NCBI GenBank assembly: GCA_024688885.1
Contig: JAILDV010000042.1
Location: 1-41,059, forward strand
Length of the DNA: 41,059 nucleotides
Origin: Bacteroidaceae bacterium
GTDB taxonomy: Bacteria; Bacteroidota; Bacteroidia; Bacteroidales; Bacteroidaceae
Direction: 5' to 3'
The position numbers and the translations under genes are program-made. Each line of letters begins with the position of its first letter. Within the stretch, counting starts at the first letter, position 1. The notes under the pieces were generated by a model. That model was not told the origin of the DNA. It saw only the letters and a program-made list of their open reading frames with translations, and made no database searches. This document shows positions 1 through 41,059 of this stretch, piece by piece.

Positions 1-2
1 AT

Positions 3-434
3 GTGACTAATGAGCGGCTACGGTATGTGCTGAACTTGCACAGAACCGATATTACGTTGCTTCTGAAGGAGATGTGTGGAAAAGGGTATCTGGAGTCAGA
101 AGGATATGGTAGAGGTACTAAATATCATATTCCTATGAAGCATAAGGGTGGTAATCTTGTAAGTAATCCAATAAGTAATCCAGTAAGTAATCCAATAAGT
201 AATCCAATAAGTAAAACTAAAAAGAAGCGTATGAGCAAGGAGGAGATCCAGGATGAAATTATGGAGGTATGCACTGATTGGGTGTCGTTGGATTATATAG
301 CAACAACTATAGAAAGAAGTACTGCATATCTGTTGTCGGACATCATCCCATTGATGCTGGAAGAGGGCTTGATAGAGCGTATGTTCCCGGAAAGCCCTAG
401 AAATCCTTTCCAGAAGTATAAGAAGAAAGGGTAA
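3..434 (+). CDS. C-terminal part of a winged-helix (probably AlbA_2/Schlafen-type ATP-binding) protein, cut by window edge
   Basis: The frame is open to the left edge, so the true start lies outside the window; the GTG at 3 is only the first possible codon. The visible 143 residues hold two helix-turn-helix-like segments (about residues 10-45 and 78-140). They are joined by a low-complexity linker in which the motif SNPI/SNPV recurs four times. In Bacteroidales, AlbA_2-type ATP-binding regulators often end in winged-helix domains behind such a repetitive linker, which is why I suggest that family. The N-terminal ATP-binding part cannot be seen. The role is presumably DNA binding. Confidence is good that it is coding and moderate for the family. 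Confidence 0.6.
   Translation: MTNERLRYVLNLHRTDITLLLKEMCGKGYLESEGYGRGTKYHIPMKHKGGNLVSNPISNPVSNPISNPISKTKKKRMSKEEIQDEIMEVCTDWVSLDYIATTIERSTAYLLSDIIPLMLEEGLIERMFPESPRNPFQKYKKKG
162..209 (+). repeat. 12-bp in-frame tandem repeat, 4 units
   Basis: Four units of AGTAATCCAATA (the second has G for A at position 10) lie in tandem inside the preceding gene and encode the linker SNPI-SNPV-SNPI-SNPI. As the unit is a multiple of three, copy-number change would alter linker length without frameshift. A similar 12-bp array precedes the winged helix of the gene at 19996. Confidence 0.9.
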
Positions 435-499
435 TTTACAAGAAAAGACGGACTTTAACGATAAAATTATAAAAAAGATAATCATAGAGTTGTAGAATT

Positions 500-1840
500 A
501 TGAACATGAAACTTAGGAATATTCCTTTCTCTCCGCCGGAGCAATTATGGTTCATGGTTCAAGGTTCAAGTGATAAGCCTGAAACTTGCAACGTGAAACC
601 TGAAACTAACCACACCGTGGTATGTCTGAACTCGGCAACGGCTGCACTGGAGATGGTGCTGCACCTGTTGGATATTCAGCCGGATGATGAGGTGATAGTG
701 CCTGCATATACCTATACCGCAACGGCATCGGTAACACAGCATGTGGGCTGTAAGCTGGTGCTGGTGGATAGCCAGAAGGACAATGTGGAGATGGACTATG
801 ATAAGTTGGCTGCTGCTATCACGGAGAAGACAAAGGTGATTGCACCTGTGGATCTGGGTGGTATTGTGGCTGACTATGACCGTGTGTTTGAGATTGTGGA
901 GGCTAAGAAAGGACTGTTTAAGCCTAACAATGCTTTGCAGGCGAAGATAGGCAGAATAGTTGTCTCTGCTGACTGTGCGCATTCGTTTGGCGCGTGGCGC
1001 AAAACGAACCTTAACGTTAACGATAACGATAACAAGGTGAAGAAGATGGCAGGGGCCATAGCGGATTTTAGCTCGTTTAGTTTCCATGCGGTGAAGAACT
1101 TCACTACTGCTGAAGGGGGAGCCTTAACCTGGCATCTTCCCTTCGGGAATGAGCCAGTGTTGGTTAATGGTTCAGGGTTAATGGTTCAGGGTTATGACTA
1201 TCTTCCCAATGTGCCTAAGAAGGAAGGGGAGACTTGGAATGAGTTGCTGTATCGCATGAGCCAGCTATTCTCGCTTCACGGGCAGAACAAGGATGCCTTG
1301 GCTAAAACGAAGCTGGGTGCCTGGGAGTATGACATCATTGGTCCTTGGTACAAGTGCAACATGACGGACATCATGGCTGCTTTGGGTTTGGTTCAGATGG
1401 AACGGTATGATGGCTTGCTGAAACGTCGTCAGGAGATTGTGGCAGCATACAATCGTGCGATTGATGACCTTAACGTTAACCTTGGTGTCAACGTTAACGA
1501 TAACCTTAACCTTAACAAGGGTGTTGCCTATATGAATCATGTGGATGCAGACCATTGCGGTTCACATCACCTGTATTTGGTGCGTCTGTTGGGTAAGACT
1601 CGTGAGGATGCCAACAAGGTGATTGAGCAGATGGCTGAGAGAGGCATAGCCTGCAATGTGCACTACAAGCCACTGCCTATGATGACTGCCTACAAGGCTC
1701 TTGGATTTGACATCAAGGATTATCCGAATGCTTATCATCTGTTCGAGAATGAAATCACGTTGCCATTACACACAAAATTGAGTGATGAAGACGTTGAATA
1801 TGTAATAACCAACTTCTGCGACATTGTCTCGAAATTGTAA
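500..1840 (+). CDS. DegT/DnrJ/EryC1/StrS-family PLP aminotransferase with repeat-derived insertions
   Basis: This family transfers an amino group from glutamate to a keto-sugar nucleotide in surface-polysaccharide synthesis. Visible hallmarks are CLNSATAAL (about residues 42-50), the PAYTYTAT strand, SADCAHSFGA (156-165) and the PLP lysine K199 in SFHAVKNFTTAEGG. The C-terminal substrate region includes NVHYKPLP and ITLPLHTKLS. The 446-residue length exceeds the usual 370-400, largely because short DNA repeats are read through as protein (residues about 17-37, 170-178, 222-232, 324-339). The stretch between PFSPP and the CLNSAT motif, which normally carries the SGW.TTGP-type segment, is replaced by repeat-derived sequence. 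Activity is therefore doubtful although the frame is intact. It is followed by a four-helix-bundle gene and a sugar-dehydratase fragment, consistent with an eroding capsule/O-antigen locus. Confidence 0.85.
   Translation: MNMKLRNIPFSPPEQLWFMVQGSSDKPETCNVKPETNHTVVCLNSATAALEMVLHLLDIQPDDEVIVPAYTYTATASVTQHVGCKLVLVDSQKDNVEMDYDKLAAAITEKTKVIAPVDLGGIVADYDRVFEIVEAKKGLFKPNNALQAKIGRIVVSADCAHSFGAWRKTNLNVNDNDNKVKKMAGAIADFSSFSFHAVKNFTTAEGGALTWHLPFGNEPVLVNGSGLMVQGYDYLPNVPKKEGETWNELLYRMSQLFSLHGQNKDALAKTKLGAWEYDIIGPWYKCNMTDIMAALGLVQMERYDGLLKRRQEIVAAYNRAIDDLNVNLGVNVNDNLNLNKGVAYMNHVDADHCGSHHLYLVRLLGKTREDANKVIEQMAERGIACNVHYKPLPMMTAYKALGFDIKDYPNAYHLFENEITLPLHTKLSDEDVEYVITNFCDIVSKL
547..609 (+). repeat. Heptamer repeat array inside the aminotransferase gene
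   Basis: Nine successive 7-bp units can be laid out in register: ATGGTTC twice, AAGGTTC, then diverged units such as AAGCCTG, AAACTTG, CAACGTG and AAACCTG. The array is read in frame as protein near the aminotransferase N-terminus. Confidence 0.8.
1010..1033 (+). repeat. Hexamer repeat (CTTAAC/GTTAAC/GATAAC), 4 units, in coding sequence
   Basis: CTTAAC, GTTAAC, GATAAC, GATAAC in tandem. It adds an Asn-alternating stretch (LNVNDNDN) to the aminotransferase, between the cofactor-binding DCAHSFGA motif and the PLP lysine. Confidence 0.85.
1162..1196 (+). repeat. Heptamer repeat (GGTTAAT/GGTTCAG), 5 units, in coding sequence
   Basis: GGTTAAT and GGTTCAG alternate twice, followed by GGTTATG. The 35 bp are read as part of the aminotransferase (residues about 221-232). 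Confidence 0.85.
1469..1516 (+). repeat. Hexamer repeat, 8 units, in coding sequence
   Basis: Eight hexamers of the xxTAAC/xxCAAC type (CTTAAC, GTTAAC, CTTGGT, GTCAAC, GTTAAC, GATAAC, CTTAAC, CTTAAC). They insert about 16 Asn-alternating residues into the aminotransferase C-terminal domain. This is the same repeat family as at 1010, 1843 and 2234-2316. Confidence 0.85.
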
Positions 1841-1842
1841 AC

Positions 1843-1860
1843 GCTAACGTTAACGCTAAC
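1843..1860 (+). repeat. Hexamer repeat between aminotransferase and four-helix gene
   Basis: GCTAAC, GTTAAC, GCTAAC directly after the aminotransferase stop codon and two bases before the next ATG. It occupies the position where a ribosome binding site would be expected. Confidence 0.8.
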
Positions 1861-1862
1861 TG

Positions 1863-2240
1863 ATGGAGGAGATAAAGAAGGCAAGGAATTTTCGTAACTA
1901 CAAGGTATGGCAAGATGCGGTGAATTATGCATCTAAAGTGTATAAGGTGACAGCTGATTTACCTTGGTTCGAAAAGAAAGGGTTGTGTGATCAGTTGCAA
2001 CGAGCAGTTGTATCAATAAGCAGTAATATTGCAGAAGGGTCTGCAAAACCCTCAGACAATGACTTTGCACATTTCCTTGATATGGCATTAGGCTCTGCCT
2101 TTGAAGTTGAGACTCAACTATTGATTTCCAAGAATACCGGTTATATTGATGCTGGACTATTTGATGGGTTAATGGAGGATCTCAAAGATATTGAGCGTCA
2201 GATTAACGGCCTTATTTCGAAAATTCGAAATCAACGTTAA
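1863..2240 (+). CDS. Four helix bundle protein (S23/23S-IVS-type family)
   Basis: The 125-residue sequence has the family signature: the opening NYKVWQDAVNYASKVY, then LCDQLQRAVVSISSNIAEGSA, and a C-terminal helix with ISKNTGYID. Members form small pentameric four-helix bundles. They occur as ORFs in 23S rRNA intervening sequences and, in Bacteroidales, are often scattered in polysaccharide gene clusters. Their molecular role is not settled. Here the gene starts 22 bp after the aminotransferase and both ends touch hexamer repeats, so the repeats may have spread around this cassette. Confidence 0.85.
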   Translation: MEEIKKARNFRNYKVWQDAVNYASKVYKVTADLPWFEKKGLCDQLQRAVVSISSNIAEGSAKPSDNDFAHFLDMALGSAFEVETQLLISKNTGYIDAGLFDGLMEDLKDIERQINGLISKIRNQR

Positions 2241-2316
2241 CGATAAAGGTAACAGGATTGATAAGTTGTTAAGGTCAAGGTTAAAAAAATAGTTAAGGTT
2301 AACGTTATGGTTAAGG
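2234..2316 (+). repeat. Degenerate hexamer-like repeats (GTTAAC/GGTTAA type) at the dehydratase fragment
   Basis: AACGTTAACGATAA, then AAGGTCAAGGTT, and TTAAGGTTAACG followed by ATGGTTAAGGTT. The array runs from the stop of the four-helix gene into the first codons of the next ORF, exactly where the N-terminal domain of that protein is missing. Confidence 0.7.
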
Positions 2317-2558
2317 TTGTTCTCAAAGCCCTTTGGCAATTTTGTGGATATCGTGAAGAACCTGTAAAGGTTATTGACATGGGAACCTTCTATGCTGTGT
2401 CGGCTGATAACCGTGACTTGAACTACGATAAGTACTTCAAGGAAGGTGATACTAAGCGTGCGTTGAATGATGAGTTTAACTCGAATAACACTAAGATTCT
2501 AAATTTGGAGGAAACGAAGGAGAAGATTGCGAGCCTGACGTTTATTCAGAATGAGTAG
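2307..2558 (+). pseudogene. C-terminal remnant of an FnlA/CapE-type UDP-GlcNAc 4,6-dehydratase/epimerase
   Basis: Only 83 codons remain. From about residue 28 the sequence matches the C-terminal domain of CapE/FnlA-like proteins (Polysacc_syn_2C type): VSADNRDLNYDKYF, then an acidic stretch, NSNNTKILNLEETKEKI and a final leucine/phenylalanine-rich end. The Rossmann-type short-chain dehydrogenase domain (about 280 residues with GxxGxxG) is absent. What precedes the conserved part begins inside a hexamer repeat, so loss by repeat-associated deletion is plausible. I treat it as a broken gene. WbuC, whose gene normally accompanies fnlA in N-acetylfucosamine loci, lies at 8425 beyond the defence operon. 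Confidence 0.7.
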
Positions 2559-2629
2559 AATGGTATACCGAATTTGGTGTAGTCTAAACCAGATATCTAT
2601 TCTGGGAAGGTGCCGGTAAAAATAAATAT

Positions 2630-3310
2630 ATGATAGAGATTCATCCGTCTATAGATATAGAGACATTTGCCACCAAGATAAAAAACTCATTGCAAAGGAG
2701 TGCGGAGATAGAAGAACTTCAGAGCATGAGTGAGATTGGCGATATGTCCTCTTTCAGCAAGGCTGTTGTATATGTTACAGTGGTCAGTGTGTATATTGAT
2801 GAGACAACTTACCGCAATTTGGCAGATCGTGCAATAATCACAGAATCCATATGTGCTGCTTTTGCGGAACACCCTAAATGTAAGGACGTAGTTTCACTTG
2901 GCAACTATATAGTAGGTGTTTTCAACACCGCTTTCAAGAATGATATAGACAGTTCGCTGGACAGCGTCGGAAAGGTTATGGCATTGTTTAACTTGGTTAA
3001 TAAGGTCTATGGTCAGACCATGCAGCGAGACATTGCGTATGGCGTAGGGATGAACTATGCTAAAGCCTTATTGGTCAAAAGTATGGGAGGTGATACCCCC
3101 CAGTACACATGGAGCGGTGAAGCAATTACGACAGCAATGAATCTTAGTGAGAAGGCCTCCTACGGTAAAAAAGTATGTGCTTCGTTTACTATCTATAATA
3201 ATTTGAAGGAAGATTACCAGAAGTTGTTTACGAAAGCACTTTTGGAAGGTCATTACGAGGCAACCCCGGTGAATATTGCAATGAATAAGTGGATTAACGC
3301 TAATGTATAA
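2630..3310 (+). CDS. Degenerate class III nucleotide cyclase homology protein (PycC-like), first gene of a RADAR-type operon
   Basis: The 226 residues follow the pattern of Pycsar cyclases. SSFSKAVVYVTVVSV (40-54) corresponds to the first metal strand, SLGNYIVGVFNTAFKNDIDS (89-108) to the second, GVGMNYAKALLVKS (138-151) to the glycine-rich strand, and WSGEAITTAMNLSEKA (161-176) to the WMGDVVNxAxxL helix. In active class III cyclases the two metal-binding residues are aspartates; here they are T50 and N92, and the D/N of the last motif are E164 and T167. It is therefore probably catalytically dead and may bind a nucleotide or act as a regulator. Its stop overlaps the possible rdrA start at 3303 by 8 bp, so the genes are probably co-translated. 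The family call rests on remembered motif patterns and a structure prediction would settle it. Confidence 0.65.
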   Translation: MIEIHPSIDIETFATKIKNSLQRSAEIEELQSMSEIGDMSSFSKAVVYVTVVSVYIDETTYRNLADRAIITESICAAFAEHPKCKDVVSLGNYIVGVFNTAFKNDIDSSLDSVGKVMALFNLVNKVYGQTMQRDIAYGVGMNYAKALLVKSMGGDTPQYTWSGEAITTAMNLSEKASYGKKVCASFTIYNNLKEDYQKLFTKALLEGHYEATPVNIAMNKWINANV

Positions 3311-5804
3311 AGATATGGCAGAGAGACGAACCATCACCTTTGATTTTGACAATGACAACCGTCCTATCCGTGAGTCAGAAATAGAGGGAAAACTATTTGA
3401 GCCCCAATACAGACAGTCTCTACTTCAGATAGAGACCTATTTGAGAGAACTTGAACTCGAGAAGACCGAAGAAAGTCAGAAAGAGTCTAAGGACAAGAGT
3501 TATACCGAGCATATCCAAGCAGATATTGACTACAACAACAATATCTTCGCCTTTGAGGGCGGTCGAGGCACTGGCAAGACCTCCTGTATGATTTCCGTGG
3601 TCGGTATGCTTCAAGACAAAACAGGTTTTGATGCCAAGTGCTATCCCAAGATAGAAAAAGACAAGTTTGTCACCATTGACCTAATTGATCCCGCCTATTT
3701 TGACAAGTCGCACAATCTATTGTCACTCTTTCTGGCCAAACTCTATAAAAGTTTCCTTCAGGAGTTGGAAAAGGCAGGCTCTCGTATATCTACCAGCGAC
3801 AAGCAAGACTTTCTCAGCTACTATCGCGAGGCCCACGCCCAACTTCACCGGCTGTACCACGAGAAGAAAAATGCCAATTTCTCTGACGAGGACCTGATGG
3901 AGTATGTAGAGGAAGTATCCGCCTCGGTGAATCTCAAGCGTACTATCAAAGACCTTGTCGATGCCTATATAGACTGTTTCCACTGGAAGGACACTATCCT
4001 TATTCTGCGTATCGATGATGTGGATATGGACTTCGAACACGCCTCAGAAATGATAGAGTCTATGCGGAAATACTTTGTGCAGCCCAATCTTCTAGTGTTT
4101 GTGTCCTGCAGTTTGGAGCAACTTAAGAAGATAAAGACCCAGGATTTTGTCAAAAAGGTTACCGATAAGAAAGATGACCTTCCGACGATAGCTTGGTGTC
4201 AGGAGTTGGCCGACAGATATCTTGGCAAGGTGTTCCCCCAAAGCCATTGTATTAAGATGCCCGCCCCCGCCACCTATCACGACTACGAGTTGGTGGTCAC
4301 CGGTAAATTTGTCACAGAGGCAGGCAAGGAAGTTAAGCTTGAGAATGACGGGGATGTTAAAGACAAAGAACTATGCAGCCGGGAGTTTGTCTCTGTAAAG
4401 CAAGCTTTGCTGGAGTTGATTCTGAAGAAGACCCGCTACCTCTTCTATAACACCAGCTATTATGAAAGTTACATAGTACCCCAGAACCTCCGCGAGTTGC
4501 GTCAGTTGATGAAACTTCTGATTACGATGCCCGACTACAATACAGGAAATGAGCCCAACCGCCACAACAAGACCCTTTTCAAGGAGTATTTCTATGGCTC
4601 CTGGGTACAGTCCAACCTTGCGGATGAGGACCGCAGGCTGGTTCAGAAGATGCAAAGTGTACACGACATGACACTTTTCAACAAGACGTTGAAGCAGATT
4701 CTCATAGAACGTTTTACGGTAACGGACGATTTAAGGGAATACGAAAAGGCGCCCGTCAGTACCTCCAATATTCTGGCTGTCATTTCTGCCGTTGAGCCAC
4801 AACTGATACAGGAACGTGACCGTAAGCTGTTGTTCTTTATCAAGTCCTACTATTCCATCCTTCTGTATGACACCTATTGTGAAGTGTTGGGTGAGCTTGA
4901 TGAAAACGGAATGCGACCCTTGGAACGCAAGCTGAAAGGCGAGGATGGCAAAACCAACAGTCCTATCATTCGTAAAGACCGCTGGCGCGAATACTATGAC
5001 TACGAAAAGTTGATTGGTGGATCTTTTATCCGGCTGAGCAAACCCAATACGGAAGATACTGTCCTGAAAGCAGAAGGTCTTAGTCAATATGCGACAGAGT
5101 GTATAGCATTGTGCGGGAAGGGGACGTTGAGTGCTGAAGAGTCCGCCAAGATTCTGATGGCAGAACTGCTGATACTATCTATCTACTGTGCCCGCGTCAA
5201 TAGTGAAGATGCCAATTTAAGCATATACGAGCAGTGGAAAACCCTTCCTGCCAAGGAGGAGAAACCGGAACTGGTGATTAGTGTAGGTGCGTTGCTTTTC
5301 AATATCACCCGTTACGACCAGTCCATTTGCCGTTACAGCAAAGTTTTCTACGAGGCAATAAGCAGCAATGCCAGTTACATATCCTTCAAGAGACGCATCA
5401 CCAACGCTGAAGAACAGAAGAACGATTTTGGGTATATCCACAGAGTATCGCTTCGTAACTTCGAGGTATTGCAAGACCTTCTTTCCGATTATCAAGAGAA
5501 AAAGTCAGACTCCCGTCTGTCCCAGTTCTTCAATGAACTGGCTTATGTGGCCGGCTATTCCTTTCCGCTGTACGAGTACAAAGATGACAATCAGGAGAAT
5601 TACAACAAGATACACCTTACCTTCCTGAAAAGAATTATGGAAGCGGTAGAACCCGCCAGGAACGACCAGGAATCCATCAATAAACTGTTTGAGAACACGA
5701 ACCCTCAGACACCAGAAACTCCAGATGCTACAGGAAACCCTGCGCCTGTTGTTTCAGACCCAGCAGCCCAGCACGCTGTTGAAGGCACTGAAACAGCCCA
5801 GTAA
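3303..5804 (+). CDS. rdrA: RdrA-like ATPase of a RADAR anti-phage system
   Basis: A large P-loop ATPase of 833 residues. Walker A is GGRGTGKT (86-93) and Walker B with paired aspartates is ILRIDDVD (D238-D239), which with the helical remainder resembles KAP/STAND-like AAA ATPases such as RdrA. The tail (last 45 residues) is Pro/Thr/Ala-rich and disordered-looking. In RADAR, RdrA forms ring assemblies that work with the deaminase RdrB. The identification depends mainly on the next gene being an RdrB-type deaminase. The start may be ATG 3303 (8-bp overlap with the cyclase-like gene) or ATG 3315. The 3' end overlaps rdrB by about 80 bp. Confidence 0.8.
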   Translation: MYKDMAERRTITFDFDNDNRPIRESEIEGKLFEPQYRQSLLQIETYLRELELEKTEESQKESKDKSYTEHIQADIDYNNNIFAFEGGRGTGKTSCMISVVGMLQDKTGFDAKCYPKIEKDKFVTIDLIDPAYFDKSHNLLSLFLAKLYKSFLQELEKAGSRISTSDKQDFLSYYREAHAQLHRLYHEKKNANFSDEDLMEYVEEVSASVNLKRTIKDLVDAYIDCFHWKDTILILRIDDVDMDFEHASEMIESMRKYFVQPNLLVFVSCSLEQLKKIKTQDFVKKVTDKKDDLPTIAWCQELADRYLGKVFPQSHCIKMPAPATYHDYELVVTGKFVTEAGKEVKLENDGDVKDKELCSREFVSVKQALLELILKKTRYLFYNTSYYESYIVPQNLRELRQLMKLLITMPDYNTGNEPNRHNKTLFKEYFYGSWVQSNLADEDRRLVQKMQSVHDMTLFNKTLKQILIERFTVTDDLREYEKAPVSTSNILAVISAVEPQLIQERDRKLLFFIKSYYSILLYDTYCEVLGELDENGMRPLERKLKGEDGKTNSPIIRKDRWREYYDYEKLIGGSFIRLSKPNTEDTVLKAEGLSQYATECIALCGKGTLSAEESAKILMAELLILSIYCARVNSEDANLSIYEQWKTLPAKEEKPELVISVGALLFNITRYDQSICRYSKVFYEAISSNASYISFKRRITNAEEQKNDFGYIHRVSLRNFEVLQDLLSDYQEKKSDSRLSQFFNELAYVAGYSFPLYEYKDDNQENYNKIHLTFLKRIMEAVEPARNDQESINKLFENTNPQTPETPDATGNPAPVVSDPAAQHAVEGTETAQ

Positions 5805-8289
5805 AGACTGGAAAACACCAGTCAACACTGTCAATAAAGAGCCTTATCTCTACCGAGCCAGCCGTCGCGGGACAAAAGGCTCGTTAGATCAGCTTGTCGT
5901 GCAGTTGGATGTCATTGGTGACTTCTATTTCAGCAAACCAGAGGATGTCTGTGAGTTACATTTTTCAGACACCCCATCAGTCCTTAACCCGTTACTTCAT
6001 TTTTCGAAGGATAAACTGATTGTTGACGATGGATCTCTAAATTGCCGGTATAGGACGATTGACGAATGGCACGAAGTGACCTCACGCTTAGGAGAAGACC
6101 TCTTCACTTCAGCCTACCTGGCCGCTTACGACTTGCAACGCGGCCTCCGGCCTCGGAAACGCTTCTTATGGGATCCTTACCTGAATGTGGAAACCGCAGA
6201 TGTGAACCATCTGTTTACACGCAGTATAGCGGAGGTTCATGCCCACCTGAAAGGCTCATCTGCCAACTTTGAATTAAGCTGGCTCTCACTGATGAATTAT
6301 CCTAGCCACCGAGAGAGCGATTTCCTTCAACTCTTTGACAAAAAGACTTTTGAGGGTGAAGACAAAAAGATGCGAGACCTCAGAGAATTGTACCTCTGTT
6401 TTGCCTCTGCTGTAGCCTTACGGCTATGGTTGTTTGCCAGTCAATCAGGATTGGATGATTCATTAGCGGACATAGAGAAATGGATAAAAGAATTAGACAA
6501 AGACAAAAGCATTGAAGAAATAGGCAGTGTATTGAGTGAGATGTCCGCAATGGCATGGAATTACCGGACAGCATTGGGGTATCGCTATGATATCAGCGGT
6601 ATCAAGGGGAAATGTCCGGACTATGCCATCAAAGATGGAGGCGCGGAACTGGTGTCCATCCTAAGTGGCGAACGAAGCATCTTGTACAATGCCTTCCGCA
6701 AAGCGTATGATGGTGATGAAACAGTTTCACTCTACCTATATTCCTACATTATTTTCAAGCAGCAGTTGCGAGAGAAGATTATCCAGTTGAATGATGTGGT
6801 AGGTTTTGCCAATTTTGATAACTACGAGCGTCGCAAGAGTTGTTTCATCCCAGACGGTTCAATTTACGAACGCCTCTTGATACCGATGGCATTCCTATTC
6901 TTCCTTGGGCAAAAGGAAAGCAACCGCTATATGGAAGGACGGGTAGCGCCCAAGGCTAGCGTAGAGGATAACAGTGAGGCGGTGAGAAAGATGGACCGGT
7001 ATGTAGAAGCCTGGCTTCCGGAAGAAGAATCTAACGAAGAAGATAAGAAGAAAGACAAGAAGTTCAAGGGCTACTATATCTACCACTTCATTAAGGAGGG
7101 TGACGTTGCTCCTTCCGCCTTTGCGCCCCGTCATTTCAAGTTGCGCCAGAAAGTAAAGAAGCAAGCGATTGCGTTATTCGATTACAGAAATAAGGGTTAT
7201 ATCAGTTCTTCCCGAGTTGTAGGCGTTGATGCCGCTAACTCTGAGATTAAGTGCCGACCGGAAGTGTTTGCGCAAGCCTTCCGTTTTCTGCGCAGACACG
7301 ACATTCGGGAAGATGTTAAGAATCATCCGGCCTCACTTGGTTTTACCTATCACGTAGGCGAAGACTTCTATGATATAGTGGATGGTTTGCGTGCAGTTGA
7401 TGAGGTGCTCACCTTTATGAATTTTCGCAGCAACGACCGTCTGGGTCACGCCTTAGTTCTGGGCACCGATGTGAAACGTTATTATGACAGCCGCGACAGG
7501 GCAATACGCGCAACCCGCCAAGTGTTGCTTGACAATTTTGTATGGCTCTATGTGAGGACAGCGAAGATAGCAGGCAGAAACGCCTTGTGCGAGTACTTGG
7601 AACAAGAAGCTAAGCATCTGTACAGGATTATCTACTCGGATATCGCAGACCAAATTCCGTTCGATGTCTATGACTACTACGACTCCTGGCTGTTGCGTGG
7701 CGATGCACCAGAGACAGTCATCAGTGATGTCAAAGAAGACCTGAGTATCAGTGGCTGGGACAAGTGCGCCAAGAATACTGTAGAAAAAGATGTTAATCGC
7801 GCGCGTGAGAATGATAATGCCAAGAAACTCTATTATGAGTACCACTATAATAAACAGGCCAAGGAGAACGGCAACAAAGCGATTATACTGCCCATAGTCC
7901 ACAACCACTATGAAGAGTTTGTGGAAATGGTTGACCGTATCCGTGAGGTACTTCTCTGCAAGGTAGAGCGCCTTCATATAGCCATAGAATGTAATCCATC
8001 TTCCAACCTCCGTATAGGTGAGATGACCAGCTATATAGAGCATCCTATTTTCAGATTTAATAACTTTGGTCTGAACACCCCTTATCCACCTCACGAGATA
8101 AGCGTCTCTATAAACACCGACGATTCTGGCGTGTTTGCTACGTCCTTAGAGCGTGAATACGCTCTGATGGGGATTGCCTTGGAAAAGACAGACAATCCAC
8201 AATTCAAGAATACTCCCAGAGCCGTAAAAGAATGGCTGAACAGGGTGCGGAAGATGTCGGTTGAGCAGAGGTTTGTGAAGGATATTTAG
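5725..8289 (+). CDS. rdrB: RdrB-like adenosine deaminase of a RADAR anti-phage system
   Basis: This large protein (854 residues from ATG 5725) carries the metal-dependent adenosine deaminase signature spread over its length. HAH lies at H172/H174 (AEVHAHLKGSS) and HVGE at H543-E546. RLGHA with H575, ECNPSSN, and INTDDSGVF with D799-D800 follow. RdrB is the deaminase of RADAR; published work reports conversion of adenosine to inosine in RNA and/or of ATP in the nucleotide pool during infection. All expected metal and catalytic positions are present, so it should be active, unlike the cyclase-like first gene. ATG 5725 is the first ATG in frame and lies inside rdrA. A TTG at 5689 extends the frame by 12 codons and later TTG codons are possible, so the start is uncertain. 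Confidence 0.85.
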   Translation: MLQETLRLLFQTQQPSTLLKALKQPSKDWKTPVNTVNKEPYLYRASRRGTKGSLDQLVVQLDVIGDFYFSKPEDVCELHFSDTPSVLNPLLHFSKDKLIVDDGSLNCRYRTIDEWHEVTSRLGEDLFTSAYLAAYDLQRGLRPRKRFLWDPYLNVETADVNHLFTRSIAEVHAHLKGSSANFELSWLSLMNYPSHRESDFLQLFDKKTFEGEDKKMRDLRELYLCFASAVALRLWLFASQSGLDDSLADIEKWIKELDKDKSIEEIGSVLSEMSAMAWNYRTALGYRYDISGIKGKCPDYAIKDGGAELVSILSGERSILYNAFRKAYDGDETVSLYLYSYIIFKQQLREKIIQLNDVVGFANFDNYERRKSCFIPDGSIYERLLIPMAFLFFLGQKESNRYMEGRVAPKASVEDNSEAVRKMDRYVEAWLPEEESNEEDKKKDKKFKGYYIYHFIKEGDVAPSAFAPRHFKLRQKVKKQAIALFDYRNKGYISSSRVVGVDAANSEIKCRPEVFAQAFRFLRRHDIREDVKNHPASLGFTYHVGEDFYDIVDGLRAVDEVLTFMNFRSNDRLGHALVLGTDVKRYYDSRDRAIRATRQVLLDNFVWLYVRTAKIAGRNALCEYLEQEAKHLYRIIYSDIADQIPFDVYDYYDSWLLRGDAPETVISDVKEDLSISGWDKCAKNTVEKDVNRARENDNAKKLYYEYHYNKQAKENGNKAIILPIVHNHYEEFVEMVDRIREVLLCKVERLHIAIECNPSSNLRIGEMTSYIEHPIFRFNNFGLNTPYPPHEISVSINTDDSGVFATSLEREYALMGIALEKTDNPQFKNTPRAVKEWLNRVRKMSVEQRFVKDI

Positions 8290-8424
8290 AGTGGTAAACT
8301 TAATACAGGCATTATTCTTTCATTAAGGGTATACAGATGATACTGTGTACTGTACTGGGGAAGAATATGAAGTATGCTGGGGAGGAGGTCTGATAGTTTA
8401 GAGTTTAGAGACAGTTAAAAGCTA
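8290..8424 (+). other. Gap between the defence operon and wbuC
   Basis: No gene seen. It ends with a short heptamer motif (GTTTAGA twice, about 8395-8408) just before the WbuC gene; the same GTTTAGA/GTTTAGG type makes up the array at 30782. Confidence 0.5.
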
Positions 8425-8823
8425 ATGGTTATTACAACAAAGGAGATACTGGATGAATTAACTGCTAAGGCCAAGGAGAATCCGAGGTTGCGTTGCAATC
8501 TGGATATGAGCAACTCTGCAGATGACCAGTCGCAACGGATGCTGAATGCACTAGAGCCTGGGACTGTGATGCCAATACACAGGCACTTGGCTTCATCAGA
8601 AACAGTCATTATCATACGAGGTGGAATAAGATGGCTGTTCTACGATGAGCAGGGCCGGATAACCGAATCTACGGAATTATGGAGCGACGGAGATGTTAGG
8701 ATGCTCAATGTAGAGAAAGGCCGCTGGCACTCGCTGGAGTGTTTAGAGTCCGGTTCTGTATTGTTTGAGGCGAAGGATGGGCCGTATCAACCATTATCTC
8801 CCGAAGATATAATGGAGGTTTAA
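8425..8823 (+). CDS. WbuC-family cupin fold metalloprotein
   Basis: A 132-residue cupin with the family segments NSADDQSQRMLNALEPGTVMPIHRH and SSETVIIIRGG, then KGRWHSLECLESGSVLFEAKDGPY. The metal ligands expected of the fold (HRH, the following E, and the H of RWH) are all present. WbuC proteins are encoded in O-antigen and capsule loci, typically near N-acetylfucosamine genes; their reaction is not established. This gene is separated from the aminotransferase and dehydratase fragment by the 5.7-kb defence operon, suggesting that operon inserted into a polysaccharide locus. A second WbuC domain is fused to a membrane protein at 22470. Confidence 0.88.
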   Translation: MVITTKEILDELTAKAKENPRLRCNLDMSNSADDQSQRMLNALEPGTVMPIHRHLASSETVIIIRGGIRWLFYDEQGRITESTELWSDGDVRMLNVEKGRWHSLECLESGSVLFEAKDGPYQPLSPEDIMEV

Positions 8824-8898
8824 GGAGCTTAAGTGTTAAAGAAATGTTAATTATTGGCTAATTCCGAGTATCGAGCCATTTAGTTGGGAAATTATTTG

Positions 8899-8906
8899 TA
8901 TTTTTG
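8899..8906 (+). promoter_or_regulatory. Bacteroidetes-type -7 box (TATTTTTG)
   Basis: TATTTTTG fits TAnnTTTG and is 27 bp before the ATPase start at 8934. No good TTTG is seen at the expected -33 distance. It marks the likely 5' end of the transcript running towards 17020. Confidence 0.5.
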
Positions 8907-8933
8907 CAAATTAATAAACATTGATTTGAAACG

Positions 8934-9938
8934 ATGATAACTTCTACAATAATAAAGGGATTCGGACCGGTGAGGGATTTTCAATGGAACGGCACCGGCA
9001 GAATAAACCTGGTGATAGGACCCAATAAGTCGGGTAAGACATACCTGCTGAAGGCTCTCTACTCAGCCGTCAAAACGGTGGAGGCATACAAGCGTGGCAA
9101 GGAAGTGAGACGCGATGCTGAGATTCTGTTTGACAAGTTGTACTGGACCTATCAGCCGGACCAGCTAGGGAAGCTCGTTTCTACCGGCAGCAAGGCGGTG
9201 GAGTTTGCCATGAGTATGGAGGGGAATCAAGACTTCGCGTATTCTTTCGGTCCGTCAGCCAATAAGCAGGTGACAGTGACAAAGAATACCTGCCAGCCAC
9301 GACCGCAGAACTCCATCTTCCTGCCGGCCAAAGAGATTATATCTTTGCAGCAGATTATTATTAGGGTGAGAGATGACTATAAGGAGTTCGGTTTCGATGA
9401 CACTTATTATGACCTTGCAAAGGCTTTAACACCTAGTGTTAAGGGACGAAATTATAAAGAATTTTCCGTATCTAGAATGGCGTTGGAGAGTGCTATCGGT
9501 GGTCATATAGAGTATGATTTGGAGCGGAAGGAATGGGTGTTCCGTGAGGGAAAGCAGACTATCAGTATAGCTATGGCATCGGAAGGTGTAAAGAAGCTCT
9601 CCATCCTGGATGCCTTGTTGGGAAATCACTATCTCTCAAAAGGCTCTATTATATTCATTGACGAGCCTGAGTGTGCGCTGCACCCCAGACTGGTGTCACA
9701 ATTGATGGATATTATAGCAGAACTGACGAAAGCTGGGTTGCAGTTTTTTATTGCTTCGCATTCATACTTTGTAATTAAGAAACTGTATCTGCTGGCTCAC
9801 CAAAAGAATCTGTCGATTCCTGTGGTTTCGTTTGATGAGAACGGCGGTTGGCGAACTTCTGACCTTCGCAAAGAGATGCCCGAGAATCCTATTGTGGAGG
9901 AATCAATAAGGCTTTACACCGAAGAAATCAATCTTTAA
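8934..9938 (+). CDS. AAA/ABC-type ATPase (AAA_21/OLD-like), possible defence gene
   Basis: A compact SMC/OLD-like ATPase of 334 residues. Walker A is GPNKSGKT near residue 29, an SEGVKKLSIL signature-like segment lies in the second half, Walker B is IIFIDEPECALHP, and the switch histidine is in ASHSYFVIKKL. Such stand-alone ATPases usually pair with a nuclease or other effector in phage-defence systems. Here a small PD-(D/E)XK-like gene follows after 15 bp and would be the partner. No C-terminal Toprim domain is present, so it is not a classical OLD nuclease. The exact family cannot be named from sequence alone. Confidence 0.8.
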   Translation: MITSTIIKGFGPVRDFQWNGTGRINLVIGPNKSGKTYLLKALYSAVKTVEAYKRGKEVRRDAEILFDKLYWTYQPDQLGKLVSTGSKAVEFAMSMEGNQDFAYSFGPSANKQVTVTKNTCQPRPQNSIFLPAKEIISLQQIIIRVRDDYKEFGFDDTYYDLAKALTPSVKGRNYKEFSVSRMALESAIGGHIEYDLERKEWVFREGKQTISIAMASEGVKKLSILDALLGNHYLSKGSIIFIDEPECALHPRLVSQLMDIIAELTKAGLQFFIASHSYFVIKKLYLLAHQKNLSIPVVSFDENGGWRTSDLRKEMPENPIVEESIRLYTEEINL

Positions 9939-9953
9939 AATGAGAAGTGGTTT

Positions 9954-10454
9954 ATGGTGACATTTGAAGAGTCAGGAATGACTTTCTCATTTGAGGAGAG
10001 CGATATTTTCTACATTGAGAAGTCGGAGCGTTTCAGCACGATTGAAGGCGCAAAGCCATGTGAGTGTGTGGTACTGCACGATGGCAAGGTGTCTTTGATA
10101 GAAGCCAAAAGTTCGACTCCCCGTCCAGAGAATGCGGAGCAGTTTTTGACATTTGTAGGCGAAATAGCACAAAAGTTTAATGACAGTTATACATATTACA
10201 ATGCCGCCCACCAGAAACGTCAGCAGCCGGATGAGGTTTCGCACAATCAACAGTCGATACCGTTAGCCCGACAGAATTATGAGTTTTGTCTTATTATCAA
10301 TGGACACCCACGTGAATGGTTGTCACCTGTACTTGATCAGTTGAAGAAGACGATGAAGAAGTCGCTGAAATTGTGGGGATTTGACGATGCTTGTGTGAAG
10401 GTGTTGAATGAACAAGGGGCATTAAGTAAAGGACTGATTGCAAAAATAGGATGA
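9954..10454 (+). CDS. Small PD-(D/E)XK-nuclease-like protein, partner of the preceding ATPase
   Basis: The 166-residue protein has an E37-x12-E50-A-K52 arrangement within two predicted strands (CECVVLHDGKVSLIEAKSS), which is the core of the PD-(D/E)XK nuclease fold with Glu in place of the first Asp. The rest is helical with conserved-looking QNYEFCLIINGHPREWL. Sitting 15 bp after an ATPase gene, it could be the effector of a two-gene defence unit. Its last codons overlap the next gene by 4 bp (ATGA), indicating translational coupling to the peptidase. The nuclease call is an inference from a short motif. Confidence 0.6.
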   Translation: MVTFEESGMTFSFEESDIFYIEKSERFSTIEGAKPCECVVLHDGKVSLIEAKSSTPRPENAEQFLTFVGEIAQKFNDSYTYYNAAHQKRQQPDEVSHNQQSIPLARQNYEFCLIINGHPREWLSPVLDQLKKTMKKSLKLWGFDDACVKVLNEQGALSKGLIAKIG

Positions 10455-11476
10455 CTGAAGGATTGCTCAATAAACTCTTGATGACAGCGGCACCCTCGGG
10501 ATATGAGGGGGCGGTGCAGGTTGTGTTCAGAGAGCACATCGCTCCCTACGTGGCCAGCACAGAGACGGACACGATGGGGAATGTGATAGCCGTAAGACCA
10601 GGACCAGAGGGATGCCCGAAGGTGATGCTGACAGCGCACTGCGACGAAATAGGATTTCTGGTGAGCAATATTGATGACAACGGGTTCCTTTTTGTGCAGG
10701 AAATAGGCGGCATAGACACCGAACTGCTGCCTGGTCGGAAAGTGGAGATACACACAGCGAAAGGTACAGTGAACGGCATCTTCGGGAAAAAAGCCTTTCA
10801 CCTGACAAGAGGAGAGGAGAAAAAGAAGCTGGAAATCAGCGATGTGTGGCTGGACATAGCGGCAAGTGACAAGAAGGATGCGGAGGATAAAGTGCAGATA
10901 GGAGACTATGTAACTTTTGCCAAAGATGCCGTATTCAACAACAACGGGATAGTGGCTAGTCCCTCAACAGATGACCGCATAGGCGTGTGGACACTGATAG
11001 AGACGGCACGGCAGCTGAGCGGTGAGGAACTGGGATGCAGCGTGTACTTTGTGTCCACCTGCCAAGAAGAGTTGGGCGCACGTGGTGCTAAGACGGCAGC
11101 AGACTATATACACCCCGACGTAGGCATAGCGATAGACGTGACCCATGCAACGGACTATCCCACGGCAGACACCAAGTTGACGGGCTTTATTGGGATAGGA
11201 AAAGGGCCAGTGATAACGATGGGGCCCAATATTAACCGGGAGGTTTGTCGGGGACTGAAAACGGCTACGAGAGAGGGGAACGTGCAGTATGAAGCTATAG
11301 CCCGTCCCACAGGAACCGATGCCAATGTGATGCAATTGAGTAGCTGTGGCGTGAAGACGGGGTTGGTGAGCATTCCCTGCCGCTATATGCATACGCCCTA
11401 TGAGGTGGTAAGTATAGAAGATGCGCGGGGCGCAGCCAAACTGTTGGCAAATTATCTGAAATCACTTAAAATGTGA
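10451..11476 (+). CDS. M42-family metallo-aminopeptidase (glutamyl aminopeptidase/endoglucanase-M family)
   Basis: The 341 residues contain the M42 metal and catalytic set: AHCDE (H63), the DD of STDDRIG, QEELGARG with the general-base glutamate pair, AIDVTHATD, and a final histidine in CRYMHTPYE. These enzymes form large tetrahedral dodecamers that trim amino acids from the N-terminus of peptides in the cytoplasm. The gene is coupled by ATGA to the nuclease-like gene and is followed 40 bp later by a 34-codon peptide gene and a radical SAM maturase. A role in trimming the modified peptide is possible, but a housekeeping role is equally consistent. Confidence 0.92.
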   Translation: MTEGLLNKLLMTAAPSGYEGAVQVVFREHIAPYVASTETDTMGNVIAVRPGPEGCPKVMLTAHCDEIGFLVSNIDDNGFLFVQEIGGIDTELLPGRKVEIHTAKGTVNGIFGKKAFHLTRGEEKKKLEISDVWLDIAASDKKDAEDKVQIGDYVTFAKDAVFNNNGIVASPSTDDRIGVWTLIETARQLSGEELGCSVYFVSTCQEELGARGAKTAADYIHPDVGIAIDVTHATDYPTADTKLTGFIGIGKGPVITMGPNINREVCRGLKTATREGNVQYEAIARPTGTDANVMQLSSCGVKTGLVSIPCRYMHTPYEVVSIEDARGAAKLLANYLKSLKM

Positions 11477-11516
11477 CTATATAGTAACAAATTGTTTAAT
11501 TTAAATTTTTTTCACC

Positions 11517-11621
11517 ATGGAAGAAAGAATTGTATTGACCTGGACTGAGAAGGAGTCCAACGAGACGGCTCGTATGGGAGCAATGTACTGCTTCAAGAGC
11601 TGCGATGTGAACAGAAACTAA
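11517..11621 (+). CDS. Short peptide, candidate RiPP precursor of the adjacent radical SAM enzyme
   Basis: A 34-codon ORF starting ATGGAAGAAAG. Its charged first part (MEERIVLTWTEKESNE) would be the leader, and a short C-terminal part with a C-x3-C pair in MYCFKSCD would be the core, ending VNRN. It lies alone between the peptidase and a strong terminator hairpin, directly before a radical SAM/SPASM gene with a PqqD-like N-terminus. That is the typical arrangement of ribosomally made, radical-SAM-modified peptides. No ribosome binding site of the AGGAGG type is visible, which is usual in this phylum. The call rests on context. Confidence 0.6.
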   Translation: MEERIVLTWTEKESNETARMGAMYCFKSCDVNRN

Positions 11622-11642
11622 GGCTTCTGGGAACAAAAAACG

Positions 11643-11681
11643 AGTCTGTGTCGGACGGTGCACAATCCGACACAGACTTTT
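11643..11681 (+). terminator. Strong intrinsic terminator/attenuator between peptide and radical SAM genes
   Basis: A perfect 13-bp stem AGTCTGTGTCGGA / TCCGACACAGACT with a 10-nt loop, followed by TTTTA. It would end most transcripts after the peptide gene and let a fraction read into the maturase, giving excess peptide over enzyme. Confidence 0.85.
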
Positions 11682-11698
11682 ATCCGTTATTATAGAAG

Positions 11699-13030
11699 AT
11701 GAAACAACTGCAGCGTGAGATAGGGATGGGGGATGTGCTCCACTTCCCGAAAGACATAACATACCTGCACTACGAGGACAGGATTGTGGCCGTGGCCGTG
11801 GAGACGGCCAACTGGATAGTGCTGCCATCGGTGAGCAGCAAGGGATACTTGGAAGAACTATGTGCAGGAAAGACCGTTGGGGAGGTGATGGGGCAGATAG
11901 AGAATGCAGGAGAGAAACGACTCTTCCTGAAACTGCTGACGGCCATCATGGCGCGGCAGTTTGCAGGGCAGGATGAAGTTCCTGAACCCGAGTATGTTGC
12001 AGGTCACAAGATGCTGAACATCTATCTGACAAATGCCTGTAACCTGAGATGCCCGCATTGTTTTATGAAAGCGGGCAAGCGGCTTGCGAACGAACTGACG
12101 ACAGACGAGTGGGTAAGCGTGCTGAGAGATTTTAAGGAATGCGGGGGGACAGCCGTGACCTTGACAGGCGGTGAACCGACGATGCATCCTGGGTTCAGAA
12201 CCATTGTAGAAAGTGCCCATGGGATGGGACTGCAACTGACGGTGCTGACTAACGGCATCTTGTGGAATGACGAACTGATAGATGAACTGTCGCCCTGTAT
12301 GGCAGAAGTGCAGATTAGCATTGACGGTGTGGACGACGCCTCGAATGCCAAGATACGGCAAGCTGGGACATTTGAGACGCTGGTGAGGAATGTAATACGC
12401 TTTTCGAGAAACGGCGTGAGGGTATCGGTGGCCACCACTTTTACGAATGACAATATAGACGCTGCGGAGAACTACGCAGAGTTGGTGAACCGCATAAATG
12501 AGGAGACCGACAAAAAGGTCATCTTCAAACTGACCAAGAAAATACTACCCGGAAGGGACACACATTATAGCGAAGAGGAAAACAAGACCTACGAGGAAAA
12601 GATACGGCAGGTGGAGGAACTGACGGATGCGAATGCGAAGTATGAGGCTTTTATGGAGGGGCATACGCCTAACCTGGTTTCGACCAACTGCGGATTTGGA
12701 GGACTCTCGGTGGCAGCAGACGGAGAAGTGTATTTCTGCAACCGCGTGCTGGAGATTGTGTCGCAAGGCAATGTACGGGAACATCCGCTGAGCTATTTCC
12801 TGGAATTGGGTGAACAGGCTCACGAGGAGACTGGCATAGCGCACGTGGAGCCATGCAGACGTTGCGCCATCAGAAATGTGTGTGGTGGAGGTTGCCGGAT
12901 AGATGAATATGACTTCAGAGGACGTACTTGGGAGAAGGGACAGATACTGAGACAAACGAAGTGTGGCTGTCCGAATGAGTATCTGCTGAAGATGATGGTG
13001 GAGAGTTACGAGTATAAATATTCGTTTTAG
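11699..13030 (+). CDS. Radical SAM/SPASM peptide maturase with PqqD-like N-terminus
   Basis: The 443-residue enzyme has three parts. Residues about 10-90 read like a PqqD/RRE peptide-binding domain (VETANWIVLPSV..., ending CAGKTVGEVM). The radical SAM core has the cluster motif C114-NLR-C118-PH-C121 and the GGEP motif. The C-terminal SPASM region is cysteine-rich (TNCGFGG, YFCNR, PCRRCAIRNVCGGGC, KCGCP) for auxiliary Fe-S clusters. Such enzymes install thioether, C-C or similar crosslinks in a precursor peptide, and the likely substrate is the 34-residue peptide just upstream. The SNF2 gene begins 3 bp after the stop, so the two are co-transcribed. Confidence 0.9.
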   Translation: MKQLQREIGMGDVLHFPKDITYLHYEDRIVAVAVETANWIVLPSVSSKGYLEELCAGKTVGEVMGQIENAGEKRLFLKLLTAIMARQFAGQDEVPEPEYVAGHKMLNIYLTNACNLRCPHCFMKAGKRLANELTTDEWVSVLRDFKECGGTAVTLTGGEPTMHPGFRTIVESAHGMGLQLTVLTNGILWNDELIDELSPCMAEVQISIDGVDDASNAKIRQAGTFETLVRNVIRFSRNGVRVSVATTFTNDNIDAAENYAELVNRINEETDKKVIFKLTKKILPGRDTHYSEEENKTYEEKIRQVEELTDANAKYEAFMEGHTPNLVSTNCGFGGLSVAADGEVYFCNRVLEIVSQGNVREHPLSYFLELGEQAHEETGIAHVEPCRRCAIRNVCGGGCRIDEYDFRGRTWEKGQILRQTKCGCPNEYLLKMMVESYEYKYSF

Positions 13031-13033
13031 ACC

Positions 13034-15328
13034 ATGGCGTACAGGATAGCCTGCATATACGTGGAAGAGCAATCCTCGCTCAAGGAGGTGAGGCTGGAGG
13101 TGTGCAATGATGGCACATCCACCCAAATTGCTCCGTTTGTGCGTAAGGCTACTGTCGCGGATTTGGCAAAGGACGAGAACATACTGACACGGAATTTCGC
13201 TCTTTTGCTGAATGGATTAGGGTTCGTGTATCAACCCTTTGTGTTGAATGGGAGAGTGCTGGAGAACCCTGATGTCGGGGAACTGTTGAAAAGAAATGGG
13301 TATAGCTTTATACAGAGTGGCGGAAGCCGGTCGCTGAAGAAGGGAAACCTGCCGCTGATTGTAGGCGGAGCGGGCTTGGATATGGGAACGCTTTTGGGCG
13401 GTACGTTATACATTACGAACCAGGCCAACTGGAAAAGTGGTATAGAGGTGAGGCTGCGTTATCAGGATGCCGTTACGGAGGTACTACCTTATTACAACAC
13501 ATATCCCTTAAGAACGGTACAAGGCGGCTATCTGAAACGTGACGCCTGGGCTGAAGAGAGACTCTTGAAGACCTTGCAGCCATATGCTGTAGATGAGAGC
13601 GGATGCATTACGTTGGCGAGTTATGATGTGGACTTCCTGAGCGGTCTGGAAACGCAAGGCTGGACAGTGATGTATGCTAAGAAGAAGGCAAAACCATCGA
13701 AGTTGCATTTTAGGAGAACATCTTCTGGTATCCAGTGGTTTTCGACCAATGAGGATACGGAAGATGAGATTACAGGAAAACTATTGGAAGCTTATCTGCA
13801 TGGACGGAATTTCCAGCAGGGACGCGGCGGAGCTCTTTTCTTTTCGGGGTCGAGCGTTGAAAAGCAGGAGGGGGAAGATTTTGCAGCGGTTTATCTGCAG
13901 AACAAGAGCCTCGTAGAGAAATACAGAGAAGAAACACTGACGGAAGAAGAGAAAAAGGCCGTCAGGGAAGTGATAGAAAAGGACTTCAAGGCTGTACTAC
14001 GCGGGTATCAGTGGGATGGCTTGTATTGGCTGGCCACGATGCGGAAAAAACACTGTGGGTGTATCCTGGCAGACGAGATGGGGCTGGGCAAGACCCTACA
14101 GGTATTGGCTCATCTGGCAGCGTGCGGCAATGTACGGACACTAATCGTGGTTCCGACATCGCTCGTGAGCAATTGGAATGCAGAGAGACGACGGTTCCTG
14201 CCATCGTGGGAAGGGCAGGTGGCTCTGAATGAGCGAGAGCCGGTAATGGATAAGCGAGTGCATATCATCTCTTATGAAATGCTGCGGCGGAATATCGGGC
14301 ACTACAAGAACGTGCATTTTGATACACTGGTGCTGGACGAGGCACAGGTGCTGAAGAATGACGGCACGCAGCGGCACAAGGTGATAGCGCAACTGAACTT
14401 CGATCATGGGATTGTGATGACGGGCACCCCGATAGAGAATGCCGTAGATGATGTGTGGTCGTACTTCTATATTATTATGCCCGGGATGCGAGCAGTGCAT
14501 GATCGGCTGAAGAGGATGGCAGAAGGGGAGACCCGATCGGTGGCATTTCTGAAGATTTCGTCGAAGTTGTTGAATCCGTTTATATTGCGGAGAACGAAGA
14601 AGGAATATCTGAAAGAGCTGCCAGAGTGCGTGGAGCGGAATGTCTACGTGGCACTGGACAAAGAAGAACAAGCGACGTATGACCGTGTGCAGAAGATATT
14701 CGGAAAGGCATTGCGGGACGGCACCAGCGGACGGGTGACGAGTATTGCTCTGGAGGCTCTGCTGAGGTTGAGGCAGACCTGTGTGTCGGTGAACCTATTG
14801 CCATCGACACTATATAAAGGCGGACGCAGGATGTCGTCGAAGATGGCACTTGTGCTTGGGCAGATAGGACAACTGGGGGAGGATGATAAGCTGATAGTGT
14901 TCTCGCAGTTTGTGCAGGCACTGGAAGAGTTGGAGGAGTATCTGATGGAATATGGTATTCCTTATGTTTGCTTGTATGGTACGACAAGTGACCGAGAGTC
15001 TCCTGTGGTTGCGTTCCAGGAGGATACCACCGTGAAGGTGTTCTTGTTGAGCATCAAGGCAGGTGGCGTGGGGTTGAATCTGACGGCGGCAGACTATGTA
15101 TTGCTGCTGGACGATTGGTGGAACCCCGCTGTGGAAGTGCAGGCTTTTTCGAGGGCTCATCGGATAGGACAGAAACGGAACGTGGAAGTGATACGACTGG
15201 TATGCAAAGACACCGTAGAAGAAAAAATTCTGGCTCTGCAGCAGAGCAAACAGCAGACTGCGGATGTGTTTAGTCTGAATAGCGGGAAACTGACGGCAGA
15301 GGAGCTTAAGATGCTGGTGGAGAGATGA
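13034..15328 (+). CDS. SNF2-family DEAD-like helicase/translocase
   Basis: The last 430 residues form a full SNF2 motor. Motif I is DEMGLGKT from residue 347, the DEAQ box is VLDEAQ, motif III is MTGTPIEN, and the helicase C domain has SIKAGGVGLNLTAADYV, LLDDWWNPAVEVQA and RAHRIGQ. The first ~310 residues are not recognised. These ATPases move along double-stranded DNA or remodel protein-DNA complexes, and in bacteria occur in restriction-like defence loci such as DISARM. Being 3 bp behind a radical SAM peptide maturase is unusual. Confidence 0.93.
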   Translation: MAYRIACIYVEEQSSLKEVRLEVCNDGTSTQIAPFVRKATVADLAKDENILTRNFALLLNGLGFVYQPFVLNGRVLENPDVGELLKRNGYSFIQSGGSRSLKKGNLPLIVGGAGLDMGTLLGGTLYITNQANWKSGIEVRLRYQDAVTEVLPYYNTYPLRTVQGGYLKRDAWAEERLLKTLQPYAVDESGCITLASYDVDFLSGLETQGWTVMYAKKKAKPSKLHFRRTSSGIQWFSTNEDTEDEITGKLLEAYLHGRNFQQGRGGALFFSGSSVEKQEGEDFAAVYLQNKSLVEKYREETLTEEEKKAVREVIEKDFKAVLRGYQWDGLYWLATMRKKHCGCILADEMGLGKTLQVLAHLAACGNVRTLIVVPTSLVSNWNAERRRFLPSWEGQVALNEREPVMDKRVHIISYEMLRRNIGHYKNVHFDTLVLDEAQVLKNDGTQRHKVIAQLNFDHGIVMTGTPIENAVDDVWSYFYIIMPGMRAVHDRLKRMAEGETRSVAFLKISSKLLNPFILRRTKKEYLKELPECVERNVYVALDKEEQATYDRVQKIFGKALRDGTSGRVTSIALEALLRLRQTCVSVNLLPSTLYKGGRRMSSKMALVLGQIGQLGEDDKLIVFSQFVQALEELEEYLMEYGIPYVCLYGTTSDRESPVVAFQEDTTVKVFLLSIKAGGVGLNLTAADYVLLLDDWWNPAVEVQAFSRAHRIGQKRNVEVIRLVCKDTVEEKILALQQSKQQTADVFSLNSGKLTAEELKMLVER

Positions 15329-15357
15329 GAAATAGTTAATAGAAGATTTGTGGCGAC

Positions 15358-16692
15358 ATGAGTGAAGAGAATAATGACAATAAACTACCGAAAGAATTGT
15401 TGTCGTATGATGGCTCAGAAGACAAAATACCTGTGCTCCAGACAGGCATCTTAGGAGAAATCAGCAAAGTGGATTTGGTGTTGTCCCACGTCAAATATGA
15501 CTTTTTGAAGCAACCTTTAGCGAATTTCGCAGTTTTGTCTGCACAAGTAGATGCGATCTGTGGTAAGAATTCATTCCTAACCACTAAAGCCGCATTTGAG
15601 CCTTTGAAAAGTACGCTATGGGCAGACTTGGACAAGACAAAAGGATCCGTTTTGGGTATAGGAAAATGGTCTGCTGATTCTGTCTGTGCCGCAACAACCG
15701 CTCTGTCGTCATTGAAAGAAAGTCTGGACGCTAGTGTTTCGGCTTTGGCATCACTTGAAGCACAAACGAGTGTGCTTGCGAGCAGCTTAGGGATAAACCC
15801 AATAACGAGTGTTGCCAATCAGATTTCATCAATAACGGGTATGGTGTCTCCGTTGTCAGAATCCGTGAGAGAACTGATTGCTCCTACGACGATGCTGTCG
15901 AACTTGAGCAAGATTGCCCTGGATGCGCATCAATCGATGGTGGATGCAGGTAGTTTGTCAGAGTGGAAATTGGGGGTTGTGGACAGCGCTTCATATTTAG
16001 TGGACAGGCAGGTTGACTGGACATCGCAGTTTTGTCATTCTGTTTACGGTGAGCGCCCTTTTGAGAAAATTGATGGTTTGGATGGTATATCGCCAAACGT
16101 TAATATCTTGAGCTGGCTGCCCATTGAATTAGAGGAAGAGAAAAAGAAGAAAGAGGATATCAAACCCAAGGAAGCCCTAGAAAAAACAACTATTCTCAGA
16201 CTCAGTGAGAAGGGAAAACGGCTTATCAACAAGGTGGTGGATATTAATAATCTTTGCTTAAGGACAGGGCGTGAGCAGCTCTTCAAATATACAGCAACTA
16301 CTACGCGAGCGGCGGCCACTATGGGTGGTACGGCCTGTGCAAGCAGGGATGATTTTGGATTTATAATAGATGGCCTTTATATGTTTTTCTACGAGAATCT
16401 GGAGCGAATAAAAGGGCTGGTTACTGATGCAGTCGTTCGTGGAGAAGATGCATTCCAATGTATCTTTAGGGTTAAAGCTATGAGAACAGATTATAGGCAT
16501 GACTATGAGCATGGGGCGGATGGGGATATAAGGAAGAAGAATAAGATGATAGGGAGTGCCTATGCATATTATTCTGGGAAACCTGTATTGACTTCGAGTC
16601 AGGACTATCTTCTGGCACAAGAGAAACTATATGATGAGTTTGCAGAGCTGGCAGATATTCTGGAACATGAGTTGATGAAGGGAGTGAATTAG
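15358..16692 (+). CDS. Uncharacterised protein with C-terminal HEPN-like RNase motif
   Basis: The 444-residue protein is not recognised as a named family. Residues 40-215 are helix-forming and rich in Ser, Ala and Leu (repeated SSLKESLDASVSALASLEAQ-like runs), suggesting coiled coils. A lysine/glutamate hinge (EEEKKKKEDIKPKE) follows. The last ~130 residues are helical and contain R380-HDYE-H385, matching the R-polar-x3-H signature of HEPN ribonucleases, preceded by the helix FGFIIDGLYMFFYENL. HEPN domains are common RNA-cleaving effectors in toxin-antitoxin and phage-defence systems. The gene is 29 bp after SNF2, in the same run, and would fit as effector. The HEPN call rests on one motif and helix pattern. 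Confidence 0.6.
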   Translation: MSEENNDNKLPKELLSYDGSEDKIPVLQTGILGEISKVDLVLSHVKYDFLKQPLANFAVLSAQVDAICGKNSFLTTKAAFEPLKSTLWADLDKTKGSVLGIGKWSADSVCAATTALSSLKESLDASVSALASLEAQTSVLASSLGINPITSVANQISSITGMVSPLSESVRELIAPTTMLSNLSKIALDAHQSMVDAGSLSEWKLGVVDSASYLVDRQVDWTSQFCHSVYGERPFEKIDGLDGISPNVNILSWLPIELEEEKKKKEDIKPKEALEKTTILRLSEKGKRLINKVVDINNLCLRTGREQLFKYTATTTRAAATMGGTACASRDDFGFIIDGLYMFFYENLERIKGLVTDAVVRGEDAFQCIFRVKAMRTDYRHDYEHGADGDIRKKNKMIGSAYAYYSGKPVLTSSQDYLLAQEKLYDEFAELADILEHELMKGVN

Positions 16693-16741
16693 GCTCCATT
16701 TGATAATTGTAAGATGCGCAGGGAGAGAAGGTGGAATACTT

Positions 16742-17020
16742 ATGGCAAATGGAAATAATACAATTAATATGGGAGAGCAATATTTTAAAGGTGTCTTAGC
16801 TGCATATTTGGGGGCGAACTTTTTTAATAGCCCTGTGGATGAGTGGCAGATAGATGTTATAAAAGAGAATATCTCGCATTATTGTGAAGCGACAATAGAC
16901 CATTCCCAGCTCTCATTTCAAGAGAAAGAAGAACAGAAGCGCCAAATGAAACAAAGCTTGGAAGTGTATATCCAAGGCGTGAAGGATGAGATGAGAGCGG
17001 CGGGGAGATTTCAACGATAA
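16742..17020 (+). CDS. Small hypothetical protein at the end of the radical SAM/SNF2 run
   Basis: A 92-residue charged, helical protein from ATG 16742; an upstream in-frame codon at 16700 would give a less plausible start. There is no signal peptide or membrane segment. It contains YFKGVLAAYLGANFFNS and a C-terminal glutamine/lysine-rich helix. It follows the HEPN-like gene by 49 bp on the same strand and is the last gene before the strand switch, so it could be an antitoxin-like or accessory subunit. No family is recognised. Confidence 0.6.
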   Translation: MANGNNTINMGEQYFKGVLAAYLGANFFNSPVDEWQIDVIKENISHYCEATIDHSQLSFQEKEEQKRQMKQSLEVYIQGVKDEMRAAGRFQR

Positions 17021-17033
17021 CGTGGCTGAATAG

Positions 17034-17070
17034 CACAAAAAAAGTAGCAGGTCTGTGTGAGAGACCTGCT
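17034..17070 (-). terminator. Intrinsic terminator for the minus-strand DUF2188 gene
   Basis: A perfect 9-bp stem AGCAGGTCT / AGACCTGCT with a 7-nt loop. Read on the minus strand it is followed by ACTTTTTTT, so it ends transcription of the DUF2188 gene and may also mark the end of the plus-strand operon. Confidence 0.8.
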
Positions 17071-17082
17071 ACCCGTCAGATG

Positions 17083-17319
17083 TTAATGCTTGGTGTCCTT
17101 TGGAGGACAAGAATCATTGCCGTAGCTGTTAGGATTTTGGATTTGGCCGTCTTTGCGATGTGGTATCATCTCAAGGCCTTCCTTCTTTGCCAGTTCGCGA
17201 CTCCAGTCTATAGCTTCTTGTTTGTTTTCAAAGTGCTTAGAAGCTCTTTCTGCATTCGGACGCTTGGCATCCCAACCACCTCTGTCTGAATTTGGAACAA
17301 TGTGTATTTGTTTCTTCAT
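17083..17319 (-). CDS. DUF2188 domain-containing small protein
   Basis: From ATG at 17319 the product is 78 residues, beginning MKKQIHIVPNSDRGGWDAKR. It has the family pattern: a short strand with HVVP, GGWxVK-like, then ASKHFENKQEAIDWSRELAKKEGLEMIPHRKDGQIQ and the closing NSYGND. DUF2188 proteins are short alpha/beta proteins of unknown function common in mobile regions. The longer frame reaching 17394 includes non-homologous residues, so I prefer the internal ATG. A terminator follows at once on the minus strand. Confidence 0.85.
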   Translation of the reverse strand: MKKQIHIVPNSDRGGWDAKRPNAERASKHFENKQEAIDWSRELAKKEGLEMIPHRKDGQIQNPNSYGNDSCPPKDTKH

Positions 17320-17598
17320 ACAAAAATGATTTGTCGTTTTTCTTCTGCTTTGGTATTCGAAGCATAACCTGGTCCATTTCACGGCTGGGGCCATTACCTT
17401 TGGGAGTGTGGATAGTGTAAGAAAAGGATTGGGGAATCCACACTAATCCATTATGGCTGAGGCAAAAACGTTGCCAATTAACTATGTGGTGACAAATTGA
17501 CATAATAGAAGTCATGTTGGATACAGAGGAAACAAAAAAAAGAGCCCCATCGAACGATGAAACTCTTTTCACGGAGAACGGATAATAGCCTCCATAAT
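17320..17598 (-). other. No confident gene between DUF2188 and the amidase-like gene
   Basis: There are open frames here on the minus strand, but their composition and lack of recognisable motifs argue against coding. Nothing else was seen. Confidence 0.4.
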
Positions 17599-18033
17599 TC
17601 ACGGCAGATCGCTAAGTGCCCTGCGAATCTGGTTCATGGCATCGCTGGGGCGGATAACTCCGCGAGTTCCAGGTTCAAAGTTCAAGGTTCCAAATCCAAT
17701 TTCGGATATGCCCAGGATCTTGGCAGAGGGCCATTGCGAGCGAAGCTCCGCGAGAAGCTCGATGAGCTTTGCTCTAAGTTCAAGGTTCAATGTTCCAGGT
17801 TTAAGGGAGCCATTGTACTTGATTCCAATTGAGCATCGGTTGAGATCTTCTTCTCCACAAGTGGGCTTGGGCATGAAGCTGCAGGGCTGACATACGTCAA
17901 TGAGTTTGAGGACTGCGCCTGCGCTGTTGATGACATAGTGGTGTCCGAGGTTAGAAGCATCGTAACGAACAGGAGCACCAGAAGGGGTTTTACTAACTGT
18001 GTCATTGATGAGGATATATTTAATTGTTCTCAT
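17599..18033 (-). CDS. Degenerate N-acetylmuramoyl-L-alanine amidase (amidase_2/PGRP fold)
   Basis: The 144 residues align by pattern with the short phage-type amidases common in Bacteroidales: MRTIKYILINDT (normally ...VHCT), GHHYVINSAGAVLKLIDV, CSIGIKYNGSL and a helix KLIELLAELRSQWPSAKILGISE (normally LGHRD). The first and last zinc/catalytic positions (His in VHCT, His in GHRD) are not conserved, leaving only the YHYxI-type histidine, so hydrolase activity is doubtful. Two stretches (LKPGTLNLELR and FGTLNFEPGTR) come from GTTCAAA/GTTCAAG heptamers read as protein. The gene is probably a decaying prophage- or island-associated amidase. Confidence 0.65.
   Translation of the reverse strand: MRTIKYILINDTVSKTPSGAPVRYDASNLGHHYVINSAGAVLKLIDVCQPCSFMPKPTCGEEDLNRCSIGIKYNGSLKPGTLNLELRAKLIELLAELRSQWPSAKILGISEIGFGTLNFEPGTRGVIRPSDAMNQIRRALSDLP
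17664..17811. repeat. GTTCAAA-type heptamers inside the amidase-like gene
   Basis: Two short clusters, about 17669-17691 (GTTCAAA, GTTCAAG, GTTCCAA) and 17778-17805 (GTTCAAG, GTTCAAT, GTTCCAG, GTTTAAG), lie within the amidase-like reading frame and match the intergenic array just upstream of the gene. Confidence 0.75.
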
Positions 18034-18043
18034 TTCATTCGAA

Positions 18044-18152
18044 AATTAATAGTTCAAAGTTCAACGACCTTACGGTCAGTTCAAAGTTCAAAGTGAAGGC
18101 CCTCGGGCCCAAGGCCAAGATAATCTTGAACCTTGAACCCTTGAACCGACGC
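18044..18152. repeat. GTTCAAA/CTTGAAC heptamer repeats upstream of the amidase-like gene
   Basis: Units of GTTCAAA and GTTCAAC at 18050-18090, and the complementary sense (CTTGAAC, CCTTGAA) at 18125-18150, flank a GC-rich inverted stretch (GGCCCTCGGGCC, 18098-18109). The opposed orientation could fold into a hairpin. Confidence 0.75.
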
Positions 18153-18368
18153 TCGAAGCAAGTGCAGAGCTAAACTTGTTTAATCTATGCCTTGCAAGGA
18201 GGAGGAAGACGATAGTCAAAACCCCTTTTGATGTATGTGACTCTTACTGAGTCTTTGTGCTAAGTGTTATGGCTCTGCCTTTAAGAACAAGCTCTTACGA
18301 CAATTCCAAACCTCTTATCACATAACTATCGTTATTCCAAACCTCAGAAGGAAAAACCACGATTGTTA
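18153..18368. other. Intergenic stretch with two copies of a 12-bp motif
   Basis: No gene seen. On the minus strand the motif GAGGTTTGGAAT occurs twice about 35 bp apart (plus-strand positions near 18305 and 18340). Its meaning is unknown. Confidence 0.4.
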
Positions 18369-18515
18369 TTACAATCTAAAAACAGTAGAAAACAAATCGT
18401 AGATATTCCACAAGAGCTGAAAGATTCCTGTTTGATTGGGATTGTAAGCGAAAGCAATTACGTTTGAAACGATCTTGATTACTAAGCGATGAGCTAAATT
18501 CTTAAGCTGTGTCAT
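18369..18515 (-). CDS. Candidate 48-residue small protein
   Basis: An ORF from ATG (18515) to tandem TAA codons. The product starts MTQLKNLAHRLVIKIV, is largely hydrophobic or amphipathic and ends STVFRL. A well-formed minus-strand promoter lies about 95 bp upstream and AGGTAA sits just before the ATG. In Bacteroidales, phage-type amidase genes are often preceded by a tiny membrane peptide gene, and this could be an equivalent upstream of the amidase-like gene at 18033. There is no homology evidence. Confidence 0.4.
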   Translation of the reverse strand: MTQLKNLAHRLVIKIVSNVIAFAYNPNQTGIFQLLWNIYDLFSTVFRL

Positions 18516-18610
18516 AATTTACCTCTTCCACTGGTATAACTGCTGCTCGACAGTGAGAAGCCAGTCCCGGCTAAAGAGTTGATTTAGCTGTTATTGTTCG
18601 CTTACGCTCA

Positions 18611-18641
18611 CAAAGATACAGATGACAGGAAGCAATGTCAA
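18611..18641 (-). promoter_or_regulatory. Bacteroidetes-type promoter on the minus strand
   Basis: On the minus strand CTTG is followed after 20 nt by TATCTTTG, a near-perfect match to TTTG-N19/20-TAnnTTTG. It would transcribe towards the 48-codon ORF and the amidase-like gene. Confidence 0.65.
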
Positions 18642-18718
18642 GGGCATTGCAAAGCCTGTAAGTGTTTCCAAGAATTGTTGTAAATGAATCTTAGTGGAGA
18701 ATTTATAATCTCTAAGCA

Positions 18719-18949
18719 ATGACGCAAGAAGAAAGGTGGAACGTGCGCTATCAGGAGGTGATGGACTTTATGGAGAAGAACCATAGGAATCCGTCACGTC
18801 ACCGTTTAGAGGAGCATGATATGCTCAACTGGCTCAAAGCTAACCGTAAAGTTATGAACGCAGGTTTACTTAAGGCTGAACGAGTTGAGCCATTTAAGCA
18901 GCTTCTCGGATTGATTGAAAAGTATAAAAGGCTAAATCAGTACATATAG
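18719..18949 (+). CDS. Orphan helicase-associated (HA) domain protein
   Basis: A 76-residue protein of one HA-like domain: W-x3-Y-QEVMDFMEKNHRNPSRHRLEEHDMLNWLKANRKVMNAGLL, then a helix to the end. HA domains normally follow helicase motors and bind nucleic acid. Here it stands alone, as seen for small ORFs in Bacteroidales accessory regions. It is either a free-standing nucleic-acid-binding protein or a remnant of a longer helicase. Confidence 0.55.
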   Translation: MTQEERWNVRYQEVMDFMEKNHRNPSRHRLEEHDMLNWLKANRKVMNAGLLKAERVEPFKQLLGLIEKYKRLNQYI

Positions 18950-19150
18950 AGGTCTGAGGGATGAAGGCTGAATTAATTGTGGGAATGATTCAATTATAAA
19001 TTAAACGGAGATTGAGGCAGGTGGTAAGGAATACTTACGGACTGAAAGATGCGACAAAATGGATGTCGCAGATTGTGATACCCTATTGAAAGAGAATAAG
19101 ATATGACTATAGAGGAGATACAAATACTAATTGCGAAAGATTATTAAACA

Positions 19151-19999
19151 ATGACTCAGAAACATCAGATACAGTTATTTGAAGAGAAAAAGGTGCGCAC
19201 CGTGTGGGATGACCAAGAGGAGAAGTGGTATTTCTCCATTGTAGACGTGTGTGCGGTGTTGACAGAGAGCGAGAATCCACAGACCTATTGGCGTGTTCTT
19301 AAAAATCGTTTAAAGAAAGAAGGAAATGAAACCGTTACAAATTGTAACGCTTTGAAGATGTTAGCCTCTGATGGCAAGATGCGCATGACGGATGTTGCTG
19401 ATACAGAGCAACTTTTCCGTTTAATTCAAGGTATACCTTCGAAGAAGGCTGAGCCGTTCAAGCAGTGGATGGCTGAAGTTGCTGCACAGCGTATCGACCA
19501 GATGCAAGACCCGGAACTGAACTTTGAACAGGCATACGCTGATTACCGAAGGCTGGGATATAGTGACAAATGGATTAACCAGCGTTTGCGTAGCATCGAG
19601 GTACGTAAGGAACTGACGGATGAATGGGACAGAGCAGGTGTGAAGGAAGGCCAGCAGTATGCTTCGCTTACTGATATCATTACACAGGGCTGGAGTGGTA
19701 AGACTACCAGACAGTACAAACACTATAAGGGATTGAAAAAGGAGAATCTGCGGGATAACATGACCAACATTGAGTTGGCGCTGAATACACTTGCAGAGGC
19801 TTCGGTTACTGAGATTAGCAAATCAAAGAATCCGAAGGGCTTCCGTCAAAGTGCCGCTGTGGCACGTGAAGGCAGCAAGATAGCAGGTGATGCTCGTAAG
19901 CAACTGGAGCAGCGAGTAGGCCACTCGGTCATATCTTCTGCCAAGGCGGCGGACTACTTGCCACCAGTGGATGATATGGATGCACTGCCGGAGGAGTGA
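19151..19999 (+). CDS. Bro-N domain phage antirepressor-like protein (DinD-type)
   Basis: The 282-residue protein begins with a Bro-N domain (about residues 8-110): VRTVWDDQEEKWYFSIVDVCAVLTESENPQTYWRVLKNRLKKEG, then MRMTDVADTEQLFRLIQGIPSKKAEPFKQWMA. The remainder matches the DinD-like C-terminal helical region with RRLGYSDKWINQRLRSIEVRKELTDEW and LTDIITQGWSGKTTRQYK. Bro-N proteins bind DNA and act as antirepressors or stress-induced factors in prophages. Its stop overlaps the next gene's GTG start (GTGA), suggesting a two-gene unit with the winged-helix protein. Confidence 0.88.
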   Translation: MTQKHQIQLFEEKKVRTVWDDQEEKWYFSIVDVCAVLTESENPQTYWRVLKNRLKKEGNETVTNCNALKMLASDGKMRMTDVADTEQLFRLIQGIPSKKAEPFKQWMAEVAAQRIDQMQDPELNFEQAYADYRRLGYSDKWINQRLRSIEVRKELTDEWDRAGVKEGQQYASLTDIITQGWSGKTTRQYKHYKGLKKENLRDNMTNIELALNTLAEASVTEISKSKNPKGFRQSAAVAREGSKIAGDARKQLEQRVGHSVISSAKAADYLPPVDDMDALPEE

Positions 20000-20289
20000 T
20001 TATAGGTGATGATAAGGATTATAGGGGAAATGGTGATATAACAGGTAAAATTACAGGTAAAGATGCAGGTAATGGCGAATTAAATGGCGAATTAAATGGC
20101 GAATTAAACTCTGCCCCAAAAGCTACCTTGAATTATATTAAAGAGAATGCGGGTTGTAATGCTACGGAAATTTCAGATAAAACAGGTGTGCCCTTCAGCA
20201 CCATTGACAAGCATATCCGTGTCTTGCTGAAAAATGGAATAATTGAACGTCGTGGAAGTAAGAAAACCGGTGGATATTATGTGAAGTGA
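19996..20289 (+). CDS. Winged helix-turn-helix protein with repetitive linker
   Basis: A 97-residue protein whose second half (ATLNYIKENAGCNATEISDKTGVPFSTIDKHIRVLLKNGIIERRG) is a clear winged helix. The first half is a low-complexity linker with TGKITGK and three GELN repeats, and no ATP-binding domain is present. It looks like the detached C-terminus of an AlbA_2-type regulator or a small independent regulator. The GTG start overlaps the Bro-N stop; GGAGG lies a few bases before it. Confidence 0.75.
   Translation: MIIGDDKDYRGNGDITGKITGKDAGNGELNGELNGELNSAPKATLNYIKENAGCNATEISDKTGVPFSTIDKHIRVLLKNGIIERRGSKKTGGYYVK
20074..20109 (+). repeat. 12-bp in-frame tandem repeat, 3 units
   Basis: GGCGAATTAAAT three times (last base C in the third), encoding GELN three times in the linker of the winged-helix protein. 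Confidence 0.92.
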
Positions 20290-20293
20290 GATG

Positions 20294-20322
20294 AGGGCTG
20301 GTGCTTAGGCATCGGCCCTTTG
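20294..20322 (+). terminator. Terminator after the winged-helix gene
   Basis: An 11-bp stem (two wobble pairs) AGGGCTGGTGC / GCATCGGCCCT with loop TTAG, followed by TTTGTTG. Confidence 0.65.
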
Positions 20323-20486
20323 TTGTCGGTCATCCAGAAATAAGATTTGAGAATTTTGAGAAAATCGATAATGGCTGAATATCTAAGATAACCTCAATAA
20401 TTAGGGATTATCAGGGAAGACAGGTGTTTTATAAAATTGCAAGAATTGCAAAAATATTAAATGAAAGCGGTGGATTATGAAAAGCT
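20323..20486 (+). other. Non-coding gap upstream of a strong terminator
   Basis: No gene seen. As a separate terminator at 20294 already closes the winged-helix gene, the strong one at 20487 may end a small RNA or be a leftover of a deleted gene. Confidence 0.35.
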
Positions 20487-20517
20487 ACGGCTAATGTGAA
20501 GATTGGCCGTTTTTTTT
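20487..20517 (+). terminator. Strong intrinsic terminator
   Basis: A 9-bp stem ACGGCTAAT / ATTGGCCGT (one wobble) with a 6-nt loop, followed by eight T. Confidence 0.8.
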
Positions 20518-20553
20518 GAAAAAACGAAGTTGAAATTAACTGCGTTGATTTTT

Positions 20554-20601
20554 GTCACGACTCGGCCATTACCAAGCAAGCTTTGATGGCGCTCGCTGCT
20601 C
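20554..20601 (+). repeat. Dispersed intergenic repeat, copy 1
   Basis: GTCACGACTCGGC, then after a variable stretch TTTGAT and CTCGCTGCTC. The same ordered blocks recur at 26182-26230. Confidence 0.6.
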
Positions 20602-20657
20602 CAAAATTTGAAAAATCTTGGAAATTTTGGTCGAATTGTGTAAATAATAGGATAAAG

Positions 20658-20690
20658 TTTGCTGTATGCTGAGAAGTTTTTGTAATTTTG
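20658..20690 (+). promoter_or_regulatory. Promoter of the DUF4143 ATPase gene
   Basis: TTTG (20658), 21 nt, TAATTTTG (20683-20690). The ATG at 20706 lies 15 bp beyond, which supports that start over an upstream TTG at 20688. Confidence 0.7.
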
Positions 20691-20705
20691 CAAAAAGTTC
20701 TAATT

Positions 20706-21908
20706 ATGGAGAGAGTTAGGCGCAATGACTACATAGCTCAAGTTTCCAACTTATTGGGCAAAGGAGAGGCTGTGGTGCTGACCGGGCACAGGCGTGCCGG
20801 AAAGAGCTGCATCCTGGAACTGCTGGCGGCAGAGCTGTCTGACAAAGGAAATGTCATCTACATTGACATGGAGAACCCCGTGAATGCAGACCTGACGTCG
20901 TTCCGTGAATTGTCGGAGAAGATTAAGGCTGGCGTGGTAGAAGGTGGCCGCAATTATGTGCTGATAGATGAGGTGCAGGAGGTGCAGGAGTTTGAGAAGG
21001 CCCTGCGCTACTGGGTGAAGCAGGATGGCGTGGACGTGGTGGTGACGGGTAGTAATGCGGCTATGCTGTCGAGCGATATCGCCAACTCGTTTGCCGGACG
21101 CTATCATCGCGTTCACGTGAGCAGCCTGGATTACAAAGAGTTTCTGACATTCTATGGTCTGGAAGACTCTGATAATGCTTTCTCACAGTATCTGCGCTGG
21201 GGCGGACTGCCGTTCCTGTATCGCATCCCTATGGAGGATGAGCGAACGAGGACGGAGTATCTGGGCAGTATCTACGACACCATCTTTGTAAAGGACATTG
21301 TGCGTAGGAAGAACGTGCGCAACGTATCGCTGCTGGACAATCTGGCTCGGTTTGTGGCAGACAACAGCGGCAAGGTGTTCTCTGCTAACAGCATTGCCAA
21401 ATATTTAAAGGGTAGTGAGATGGCTGTGAGTGCCAACACGGTGGGTGAATATATGGACGCATTGTGCGACACGTATATGATAGACCGCGTGAAGCGTTAT
21501 GACATCAAGTGCAAGAGCGTTTTTGAGCAGCAGGACAAGTACTATTTTGAGGACTTGGGATTGCGGAACTACCTGTGCCGTGACAAGCGCGCCCCGGATA
21601 TTGAAAAGATGCTGGAGGGTGCTGTATATCTGAAACTCAAGCGCAGTGGCTATGAGGTGTATGTGGGGCAGTTGAACGGTAAGGAGATTGACTTTGTGGC
21701 TCGTAGGGGTGACGAGGTGATTTATGTGCAGGTGGCCCTGCAGGTGACAGGTGAAGAAACCTATGAACGTGAGTTTGGCAACTTGAAATTGATTAAGGAC
21801 AACTATCCCAAATATGTGGTGACGATGGACCCGAATGTAGGGCTGATTCACGATTCGGGGATCGTGGCTTGTACAGCAAGGGAGTTCCTGTTGAAGAGTG
21901 AAGAGTAG
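20706..21908 (+). CDS. AAA_14/DUF4143-family ATP-binding protein
   Basis: The product from ATG 20706 has 400 residues. An AAA_14 domain comes first, with Walker A GHRRAGKS near residue 28, Walker B VLIDEVQEV, and a sensor VTGSNAAMLSSDIANSFAGRYHRV. The DUF4143 domain follows, with a winged-helix-like middle and a C-terminal restriction-endonuclease-like end (KEIDFVARRGDEVIYVQVALQ, resembling D-x-K nuclease folds). These proteins are abundant in Bacteroidetes and of unknown role. It is a single-gene unit with its own promoter. Confidence 0.93.
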   Translation: MERVRRNDYIAQVSNLLGKGEAVVLTGHRRAGKSCILELLAAELSDKGNVIYIDMENPVNADLTSFRELSEKIKAGVVEGGRNYVLIDEVQEVQEFEKALRYWVKQDGVDVVVTGSNAAMLSSDIANSFAGRYHRVHVSSLDYKEFLTFYGLEDSDNAFSQYLRWGGLPFLYRIPMEDERTRTEYLGSIYDTIFVKDIVRRKNVRNVSLLDNLARFVADNSGKVFSANSIAKYLKGSEMAVSANTVGEYMDALCDTYMIDRVKRYDIKCKSVFEQQDKYYFEDLGLRNYLCRDKRAPDIEKMLEGAVYLKLKRSGYEVYVGQLNGKEIDFVARRGDEVIYVQVALQVTGEETYEREFGNLKLIKDNYPKYVVTMDPNVGLIHDSGIVACTAREFLLKSEE

Positions 21909-21921
21909 CTTACGGACATCG

Positions 21922-21967
21922 GCCAAACTCCCGAACGGAATTGCGCCAAACTCCCGAACGGAATTGC
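21922..21967 (+). repeat. 23-bp direct repeat, two copies
   Basis: The unit begins GCCAAACTCCCGAACGG and ends AATTGC. The two copies are identical and adjacent, and GCCAAAA starts a third. It lies just after the DUF4143 gene stop, and related GCGCAAAAAACC / GCCGCAAAAAGC strings follow. Confidence 0.85.
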
Positions 21968-22078
21968 GCCAAAATGGTGGGCGTGGCGCAAAAAACCAAA
22001 GTGAATTGCCGCAAAAAGCAAAAGTAAAATGCCACAAAAAACCAAAATTATTTGGTTAGTTAAGAGAAAATACGGGCC

Positions 22079-22228
22079 ACCACCGTTGGTGCCTGTCTGG
22101 GCACCTCCACCACTACCACCTATGTGGAGAGCGCAGCAGGTGTGGCTGTGGGCATCCGTCAGATCAGCCCCACCATGTGGGTGCTTTTCGTTCTTTTCGT
22201 GCTCTGCTATGTGCAAAAGGCTCTGTAG
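22079..22228 (+). pseudogene. Remnant of an NCS2-family (AzgA-like) purine permease
   Basis: One frame reads VGACLGTSTTTTYVESAAGVAVG, the highly conserved segment of AzgA-type adenine/guanine permeases. It continues directly into ISPTMWVLFVLFVLCYV and a stop. The upstream part of the transporter and most of the part between the conserved segment and the C-terminal helix are missing, so this is a decayed gene with an internal deletion, not a functional transporter. Confidence 0.7.
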
Positions 22229-22469
22229 TGGAAAATGATGAAATCATCCTTGATTTTGACGATTTTTTAGAGGGGATGACCATTTTCTTGGAAAAAAATT
22301 AAAAATAATGGTGTTTTTTGTGTTGGTGTGGAGAAAAGATTGTAATTTTGTATTCAAATAGTGAGTGTTGAATCATGGCGAGTCAGTGGAATCCACATGG
22401 ATGGGACAGAATCGCCGAATGACGAGATGACGGAGAGACGTGATAATATTTGCCAAATAGGAGTTTTAT
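22229..22469 (+). promoter_or_regulatory. Intergenic region with a Bacteroidetes -7 box (TAATTTTG, 22343-22350)
   Basis: TAATTTTG fits TAnnTTTG. TTTG lies 22 bp upstream, somewhat longer than usual. It would drive the glycosyltransferase-cupin gene at 22470 with a leader of about 110 nt. No other feature seen. Confidence 0.5.
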
Positions 22470-23924
22470 ATGAATACTTGGGTACTGTATATCATCATAG
22501 CGATTGTCTTGGTTGTTGCTGAGTTGGTGTATTTTCGCGTTGCGGATAAGTACAACCTTGTAGAAAAGCAAAAAGAAAATGGTCACATTTCTACGACTAC
22601 ACGTAGAGGTGGTGGTGTCATTTTTTTGCTATCTATCGTTATATGGGGTCTGATGATGTTGCTGTTGGGGAATGAGATTTTAGATTATATCCCGTTTTTG
22701 TGCGGATTATTGCTCGTTGCGGGAATAAGTTTCGTTGAAGAGTTCCGTTCTGTACCAGAATCTGTGCGCGTGGCTATCCATTTTGTTGCCATGGGGCTCA
22801 TGTTTTTGGGGATGGGTATTGTTTATTGGAATCTGTGGTGGAAACTATTGATTGCTCTCATCTTGTTTGTTGGGGTCATGAATGTTGTCAATGCCATGGA
22901 TGGTATTAATGGCATCACGGCAGGGTATAGTTTTGCGGTGTTGTTGCCCTTGTTTTTACTGAATAACCAATTAGATGAGCCCTTTATGCTCGACTCTCTC
23001 CTTGGAGTGTCAATATTGGGAGTTGTCGTGTTTGGTTTCTATAATTTCAGACCAGGCGGAAAAGCAAAAGCATTTGCAGGCTCTGTGGGTTCAGTGGGGA
23101 TTGCCTTTATCATGCTGTTTGCCCTTGGCAAATTGGTTATCAAGACGGGTGATGTCACATGGCTGGCATTCCTTTTAGTCTATGGTGTTGATGGGTGTCT
23201 GACCATCATTCACCAGATTATCAAACGTAAGGGTATAGGGCGGGCACACCGTAAGCATGCGTACCAATTGATGGCAAATGAGTTGGAAATGAACCATGTG
23301 GTTGTGTCTGTGATCTACATGACCATCCAATTGATTATTTCTCTGGTCATGATTTATCTCATCCCTGACACATTGGAGGCGCATTGGACCTATGTGATTG
23401 TTGTGGCATTGGTGCTGAGTGTGGCTTACATACTCTTCATGAAGAAATATTATTATCTTTATGAAGTATACTTGTTACGGCAGAAACAGAATACAAGCGA
23501 GATGAAAATCACCAAGGCATTATTCAATCGTCTTACGGAACAGGCTCAGTCTTCGCCAAGACTGCGTGCGAGTTATGATCTTCGCAATACAGCCAGAGAT
23601 CAGTCACAAAGAATGTTGAATGCCATTGAGCCTGGATCCGTGGTGCCTATTCATCGACATCAGAAGACTTCGGAAACGGTTGTGTGTTTGCGAGGAAGAT
23701 TGGTTGAAGAGTTTTATGATGAATTGGATCAACGTTGTGTTGAGACGATAGAACTGTCTCCAAATGGACCAGTAGTGGCATTGAACATTCCTGCAGGACA
23801 GTGGCATACTGTGCATGCGTTGGAAAGTGGCACAGTGATAATGGAGGTGAAAGATGGTAGGTATGAGGCAATCAAACAGAAGCTTGTATATACCAACGGA
23901 CATTATGAGTTGATGAAGAATTGA
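22470..23924 (+). CDS. Fusion of a WecA/MraY-family (GT4) membrane protein with a WbuC cupin; altered active site
   Basis: Residues 1-340 form a polytopic membrane domain of the polyprenyl-phosphate HexNAc-1-phosphate transferase family. They show RGGGVIF (46-52), NAMDGINGI (141-149) and HRKHAYQLMANE (260-271). Residues 345-484 form a complete WbuC cupin with HRH (395-397), E402 and H446. Family members normally have SFxDD and FAGDVGxV; here these read SFVEE (E90, E91) and FAGSVGSV (S205). The magnesium-binding Asp of the second motif is lost and the DD pair is EE. This suggests an inactive or re-purposed transferase. Family members start O-antigen or capsule repeat units on undecaprenyl phosphate at the inner membrane. 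A CapD-type gene follows, in line with such a locus. Confidence 0.88.
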   Translation: MNTWVLYIIIAIVLVVAELVYFRVADKYNLVEKQKENGHISTTTRRGGGVIFLLSIVIWGLMMLLLGNEILDYIPFLCGLLLVAGISFVEEFRSVPESVRVAIHFVAMGLMFLGMGIVYWNLWWKLLIALILFVGVMNVVNAMDGINGITAGYSFAVLLPLFLLNNQLDEPFMLDSLLGVSILGVVVFGFYNFRPGGKAKAFAGSVGSVGIAFIMLFALGKLVIKTGDVTWLAFLLVYGVDGCLTIIHQIIKRKGIGRAHRKHAYQLMANELEMNHVVVSVIYMTIQLIISLVMIYLIPDTLEAHWTYVIVVALVLSVAYILFMKKYYYLYEVYLLRQKQNTSEMKITKALFNRLTEQAQSSPRLRASYDLRNTARDQSQRMLNAIEPGSVVPIHRHQKTSETVVCLRGRLVEEFYDELDQRCVETIELSPNGPVVALNIPAGQWHTVHALESGTVIMEVKDGRYEAIKQKLVYTNGHYELMKN

Positions 23925-24004
23925 ATGAGCGAGGTGTCTAACCTTTGGGATTGTGCGTGGTGTTAATTGTATGAGGTTTGAAATATAAAAATAATGGAGG
24001 ATGT

Positions 24005-25939
24005 ATGAAAAATCCATTTGACAAGATATTAAACTGGTATTTTACTAAGAACTCGCTCCCATATTGGAGCATCTTTCTAATTGATTGTGGCACCATTGCG
24101 GTGAGTGGTGTGATGGTGTATTGGGCTTTCCATAAAGATGACATGCTGGTGGCAAACATGATTCCTCTGTTGAACACCGTGGCTTGTTTCATCGTGCTGA
24201 GTATTCCAGGCTTTAAGATATTCCATACGTATTCGGGCTTTATGCGTTATTCAAGTTTTGTTGACTTGATGCGTACGGTGTATAGTAATTTCTTGGCGTT
24301 AGTGTTGGCTCTGATAGCACAGAAAGGAATGGATTTGTTGCCACAGGCCCATTTTGTTCATTTCGATGCCACGAAAATTCTTTTACTCTATTTGATCGCC
24401 ACTATGATGATGTGGGCTCTGAGAGTTTTTGTGAAGACTTTGTATGATGTGGCTTTCTCGAACACGGGGGCGATGCGTGTGTTGATTTATGGTGCCATGT
24501 CAGAAGGTGTGGGGTTGGCAAAAAGTATTATGACGGCACGTCCCAGAAAATATGCAGTGAAAGGATTCATCACCCACTATAAGCACACCAAGCATCAGCG
24601 GATTATGGGCGAGAAAGTGTACTCGGTAGATGAGGACATCGCCACCATCATCCGTAAGAATAAGATTGAAGGAGTCTTGGTGGCGCCTTATAGAACCAAA
24701 GAGTTCCGTTATAATCAGGAGATTCAAGATGTAATTCTTGGTGCGGGGGCAAAGATATTGATGGCTCAGAGTGCCATTGAGATGACAGCTGAAAATGATG
24801 GGATACTCACTGATTTCAGTAACGTGCAGATGCGCGAGGTGAGCGTTGAAGAGTTGTTGCCTCGTTCGGAAATTAGGGTGGATATGAAATCCATAGGCGA
24901 GTTCTTGGAAGGACAGCGTGTGCTGATTACAGGTAGCGCAGGTTCCATTGGTTCGGAAATCGTGCGTCAAGTGGCAAAACTGAAACCTGCCGCCTTGATG
25001 CTGATAGACCAGGCAGAAACTCCGCAGCACGATATTCGGTTGATGATGAAGAACGAATTCCCCGACATCCCAGCGGAGACATTGGTGACGAGCATCAGTC
25101 ATTCCCACAGAATGGATGCTGTGTTTGGTGCATTCCGTCCAGATTACGTGTTCCACGCTGCAGCGTATAAGCATGTACCAATGATGGAGGATAATCCGTG
25201 CGAGGCAGTATTGAATAATGTGTATGGCACCAAAGTGATAGCTGACATGAGTGTGAAGTACGGAGCAAAGAAATTTGTGATGGTATCCACAGATAAGGCT
25301 GTGAATCCGACCAACGTGATGGGTTGCTCGAAGCGTATTTGCGAAATCTATGTACAGGCATTGGATTTGGATCTGAAGCAGAAGCGTGCATCCAAGACAC
25401 AGTTTGTCACCACCCGTTTTGGCAATGTGTTGGGTAGTAATGGCTCGGTCATCCCTCTGTTCCGTGAACAGATTAAGAATGGTGGTCCGGTGACGGTGAC
25501 CGATGAGCGAATCGTGCGGTTCTTTATGCTGATACCGGAGGCATGTAAGCTGGTGCTTGAAGCTGGTACGAAGGGTAATGGCGGTGAGATATTCGTGTTT
25601 GACATGGGTAAACCCGTGAAGATTGCTGACCTGGCTAAACGTATGATCAAACTGTCAGGTGCCAAGAATGTGCAGATTAAGTTCACGGGTTTGCGTCCCG
25701 GAGAGAAACTCTATGAGGAGGTGCTCAATGAACTTGAGGGTACAAAACCTACCTTCCATGAGAAAATCCGCATAGCGGAAGTTCGTGAATATGACTTTGA
25801 CCAGGTGTGCAACGACATTAACGAGCTGATAGAGATAGCGAAACGCTATGATGGAATGGAAACGGTGAGAAAGATGAAGGAAATGGTGCCAGAGTTCAAG
25901 AGTAACAACTCGGTGTATGAGGTGCTGGATGAGAAGTGA
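24005..25939 (+). CDS. CapD/FlaA1/WbpM-type membrane nucleotide-sugar 4,6-dehydratase
   Basis: From ATG 24005, preceded by GGAGG, the protein has 644 residues. Four or so N-terminal membrane helices are followed by a CoA-binding-like Rossmann segment (about 140-270) and the long-chain dehydrogenase domain with TGSAGSIGSE. HAAAYKHVPMMEDNP and VSTDKAVNPTNVMGCSKR follow, the last carrying the M-x3-K catalytic variant typical of this group. These enzymes make UDP-4-keto-6-deoxy sugars such as precursors of QuiNAc, or related epimers, for surface polysaccharides. The gene follows the GT4-WbuC fusion and probably works in the same initiation step. Confidence 0.95.
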   Translation: MKNPFDKILNWYFTKNSLPYWSIFLIDCGTIAVSGVMVYWAFHKDDMLVANMIPLLNTVACFIVLSIPGFKIFHTYSGFMRYSSFVDLMRTVYSNFLALVLALIAQKGMDLLPQAHFVHFDATKILLLYLIATMMMWALRVFVKTLYDVAFSNTGAMRVLIYGAMSEGVGLAKSIMTARPRKYAVKGFITHYKHTKHQRIMGEKVYSVDEDIATIIRKNKIEGVLVAPYRTKEFRYNQEIQDVILGAGAKILMAQSAIEMTAENDGILTDFSNVQMREVSVEELLPRSEIRVDMKSIGEFLEGQRVLITGSAGSIGSEIVRQVAKLKPAALMLIDQAETPQHDIRLMMKNEFPDIPAETLVTSISHSHRMDAVFGAFRPDYVFHAAAYKHVPMMEDNPCEAVLNNVYGTKVIADMSVKYGAKKFVMVSTDKAVNPTNVMGCSKRICEIYVQALDLDLKQKRASKTQFVTTRFGNVLGSNGSVIPLFREQIKNGGPVTVTDERIVRFFMLIPEACKLVLEAGTKGNGGEIFVFDMGKPVKIADLAKRMIKLSGAKNVQIKFTGLRPGEKLYEEVLNELEGTKPTFHEKIRIAEVREYDFDQVCNDINELIEIAKRYDGMETVRKMKEMVPEFKSNNSVYEVLDEK

Positions 25940-25942
25940 GAT

Positions 25943-26077
25943 GTGTGAAGTAAGATGTAAGAGGTAAGATGTAAGAGGTATGATGTAAGAAGGATGAAGT
26001 AAGATGTAAGATGTAAGAGGTATGATGTAAGAAGGATGAAGGATGAGGTAGGAGGTGAGAGATAATAAGAAGGGGGT
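25943..26077 (+). repeat. Heptamer array (AAGATGT/AAGAGGT type)
   Basis: The region after the CapD stop divides cleanly into 7-bp units such as AAGATGT, AAGAGGT, ATGATGT, AAGAAGG and ATGAAGT, with a larger pattern repeated twice. It contains no gene; open frames on the opposite strand here are made of repeats. Confidence 0.9.
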
Positions 26078-26108
26078 GCGATAAGACAAATCGCATCCCT
26101 TTCTTTGT

Positions 26109-26153
26109 GTATTGTGCTCACTTATTCGTGTCGTTGAGCTGTGCTCGAAGGTA
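26109..26153 (+). repeat. 45-bp direct repeat, copy 1
   Basis: Begins GTATTGTGCTCACTTATTCG and ends GCTCGAAGGTA. Copy 2 at 26271-26315 differs at two bases. Confidence 0.9.
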
Positions 26154-26181
26154 CTCTCGAATGCTGGCTTCGCCTTCCTCA

Positions 26182-26230
26182 GTCACGACTCGGCATAATT
26201 CAAATACATTTGATTCTGCTCTCGCTGCTC
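26182..26230 (+). repeat. Dispersed intergenic repeat, copy 2
   Basis: Blocks GTCACGACTCGGC, TTTGAT and CTCGCTGCTC in the same order and similar spacing as at 20554. Confidence 0.6.
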
Positions 26231-26270
26231 TTTCGGTTCGACAATAAAAAGAAATAAAGTATTTTCTTTT

Positions 26271-26315
26271 GTATTGTGCTCACTTATTCGTGTCGTTGAG
26301 CTACGCTCGAAGGTA
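26271..26315 (+). repeat. 45-bp direct repeat, copy 2
   Basis: Near-identical to 26109-26153. Its first bases (TTTTGTATTGTG with the flank) also match the -33 side of the rhaB promoter at 26352. Confidence 0.9.
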
Positions 26316-26352
26316 GGATGCGCCTCAACAATAAAAATAAAAACGATTTTAT

Positions 26353-26383
26353 TTTGTATTGTGTTCGGCTTTCACTACCTTTG
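26353..26383 (+). promoter_or_regulatory. rhaB promoter
   Basis: TTTG (26353-26356), exactly 19 nt, TACCTTTG (26376-26383): an ideal match to the Bacteroidetes consensus, 31 bp before the rhaB ATG. No regulator gene for rhamnose is nearby. Confidence 0.8.
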
Positions 26384-26414
26384 TGCCCGACTAAGCTAAC
26401 AAGATTAACCATAC

Positions 26415-27884
26415 ATGGCAGATACTAACTTTTTTGCGGTCGATTTGGGCGCGACAAGTGGACGCACTATCTTGGGAACGATTGCTGGGGGAACACTCCA
26501 ACAGCGGGAACTGACCCGTTTCCCCAATCACATCATCGAGACGGGTGGACATTTCTTCTGGGATATCTTTGCGTTGTATCATGAAATTATTCGTGGACTG
26601 AAAATTGTGGCGGATGAGGGGATTGTGCTCACCTCCATCGGTATAGATACATGGGGCGTGGATTTTGTGATGATAGGCAAAGACGGGGGTGTGCTACGTA
26701 ATCCCTATTGTTACCGTGACCCCCACACTGACGGGGCGATGGATGACTATTTCAAATTGGTGCCCCAAGAACGACTTTATGAAAAGACCGGCATCCAGTT
26801 CATGCCATTCAACTCACTTTTCCAACTGGCGACTTTGCGGAAGAATCATGATTCAGCTTTGGAGGTTGCGGACAAGATTTTGTTTGTGCCTGATGCATTG
26901 ATGTATATGCTGACGGGAGAGGCAGTGTGTGAATACACCATTCTCTCGACGAGCCAGATGCTGGATCCCCGTACGAGACGGATTGCTCCCGAGTTGATTG
27001 AGGCGATAGGATTGAAGGAAAGTCAGTTTGGGCGCTATGTGAACCCATGTGACAAGGTGGGTGTGCTGACACCTGAAGTGCAGCGGATGACTGGTCTGGG
27101 CGCTGTGCCAGTGGTGGCAGTGGCTGGACATGACACGGGTGCTGCAGTGGCAGCCGTGCCTGCTAAGAACGAGCGGTTTGCCTATCTCAGTTGCGGTACG
27201 TGGTCGCTCTTGGGCATTGAGACGAAGGATGCCATCATCTCTGAGCAGAGCTATCGATATAACTTCACCAACGAGGGTGGAGTGGAAGGAACTACCCGTT
27301 TCCTGAAGAATATCTGTGGCATGTGGCTTCTGGAACGTTGCCGCAAAGAATGGACAGATGCTCCTGCTGATGTCAACCAAATCAATCAAGACAGCATGGA
27401 TGTGGCTCCATTCCAAAGCTTTATTTTCCCTGATGCCCCAGATTTCGCCAATCCTGTCAGCATGGTTGAGGCCATACAGAAGTATTGCAAAAAGACAGGG
27501 CAGACGGTGCCGCATGATTATAAGACGATGGCGCGCTGCATTTTCGAGAGCCTCGCCATGCGTTACCGTCAGGTGTTGGGCTATCTGAAAGACATGGCAC
27601 CGTTCCCCATCGAGCAGCTGCACGTCATTGGAGGTGGTTCACGCAACGGTTATCTGATGCAGATGACAGCCAACAGCATCGGTATGCCCGTAGTGACAGG
27701 TCCTGTGGAAGGAACAGCCATCGGCAATATCATGTTGCAAGCCAAGGCGGCGGGTTTGGTGAACGATTTGTTTGAGATGCGGAAGATGATAGCAGAGAAC
27801 ATCGAGACCAAGACATATCTGCCACAAGACACTGCGGCATGGGATGAGGCATATAAGAAATATGTGGAAAGAATAGGGAGTTAA
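26415..27884 (+). CDS. rhaB: L-rhamnulokinase
   Basis: The 489-residue FGGY-family sugar kinase phosphorylates L-rhamnulose to L-rhamnulose-1-phosphate. Visible are the N-terminal phosphate motif AVDLGATSGRT, the substrate segment SIGIDTWGVDF, GHDTGAAVAAVPA and the C-terminal nucleotide motif HVIGGGSRNGYLMQMTAN. It is first in the run rhaB - rhaA - transporter - rhaD, and a strong promoter lies just before it. Full length and intact. Confidence 0.97.
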   Translation: MADTNFFAVDLGATSGRTILGTIAGGTLQQRELTRFPNHIIETGGHFFWDIFALYHEIIRGLKIVADEGIVLTSIGIDTWGVDFVMIGKDGGVLRNPYCYRDPHTDGAMDDYFKLVPQERLYEKTGIQFMPFNSLFQLATLRKNHDSALEVADKILFVPDALMYMLTGEAVCEYTILSTSQMLDPRTRRIAPELIEAIGLKESQFGRYVNPCDKVGVLTPEVQRMTGLGAVPVVAVAGHDTGAAVAAVPAKNERFAYLSCGTWSLLGIETKDAIISEQSYRYNFTNEGGVEGTTRFLKNICGMWLLERCRKEWTDAPADVNQINQDSMDVAPFQSFIFPDAPDFANPVSMVEAIQKYCKKTGQTVPHDYKTMARCIFESLAMRYRQVLGYLKDMAPFPIEQLHVIGGGSRNGYLMQMTANSIGMPVVTGPVEGTAIGNIMLQAKAAGLVNDLFEMRKMIAENIETKTYLPQDTAAWDEAYKKYVERIGS

Positions 27885-27908
27885 AGGAGTTAACGACGAT
27901 ACCCGGTC

Positions 27909-28020
27909 AATGAGGAATTAGGAATGAGGAATTAGGAATTAGGAATTAGGAATTAGGAATGAGGAATGAGGAATGAGGAATTAGGAATGAGGAATGAGGA
28001 ATTAGGAATGAGGAATTAGG
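27909..28020 (+). repeat. Perfect-register heptamer array (AATGAGG/AATTAGG), 16 units
   Basis: Exactly sixteen 7-bp units, each AATGAGG or AATTAGG, between rhaB and rhaA. The two forms differ at one position and alternate irregularly. Confidence 0.97.
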
Positions 28021-28156
28021 AATTGCCATGCGGGGTGTGACTGTCAATTGTCAACTAAGCAAATGTCGCTCACTTCGAGCGAAGCGCTCACTTTGGTAAC
28101 TTCATGAACTTCATATAAATAAATTAAATAACTAACTAAAAAAACCTAACAAATCA

Positions 28157-29410
28157 ATGAAAGAAGAATTGGTCAAAAAAGCGTATGAGGTGGCGAAAGA
28201 ACGCTATGCTGAAATTGGAGTGGACACAGAGGCTGTGTTGCAGCAACTTCAAGATTTCCATCTGTCGCTCCACTGCTGGCAGGCTGATGACGTGCATGGA
28301 TTCGAGGTGCAGGCAGGTGCCATGAGCGGTGGCATCCAGAGTACGGGCGACTTTCCTGGTGCAGCCCGCAACATCGATGAACTCCGTGCTGACATCCTAA
28401 AGGCAAAGAGCTTGATTCCCGGCAAGCACCGTCTGAACCTGCATGAGATATATGGTGACTTCAAAGGCAAGGTCGTGGATAGAGACGAGGTGACTGTGGA
28501 GTATTTCCAGTCGTGGATTGACTGGGCAAAGGAACATGAAACCCTGCTCGATTTCAACTCGTCCTCCTTCTCCCATCCCAAGAGCGGCAGTCTTTCGTTG
28601 GCAAACCCGAATAAGGGTATCCGCGATTTCTGGATTGAGCACACGAAGCGTTGCCGCGACATAGCCAATGCAATGGGTGAGGCACAGGGAGACCCCTGCA
28701 TCATGAACCTATGGGTGCACGACGGATGTAAGGACGTGAGTGTGAACCATGCCATGTACCGCAACCTGCTCAAGCAGTCGTTGGACGAGATTTTCGAGAA
28801 GAAGCAGCCCTATATGAAAGACTGTATTGAAGGCAAGGTGTTCGGTATCGGTTTGGAGAGTTTCACCGTTGGGTCCCACGATTTTTACACGGCATACGCG
28901 GCTAAATACGACAAGATTCTCACCATCGACACGGGACACTATCATCCCACAGAGATGCCGGGTGACAAGGTGAGTGCCGTGTTGCCGTTTGTCAAGGAAC
29001 TGATGCTCCATGTAAGCCGTCCAGTGCGTTGGGACAGCGACCACGTGACCATCATGGACGACCCCACTCAAGACCTCTTCTTTGAGATTGTCCGTGCCGG
29101 TGCTCTTGACCGCGTTCATTATGGTCTCGATTTCTTCGATGGCAGCATCAACCGCATTGGCGCTTATGTCATCGGTTCCCGTTCAGCCCAGAAGTGCATG
29201 CTCCGTGCACTGCTCGAACCTCGCGACACCATTTCCAAGCTGGAACTGGCAGGAGAGGGCTACAAGGTGCTGGCTCTTATTGAGGAGCAGAAAGCCATGC
29301 CATGGCAGGCTGTCTATGACGAGTTCTGTCTGCGTAACAACGTGCCAGTGGGTGATGGCTTCATTGCAGAGATAGAGCAATATGAGAAAGCTGTGACCAG
29401 TAAGAGGTAA
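28157..29410 (+). CDS. rhaA: L-rhamnose isomerase
   Basis: The 417-residue TIM-barrel metalloenzyme interconverts L-rhamnose and L-rhamnulose in the cytoplasm. Family segments visible include LHCWQADDVHGFE near the start, GGIQSTGDFPGAARN, LDFNSSSFSHPKSG, NLWVHDGCKD, DTGHYHPTEMPGDKVS and SRPVRWDSDHV, which carry the metal-binding residues. It lies between rhaB and the transporter, whose gene begins 30 bp after the stop. Confidence 0.97.
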   Translation: MKEELVKKAYEVAKERYAEIGVDTEAVLQQLQDFHLSLHCWQADDVHGFEVQAGAMSGGIQSTGDFPGAARNIDELRADILKAKSLIPGKHRLNLHEIYGDFKGKVVDRDEVTVEYFQSWIDWAKEHETLLDFNSSSFSHPKSGSLSLANPNKGIRDFWIEHTKRCRDIANAMGEAQGDPCIMNLWVHDGCKDVSVNHAMYRNLLKQSLDEIFEKKQPYMKDCIEGKVFGIGLESFTVGSHDFYTAYAAKYDKILTIDTGHYHPTEMPGDKVSAVLPFVKELMLHVSRPVRWDSDHVTIMDDPTQDLFFEIVRAGALDRVHYGLDFFDGSINRIGAYVIGSRSAQKCMLRALLEPRDTISKLELAGEGYKVLALIEEQKAMPWQAVYDEFCLRNNVPVGDGFIAEIEQYEKAVTSKR

Positions 29411-29440
29411 ATGGTGTGGAATCAATTAGAAAGAAAATGT

Positions 29441-30781
29441 ATGGAAAAAAGCAGTTTGAAGAGCACCATTGCCGTCTCTCTCACCAACTACCTTGATGCT
29501 GGAGCCATTGTGGCAGGTGCCAGTGGATTGACACTCTGGCAAAAATACCTCGGATTGAGTGAGTTGCATCTGGGGTGGCTTAATTTTATCAGTGCCAACT
29601 GTCTTGGTGCCGCTCTTGGTGCCATCATTGGTGGATTTCTTGCCGATAAGTATGGACGCAAGTTTATCTATACCTACAACCTGATTGTGTATATGGTGGG
29701 TGTGCTGCTCATTATGTGCTCTGTCAATTTCCCTATGTTGCTGTTCGGTTTTTTGGTGACGGGCATCTCAGTCGGCATTGGTGTGCCAGCCTCTTGGACT
29801 TATATCTCCGAGAGTTCGGAAAATGACCGCAGAGGACGTAACATATGCATTTCGCAGATGTCGTGGGGATTCGGACCCATGATAATCCTTCTCTTGGGTA
29901 TGTTTTTCGCCCCAGATGGCTACCTGTTTACTTGGGTGGAAGCGTTAGGTCATGCCGTGGGAGGTGCGGGATTGACAGAAGAAGCTCTTAACGTATTCAG
30001 TTCAAGAGTGGTGTTCCTGTCCCTCTTCATCGTCGCCTTTATTGCATGGAATATGCAGCGTAAGCTCGAAGAGAGTCATGACTGGAAGGCCAGTAGGGAT
30101 GCGGTCAAGGCCAAGGGTGAAGACACGGGGCTCCTGCACGCGTTCGCTGTCCTGTTCGCCAACAAGACGGCTGTCAAGACCGTTTGTTTCCTTGCCACCA
30201 TCTATCTTACATGGAATCTCGTAGCATCCGTCATGGGTTTCTTCCAGCCCCACATTTATGAAACAGCTGGTGGTGTGAGCAATGAACAGGCTAATATGCT
30301 CAGTTGTGTGGGCTGGGCCATTGTTGTGGCCATCACCTTCGGACTGTCATTCCTCATTGACAAATTGCCGCATAAGCTTTTCTATATACTTGGTTTGGTG
30401 GCAGCATTAGCCACGTGGCTCGTCATCATTGCTGGAGTGAATGGTATAGGTAGCCTTTGGGCATTCTCTATCCTTTGGGGTATCAACGGGGGACTCTCTG
30501 TGCAGATCTTCTATGCCTTGTGGGGTTCTGAGTTGTTCCCTGCCAAGTTCCGTGCTGGTGCTCAAGGACTTATGTTCTTCATTGTGCGTGGACTCTCTGC
30601 CATCTGGGGTCTCGTCTTCACCTATATCTATGGTGAGCAAGGCGAAGGCTTCTCCATTGCTGCCTATTGTATGATAGCCTTGCTGCTCATCTCTCTTGTG
30701 GTGGGTGTGATTGGTGCCCCCAACACACGTGGCAAATCATTGGAACAAATAACGACGGAACGGTATGGCAGTGATGTTTAG
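29441..30781 (+). CDS. MFS sugar transporter, probably for L-rhamnose
   Basis: A 12-helix major facilitator of 446 residues from ATG 29441; an in-frame ATG at 29411 adds ten residues without family support. The loop motif GGFLADKYGRKFIY after helix 2 and SWTYISESSENDRRGRN after helix 4 are typical of sugar porters. Its place between rhaA and rhaD argues for rhamnose uptake. It replaces the RhaT-type (DMT-like) permease that many Bacteroides use. Substrate is inferred from position only. Confidence 0.88.
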   Translation: MEKSSLKSTIAVSLTNYLDAGAIVAGASGLTLWQKYLGLSELHLGWLNFISANCLGAALGAIIGGFLADKYGRKFIYTYNLIVYMVGVLLIMCSVNFPMLLFGFLVTGISVGIGVPASWTYISESSENDRRGRNICISQMSWGFGPMIILLLGMFFAPDGYLFTWVEALGHAVGGAGLTEEALNVFSSRVVFLSLFIVAFIAWNMQRKLEESHDWKASRDAVKAKGEDTGLLHAFAVLFANKTAVKTVCFLATIYLTWNLVASVMGFFQPHIYETAGGVSNEQANMLSCVGWAIVVAITFGLSFLIDKLPHKLFYILGLVAALATWLVIIAGVNGIGSLWAFSILWGINGGLSVQIFYALWGSELFPAKFRAGAQGLMFFIVRGLSAIWGLVFTYIYGEQGEGFSIAAYCMIALLLISLVVGVIGAPNTRGKSLEQITTERYGSDV

Positions 30782-30992
30782 GGTTGAGAGTTGAGAGTTT
30801 AGGGCTGAGAGTTTAGGGTTGAGAGTTTAGGGTTTAGAGTTGATAGTTTAGGGTTTAGGGTTTAGGGCTGAGAGTTTAGAGCTGAGAGTTTAGGGTTTAG
30901 AGTTTAGGGTTTAGGGTTGAGAGTTTAGGGTTTAGAGTTGAGAGTTAAGGGTTGAGAGTTTAGAGTTTAGAGTTTAGGGTTTAGAGTATAGA
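30782..30992 (+). repeat. Heptamer array (GTTTAGG/GTTGAGA/GCTGAGA type), telomere-like
   Basis: About thirty 7-bp units between the transporter stop and rhaD, mixing GTTTAGG, GTTTAGA, GTTGAGA and GCTGAGA. Runs of TTTAGGG give it G-quadruplex potential on the plus strand. Confidence 0.95.
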
Positions 30993-31000
30993 GTTGAAAT

Positions 31001-31822
31001 ATGAAAAGTATATTAACAAATCGTCCTGCCCTCCAAGCAGTGATTGACCAGATAGCTGAAGTGACGTCCTATCTCTGGCAGAAAGGTTGGGCAGAAAGAA
31101 ATGGTGGCAACATTACGGTGAATGTCACAGAGTTTGTGGATGACGAAATCAAGGCTATGCCAGCCATTGCGCCCGTGAAGCAAATTGGTATGGTGCTGCC
31201 TCAATTGAAAGGGACGTATTTTTATTGTAAGGGAACTGGCAAGCGTATGCGTGATTTGGCTCGTTGGCCCATGAAGAACGGCTCCATTGTGCGCATCTGC
31301 GAGGATTGTGCCAGTTATGAGATCATTGCAGATGAGCCCGTCGTGCCCACCTCGGAACTGCCTACCCACTTGGCGCTCCAAAATTACCTCCTGGAGACAG
31401 GTTCCTGTTATAAGGCAACCCTTCATACTCATCCTATAGAATTGGTGGCGATGAGTCACATCCCGCGGTTTCTCCGTGAGGGCGAGATGACACAAGTACT
31501 TTGGAGCATGATACCAGAGACGCTTGCCTTTGCTCCCCTTGGCATCGGCATTGTACCCTATGCCTTGCCCTCGTCTGTGCAACTGGCTGAGGCGACACTG
31601 GAGCAGATTAAGAAGCATGATGTGGTGCTGTGGGAGAAGCATGGTACGGTGGCAGTGGGACAGGACATCATGGATGCCTTCGACCAGACAGATGTGCTTT
31701 GCAAGGCAGCTAACATTTATATGTGTGCCCGTAACATGGGTGATGAACCCGAGGGCATGACCGATGCTGCCATCAAGGAAGTGCAGGAAGTGTTCAATTT
31801 GCCCAAGAAACGTCCTTGCTGA
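31001..31822 (+). CDS. rhaD: Rhamnulose-1-phosphate aldolase
   Basis: A class II aldolase of 273 residues that cleaves L-rhamnulose-1-phosphate to DHAP and L-lactaldehyde. Zinc ligands are visible in TLHTHPIEL (H-x-H) and the later EKHGTVAVG segment; the N-terminal WAERNGGNITVNV is typical of RhaD. It ends the rhamnose run, and its start lies only 8 bp beyond the heptamer array, so the array forms its immediate upstream region. Confidence 0.95.
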   Translation: MKSILTNRPALQAVIDQIAEVTSYLWQKGWAERNGGNITVNVTEFVDDEIKAMPAIAPVKQIGMVLPQLKGTYFYCKGTGKRMRDLARWPMKNGSIVRICEDCASYEIIADEPVVPTSELPTHLALQNYLLETGSCYKATLHTHPIELVAMSHIPRFLREGEMTQVLWSMIPETLAFAPLGIGIVPYALPSSVQLAEATLEQIKKHDVVLWEKHGTVAVGQDIMDAFDQTDVLCKAANIYMCARNMGDEPEGMTDAAIKEVQEVFNLPKKRPC

Positions 31823-31870
31823 GGACATATCTGTCCCTATTATTCTTTTAAAAATAGAAAAGATAGCAGA

Positions 31871-32305
31871 ATGACAGCAGACGAACGATACATGAAGATG
31901 GCGTTGGAAGAGGCGCGTGTGGCATTTGCACAGGATGAGATTCCAGTGGGTGCCGTGGTGGTGGCACACGGACAGGTTGTCGGAAAAGGGCACAACCTGA
32001 CCGAAACATTGCACGACGTGACGGCACATGCGGAGATGCAGGCCATCACTGCTGCAGCTGAAACATTAGGGGGCAAGTACTTGACGGGATGTACATTGTA
32101 TGTGACAGTGGAGCCGTGTGTGATGTGTGCGGGGGCAATTGGATGGAGCCAATTGGGACGGCTCGTCTATGGGGCGGGTGACGAGAAACGTGGCTTCAAA
32201 AAGTTCGCTCCTGAAGCTTTGCATCCCAAAACGGAGGTAGTGAATGGTGTGCTGGAGGATGAGTGTGCCCAACTGATGAAGGATTTCTTTAAGAAAAAAA
32301 GATAG
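31871..32305 (+). CDS. tadA: tRNA-specific adenosine deaminase
   Basis: A 144-residue cytidine-deaminase-fold enzyme with HAEMQAI and PCVMCAGAI, the zinc site (H, C, C) and catalytic glutamate. TadA converts the wobble adenosine of tRNA-Arg(ACG) to inosine. The length and ARVAFAQDEIPVGAVVV start are typical. It follows rhaD by 48 bp on the same strand, but is probably functionally unrelated to rhamnose use. Confidence 0.93.
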   Translation: MTADERYMKMALEEARVAFAQDEIPVGAVVVAHGQVVGKGHNLTETLHDVTAHAEMQAITAAAETLGGKYLTGCTLYVTVEPCVMCAGAIGWSQLGRLVYGAGDEKRGFKKFAPEALHPKTEVVNGVLEDECAQLMKDFFKKKR

Positions 32306-32330
32306 TGTTCCTGAGGGGGACAATGAACAA

Positions 32331-33029
32331 TCAGTCGAAGGCGTGCTCGTAGAGACTGTCTATTGTGCTTTCGGACAGATTATCATAGCCTCCCATCTCC
32401 TCTGCTTTCATTTCCACTTCACGCCAACGGTTGCGTTCTTCGAGCATGTCCCATGCCTGCTGGGCTCCGCTTTCGTTAAGGCTGTCAATCCGAGTGATAA
32501 AAAGCCTGTTGCCATCGCTCTTCACGGTGTAGTAGAGTTCCTGTACACCGTCCAGCATGCCGTCAGCCCAATAATAGACCTCGAAATGTTTGCGATAGCG
32601 TCCATCCTTTTCATGGATGGCTGTGATGTTTTCACGACTGACACAAATCTGTTCGGAGTTGTCGATGCCGGTGAGTAGCCAGGTGGCATATTTCGTGCCC
32701 TCGTCTGCATCAGTGAAGGATGTTGCCACCAATGCATGGAGGGTGTCAAGTACAGCAGGTGCAAGGTATTTGCGCAGGATGGCTTCATCCCAGTCCCATG
32801 CATTCGATTCTTTAGGTGCATGGCTGTAGAATTCCTCGATGAAGGCAATGGCTTCTTCTTCGCTTACGTCTTGCCAGTGGATGTCGGCAAGACTGTCTGT
32901 CTTGAGGCTGTCGCTCACGATTGAGTCGTTATTGTTTGCGACTCCATTGTTTTTATTGCCCGTACAAGAAAGGATGCTGCTTGTTAGTAGCACCCATGTC
33001 CATAATTGTAATAGTTTCATCTTATTCAT
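32331..33029 (-). CDS. Predicted lipoprotein, uncharacterised
   Basis: The 232-residue product opens with a signal peptide ending in the lipobox SSILSC (Cys about residue 22), followed by an Asn-rich spacer. The body is acidic, with SEEEAIAFIEEFYSHAPK and a C-terminal helix around EERNRWREVEMKAEEMGG. A domain with FEVYYWADGMLDGVQELYYTVKSDG resembles small NTF2-like folds, but this is not certain. It is convergent with tadA. Start may be the second ATG, three codons in. Confidence 0.75.
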   Translation of the reverse strand: MNKMKLLQLWTWVLLTSSILSCTGNKNNGVANNNDSIVSDSLKTDSLADIHWQDVSEEEAIAFIEEFYSHAPKESNAWDWDEAILRKYLAPAVLDTLHALVATSFTDADEGTKYATWLLTGIDNSEQICVSRENITAIHEKDGRYRKHFEVYYWADGMLDGVQELYYTVKSDGNRLFITRIDSLNESGAQQAWDMLEERNRWREVEMKAEEMGGYDNLSESTIDSLYEHAFD

Positions 33030-33091
33030 GACATCAAAAAAGAGAATAGGTGATTTTTTGTTATGAAGAGACGATCGTCTTCAGCCTGTCT

Positions 33092-33295
33092 TTATTGCAA
33101 AGTGTCTGATGGCGTGGTGTCCGTCTGCATGTTGTTGGTCTGCACGTTGATGTTGATCTGCTGGATGCTATCAGTGTTGAACTCGATGGTGTCGGTGCCT
33201 TTGTCGCTACTGATAGTGACTTTGCCACGACAGGAGGTAAGGATTCCAGCTGTCAGTGCTGTTCCTGCAATGAGGATGAGAATGGCTTTTTTCAT
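33092..33295 (-). CDS. Small predicted lipoprotein
   Basis: A 67-residue product: signal peptide MKKAILILIAGTALTAG, lipobox GILTSC, then a short Thr/Asp/Asn-rich tail without recognised domain. It lies upstream of the larger lipoprotein gene on the same strand. A minus-strand -7 box TAACTTTG is at 33339-33346. Confidence 0.65.
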   Translation of the reverse strand: MKKAILILIAGTALTAGILTSCRGKVTISSDKGTDTIEFNTDSIQQININVQTNNMQTDTTPSDTLQ

Positions 33296-33338
33296 TGATG
33301 GATAGGTTTTGAGATGAGGTATGTAAACAATAGTGTGG

Positions 33339-33376
33339 CAAAGTTAATGGAAATTTTTCTTTTTTTTGTAAATTTG
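33339..33376. promoter_or_regulatory. Divergent -7 boxes between the small lipoprotein and sigma factor genes
   Basis: TAACTTTG on the minus strand (33339-33346) and TAAATTTG on the plus strand (33369-33376) both match TAnnTTTG. Good -33 elements are not seen. Confidence 0.5.
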
Positions 33377-33442
33377 TGCGTTTTTCAACTTAAGTATTTC
33401 CAAATTCATACGTATAGAGGGTAAAAGCAACCCGGAAACAGC

Positions 33443-33952
33443 ATGGACAAAGCTACTTTTGAACAGACGGCAGCGCGATTGCGTCCTCTGATTCTCCGTA
33501 TCGGACGGGATTTCTTCGGTTCAGCGGATGATGCAGAGGACGTGGCACAGGAGACGCTCCTGCAATTGTGGCGGTATTGTCAGCAGTTGGACGAGAACCG
33601 GAATGTGGAGGCGCTGGCAGTGAGGGTGGCAAAGAACTGCTGTGTGAACCTGAAGCGACGGCAACACCTGACGATTGTGAGAGGGGTGGACAACATGGGC
33701 GAGACAAGCCCGTCGCCACATCTCTCCCCACATGAGGAGGTGGAACGGCAGGAGGGCGTCAACGCACTGGAGGAAGCCATCGTACAGTTGCAACCCCGTG
33801 AACGTCAACTCTTCGAGATGCGACAGCAGGAAGGACTCTCGACAGAAGAAATTGCCCAACAGACGGGCATCGCAAAAGCCTCTGTACAAAGTATGGTGGC
33901 AATGGCAAGAAAGAAAGTGTTTAACGAAATGAAAAGGAGGATGAACTTATGA
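33443..33952 (+). CDS. ECF-type RNA polymerase sigma factor
   Basis: The 169-residue protein has region 2 (IGRDFFGSADDAEDVAQETLLQLWRY) and region 4 (LQPRERQLFEMRQQEGLSTEEIAQQTGIAKASVQSMVAMARKKV) with a short linker, as in sigma-70 extracytoplasmic-function factors. It overlaps the next gene by ATGA. The three-gene run sigma factor - single-pass membrane protein - exported protein suggests an envelope-sensing unit. Its target promoters are not visible. Confidence 0.93.
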   Translation: MDKATFEQTAARLRPLILRIGRDFFGSADDAEDVAQETLLQLWRYCQQLDENRNVEALAVRVAKNCCVNLKRRQHLTIVRGVDNMGETSPSPHLSPHEEVERQEGVNALEEAIVQLQPRERQLFEMRQQEGLSTEEIAQQTGIAKASVQSMVAMARKKVFNEMKRRMNL

Positions 33953-34620
33953 CACAGCAAGAAGTGAACCGACTCATCGACAAATATATGGATGGTAAGA
34001 CCTCTCTCGAGGAGGAACACCAGCTTGCCATTGAGGTGAATCGTCCCGATGCTCCTGCGGAGTGGAAGATTGTCGCTGAGATGCTGGGTGAACTCACATG
34101 GGGCGAAGCGCTCTACGACGAGGAGATGGCTACACGGAAGCGGGTGCGTCTGCATCGTTATATCGGTTGGAGTGTGGCAGCGGTGGCAGCTTGTCTGACA
34201 TTGTGGTTCGTGCTGGGGAAGTCCAGTGCTCCGACTCCTCAACAGGATATGACTCCTCAAATAGTGAAACAGCCCACCCAAATGGTGAAGCCTGAGGTAC
34301 CTGAAGAAAAGGAAGTGCCGCCAGTAGTGACTTCCACCTCACCTGCTGTAGAACAAGTGGCATACACCCCTCCTGCAAGACGTGTGAAGAAACATCGTCG
34401 TCCTGCCCGTCCAGCAGCGGAAGTGGTGGAACAAGAGGAACTTCCTGTATTACCAGAGGTGAGCGAAGAAGAACTGGCGCAGGTGGAGCGAGACTTCCAG
34501 ATGTGGCAACTTAAACAAGCCTTTTTGGTGGAGCAGGTGGAACTGGATGCCGCCACTGCCGCTCTGAACAAAAAATATGAGGCATACCTCGCAGAAGCAA
34601 GAAATAGCATTGAAATATAA
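33949..34620 (+). CDS. Single-pass membrane protein, probable anti-sigma-like partner
   Basis: The 223-residue protein has a cytoplasmic N-terminal helical region (QEVNRLIDKYMDGKTSLEEE), one membrane segment at about 73-90 (GWSVAAVAACLTLWFVLG), a Pro/Val-rich periplasmic linker and a C-terminal helix. Translational coupling to the ECF sigma gene and the topology suggest it controls that sigma factor. No zinc-binding anti-sigma motif is present. Confidence 0.75.
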   Translation: MTQQEVNRLIDKYMDGKTSLEEEHQLAIEVNRPDAPAEWKIVAEMLGELTWGEALYDEEMATRKRVRLHRYIGWSVAAVAACLTLWFVLGKSSAPTPQQDMTPQIVKQPTQMVKPEVPEEKEVPPVVTSTSPAVEQVAYTPPARRVKKHRRPARPAAEVVEQEELPVLPEVSEEELAQVERDFQMWQLKQAFLVEQVELDAATAALNKKYEAYLAEARNSIEI

Positions 34621-34641
34621 TCAACCAAAACAAGCAAGAAT

Positions 34642-35796
34642 ATGAAAACCAGTAACATCCGTTATGCTGCCATCTTGTTGGCAACACTCATGAGCCTGAA
34701 TATGTCAGCTCAGAAGAACGTGCTCAAGCAGTTTGAGAAACTGAAGACCGCGAAAGGCGTGACCGTCACCAATTCCTCACGCGAGCAAGGTATGGAGGAC
34801 GAAAACCAGGCTCTGTCTTGGCGATGCAATGTGGTGGAGTTCAAGGCTTCGAAGGTTTATGGCGCATCGCTCATGATGAAGGAGCTGCAGGCGGCCTTCG
34901 AACAGGACAGCCAAGACCCTGACGTGACCTACTTTGGCGAGATGAAGGGACTCTCTGAACGTGCCACCGACGAGGAGAGAGCGAAGTACAAGAAGACCAT
35001 CGTCCGCTACAACGCCAAGGATGACCCCATTGTGCTGGGGGCGAACACCACCTACAATGTGCTGGTGTTGCGATGCAAGTCGGGTCGTGTCAACCATCGC
35101 ATTGTGGTGGCGACAGAGTGGAAGATGGATGCGCAGAACAATGTCGTCGGTTCGCTCTACGAGATAGAAGGTCCCAACGACTTCGTGAGAACGGCGACAG
35201 CATCTGCCGCAGATGAGGAGGCAGACTTGATGGAGGTAGACACCCTGACTGCGGATATGGAGGATGTCGGCAGAATAGATTTTATTACCCGCATGACCTT
35301 CTATCGCGACAACTTCACATTGATGTACAATCCAAGCAACAGCGCCTTGATGACGGACATGTTCAACTTTGTTCGTGCCCGTGCTGACGAGTTGACAGCT
35401 AATGAGAGGTCAGTGGGGCGTGCTATCCTTGATGAGATGGCAGGGGATAGAGCCGTCTCGGCTGCAGCTCTCAGTTACTTGCGCATGATAGATTATTGTA
35501 AAGGTGTGTTGACGCCGAAAGGGGGGGCAGTGGACGAACGATTGGTGCTGGAACGTTTGGACAGCTATTTCCAGGAGTGGAGGAAAGAAACTGTTTATGT
35601 TGAGCATATGAAGATTCTTAACCGTATGGCTGAATTTATCCGTGCCCAGCAGGAGAAAGGCCTGAGTGAAAACACTTTCAATAGGGTTGTCAAATTCCTT
35701 GGGAACTGGAAGTCCTCTTGTACAGTTTATACCCAGAAAGAGTATATCTCAAGTCTGCTCACCTCGATGGAGAAGAAGCAGAACGGAACGCAGTAA
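34642..35796 (+). CDS. Exported hypothetical protein in the sigma-factor operon
   Basis: The 384-residue product has a signal peptide (MKTSNIRYAAILLATLMSLNMSAQ) and no further membrane segment. The mature part starts with a helical KQFEKLKTAKGVTVTNSS stretch and has charged helical segments in its second half. It is not recognised. It begins 21 bp after the anti-sigma-like gene, so it is likely the third gene of this envelope unit, and it ends at a bidirectional terminator. Confidence 0.75.
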   Translation: MKTSNIRYAAILLATLMSLNMSAQKNVLKQFEKLKTAKGVTVTNSSREQGMEDENQALSWRCNVVEFKASKVYGASLMMKELQAAFEQDSQDPDVTYFGEMKGLSERATDEERAKYKKTIVRYNAKDDPIVLGANTTYNVLVLRCKSGRVNHRIVVATEWKMDAQNNVVGSLYEIEGPNDFVRTATASAADEEADLMEVDTLTADMEDVGRIDFITRMTFYRDNFTLMYNPSNSALMTDMFNFVRARADELTANERSVGRAILDEMAGDRAVSAAALSYLRMIDYCKGVLTPKGGAVDERLVLERLDSYFQEWRKETVYVEHMKILNRMAEFIRAQQEKGLSENTFNRVVKFLGNWKSSCTVYTQKEYISSLLTSMEKKQNGTQ

Positions 35797-35802
35797 GAAG
35801 TA

Positions 35803-35833
35803 AAAAAAGGGAAGGCAGTGTAGCCTTCCTTTC
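35803..35833. terminator. Bidirectional intrinsic terminator
   Basis: A 7-bp stem GGAAGGC / GCCTTCC with a 6-nt loop, flanked by an A-run on the left and TTTCTT on the right. It serves the convergent genes ending at 35796 and 35854. Confidence 0.75.
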
Positions 35834-35853
35834 TTGCTTTTAGTTGATGATGT

Positions 35854-36195
35854 TTATTCTTCTGGTTCACCGGGGTTGTCACCGTCACCAAGAATGTCAC
35901 CGAGAAATTCTTCTACCTTCTTCTGCATGACATCTTCAAACTTCTTCTGTACCTCTTCCACCTTTTTCTCTTCCTCTGCTGTTGGCTTGAAATCCGGGTA
36001 TTTCTTATCCAGCGCGTCGAACTTGGCCTCGAAGTCCTGACTTATGCTTTCCAGTTCTGTGATGTTCTTTGCTTTCTCCACCTGCTCGGTAGCTTCCTCT
36101 ATCAGACTGATGGCTTCATCCACAGGACTTGGCTTTGAGCATGCTACAAACAGGAATGTGGCAAATGCCACCATTGGAATTAATAACTTTTTCAT
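35854..36195 (-). CDS. Small predicted lipoprotein with coiled coil
   Basis: A 113-residue product: signal peptide with lipobox LFVACS (Cys at about 19), then an almost wholly helical, Glu/Lys-rich body (AISLIEEATEQVEKAKNITELESISQDFEAKFDALDKKY) and an acidic Gly/Pro tail. Bacteroidales have many such small outer-membrane lipoproteins of unknown role. Confidence 0.75.
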   Translation of the reverse strand: MKKLLIPMVAFATFLFVACSKPSPVDEAISLIEEATEQVEKAKNITELESISQDFEAKFDALDKKYPDFKPTAEEEKKVEEVQKKFEDVMQKKVEEFLGDILGDGDNPGEPEE

Positions 36196-36276
36196 GTCAA
36201 ATTAGGTTTTAGTAAATGCCTACTCCCTTTTAAGCGTTTCGGCTCTCTCTTTATATTATAATGTAAATGTACAGGG

Positions 36277-37902
36277 CTATGTGTAGAGGTAGCGACGAAT
36301 GCTTCGCTTGGGGGTCTTTTCGAATTCCTGTTCCTGTACCTCAATGCCTGCAATATTGGCAAAGGCGGGAAGGTAGGAATTGATTTGCCGCTTGTAAGTG
36401 TCGAGATGTTGCTGGAGCGTTTCGCGGGTGAGTCCGTGATGCTCCAATGCCGGCTCGCTGATATAGACAAGGGCAACGAGTTTTTCACCCCGCTGAACGA
36501 CAATACTCTCTTCAAAGATGGTGTGAGTGGCAATGACATCCTCCACCTCCTCAGGATAGACATTCTGTCCGTTGGCTCCAAGGAGCATGGTTTTCTTGCG
36601 CCCACGGATGAAGATGTTGCCGTTGCTGTCCATGGTGCCGAGGTCACCTGTGTGGAGCCATCCTTCCTCGTCAATGGCAGTGAGGGTCTCTTCCTCGTTT
36701 TTATAATAGCCTAACATGACGTTGGTGCCTTGTGTGAGGATTTCGCCCGGTTGGTTCTGCGGGTCGGGGGAATCTATCCTTACCTTCATGCGTGGAGCTG
36801 CCTTGCCACAGGAACCTTGCACAAAGAGGTGTTTGTCTTCGTAACCAATGATAGGTCCGCACTCTGTCATGCCATAACCGACTGTGTAGGGGAAACGGAT
36901 CTGATGCAAGAAATCTTCCACCTCCTTGTTGAAGGCTGCTCCTCCGATGATGCATTCGTAGAAGTTGCCACCGAGAGAGGAATAGAGTTTGTTGCGGATT
37001 TGCCGGTACACCACCTGTTTGAGGATGGGGATGGCGGTGAGGGCACGGACGCGGCGGGTGCGTAAGATGGGGAAGATTTGCTTTTGTACGATTTTCTCCA
37101 AGATGAGGGGCACCACGATGACCACCACGGGCTTGATGTCTTGAAAGGCTTTGATGACCACGTGGGGCGATGGGGTTTTGGTGAGGAAGTGGATGTGGCA
37201 GCCAATGCAGAAGGCGAAGAAGAAATCGTAGGCAAACCCATACATGTGTGCCAAGGGCAGGATGGATAGGGTGTTGTCTCCTGGCATGAAATCCAACACT
37301 TCGTCAGCAAAGTGACAGTTGGACCAGATGGAGCGGTAAGGCAGCATGACTCCCTTGCTTCGTCCTGTGGAACCGCTGGTGTAGCTGAGCAAGGCGAGAT
37401 CCTCAGGCTGCTCACGGAAATAGTGCACATCATCGGGATGAAGGTCTGTGAAGGTGCTCATGTCAATGCCCTGTGACTGGTCTGACATGGTGAAATCGAC
37501 GATGTTGAGAGTGCGTGCCTGGAGTCCCTTGGCGTATTTCTCTCCACAGATGATAAGTGAGGATTCAGAGTGGTCGTAGATGTGCTGAATCTGCTCAATG
37601 TTGAATTCTGAAAGGATGGGTACGACAACGGCACCGTAGCTGAATGCGGCAAAAAAGGAGATGGCCCAATGGGCATTGTTTTTGTCGCAGATGGCAATCT
37701 TGTTGCCAGGTTCGATGCCCAACTGATGGAACAGCTGGTGCAGACGGGCAATCATTTTTGCCACATCACCATATGTATAACTGTCGTCTGTGCCATAGTT
37801 GGTGACACATGGACGATTCCAATTTTGTTTGAGCGTATTCTCCATCATACCAATGATGGATGTGTCAGTGGGCTTGAATACTCTTGTTTTTGCTTTTGCC
37901 AA
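36277..37902 (-). CDS. AMP-binding acyl-CoA synthetase (long-chain type)
   Basis: A 541-residue ANL-superfamily enzyme that activates a carboxylic acid, probably a fatty acid, as acyl-AMP and then acyl-CoA. Visible motifs are the P-loop LLSYTSGSTGRSKGV, YGMTECGPIIGYE, GWLHTGDLGTMDSNGNIFIRGRKKTML and the C-terminal ENVYPEEVED-like QNVYPEEVEDV. The last catalytic lysine lies in the C-terminal TPKRSIRRY-type end. It is followed on the minus strand by a small lipoprotein gene. Confidence 0.94.
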   Translation of the reverse strand: MAKAKTRVFKPTDTSIIGMMENTLKQNWNRPCVTNYGTDDSYTYGDVAKMIARLHQLFHQLGIEPGNKIAICDKNNAHWAISFFAAFSYGAVVVPILSEFNIEQIQHIYDHSESSLIICGEKYAKGLQARTLNIVDFTMSDQSQGIDMSTFTDLHPDDVHYFREQPEDLALLSYTSGSTGRSKGVMLPYRSIWSNCHFADEVLDFMPGDNTLSILPLAHMYGFAYDFFFAFCIGCHIHFLTKTPSPHVVIKAFQDIKPVVVIVVPLILEKIVQKQIFPILRTRRVRALTAIPILKQVVYRQIRNKLYSSLGGNFYECIIGGAAFNKEVEDFLHQIRFPYTVGYGMTECGPIIGYEDKHLFVQGSCGKAAPRMKVRIDSPDPQNQPGEILTQGTNVMLGYYKNEEETLTAIDEEGWLHTGDLGTMDSNGNIFIRGRKKTMLLGANGQNVYPEEVEDVIATHTIFEESIVVQRGEKLVALVYISEPALEHHGLTRETLQQHLDTYKRQINSYLPAFANIAGIEVQEQEFEKTPKRSIRRYLYT

Positions 37903-37923
37903 AATGGTGCTTTTTTAGGGTAC

Positions 37924-38238
37924 TTAGTGCATGTGGAACATCTCGGGGAGTGGAATGGACACGGGACTGTTGTCAGGATTTGTCTCCATGATATCAGCCA
38001 TATATGCCCACCACTTTTGACAAATCTCAGTGCTGCCAAGGTCTTGGCTGCCACTTTCGCCTTCCAGTTCTTGGTAGGCAAAAAGAATGTTAGTGTCCTC
38101 ATCAAGATAGATGCTGTAGTTGCGTACGCCGCTCTTGTTGAGTAATGCTTTGAGTTCAGGAAAGAGGTTGGCGTGACGCCGCTTGTATTCTTCCTTGCAT
38201 CCTGGCTTCAGGAACATCTTGAAAGCTTCTCGTTTCAT
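37924..38238 (-). CDS. rhaM: L-rhamnose mutarotase
   Basis: A 104-residue dimeric alpha/beta-barrel protein that interconverts the anomers of L-rhamnose. The pattern MKREAFKMFLKPGCKEEYKRRHANLFPEL, GVRNYSIYLDEDTNILFAYQEL and CQKWWAYMADIMETNPDNSPVSIPLPEMFHM is characteristic. The start is ATG 38238. It lies 6 kb from the rhaBAD run on the other strand, so it is separately controlled. Confidence 0.95.
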   Translation of the reverse strand: MKREAFKMFLKPGCKEEYKRRHANLFPELKALLNKSGVRNYSIYLDEDTNILFAYQELEGESGSQDLGSTEICQKWWAYMADIMETNPDNSPVSIPLPEMFHMH

Positions 38239-38258
38239 CAATCGGTTCTTTTTGGTTG

Positions 38259-38774
38259 TTAGAGGATTTGTAGGTCTCCAATTGTCTTGGGGGTGTCTGG
38301 TTTCTTCTTGGGTTGAGACTTTACCTTGTGCGACATCATGTGCTCGTTCTTGCGCAGATTGTTTTCAGCTTCCAGCAGGGCTATGCGGGCTTCAAGCTTT
38401 TGGATGGTCATCTCGAGATGTGTCACACGAGCCTCCAGTTGTTCGTCCACCTCATCTTCCTCTGCAGGGACAACAGTTTTCGACTGAAGGTACTCTTTCC
38501 CGTTGAGGCTTTGACTTTCTCCCTTCTTGCTCTTCTCATTTCGCTCTGTTGCCAGCTCTGGTTGGCCAGATTGGGCACCAGCCATCATCTTCGGTGAAGC
38601 AGGCTTCTTCTCCACCTTGGTGGTGTCCTCTTCAATCACCACTACTTCGTTCTGTGGCATAGGGACAGCAAAGCCGTCTTCGTCTTCGACCAGCACAATG
38701 CCTCCTTGACGGAAACCTGTGATTTTACCGCCACCCACATCGTTCAGAAATCTTACTTTATCACCAATTTTCAT
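38259..38774 (-). CDS. Short DUF2027/Smr-type protein lacking the Smr domain
   Basis: Residues 1-55 (MKIGDKVRFLNDVGGGKITGF, IVLVEDEDGFAVPMPQNEVVVIE) match the N-terminal domain of DUF2027 proteins, which in Bacteroidales usually run to 340 or more residues and end in an Smr (MutS2-related) nuclease domain. Here the protein stops at 171 residues after a coiled coil (RVTHLEMTIQKLEARIALLEAENN) and a basic tail, so the Smr part is absent. It could be a natural short form or a truncation. Confidence 0.75.
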   Translation of the reverse strand: MKIGDKVRFLNDVGGGKITGFRQGGIVLVEDEDGFAVPMPQNEVVVIEEDTTKVEKKPASPKMMAGAQSGQPELATERNEKSKKGESQSLNGKEYLQSKTVVPAEEDEVDEQLEARVTHLEMTIQKLEARIALLEAENNLRKNEHMMSHKVKSQPKKKPDTPKTIGDLQIL

Positions 38775-38796
38775 AATGGAAGTTGTTTTTGATATG

Positions 38797-38844
38797 CAAA
38801 AGTAAGGAAAATGTGGGAAGAATGAAAAAAATATGATAACTTTG
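38797..38844. promoter_or_regulatory. Divergent -7 boxes for DUF2027-like and membrane-protein genes
   Basis: Minus-strand TACTTTTG (38797-38804, with TTTC 19 nt upstream) and plus-strand TAACTTTG (38837-38844) both match TAnnTTTG, placed for the genes starting at 38774 and 38920. Confidence 0.55.
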
Positions 38845-38919
38845 CATCGTTTTTCGTGCGTAAGATGAGTTTTGAGGGCTGATTTTGATTTTTATGCACA
38901 CATATTATAATAATGTGTA

Positions 38920-39462
38920 ATGAAGAAGAACTATTATAGCATTGCCATCGAACGGTATTTTAGTACTCCCGTGCCCTATTTCCTGATAGGAACGGTGCCA
39001 TTGATGCTGTATGGCTATTTTGAGAGCGATGTATGGTTCTGGGTGGGAATGGTGCTTACAGTCGCAGTTTTTGCCCTCAACCATTTCATGATGCACTCGC
39101 TGACCAGCACGTTTGGACTGTATGCCACGAAAAGGCAAGTGGATTATGTGAGCAACTTCTGCGTGGGAAAGAACGAGGTGTTTTCAGAGCAAGAGAGCAG
39201 CAGGCTGATGGAGATGATTGCGGAACAGTCCGGCAACTCCCGCATCAACATTGAGGACTACATTAATTATATCAATCACCAGTTGGAGGAGAAGTCGAAC
39301 AATGGCAATGCAGAGGCGACTTATTGGTTAGGCATCTATCACCGTATTTTGGGTGAGGCTGACAACCATAACAAGGTGGCTCGTGAATTGATTGAGAAAT
39401 CAGCAAAGATGGGTTTTGAACGTGCCAAAAAGCTACAAGAACGTGCAAGAAAGTGGGTTTAA
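38920..39462 (+). CDS. Membrane-anchored protein with Sel1/TPR-like C-terminus
   Basis: The 180-residue protein has two closely spaced N-terminal membrane helices (YFLIGTVPLMLYGYF and FWVGMVLTVAVFALNHFMM). A soluble part follows with GNAEATYWLGIYHRILGEADNHNKVARELIEKSAKMGFERAKK, which reads like Sel1-type repeats. It probably serves as a small membrane scaffold; function unknown. Confidence 0.7.
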   Translation: MKKNYYSIAIERYFSTPVPYFLIGTVPLMLYGYFESDVWFWVGMVLTVAVFALNHFMMHSLTSTFGLYATKRQVDYVSNFCVGKNEVFSEQESSRLMEMIAEQSGNSRINIEDYINYINHQLEEKSNNGNAEATYWLGIYHRILGEADNHNKVARELIEKSAKMGFERAKKLQERARKWV

Positions 39463-39495
39463 TTGTCTGTTTTTGTGAAAAAAATGCCGTAAAGT

Positions 39496-39526
39496 TTTGT
39501 GTTTAAAGAAATTTGCCGTAATTTTG
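39496..39526 (+). promoter_or_regulatory. rpsU promoter
   Basis: TTTG (39496-39499), exactly 19 nt, TAATTTTG (39519-39526): consensus Bacteroidetes promoter. Confidence 0.85.
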
Positions 39527-39530
39527 CCGA

Positions 39531-39556
39531 CCGTTGGGAAAATCCCAGCGGTTTTT
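39531..39556 (+). promoter_or_regulatory. Hairpin followed by T-run at the 5' end of the rpsU transcript
   Basis: A 9-bp stem CCGTTGGGA / TCCCAGCGG (one wobble), AAA loop, then TTTTT. It starts about 5 bp after the -7 box, so it would form the very 5' end of the mRNA. It may protect the message or control rpsU, and is too close to the start to be an ordinary terminator. Confidence 0.6.
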
Positions 39557-39594
39557 AATGTTATTTTATAATTAATTTACTAAAAAGAATTGTA

Positions 39595-39786
39595 ATGATT
39601 ATTGTACCTGTAAAAGAGGGCGAGAACATTGAGAGAGCTCTCAAAAAGTTCAAGAGAAAGGCCGAGAAAACTGGCATCATCAAGGAGGTTCGCAGCCGTA
39701 AGCAGTTTAACAAGCCATCTGTTGTGAAGCGCGAGAAGATGCAGCACGCCATCTACGTGAACAAACTCCATCAAGAAGAGGAGTAA
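39595..39786 (+). CDS. rpsU: 30S ribosomal protein bS21
   Basis: A 63-residue basic protein with the bS21 pattern: MIIVPVKEGENIERALKKFKRKAEKTGIIKEVRSRKQFNKPSV. It belongs to the 30S subunit near the anti-Shine-Dalgarno region. Downstream are xer and hpf, as is usual in Bacteroidales. Its leader carries the hairpin at 39531; no strong Shine-Dalgarno sequence precedes the ATG. Confidence 0.97.
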   Translation: MIIVPVKEGENIERALKKFKRKAEKTGIIKEVRSRKQFNKPSVVKREKMQHAIYVNKLHQEEE

Positions 39787-39909
39787 GAAGCCTTTGAGGG
39801 CATAAAACTCTCAGGAATTCGAAAAAAAAGACAGATTAACAAAGTTTTCGGTCGAAAATTTGGTCGTTTGGCGAAAATGTCATAAATTAGTCGCAGAAAA
39901 CGATGAAAC

Positions 39910-40803
39910 ATGGAACTGTGGACTGATTCTTTCCTGGAATATCTGGGTGCAGAGCGGAATTATTCGTCAGCAACTATCGAGTCTTATGCGAAAGACTTGT
40001 CAATGTTTCAGGAGTTCCTCGAGGAGCAGAATCCGGACTCTTCATGGACTGCCGTTGAGGCAGGGGATGTGAGGGAATGGGTCATTTATCTGCTTGATGA
40101 GCGGAAAATGGAAGCATCCTCGGTCAACAGAAGGTTGAGTGCGTTACGCTCTTTCTACAAATATCTGCGTAGAGTGGGGCTGGTGAGCATCAATCCGATG
40201 GAAAAAGTAGTCGCTCCGAAAAAGAAACGTCCTTTACCTTATTTCGTGAGGGAATCGGAAATGGACAGGCTGCTTGAGTTGACCGCTGAGGACAGGAGTT
40301 TTAAGGGCGTCAGAGATAGACTCATCTTGATGATGTTCTATGAAACCGGAATCAGGCGAGCAGAGTTGCTGGGTATGACTGATGCAAGTGTGGATTTGAT
40401 TGCCAAGCAAATCAAAGTGACGGGAAAACGTAACAAACAGCGTATTGTCCCGTTTGGCAAAGAATTGGAAAGTGAAATCAATGCCTATTGGACGGCTCGT
40501 GAAGAGACGATGGGGCGGCAGGCTTTCCCGACCTTGTTTGTAACTGATGAGGGAACACCGATGAATGAGACCCAAGTCTCGAAAATCGTGAAAGAGAATC
40601 TCTCGAAGGTGACTACCATCAAGAAAAGAAGCCCGCATGTGCTTCGCCATTCATTTGCCACTGCAATGCTGAACAACCATGCTGACTTGACTTCCATCCA
40701 GAAGTTACTTGGACATGAAAGCGTTGCCACCACGGAAATCTACACACATGTTTCATTCGAAGAACTGAAAAGTGAGTACAAGAATGCGCATCCGCGCAAG
40801 TAA
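39910..40803 (+). CDS. Tyrosine recombinase of XerC/XerD type
   Basis: The 297-residue protein has the SAM-like N-terminal domain (SFLEYLGAERNYSSATIESYAKDLSMFQEFL) and the catalytic domain with GIRRAELLG (Arg), VTGKRNKQRIVP (Lys), HVLRHSFATAML (His-x2-Arg) and LLGHESVATTEIYTHV (His and nucleophile Tyr). Position between rpsU and hpf indicates the chromosomal dimer-resolution recombinase, not a mobile integrase. Whether it is the XerC or XerD equivalent cannot be told from this alone. Confidence 0.93.
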   Translation: MELWTDSFLEYLGAERNYSSATIESYAKDLSMFQEFLEEQNPDSSWTAVEAGDVREWVIYLLDERKMEASSVNRRLSALRSFYKYLRRVGLVSINPMEKVVAPKKKRPLPYFVRESEMDRLLELTAEDRSFKGVRDRLILMMFYETGIRRAELLGMTDASVDLIAKQIKVTGKRNKQRIVPFGKELESEINAYWTAREETMGRQAFPTLFVTDEGTPMNETQVSKIVKENLSKVTTIKKRSPHVLRHSFATAMLNNHADLTSIQKLLGHESVATTEIYTHVSFEELKSEYKNAHPRK

Positions 40804-40833
40804 AATATTGTTCAACTTAAATTATCAGTGACT

Positions 40834-41059
40834 ATGGACATTAACGTAAAGACAATCAAATTCGACGCGACGGACAAGTTGCAGGAATTCATCCAGAAGA
40901 AAGTTGGAAAACTGGACAAGCTTTGCAACGATATAAGAAAGGTTGAGGTGTCATTGAAGGTCGTGAAACCAGAGACGGCAATGAACAAGCAGGCGAGCCT
41001 CACTGTAGTGCTGCCAAAAACGGAGTTGTTTGCCGAGAAGATTTGCGACACATTTGAAG
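40834..41059 (+). CDS. hpf: Ribosome hibernation promoting factor (HPF/RaiA family), cut by window end
   Basis: The first 75 residues are visible: MDINVKTIKFDATDKLQEFIQKKVGKLDKLC, then VEVSLKVVKPETAMNKQASLTVVLPKTELFAEK. These form the beta-alpha-beta start of the HPF/YfiA fold, which binds the 30S decoding region and silences ribosomes. The start at 40834 is 30 bp after the xer stop. The C-terminus lies outside the window. Confidence 0.92.
   Translation, partial: MDINVKTIKFDATDKLQEFIQKKVGKLDKLCNDIRKVEVSLKVVKPETAMNKQASLTVVLPKTELFAEKICDTFE

Follow-up and report, generated by a model that had tools for sequence, protein, structure and literature searches.

We give a slight preference to the reading that the divergent RADAR genes described here, together with a non-catalytic cyclase-fold subunit (CHD), are half of a bigger, composite locus for defence that would link RdrB to an intracellular peptide modified by a radical SAM enzyme. 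The constant core of such a locus would comprise RdrB, an M42 peptidase, a Cys-x3-Cys peptide of 34-36 aa, a radical SAM enzyme (rSAM) and an SNF2 ATPase. RdrB would have alternative partners, namely CHD with RdrA, as in the window and Prevotella communis, or, in four other genomes, a small protein resembling HIRAN in part. This reading builds on the observation that RdrB adjoins the M42 peptidase, the peptide, the radical SAM enzyme and the SNF2 ATPase in all seven loci read of its clade. The features of the window, i.e. the whole stretch of DNA analysed, are listed in Table 1.

Table 1. Features of the locus. Coordinates refer to the whole 41,059-nt window (contig JAILDV010000042.1 of GCA_024688885.1, forward strand).
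Feature	Position	Strand	Basis
CHD, class III cyclase-fold protein, 226 aa	2630..3310	+	PADLOC, hhalign, alignments, AlphaFold2 model, fold search
RdrA-like AAA+ ATPase, 833 aa	3303..5804	+	PADLOC, NCBIfam, Walker motifs
RdrB-like deaminase, 854 aa from likely start ATG 5725	5725..8289	+	PADLOC, NCBIfam, 8fnv match, motifs
M42-family aminopeptidase, 341 aa	10451..11476	+	NCBIfam NF040822; homologue in 7/7 loci
34-aa peptide gene, MEERIVLTWTEKESNETARMGAMYCFKSCDVNRN, putative radical SAM precursor	11517..11621	+	Conservation, pattern search
Hairpin followed by TTTTAT, terminator/attenuator-like, after the peptide gene	11642..11679	+	RNA fold, relatives
Radical SAM protein with SPASM domain, 443 aa	11699..13030	+	Pfam SPASM, Cys motifs
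SNF2-family ATPase, 764 aa	13034..15328	+	Homologue searches

The gene cluster is from Prevotella. The initial annotation had read the three coupled genes at 2630-8289 as a cyclase homologue, an RdrA-like ATPase and an RdrB-like deaminase with all its metal ligands, and both the open reading frames and the profile matches agree. The CHD and rdrA genes overlap by 8 bp. The rdrB frame is open from a TTG at 5689, although the likely start is the ATG at 5725, since it lines up with the starts of homologues, and from this start the overlap with rdrA is 80 bp. RdrA matches PADLOC at 1.3e-13 and NCBIfam NF041743 with 89.5 bits (cut-off 600), and aligns with a Walker A motif GGRGTGKT and a Walker B motif IDD. 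RdrB matches PADLOC at 1e-30, NCBIfam NF041744 with 178.9 bits (cut-off 800) and the solved structure 8fnv at 1.5e-31. Its motifs HAH, YHVGE, LGH and NTDD are intact, and the zinc and catalytic residues (HxH, HxGE, GH, DD) are kept in the RdrB of the window as well as in 23 of the 24 others aligned, the sole exception being a contig-end fragment that misses the HxH part. The four zinc-ligand histidines, the catalytic glutamate and the mononucleotide substrate of RdrB are described in PMC9994260, which also states that every known RADAR system has rdrA and rdrB in tandem. The window likewise has adjoining relatives of RdrA and RdrB with intact Walker motifs and zinc site; on their profile scores, far below the NCBIfam cut-offs, both proteins are divergent. 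The window further differs from published RADAR in its cyclase-fold accessory, the accessories Csx27 and SLATT being those of the subtypes given in PMC7699616 (standalone, Csx27-associated and SLATT-associated). A SLATT-associated relative in Aureibacter (L016) has an RdrB that is 33% identical.

The CHD-RdrA-RdrB triad recurs in P. communis (L002), a recurrence on which the initial annotation had made its reading depend. Here, a CHD ortholog with 53% identity (7337-8008) again overlaps rdrA by 8 bp and stands beside an rdrAB pair that is 68-71% identical to that of the window. This recurrence supports a CHD-associated RADAR subtype, though from only two intact loci. CHD was found in only two distinct loci of the 29 examined (28 distinct), its absence being judged on ORFs of at least 60 aa in loci several of which end at contig ends. 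In P. communis the genes follow each other on one strand in the order M42-peptide-rSAM-SNF2-CHD-RdrA-RdrB. In the window, the peptide module (10451-15328) begins about 2 kb downstream of rdrB, and a cupin gene and an HEC-02 pair lie in between, so CHD-RdrAB and the peptide module need not share an operon there.

The linkage between RdrB and the peptide module extends across the clade, whose constant partner is this module and neither the cyclase nor RdrA. Among the 98 ORFs of seven loci, the recurring families are RdrB, rSAM, M42, SNF2, a small HIRAN-like protein, RdrA, cupin and CHD, and homologues of M42, rSAM, RdrB and SNF2 are each present in 7/7 loci. At E<=1e-100 for both, SNF2 and the RdrB clade pick out the identical six genomes among 399 family genomes; the chance of two sets of six coinciding exactly is 1.9e-13, a figure that ignores relatedness and the choice of cut-off. 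These cut-offs were chosen after a gap in the scores had been seen, and the tree backs the same RdrB group; the two draws of 399 were taken as the same genomes because their sizes agree, as do the handles wherever these are given. Within the genus, full-length SNF2 is present in two of 45 genomes (G000 and G035), both with RdrB. Relaxing the threshold to E<=1e-60 returned SNF2 in 34/45, but outside these two genomes just the helicase part matched, in frames of 1146-1441 aa. A separate M42-peptide-rSAM-SNF2 system that has only a hotspot in common with RdrB is unlikely. The order and strand of the genes do differ between loci, and other defence-type pairs occur there, i.e. HEC-02 in the window and another AAA pair at the corresponding place in L003, while Treponema saccharophilum has related rSAM and SNF2 genes as a pair (34% and 31% identity), accompanied by FRG and methyltransferase genes; over the 19 kb covered there, RdrB is not annotated. 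Against a shared hotspot stand the exact 6/6 coincidence in the 399 genomes, the grouping of the module RdrBs in one clade (support 100/99), and the short distances from SNF2 to CHD in P. communis (7 bp) and from SNF2 to RdrB in another locus (15 bp).

The peptide is 34-36 aa long across loci and has the core GAMYCFKxCDVNxN. A pattern search found one copy in each of the six module genomes and none with the reversed control. Its last 16 residues are identical to the window at no fewer than 13 of 16 positions in the five others compared, and this C-terminus stays conserved while RdrB identity falls to 36%. Between the window and P. communis, 10 of the 34 codons differ synonymously and 4 nonsynonymously; conservation is also fairly high in the stretch that precedes the peptide gene (0.77, vs 0.86 for the ORF). 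Neither Pfam nor NCBIfam has a family for the peptide, the one match being a weak one to HEWD (E 0.0044) with one of three peptides; its pattern has no hits in viral contigs, and a search against plasmids gave nothing at E 1. The M42 protein matches NF040822 at 9.5e-68, under the cut-off of that family, and could be a housekeeping-type aminopeptidase. The radical SAM enzyme reaches the Pfam SPASM cut-off with 21.5 bits, has about 100 residues before its radical SAM domain, and contains a CX3CX2C motif at residues 114-121 and further cysteines at 331, 347, 386, 389, 395, 399, 422 and 424. Of 247 genomes of the phylum, that of the window alone has it at E<=1e-40. With RaS-RiPPs (sactipeptides, ranthipeptides) the locus shares a short, precursor-like Cys-x3-Cys gene that neighbours a peptidase and a SPASM radical SAM enzyme; in contrast to these, it adds an SNF2 ATPase and RdrB, has no recurring exporter, and encodes a near-invariant core. 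A hairpin follows the peptide gene in the window and in five relatives (6/6 loci folded; fold z -4.78 for 11622-11698 of the window), and Rfam has no match in the window. Since this hairpin lies between the short ORF and the coding part of the rSAM gene, the ORF might instead be a translated attenuator leader of that gene and no substrate of the enzyme. We regard this as improbable: the conserved C-terminus (R.GAMYCFK.CDVN.N) and the mostly synonymous change point to selection on the peptide itself, the ORF lacks a run of one codon, and a terminator is also expected behind an abundant precursor.

The cyclase fold of CHD is supported. CHD matches the PADLOC PycC profile PDLC02368 (E 2.4e-26, residues 9-225) and aligns with four PycC-type proteins in hhalign (99.4%, E 4.7e-21). 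A two-sequence model was dropped (pLDDT 39.7) in favour of an AlphaFold2 model from an eight-row alignment (mean pLDDT 77.8, pTM 0.76). The top PDB fold match of this model is the uridylate cyclase 8jsz (E 4.6e-10, TM 0.64, rmsd 6.7), the cUMP synthase 7r65 ranks eighth (E 1e-8, TM 0.65, rmsd 4.3), and adenylyl cyclases rank between them, which bears out the structural match to class III cyclases proposed at the outset. The single-sequence search of the PDB gave nothing below E 1, and nothing in Pfam exceeded its cut-off. The earlier proposal that CHD has lost both metal-binding aspartates, at Thr50 and Asn92, holds for the second position. Alignment and model rule out Thr50 as a metal residue; the first metal aspartate is D57, which is invariant in the CHD alignments (6/6 and 8/8 sequences) and, in the model, closes strand 46-57. 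Where PycC has its GD motif, with the second metal aspartate, the window reads GN (N92) and P. communis GS, and the asparagine of the VN motif, the transition-state residue, is replaced by Thr or Glu in the two orthologs. On these alignments CHD is degenerate, having lost the second metal aspartate and the transition-state asparagine and retained D57.

CHD is like PycC (7r65, 8jsz) in fold, overall length and first metal aspartate, and differs from it in these two losses and in having no neighbouring Pycsar effector, none being found among the eight window proteins scanned (1863-10454). That CHD is an active, Pycsar-like cyclase and activates RdrA through its product would fit with PycC being its nearest family, with the retained D57 and with the resemblance of the model to pyrimidine cyclases; given the substitutions at both positions in the two orthologs and the lack of a Pycsar effector among the scanned neighbours, we consider this decidedly improbable. 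CHD is at most 27% identical to the active-looking PycC-type members aligned. No second cyclase was found in the genome, where PDLC02368 matches CHD alone; PF00211 has no matches, although this family also misses CHD itself. Inactive cNMP cyclases of vWA-MoxR conflict systems are fused in larger proteins, whereas CHD is a free subunit coupled to RdrA; the class III cyclase-like ATP-binding protein 6yii serves as a comparison structure.

For the composite locus we propose a series of steps. CHD may bind a nucleotide and sense pool changes during infection, or SNF2 or the HIRAN-like protein may sense abnormal DNA. By analogy, RdrA, or SNF2/HIRAN where RdrA is lacking, would then gate RdrB, which, in the manner of E. 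coli RdrB, would deaminate ATP/dATP and so limit phage replication. The radical SAM enzyme would modify the peptide and the M42 peptidase would trim it. The product probably remains in the cell, because the loci share no recurring exporter family, and could regulate RdrB or SNF2 or serve either of them as a cofactor. A secreted bacteriocin cluster with RdrB as a metabolic or immunity add-on is very unlikely. In its favour, the best-scoring model for the rSAM is the sactipeptide maturase StsB, though well below its cut-off (151.9 bits; cut-off 625); against it, no exporter-like family recurs among the 98 ORFs, and the peptide core hardly varies, unlike that of most bacteriocins. More tentatively, and with some doubt, we suggest that RdrB is an RdrA-independent effector whose ATP/dATP deamination is controlled by the radical-SAM-made intracellular peptide and the SNF2 DNA motor, with CHD+RdrA and HIRAN as interchangeable sensors and CHD as a former second-messenger synthase turned nucleotide sensor.

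RADAR is held to be a two-protein machine in which RdrA is essential. An RdrB clade that keeps its active site, with RdrA undetected in four genomes, would mean that sensors other than RdrA can drive the deaminase, and a peptide-modifying set tied to RdrB would connect radical-SAM-modified peptides with nucleotide-depletion immunity. Our literature search found no description of this link, nor of RADAR together with a degenerate cyclase-like protein and putative peptide-making genes. Whether a Pycsar-type cyclase that has degenerated can act as a sensor of nucleotides could be tested cleanly on CHD. PMC9994260 describes the phage signal of RdrA as unknown, a question that the alternative RdrB partners make testable.

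These partners follow the phylogeny of RdrB. The module RdrBs, which unlike published RADAR are tied to the peptide/rSAM/SNF2 set, split into a CHD+RdrA branch of three rows, one with just part of rdrA, and a HIRAN branch of four. RdrA was found in two of the six module genomes and not in the other four (E<=0.01), whereas known systems are described as having the rdrA-rdrB tandem, which is present in the window and P. communis. Beside RdrB, the four genomes without RdrA have the small protein, which in two of them matches HIRAN under the Pfam cut-off. The third contig of the CHD+RdrA branch (L003) starts within rdrA, and in its genome SNF2 lies directly 3' of rSAM. The RdrB tree, of 25 rows, leaves out L045, which is the locus of L002 again, the short contig L055 and the fragment L060. 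The RdrA tree, of 18 rows, leaves out L045, the fragment L003 and L020, whose rdrA is split over two ORFs. The RdrA and RdrB trees disagree on the place of the window, both with moderate support (90/90 and 88/92, respectively); an exchange of RdrA may be the cause, although the trees do not decide this. A pattern-based search of viral contigs returned no relatives of CHD, RdrA or RdrB, and RdrB had no match in phage records. In the 98-ORF comparison, one further recurring ORF runs antisense to a conserved stretch.

The RdrB of the window belongs to a small clade that keeps constant company with an M42 peptidase, a radical SAM protein and an SNF2 ATPase. RdrB is matched at E<=1e-10 in 10 of 395 genomes of the phylum and 16 of 399 of the family, and the best six family RdrBs (E<=1e-100; the next at 4.8e-92) are those of the window's genome (G000), P. 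communis (G677, whose CHD is identical to that of the P. communis locus), G798, G610, G732 and G035. All three proteins adjoin RdrB in 6/6 of these genomes, and the window SNF2, searched at E<=1e-100 in the 399 family genomes, returns the same six. At E<=1e-60 some SNF2 match is present in 34/45 genomes of the genus, the full-length form being confined to G000 and G035. Comparison of 98 ORFs from seven loci recovered RdrB, radical SAM protein and M42 peptidase in seven loci each and SNF2 in five within the compared stretches, the other two being found separately; a small protein recurs in four, RdrA and a cupin in three each and CHD, the class III cyclase-fold protein, in two, along with one antisense ORF common to the near-identical window and hRUG909 contig (L003). 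In the genome of the latter, SNF2 is 96% identical and directly follows the radical SAM gene. The module RdrBs group together in a tree of 25 rows, with support 100/99.

The arrangement of these genes varies. The P. communis order is M42-peptide-rSAM-SNF2-CHD-RdrA-RdrB on one strand, with 7 bp between SNF2 and CHD, while G732 has M42-peptide-rSAM-SNF2-RdrB-HIRAN (SNF2-RdrB gap 15 bp) and G610 has RdrB-HIRAN-M42-peptide-rSAM-SNF2. In G798 and G035 the RdrB-HIRAN pair is convergent with the SNF2-rSAM-peptide-M42 set, and the window itself reads CHD-RdrA-RdrB, cupin, HEC-02A/B, M42-peptide-rSAM-SNF2. Accidental neighbourhood is the alternative to a functional set; because the order is shuffled while the content stays constant, a functional set is favoured, though not decisively. 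The interval between RdrB and M42 is a variable slot, since L003 carries another AAA ATPase pair there (4030-6071). In G798, RdrB also has an OLD-type ATPase pair (PADLOC PDC-M62A/B) before it.

Features flanking the RADAR-like genes and the module in the window
Feature	Position	Context
23S-IVP family four-helix-bundle protein	1863-2240	island border
FnlA C-terminal fragment	2307-2558	island border
WbuC-type cupin, free	8425-8823	also found next to the module in L003 and L047 (a further module locus)
HEC-02A/HEC-02B candidate defence pair	8934-10454	between RdrB and M42; PADLOC E 7e-138, 3e-46
Bro-N domain protein and AAA_14/DUF4143 ATPase	19151-21908	downstream
WbuC-type cupin fused to glycosyltransferase family 4 domain	22470-23924	

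The three overlapping genes of the initial annotation are real ORFs that do overlap, and the RdrA-like and RdrB-like identities it gave to two of them are borne out by PADLOC (RdrA 1.3e-13, RdrB 1e-30) and by the solved RADAR proteins 8hr7/8fnt (RdrA, best 2.8e-7) and 8fnv (RdrB, 1.5e-31). Both are divergent members, as they score far under the NCBIfam cut-offs (89.5 bits against 600 for RdrA, 178.9 against 800 for RdrB). For rdrB, ATG 5725 is the more likely start codon. Given aligned start codons, the rdrA/rdrB overlap is long in both CHD-type loci (80 bp at 5725-5804 in the window, 86 bp at 10414-10499 in the P. communis locus).

The published RADAR subtypes are standalone, Csx27-associated and SLATT-associated, according to sections of PMC7699616, and a passage of PMC9994260 describes all known systems as having rdrA and rdrB in tandem, both essential. 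In contrast, RdrA was found at E<=0.01 in 2/6 module genomes, an absence that is weaker evidence in G035 because that genome is 88% complete. The four module genomes without an RdrA match encode a protein of 110-130 aa next to RdrB, which HIRAN (PF08797) matches at 1.7e-4 in one case (21.8 bits, cut-off 24.7), at 0.071 in another and in two cases not at all. Loss of RdrA in this HIRAN branch is the simplest history, since RdrA is present in outgroup loci (including L016, L019, L021, L022, L050 and L051); the RdrA and RdrB trees disagree in part, at moderate support. At L020, which comes from a genome in the same class, rdrA is split over two ORFs (6183-8599). The divergent rdrAB pairs of L019 and L020 (~8501-11240) adjoin two proteins whose resemblances were judged by eye, one of ~725 aa similar to GIY-YIG/ATPase and one of 115 aa similar to MazG.

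The search with RdrA recovered P. communis E15-14 and the hRUG909 contig, which starts within rdrA. CHD adjoins a second rdrAB pair in P. communis (identities of 53% for CHD, 68% for RdrA and 71% for RdrB), so that the triad does recur. In what was searched, CHD is restricted to one small clade, as the family HMM finds two distinct loci among the ORFs of 29 (window, L002 and L045, the last being the P. communis locus again and counted once). DUF2806 and AIPR genes (Pfam) follow rdrB in P. communis at 12980-15627.

The class III cyclase homology proposed for CHD was upheld by profile and by structure. CHD matches the PADLOC PycC model PDLC02368 over nearly its full length (E 2.4e-26), and its profile aligns with four PycC-type proteins at 99.4% probability (E 4.7e-21). 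An AlphaFold2 model built from eight sequences (mean pLDDT 77.8, pTM 0.76) identified class III cyclases in the PDB (147 matches at E<=0.001); the uridylate cyclase 8jsz ranks first and the cUMP synthase 7r65 eighth among the best 50 of the 147. Of the two metal aspartates said to be lost, the GD aspartate is indeed gone, being Asn in the window (N92, located in a turn that joins strands 84-89 and 93-98) and Ser in P. communis. Thr50 was misassigned: it lies inside a strand, and the first metal aspartate aligns with D57, at the end of strand 46-57, which is invariant in family alignments of six and eight sequences. The VN-motif Asn, the transition-state residue, is Thr in the window and Glu in P. 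communis. With this Asn and the second metal Asp replaced, CHD is probably inactive as a homodimer. A second class III cyclase was not seen in the window's genome: PDLC02368 matches CHD alone, and PF00211, which misses CHD too, has 0 matches. Conflict systems offer precedents for class III domains that have lost activity (PMC7159879).

Between M42 and the radical SAM gene, an ORF of 34-36 codons is present in 7/7 loci, its product in L003 being identical to the window's. Over the other six loci, the last 16 residues follow R.GAMYCFK.CDVN.N; window and HIRAN-branch peptides share 13/16 of these residues and 3-5/18 of the N-terminal part. Against P. communis the ORF differs by 10 synonymous and 4 nonsynonymous codons, and DNA identity is 0.86 within it, 0.77 in the preceding stretch and 0.57 in the following one. 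When the letters of a gap are shuffled, an ORF of 34 codons or more turns up in 2-13% of cases, depending on the gap, and in 0/2000 rounds in all six gaps at once. The pattern occurs once per genome in 6/6 module genomes (reversed control, 0). A hairpin follows the peptide in the six loci folded (z of -4.78 in the window, -3.95 in L002, -3.55 in L049 and -4.20, -2.44 and -2.66 in L046-L048). No Pfam or NCBIfam family covers the peptide, a weak HEWD match (E 0.0044) being seen for 1/3 peptides. The radical SAM protein has a CX3CX2C motif, with eight more cysteines further along, the first at residue 331; its best model is the sactipeptide maturase StsB, with a score under the cut-off.

Beside the observed folds, residues, linkage and pattern of change, a working scheme can be put forward. 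The radical SAM enzyme would modify the peptide, CHD and SNF2/HIRAN may act as sensors, and the peptide may control RdrB, which by analogy with the E. coli protein (PMC9994260, in part) would deaminate ATP/dATP. A secreted bacteriocin is the alternative role for the peptide; we favour an intracellular role, because no exporter recurs among the 98 ORFs of the seven loci and the core is near-invariant. The combination of CHD, RdrB and peptide module is described in no title or abstract found in the open-access literature on RADAR, Pycsar, SNF2, RiPPs and HIRAN. The main text of a Bacteroidales RiPP survey (PMC10352776) contains none of the terms SNF2, helicase, M42 or deaminase, and that of a survey of rumen bacteriocins (PMC13289728) contains neither SNF2 nor helicase.

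The Treponema saccharophilum plasmid pTS1 (L135, 7711-13334) carries a relative of the radical SAM - SNF2 pair, at 34% and 31% identity, together with FRG-domain and methyltransferase genes. RdrB is not annotated in the 19 kb viewed there, and the pair perhaps works with other effectors. On the P. sordellii plasmid pCS1-5 (L018, 3759-6501), a Pycsar effector stands between two cyclases, a 476-aa PycC and a small cyclase of 245 aa.
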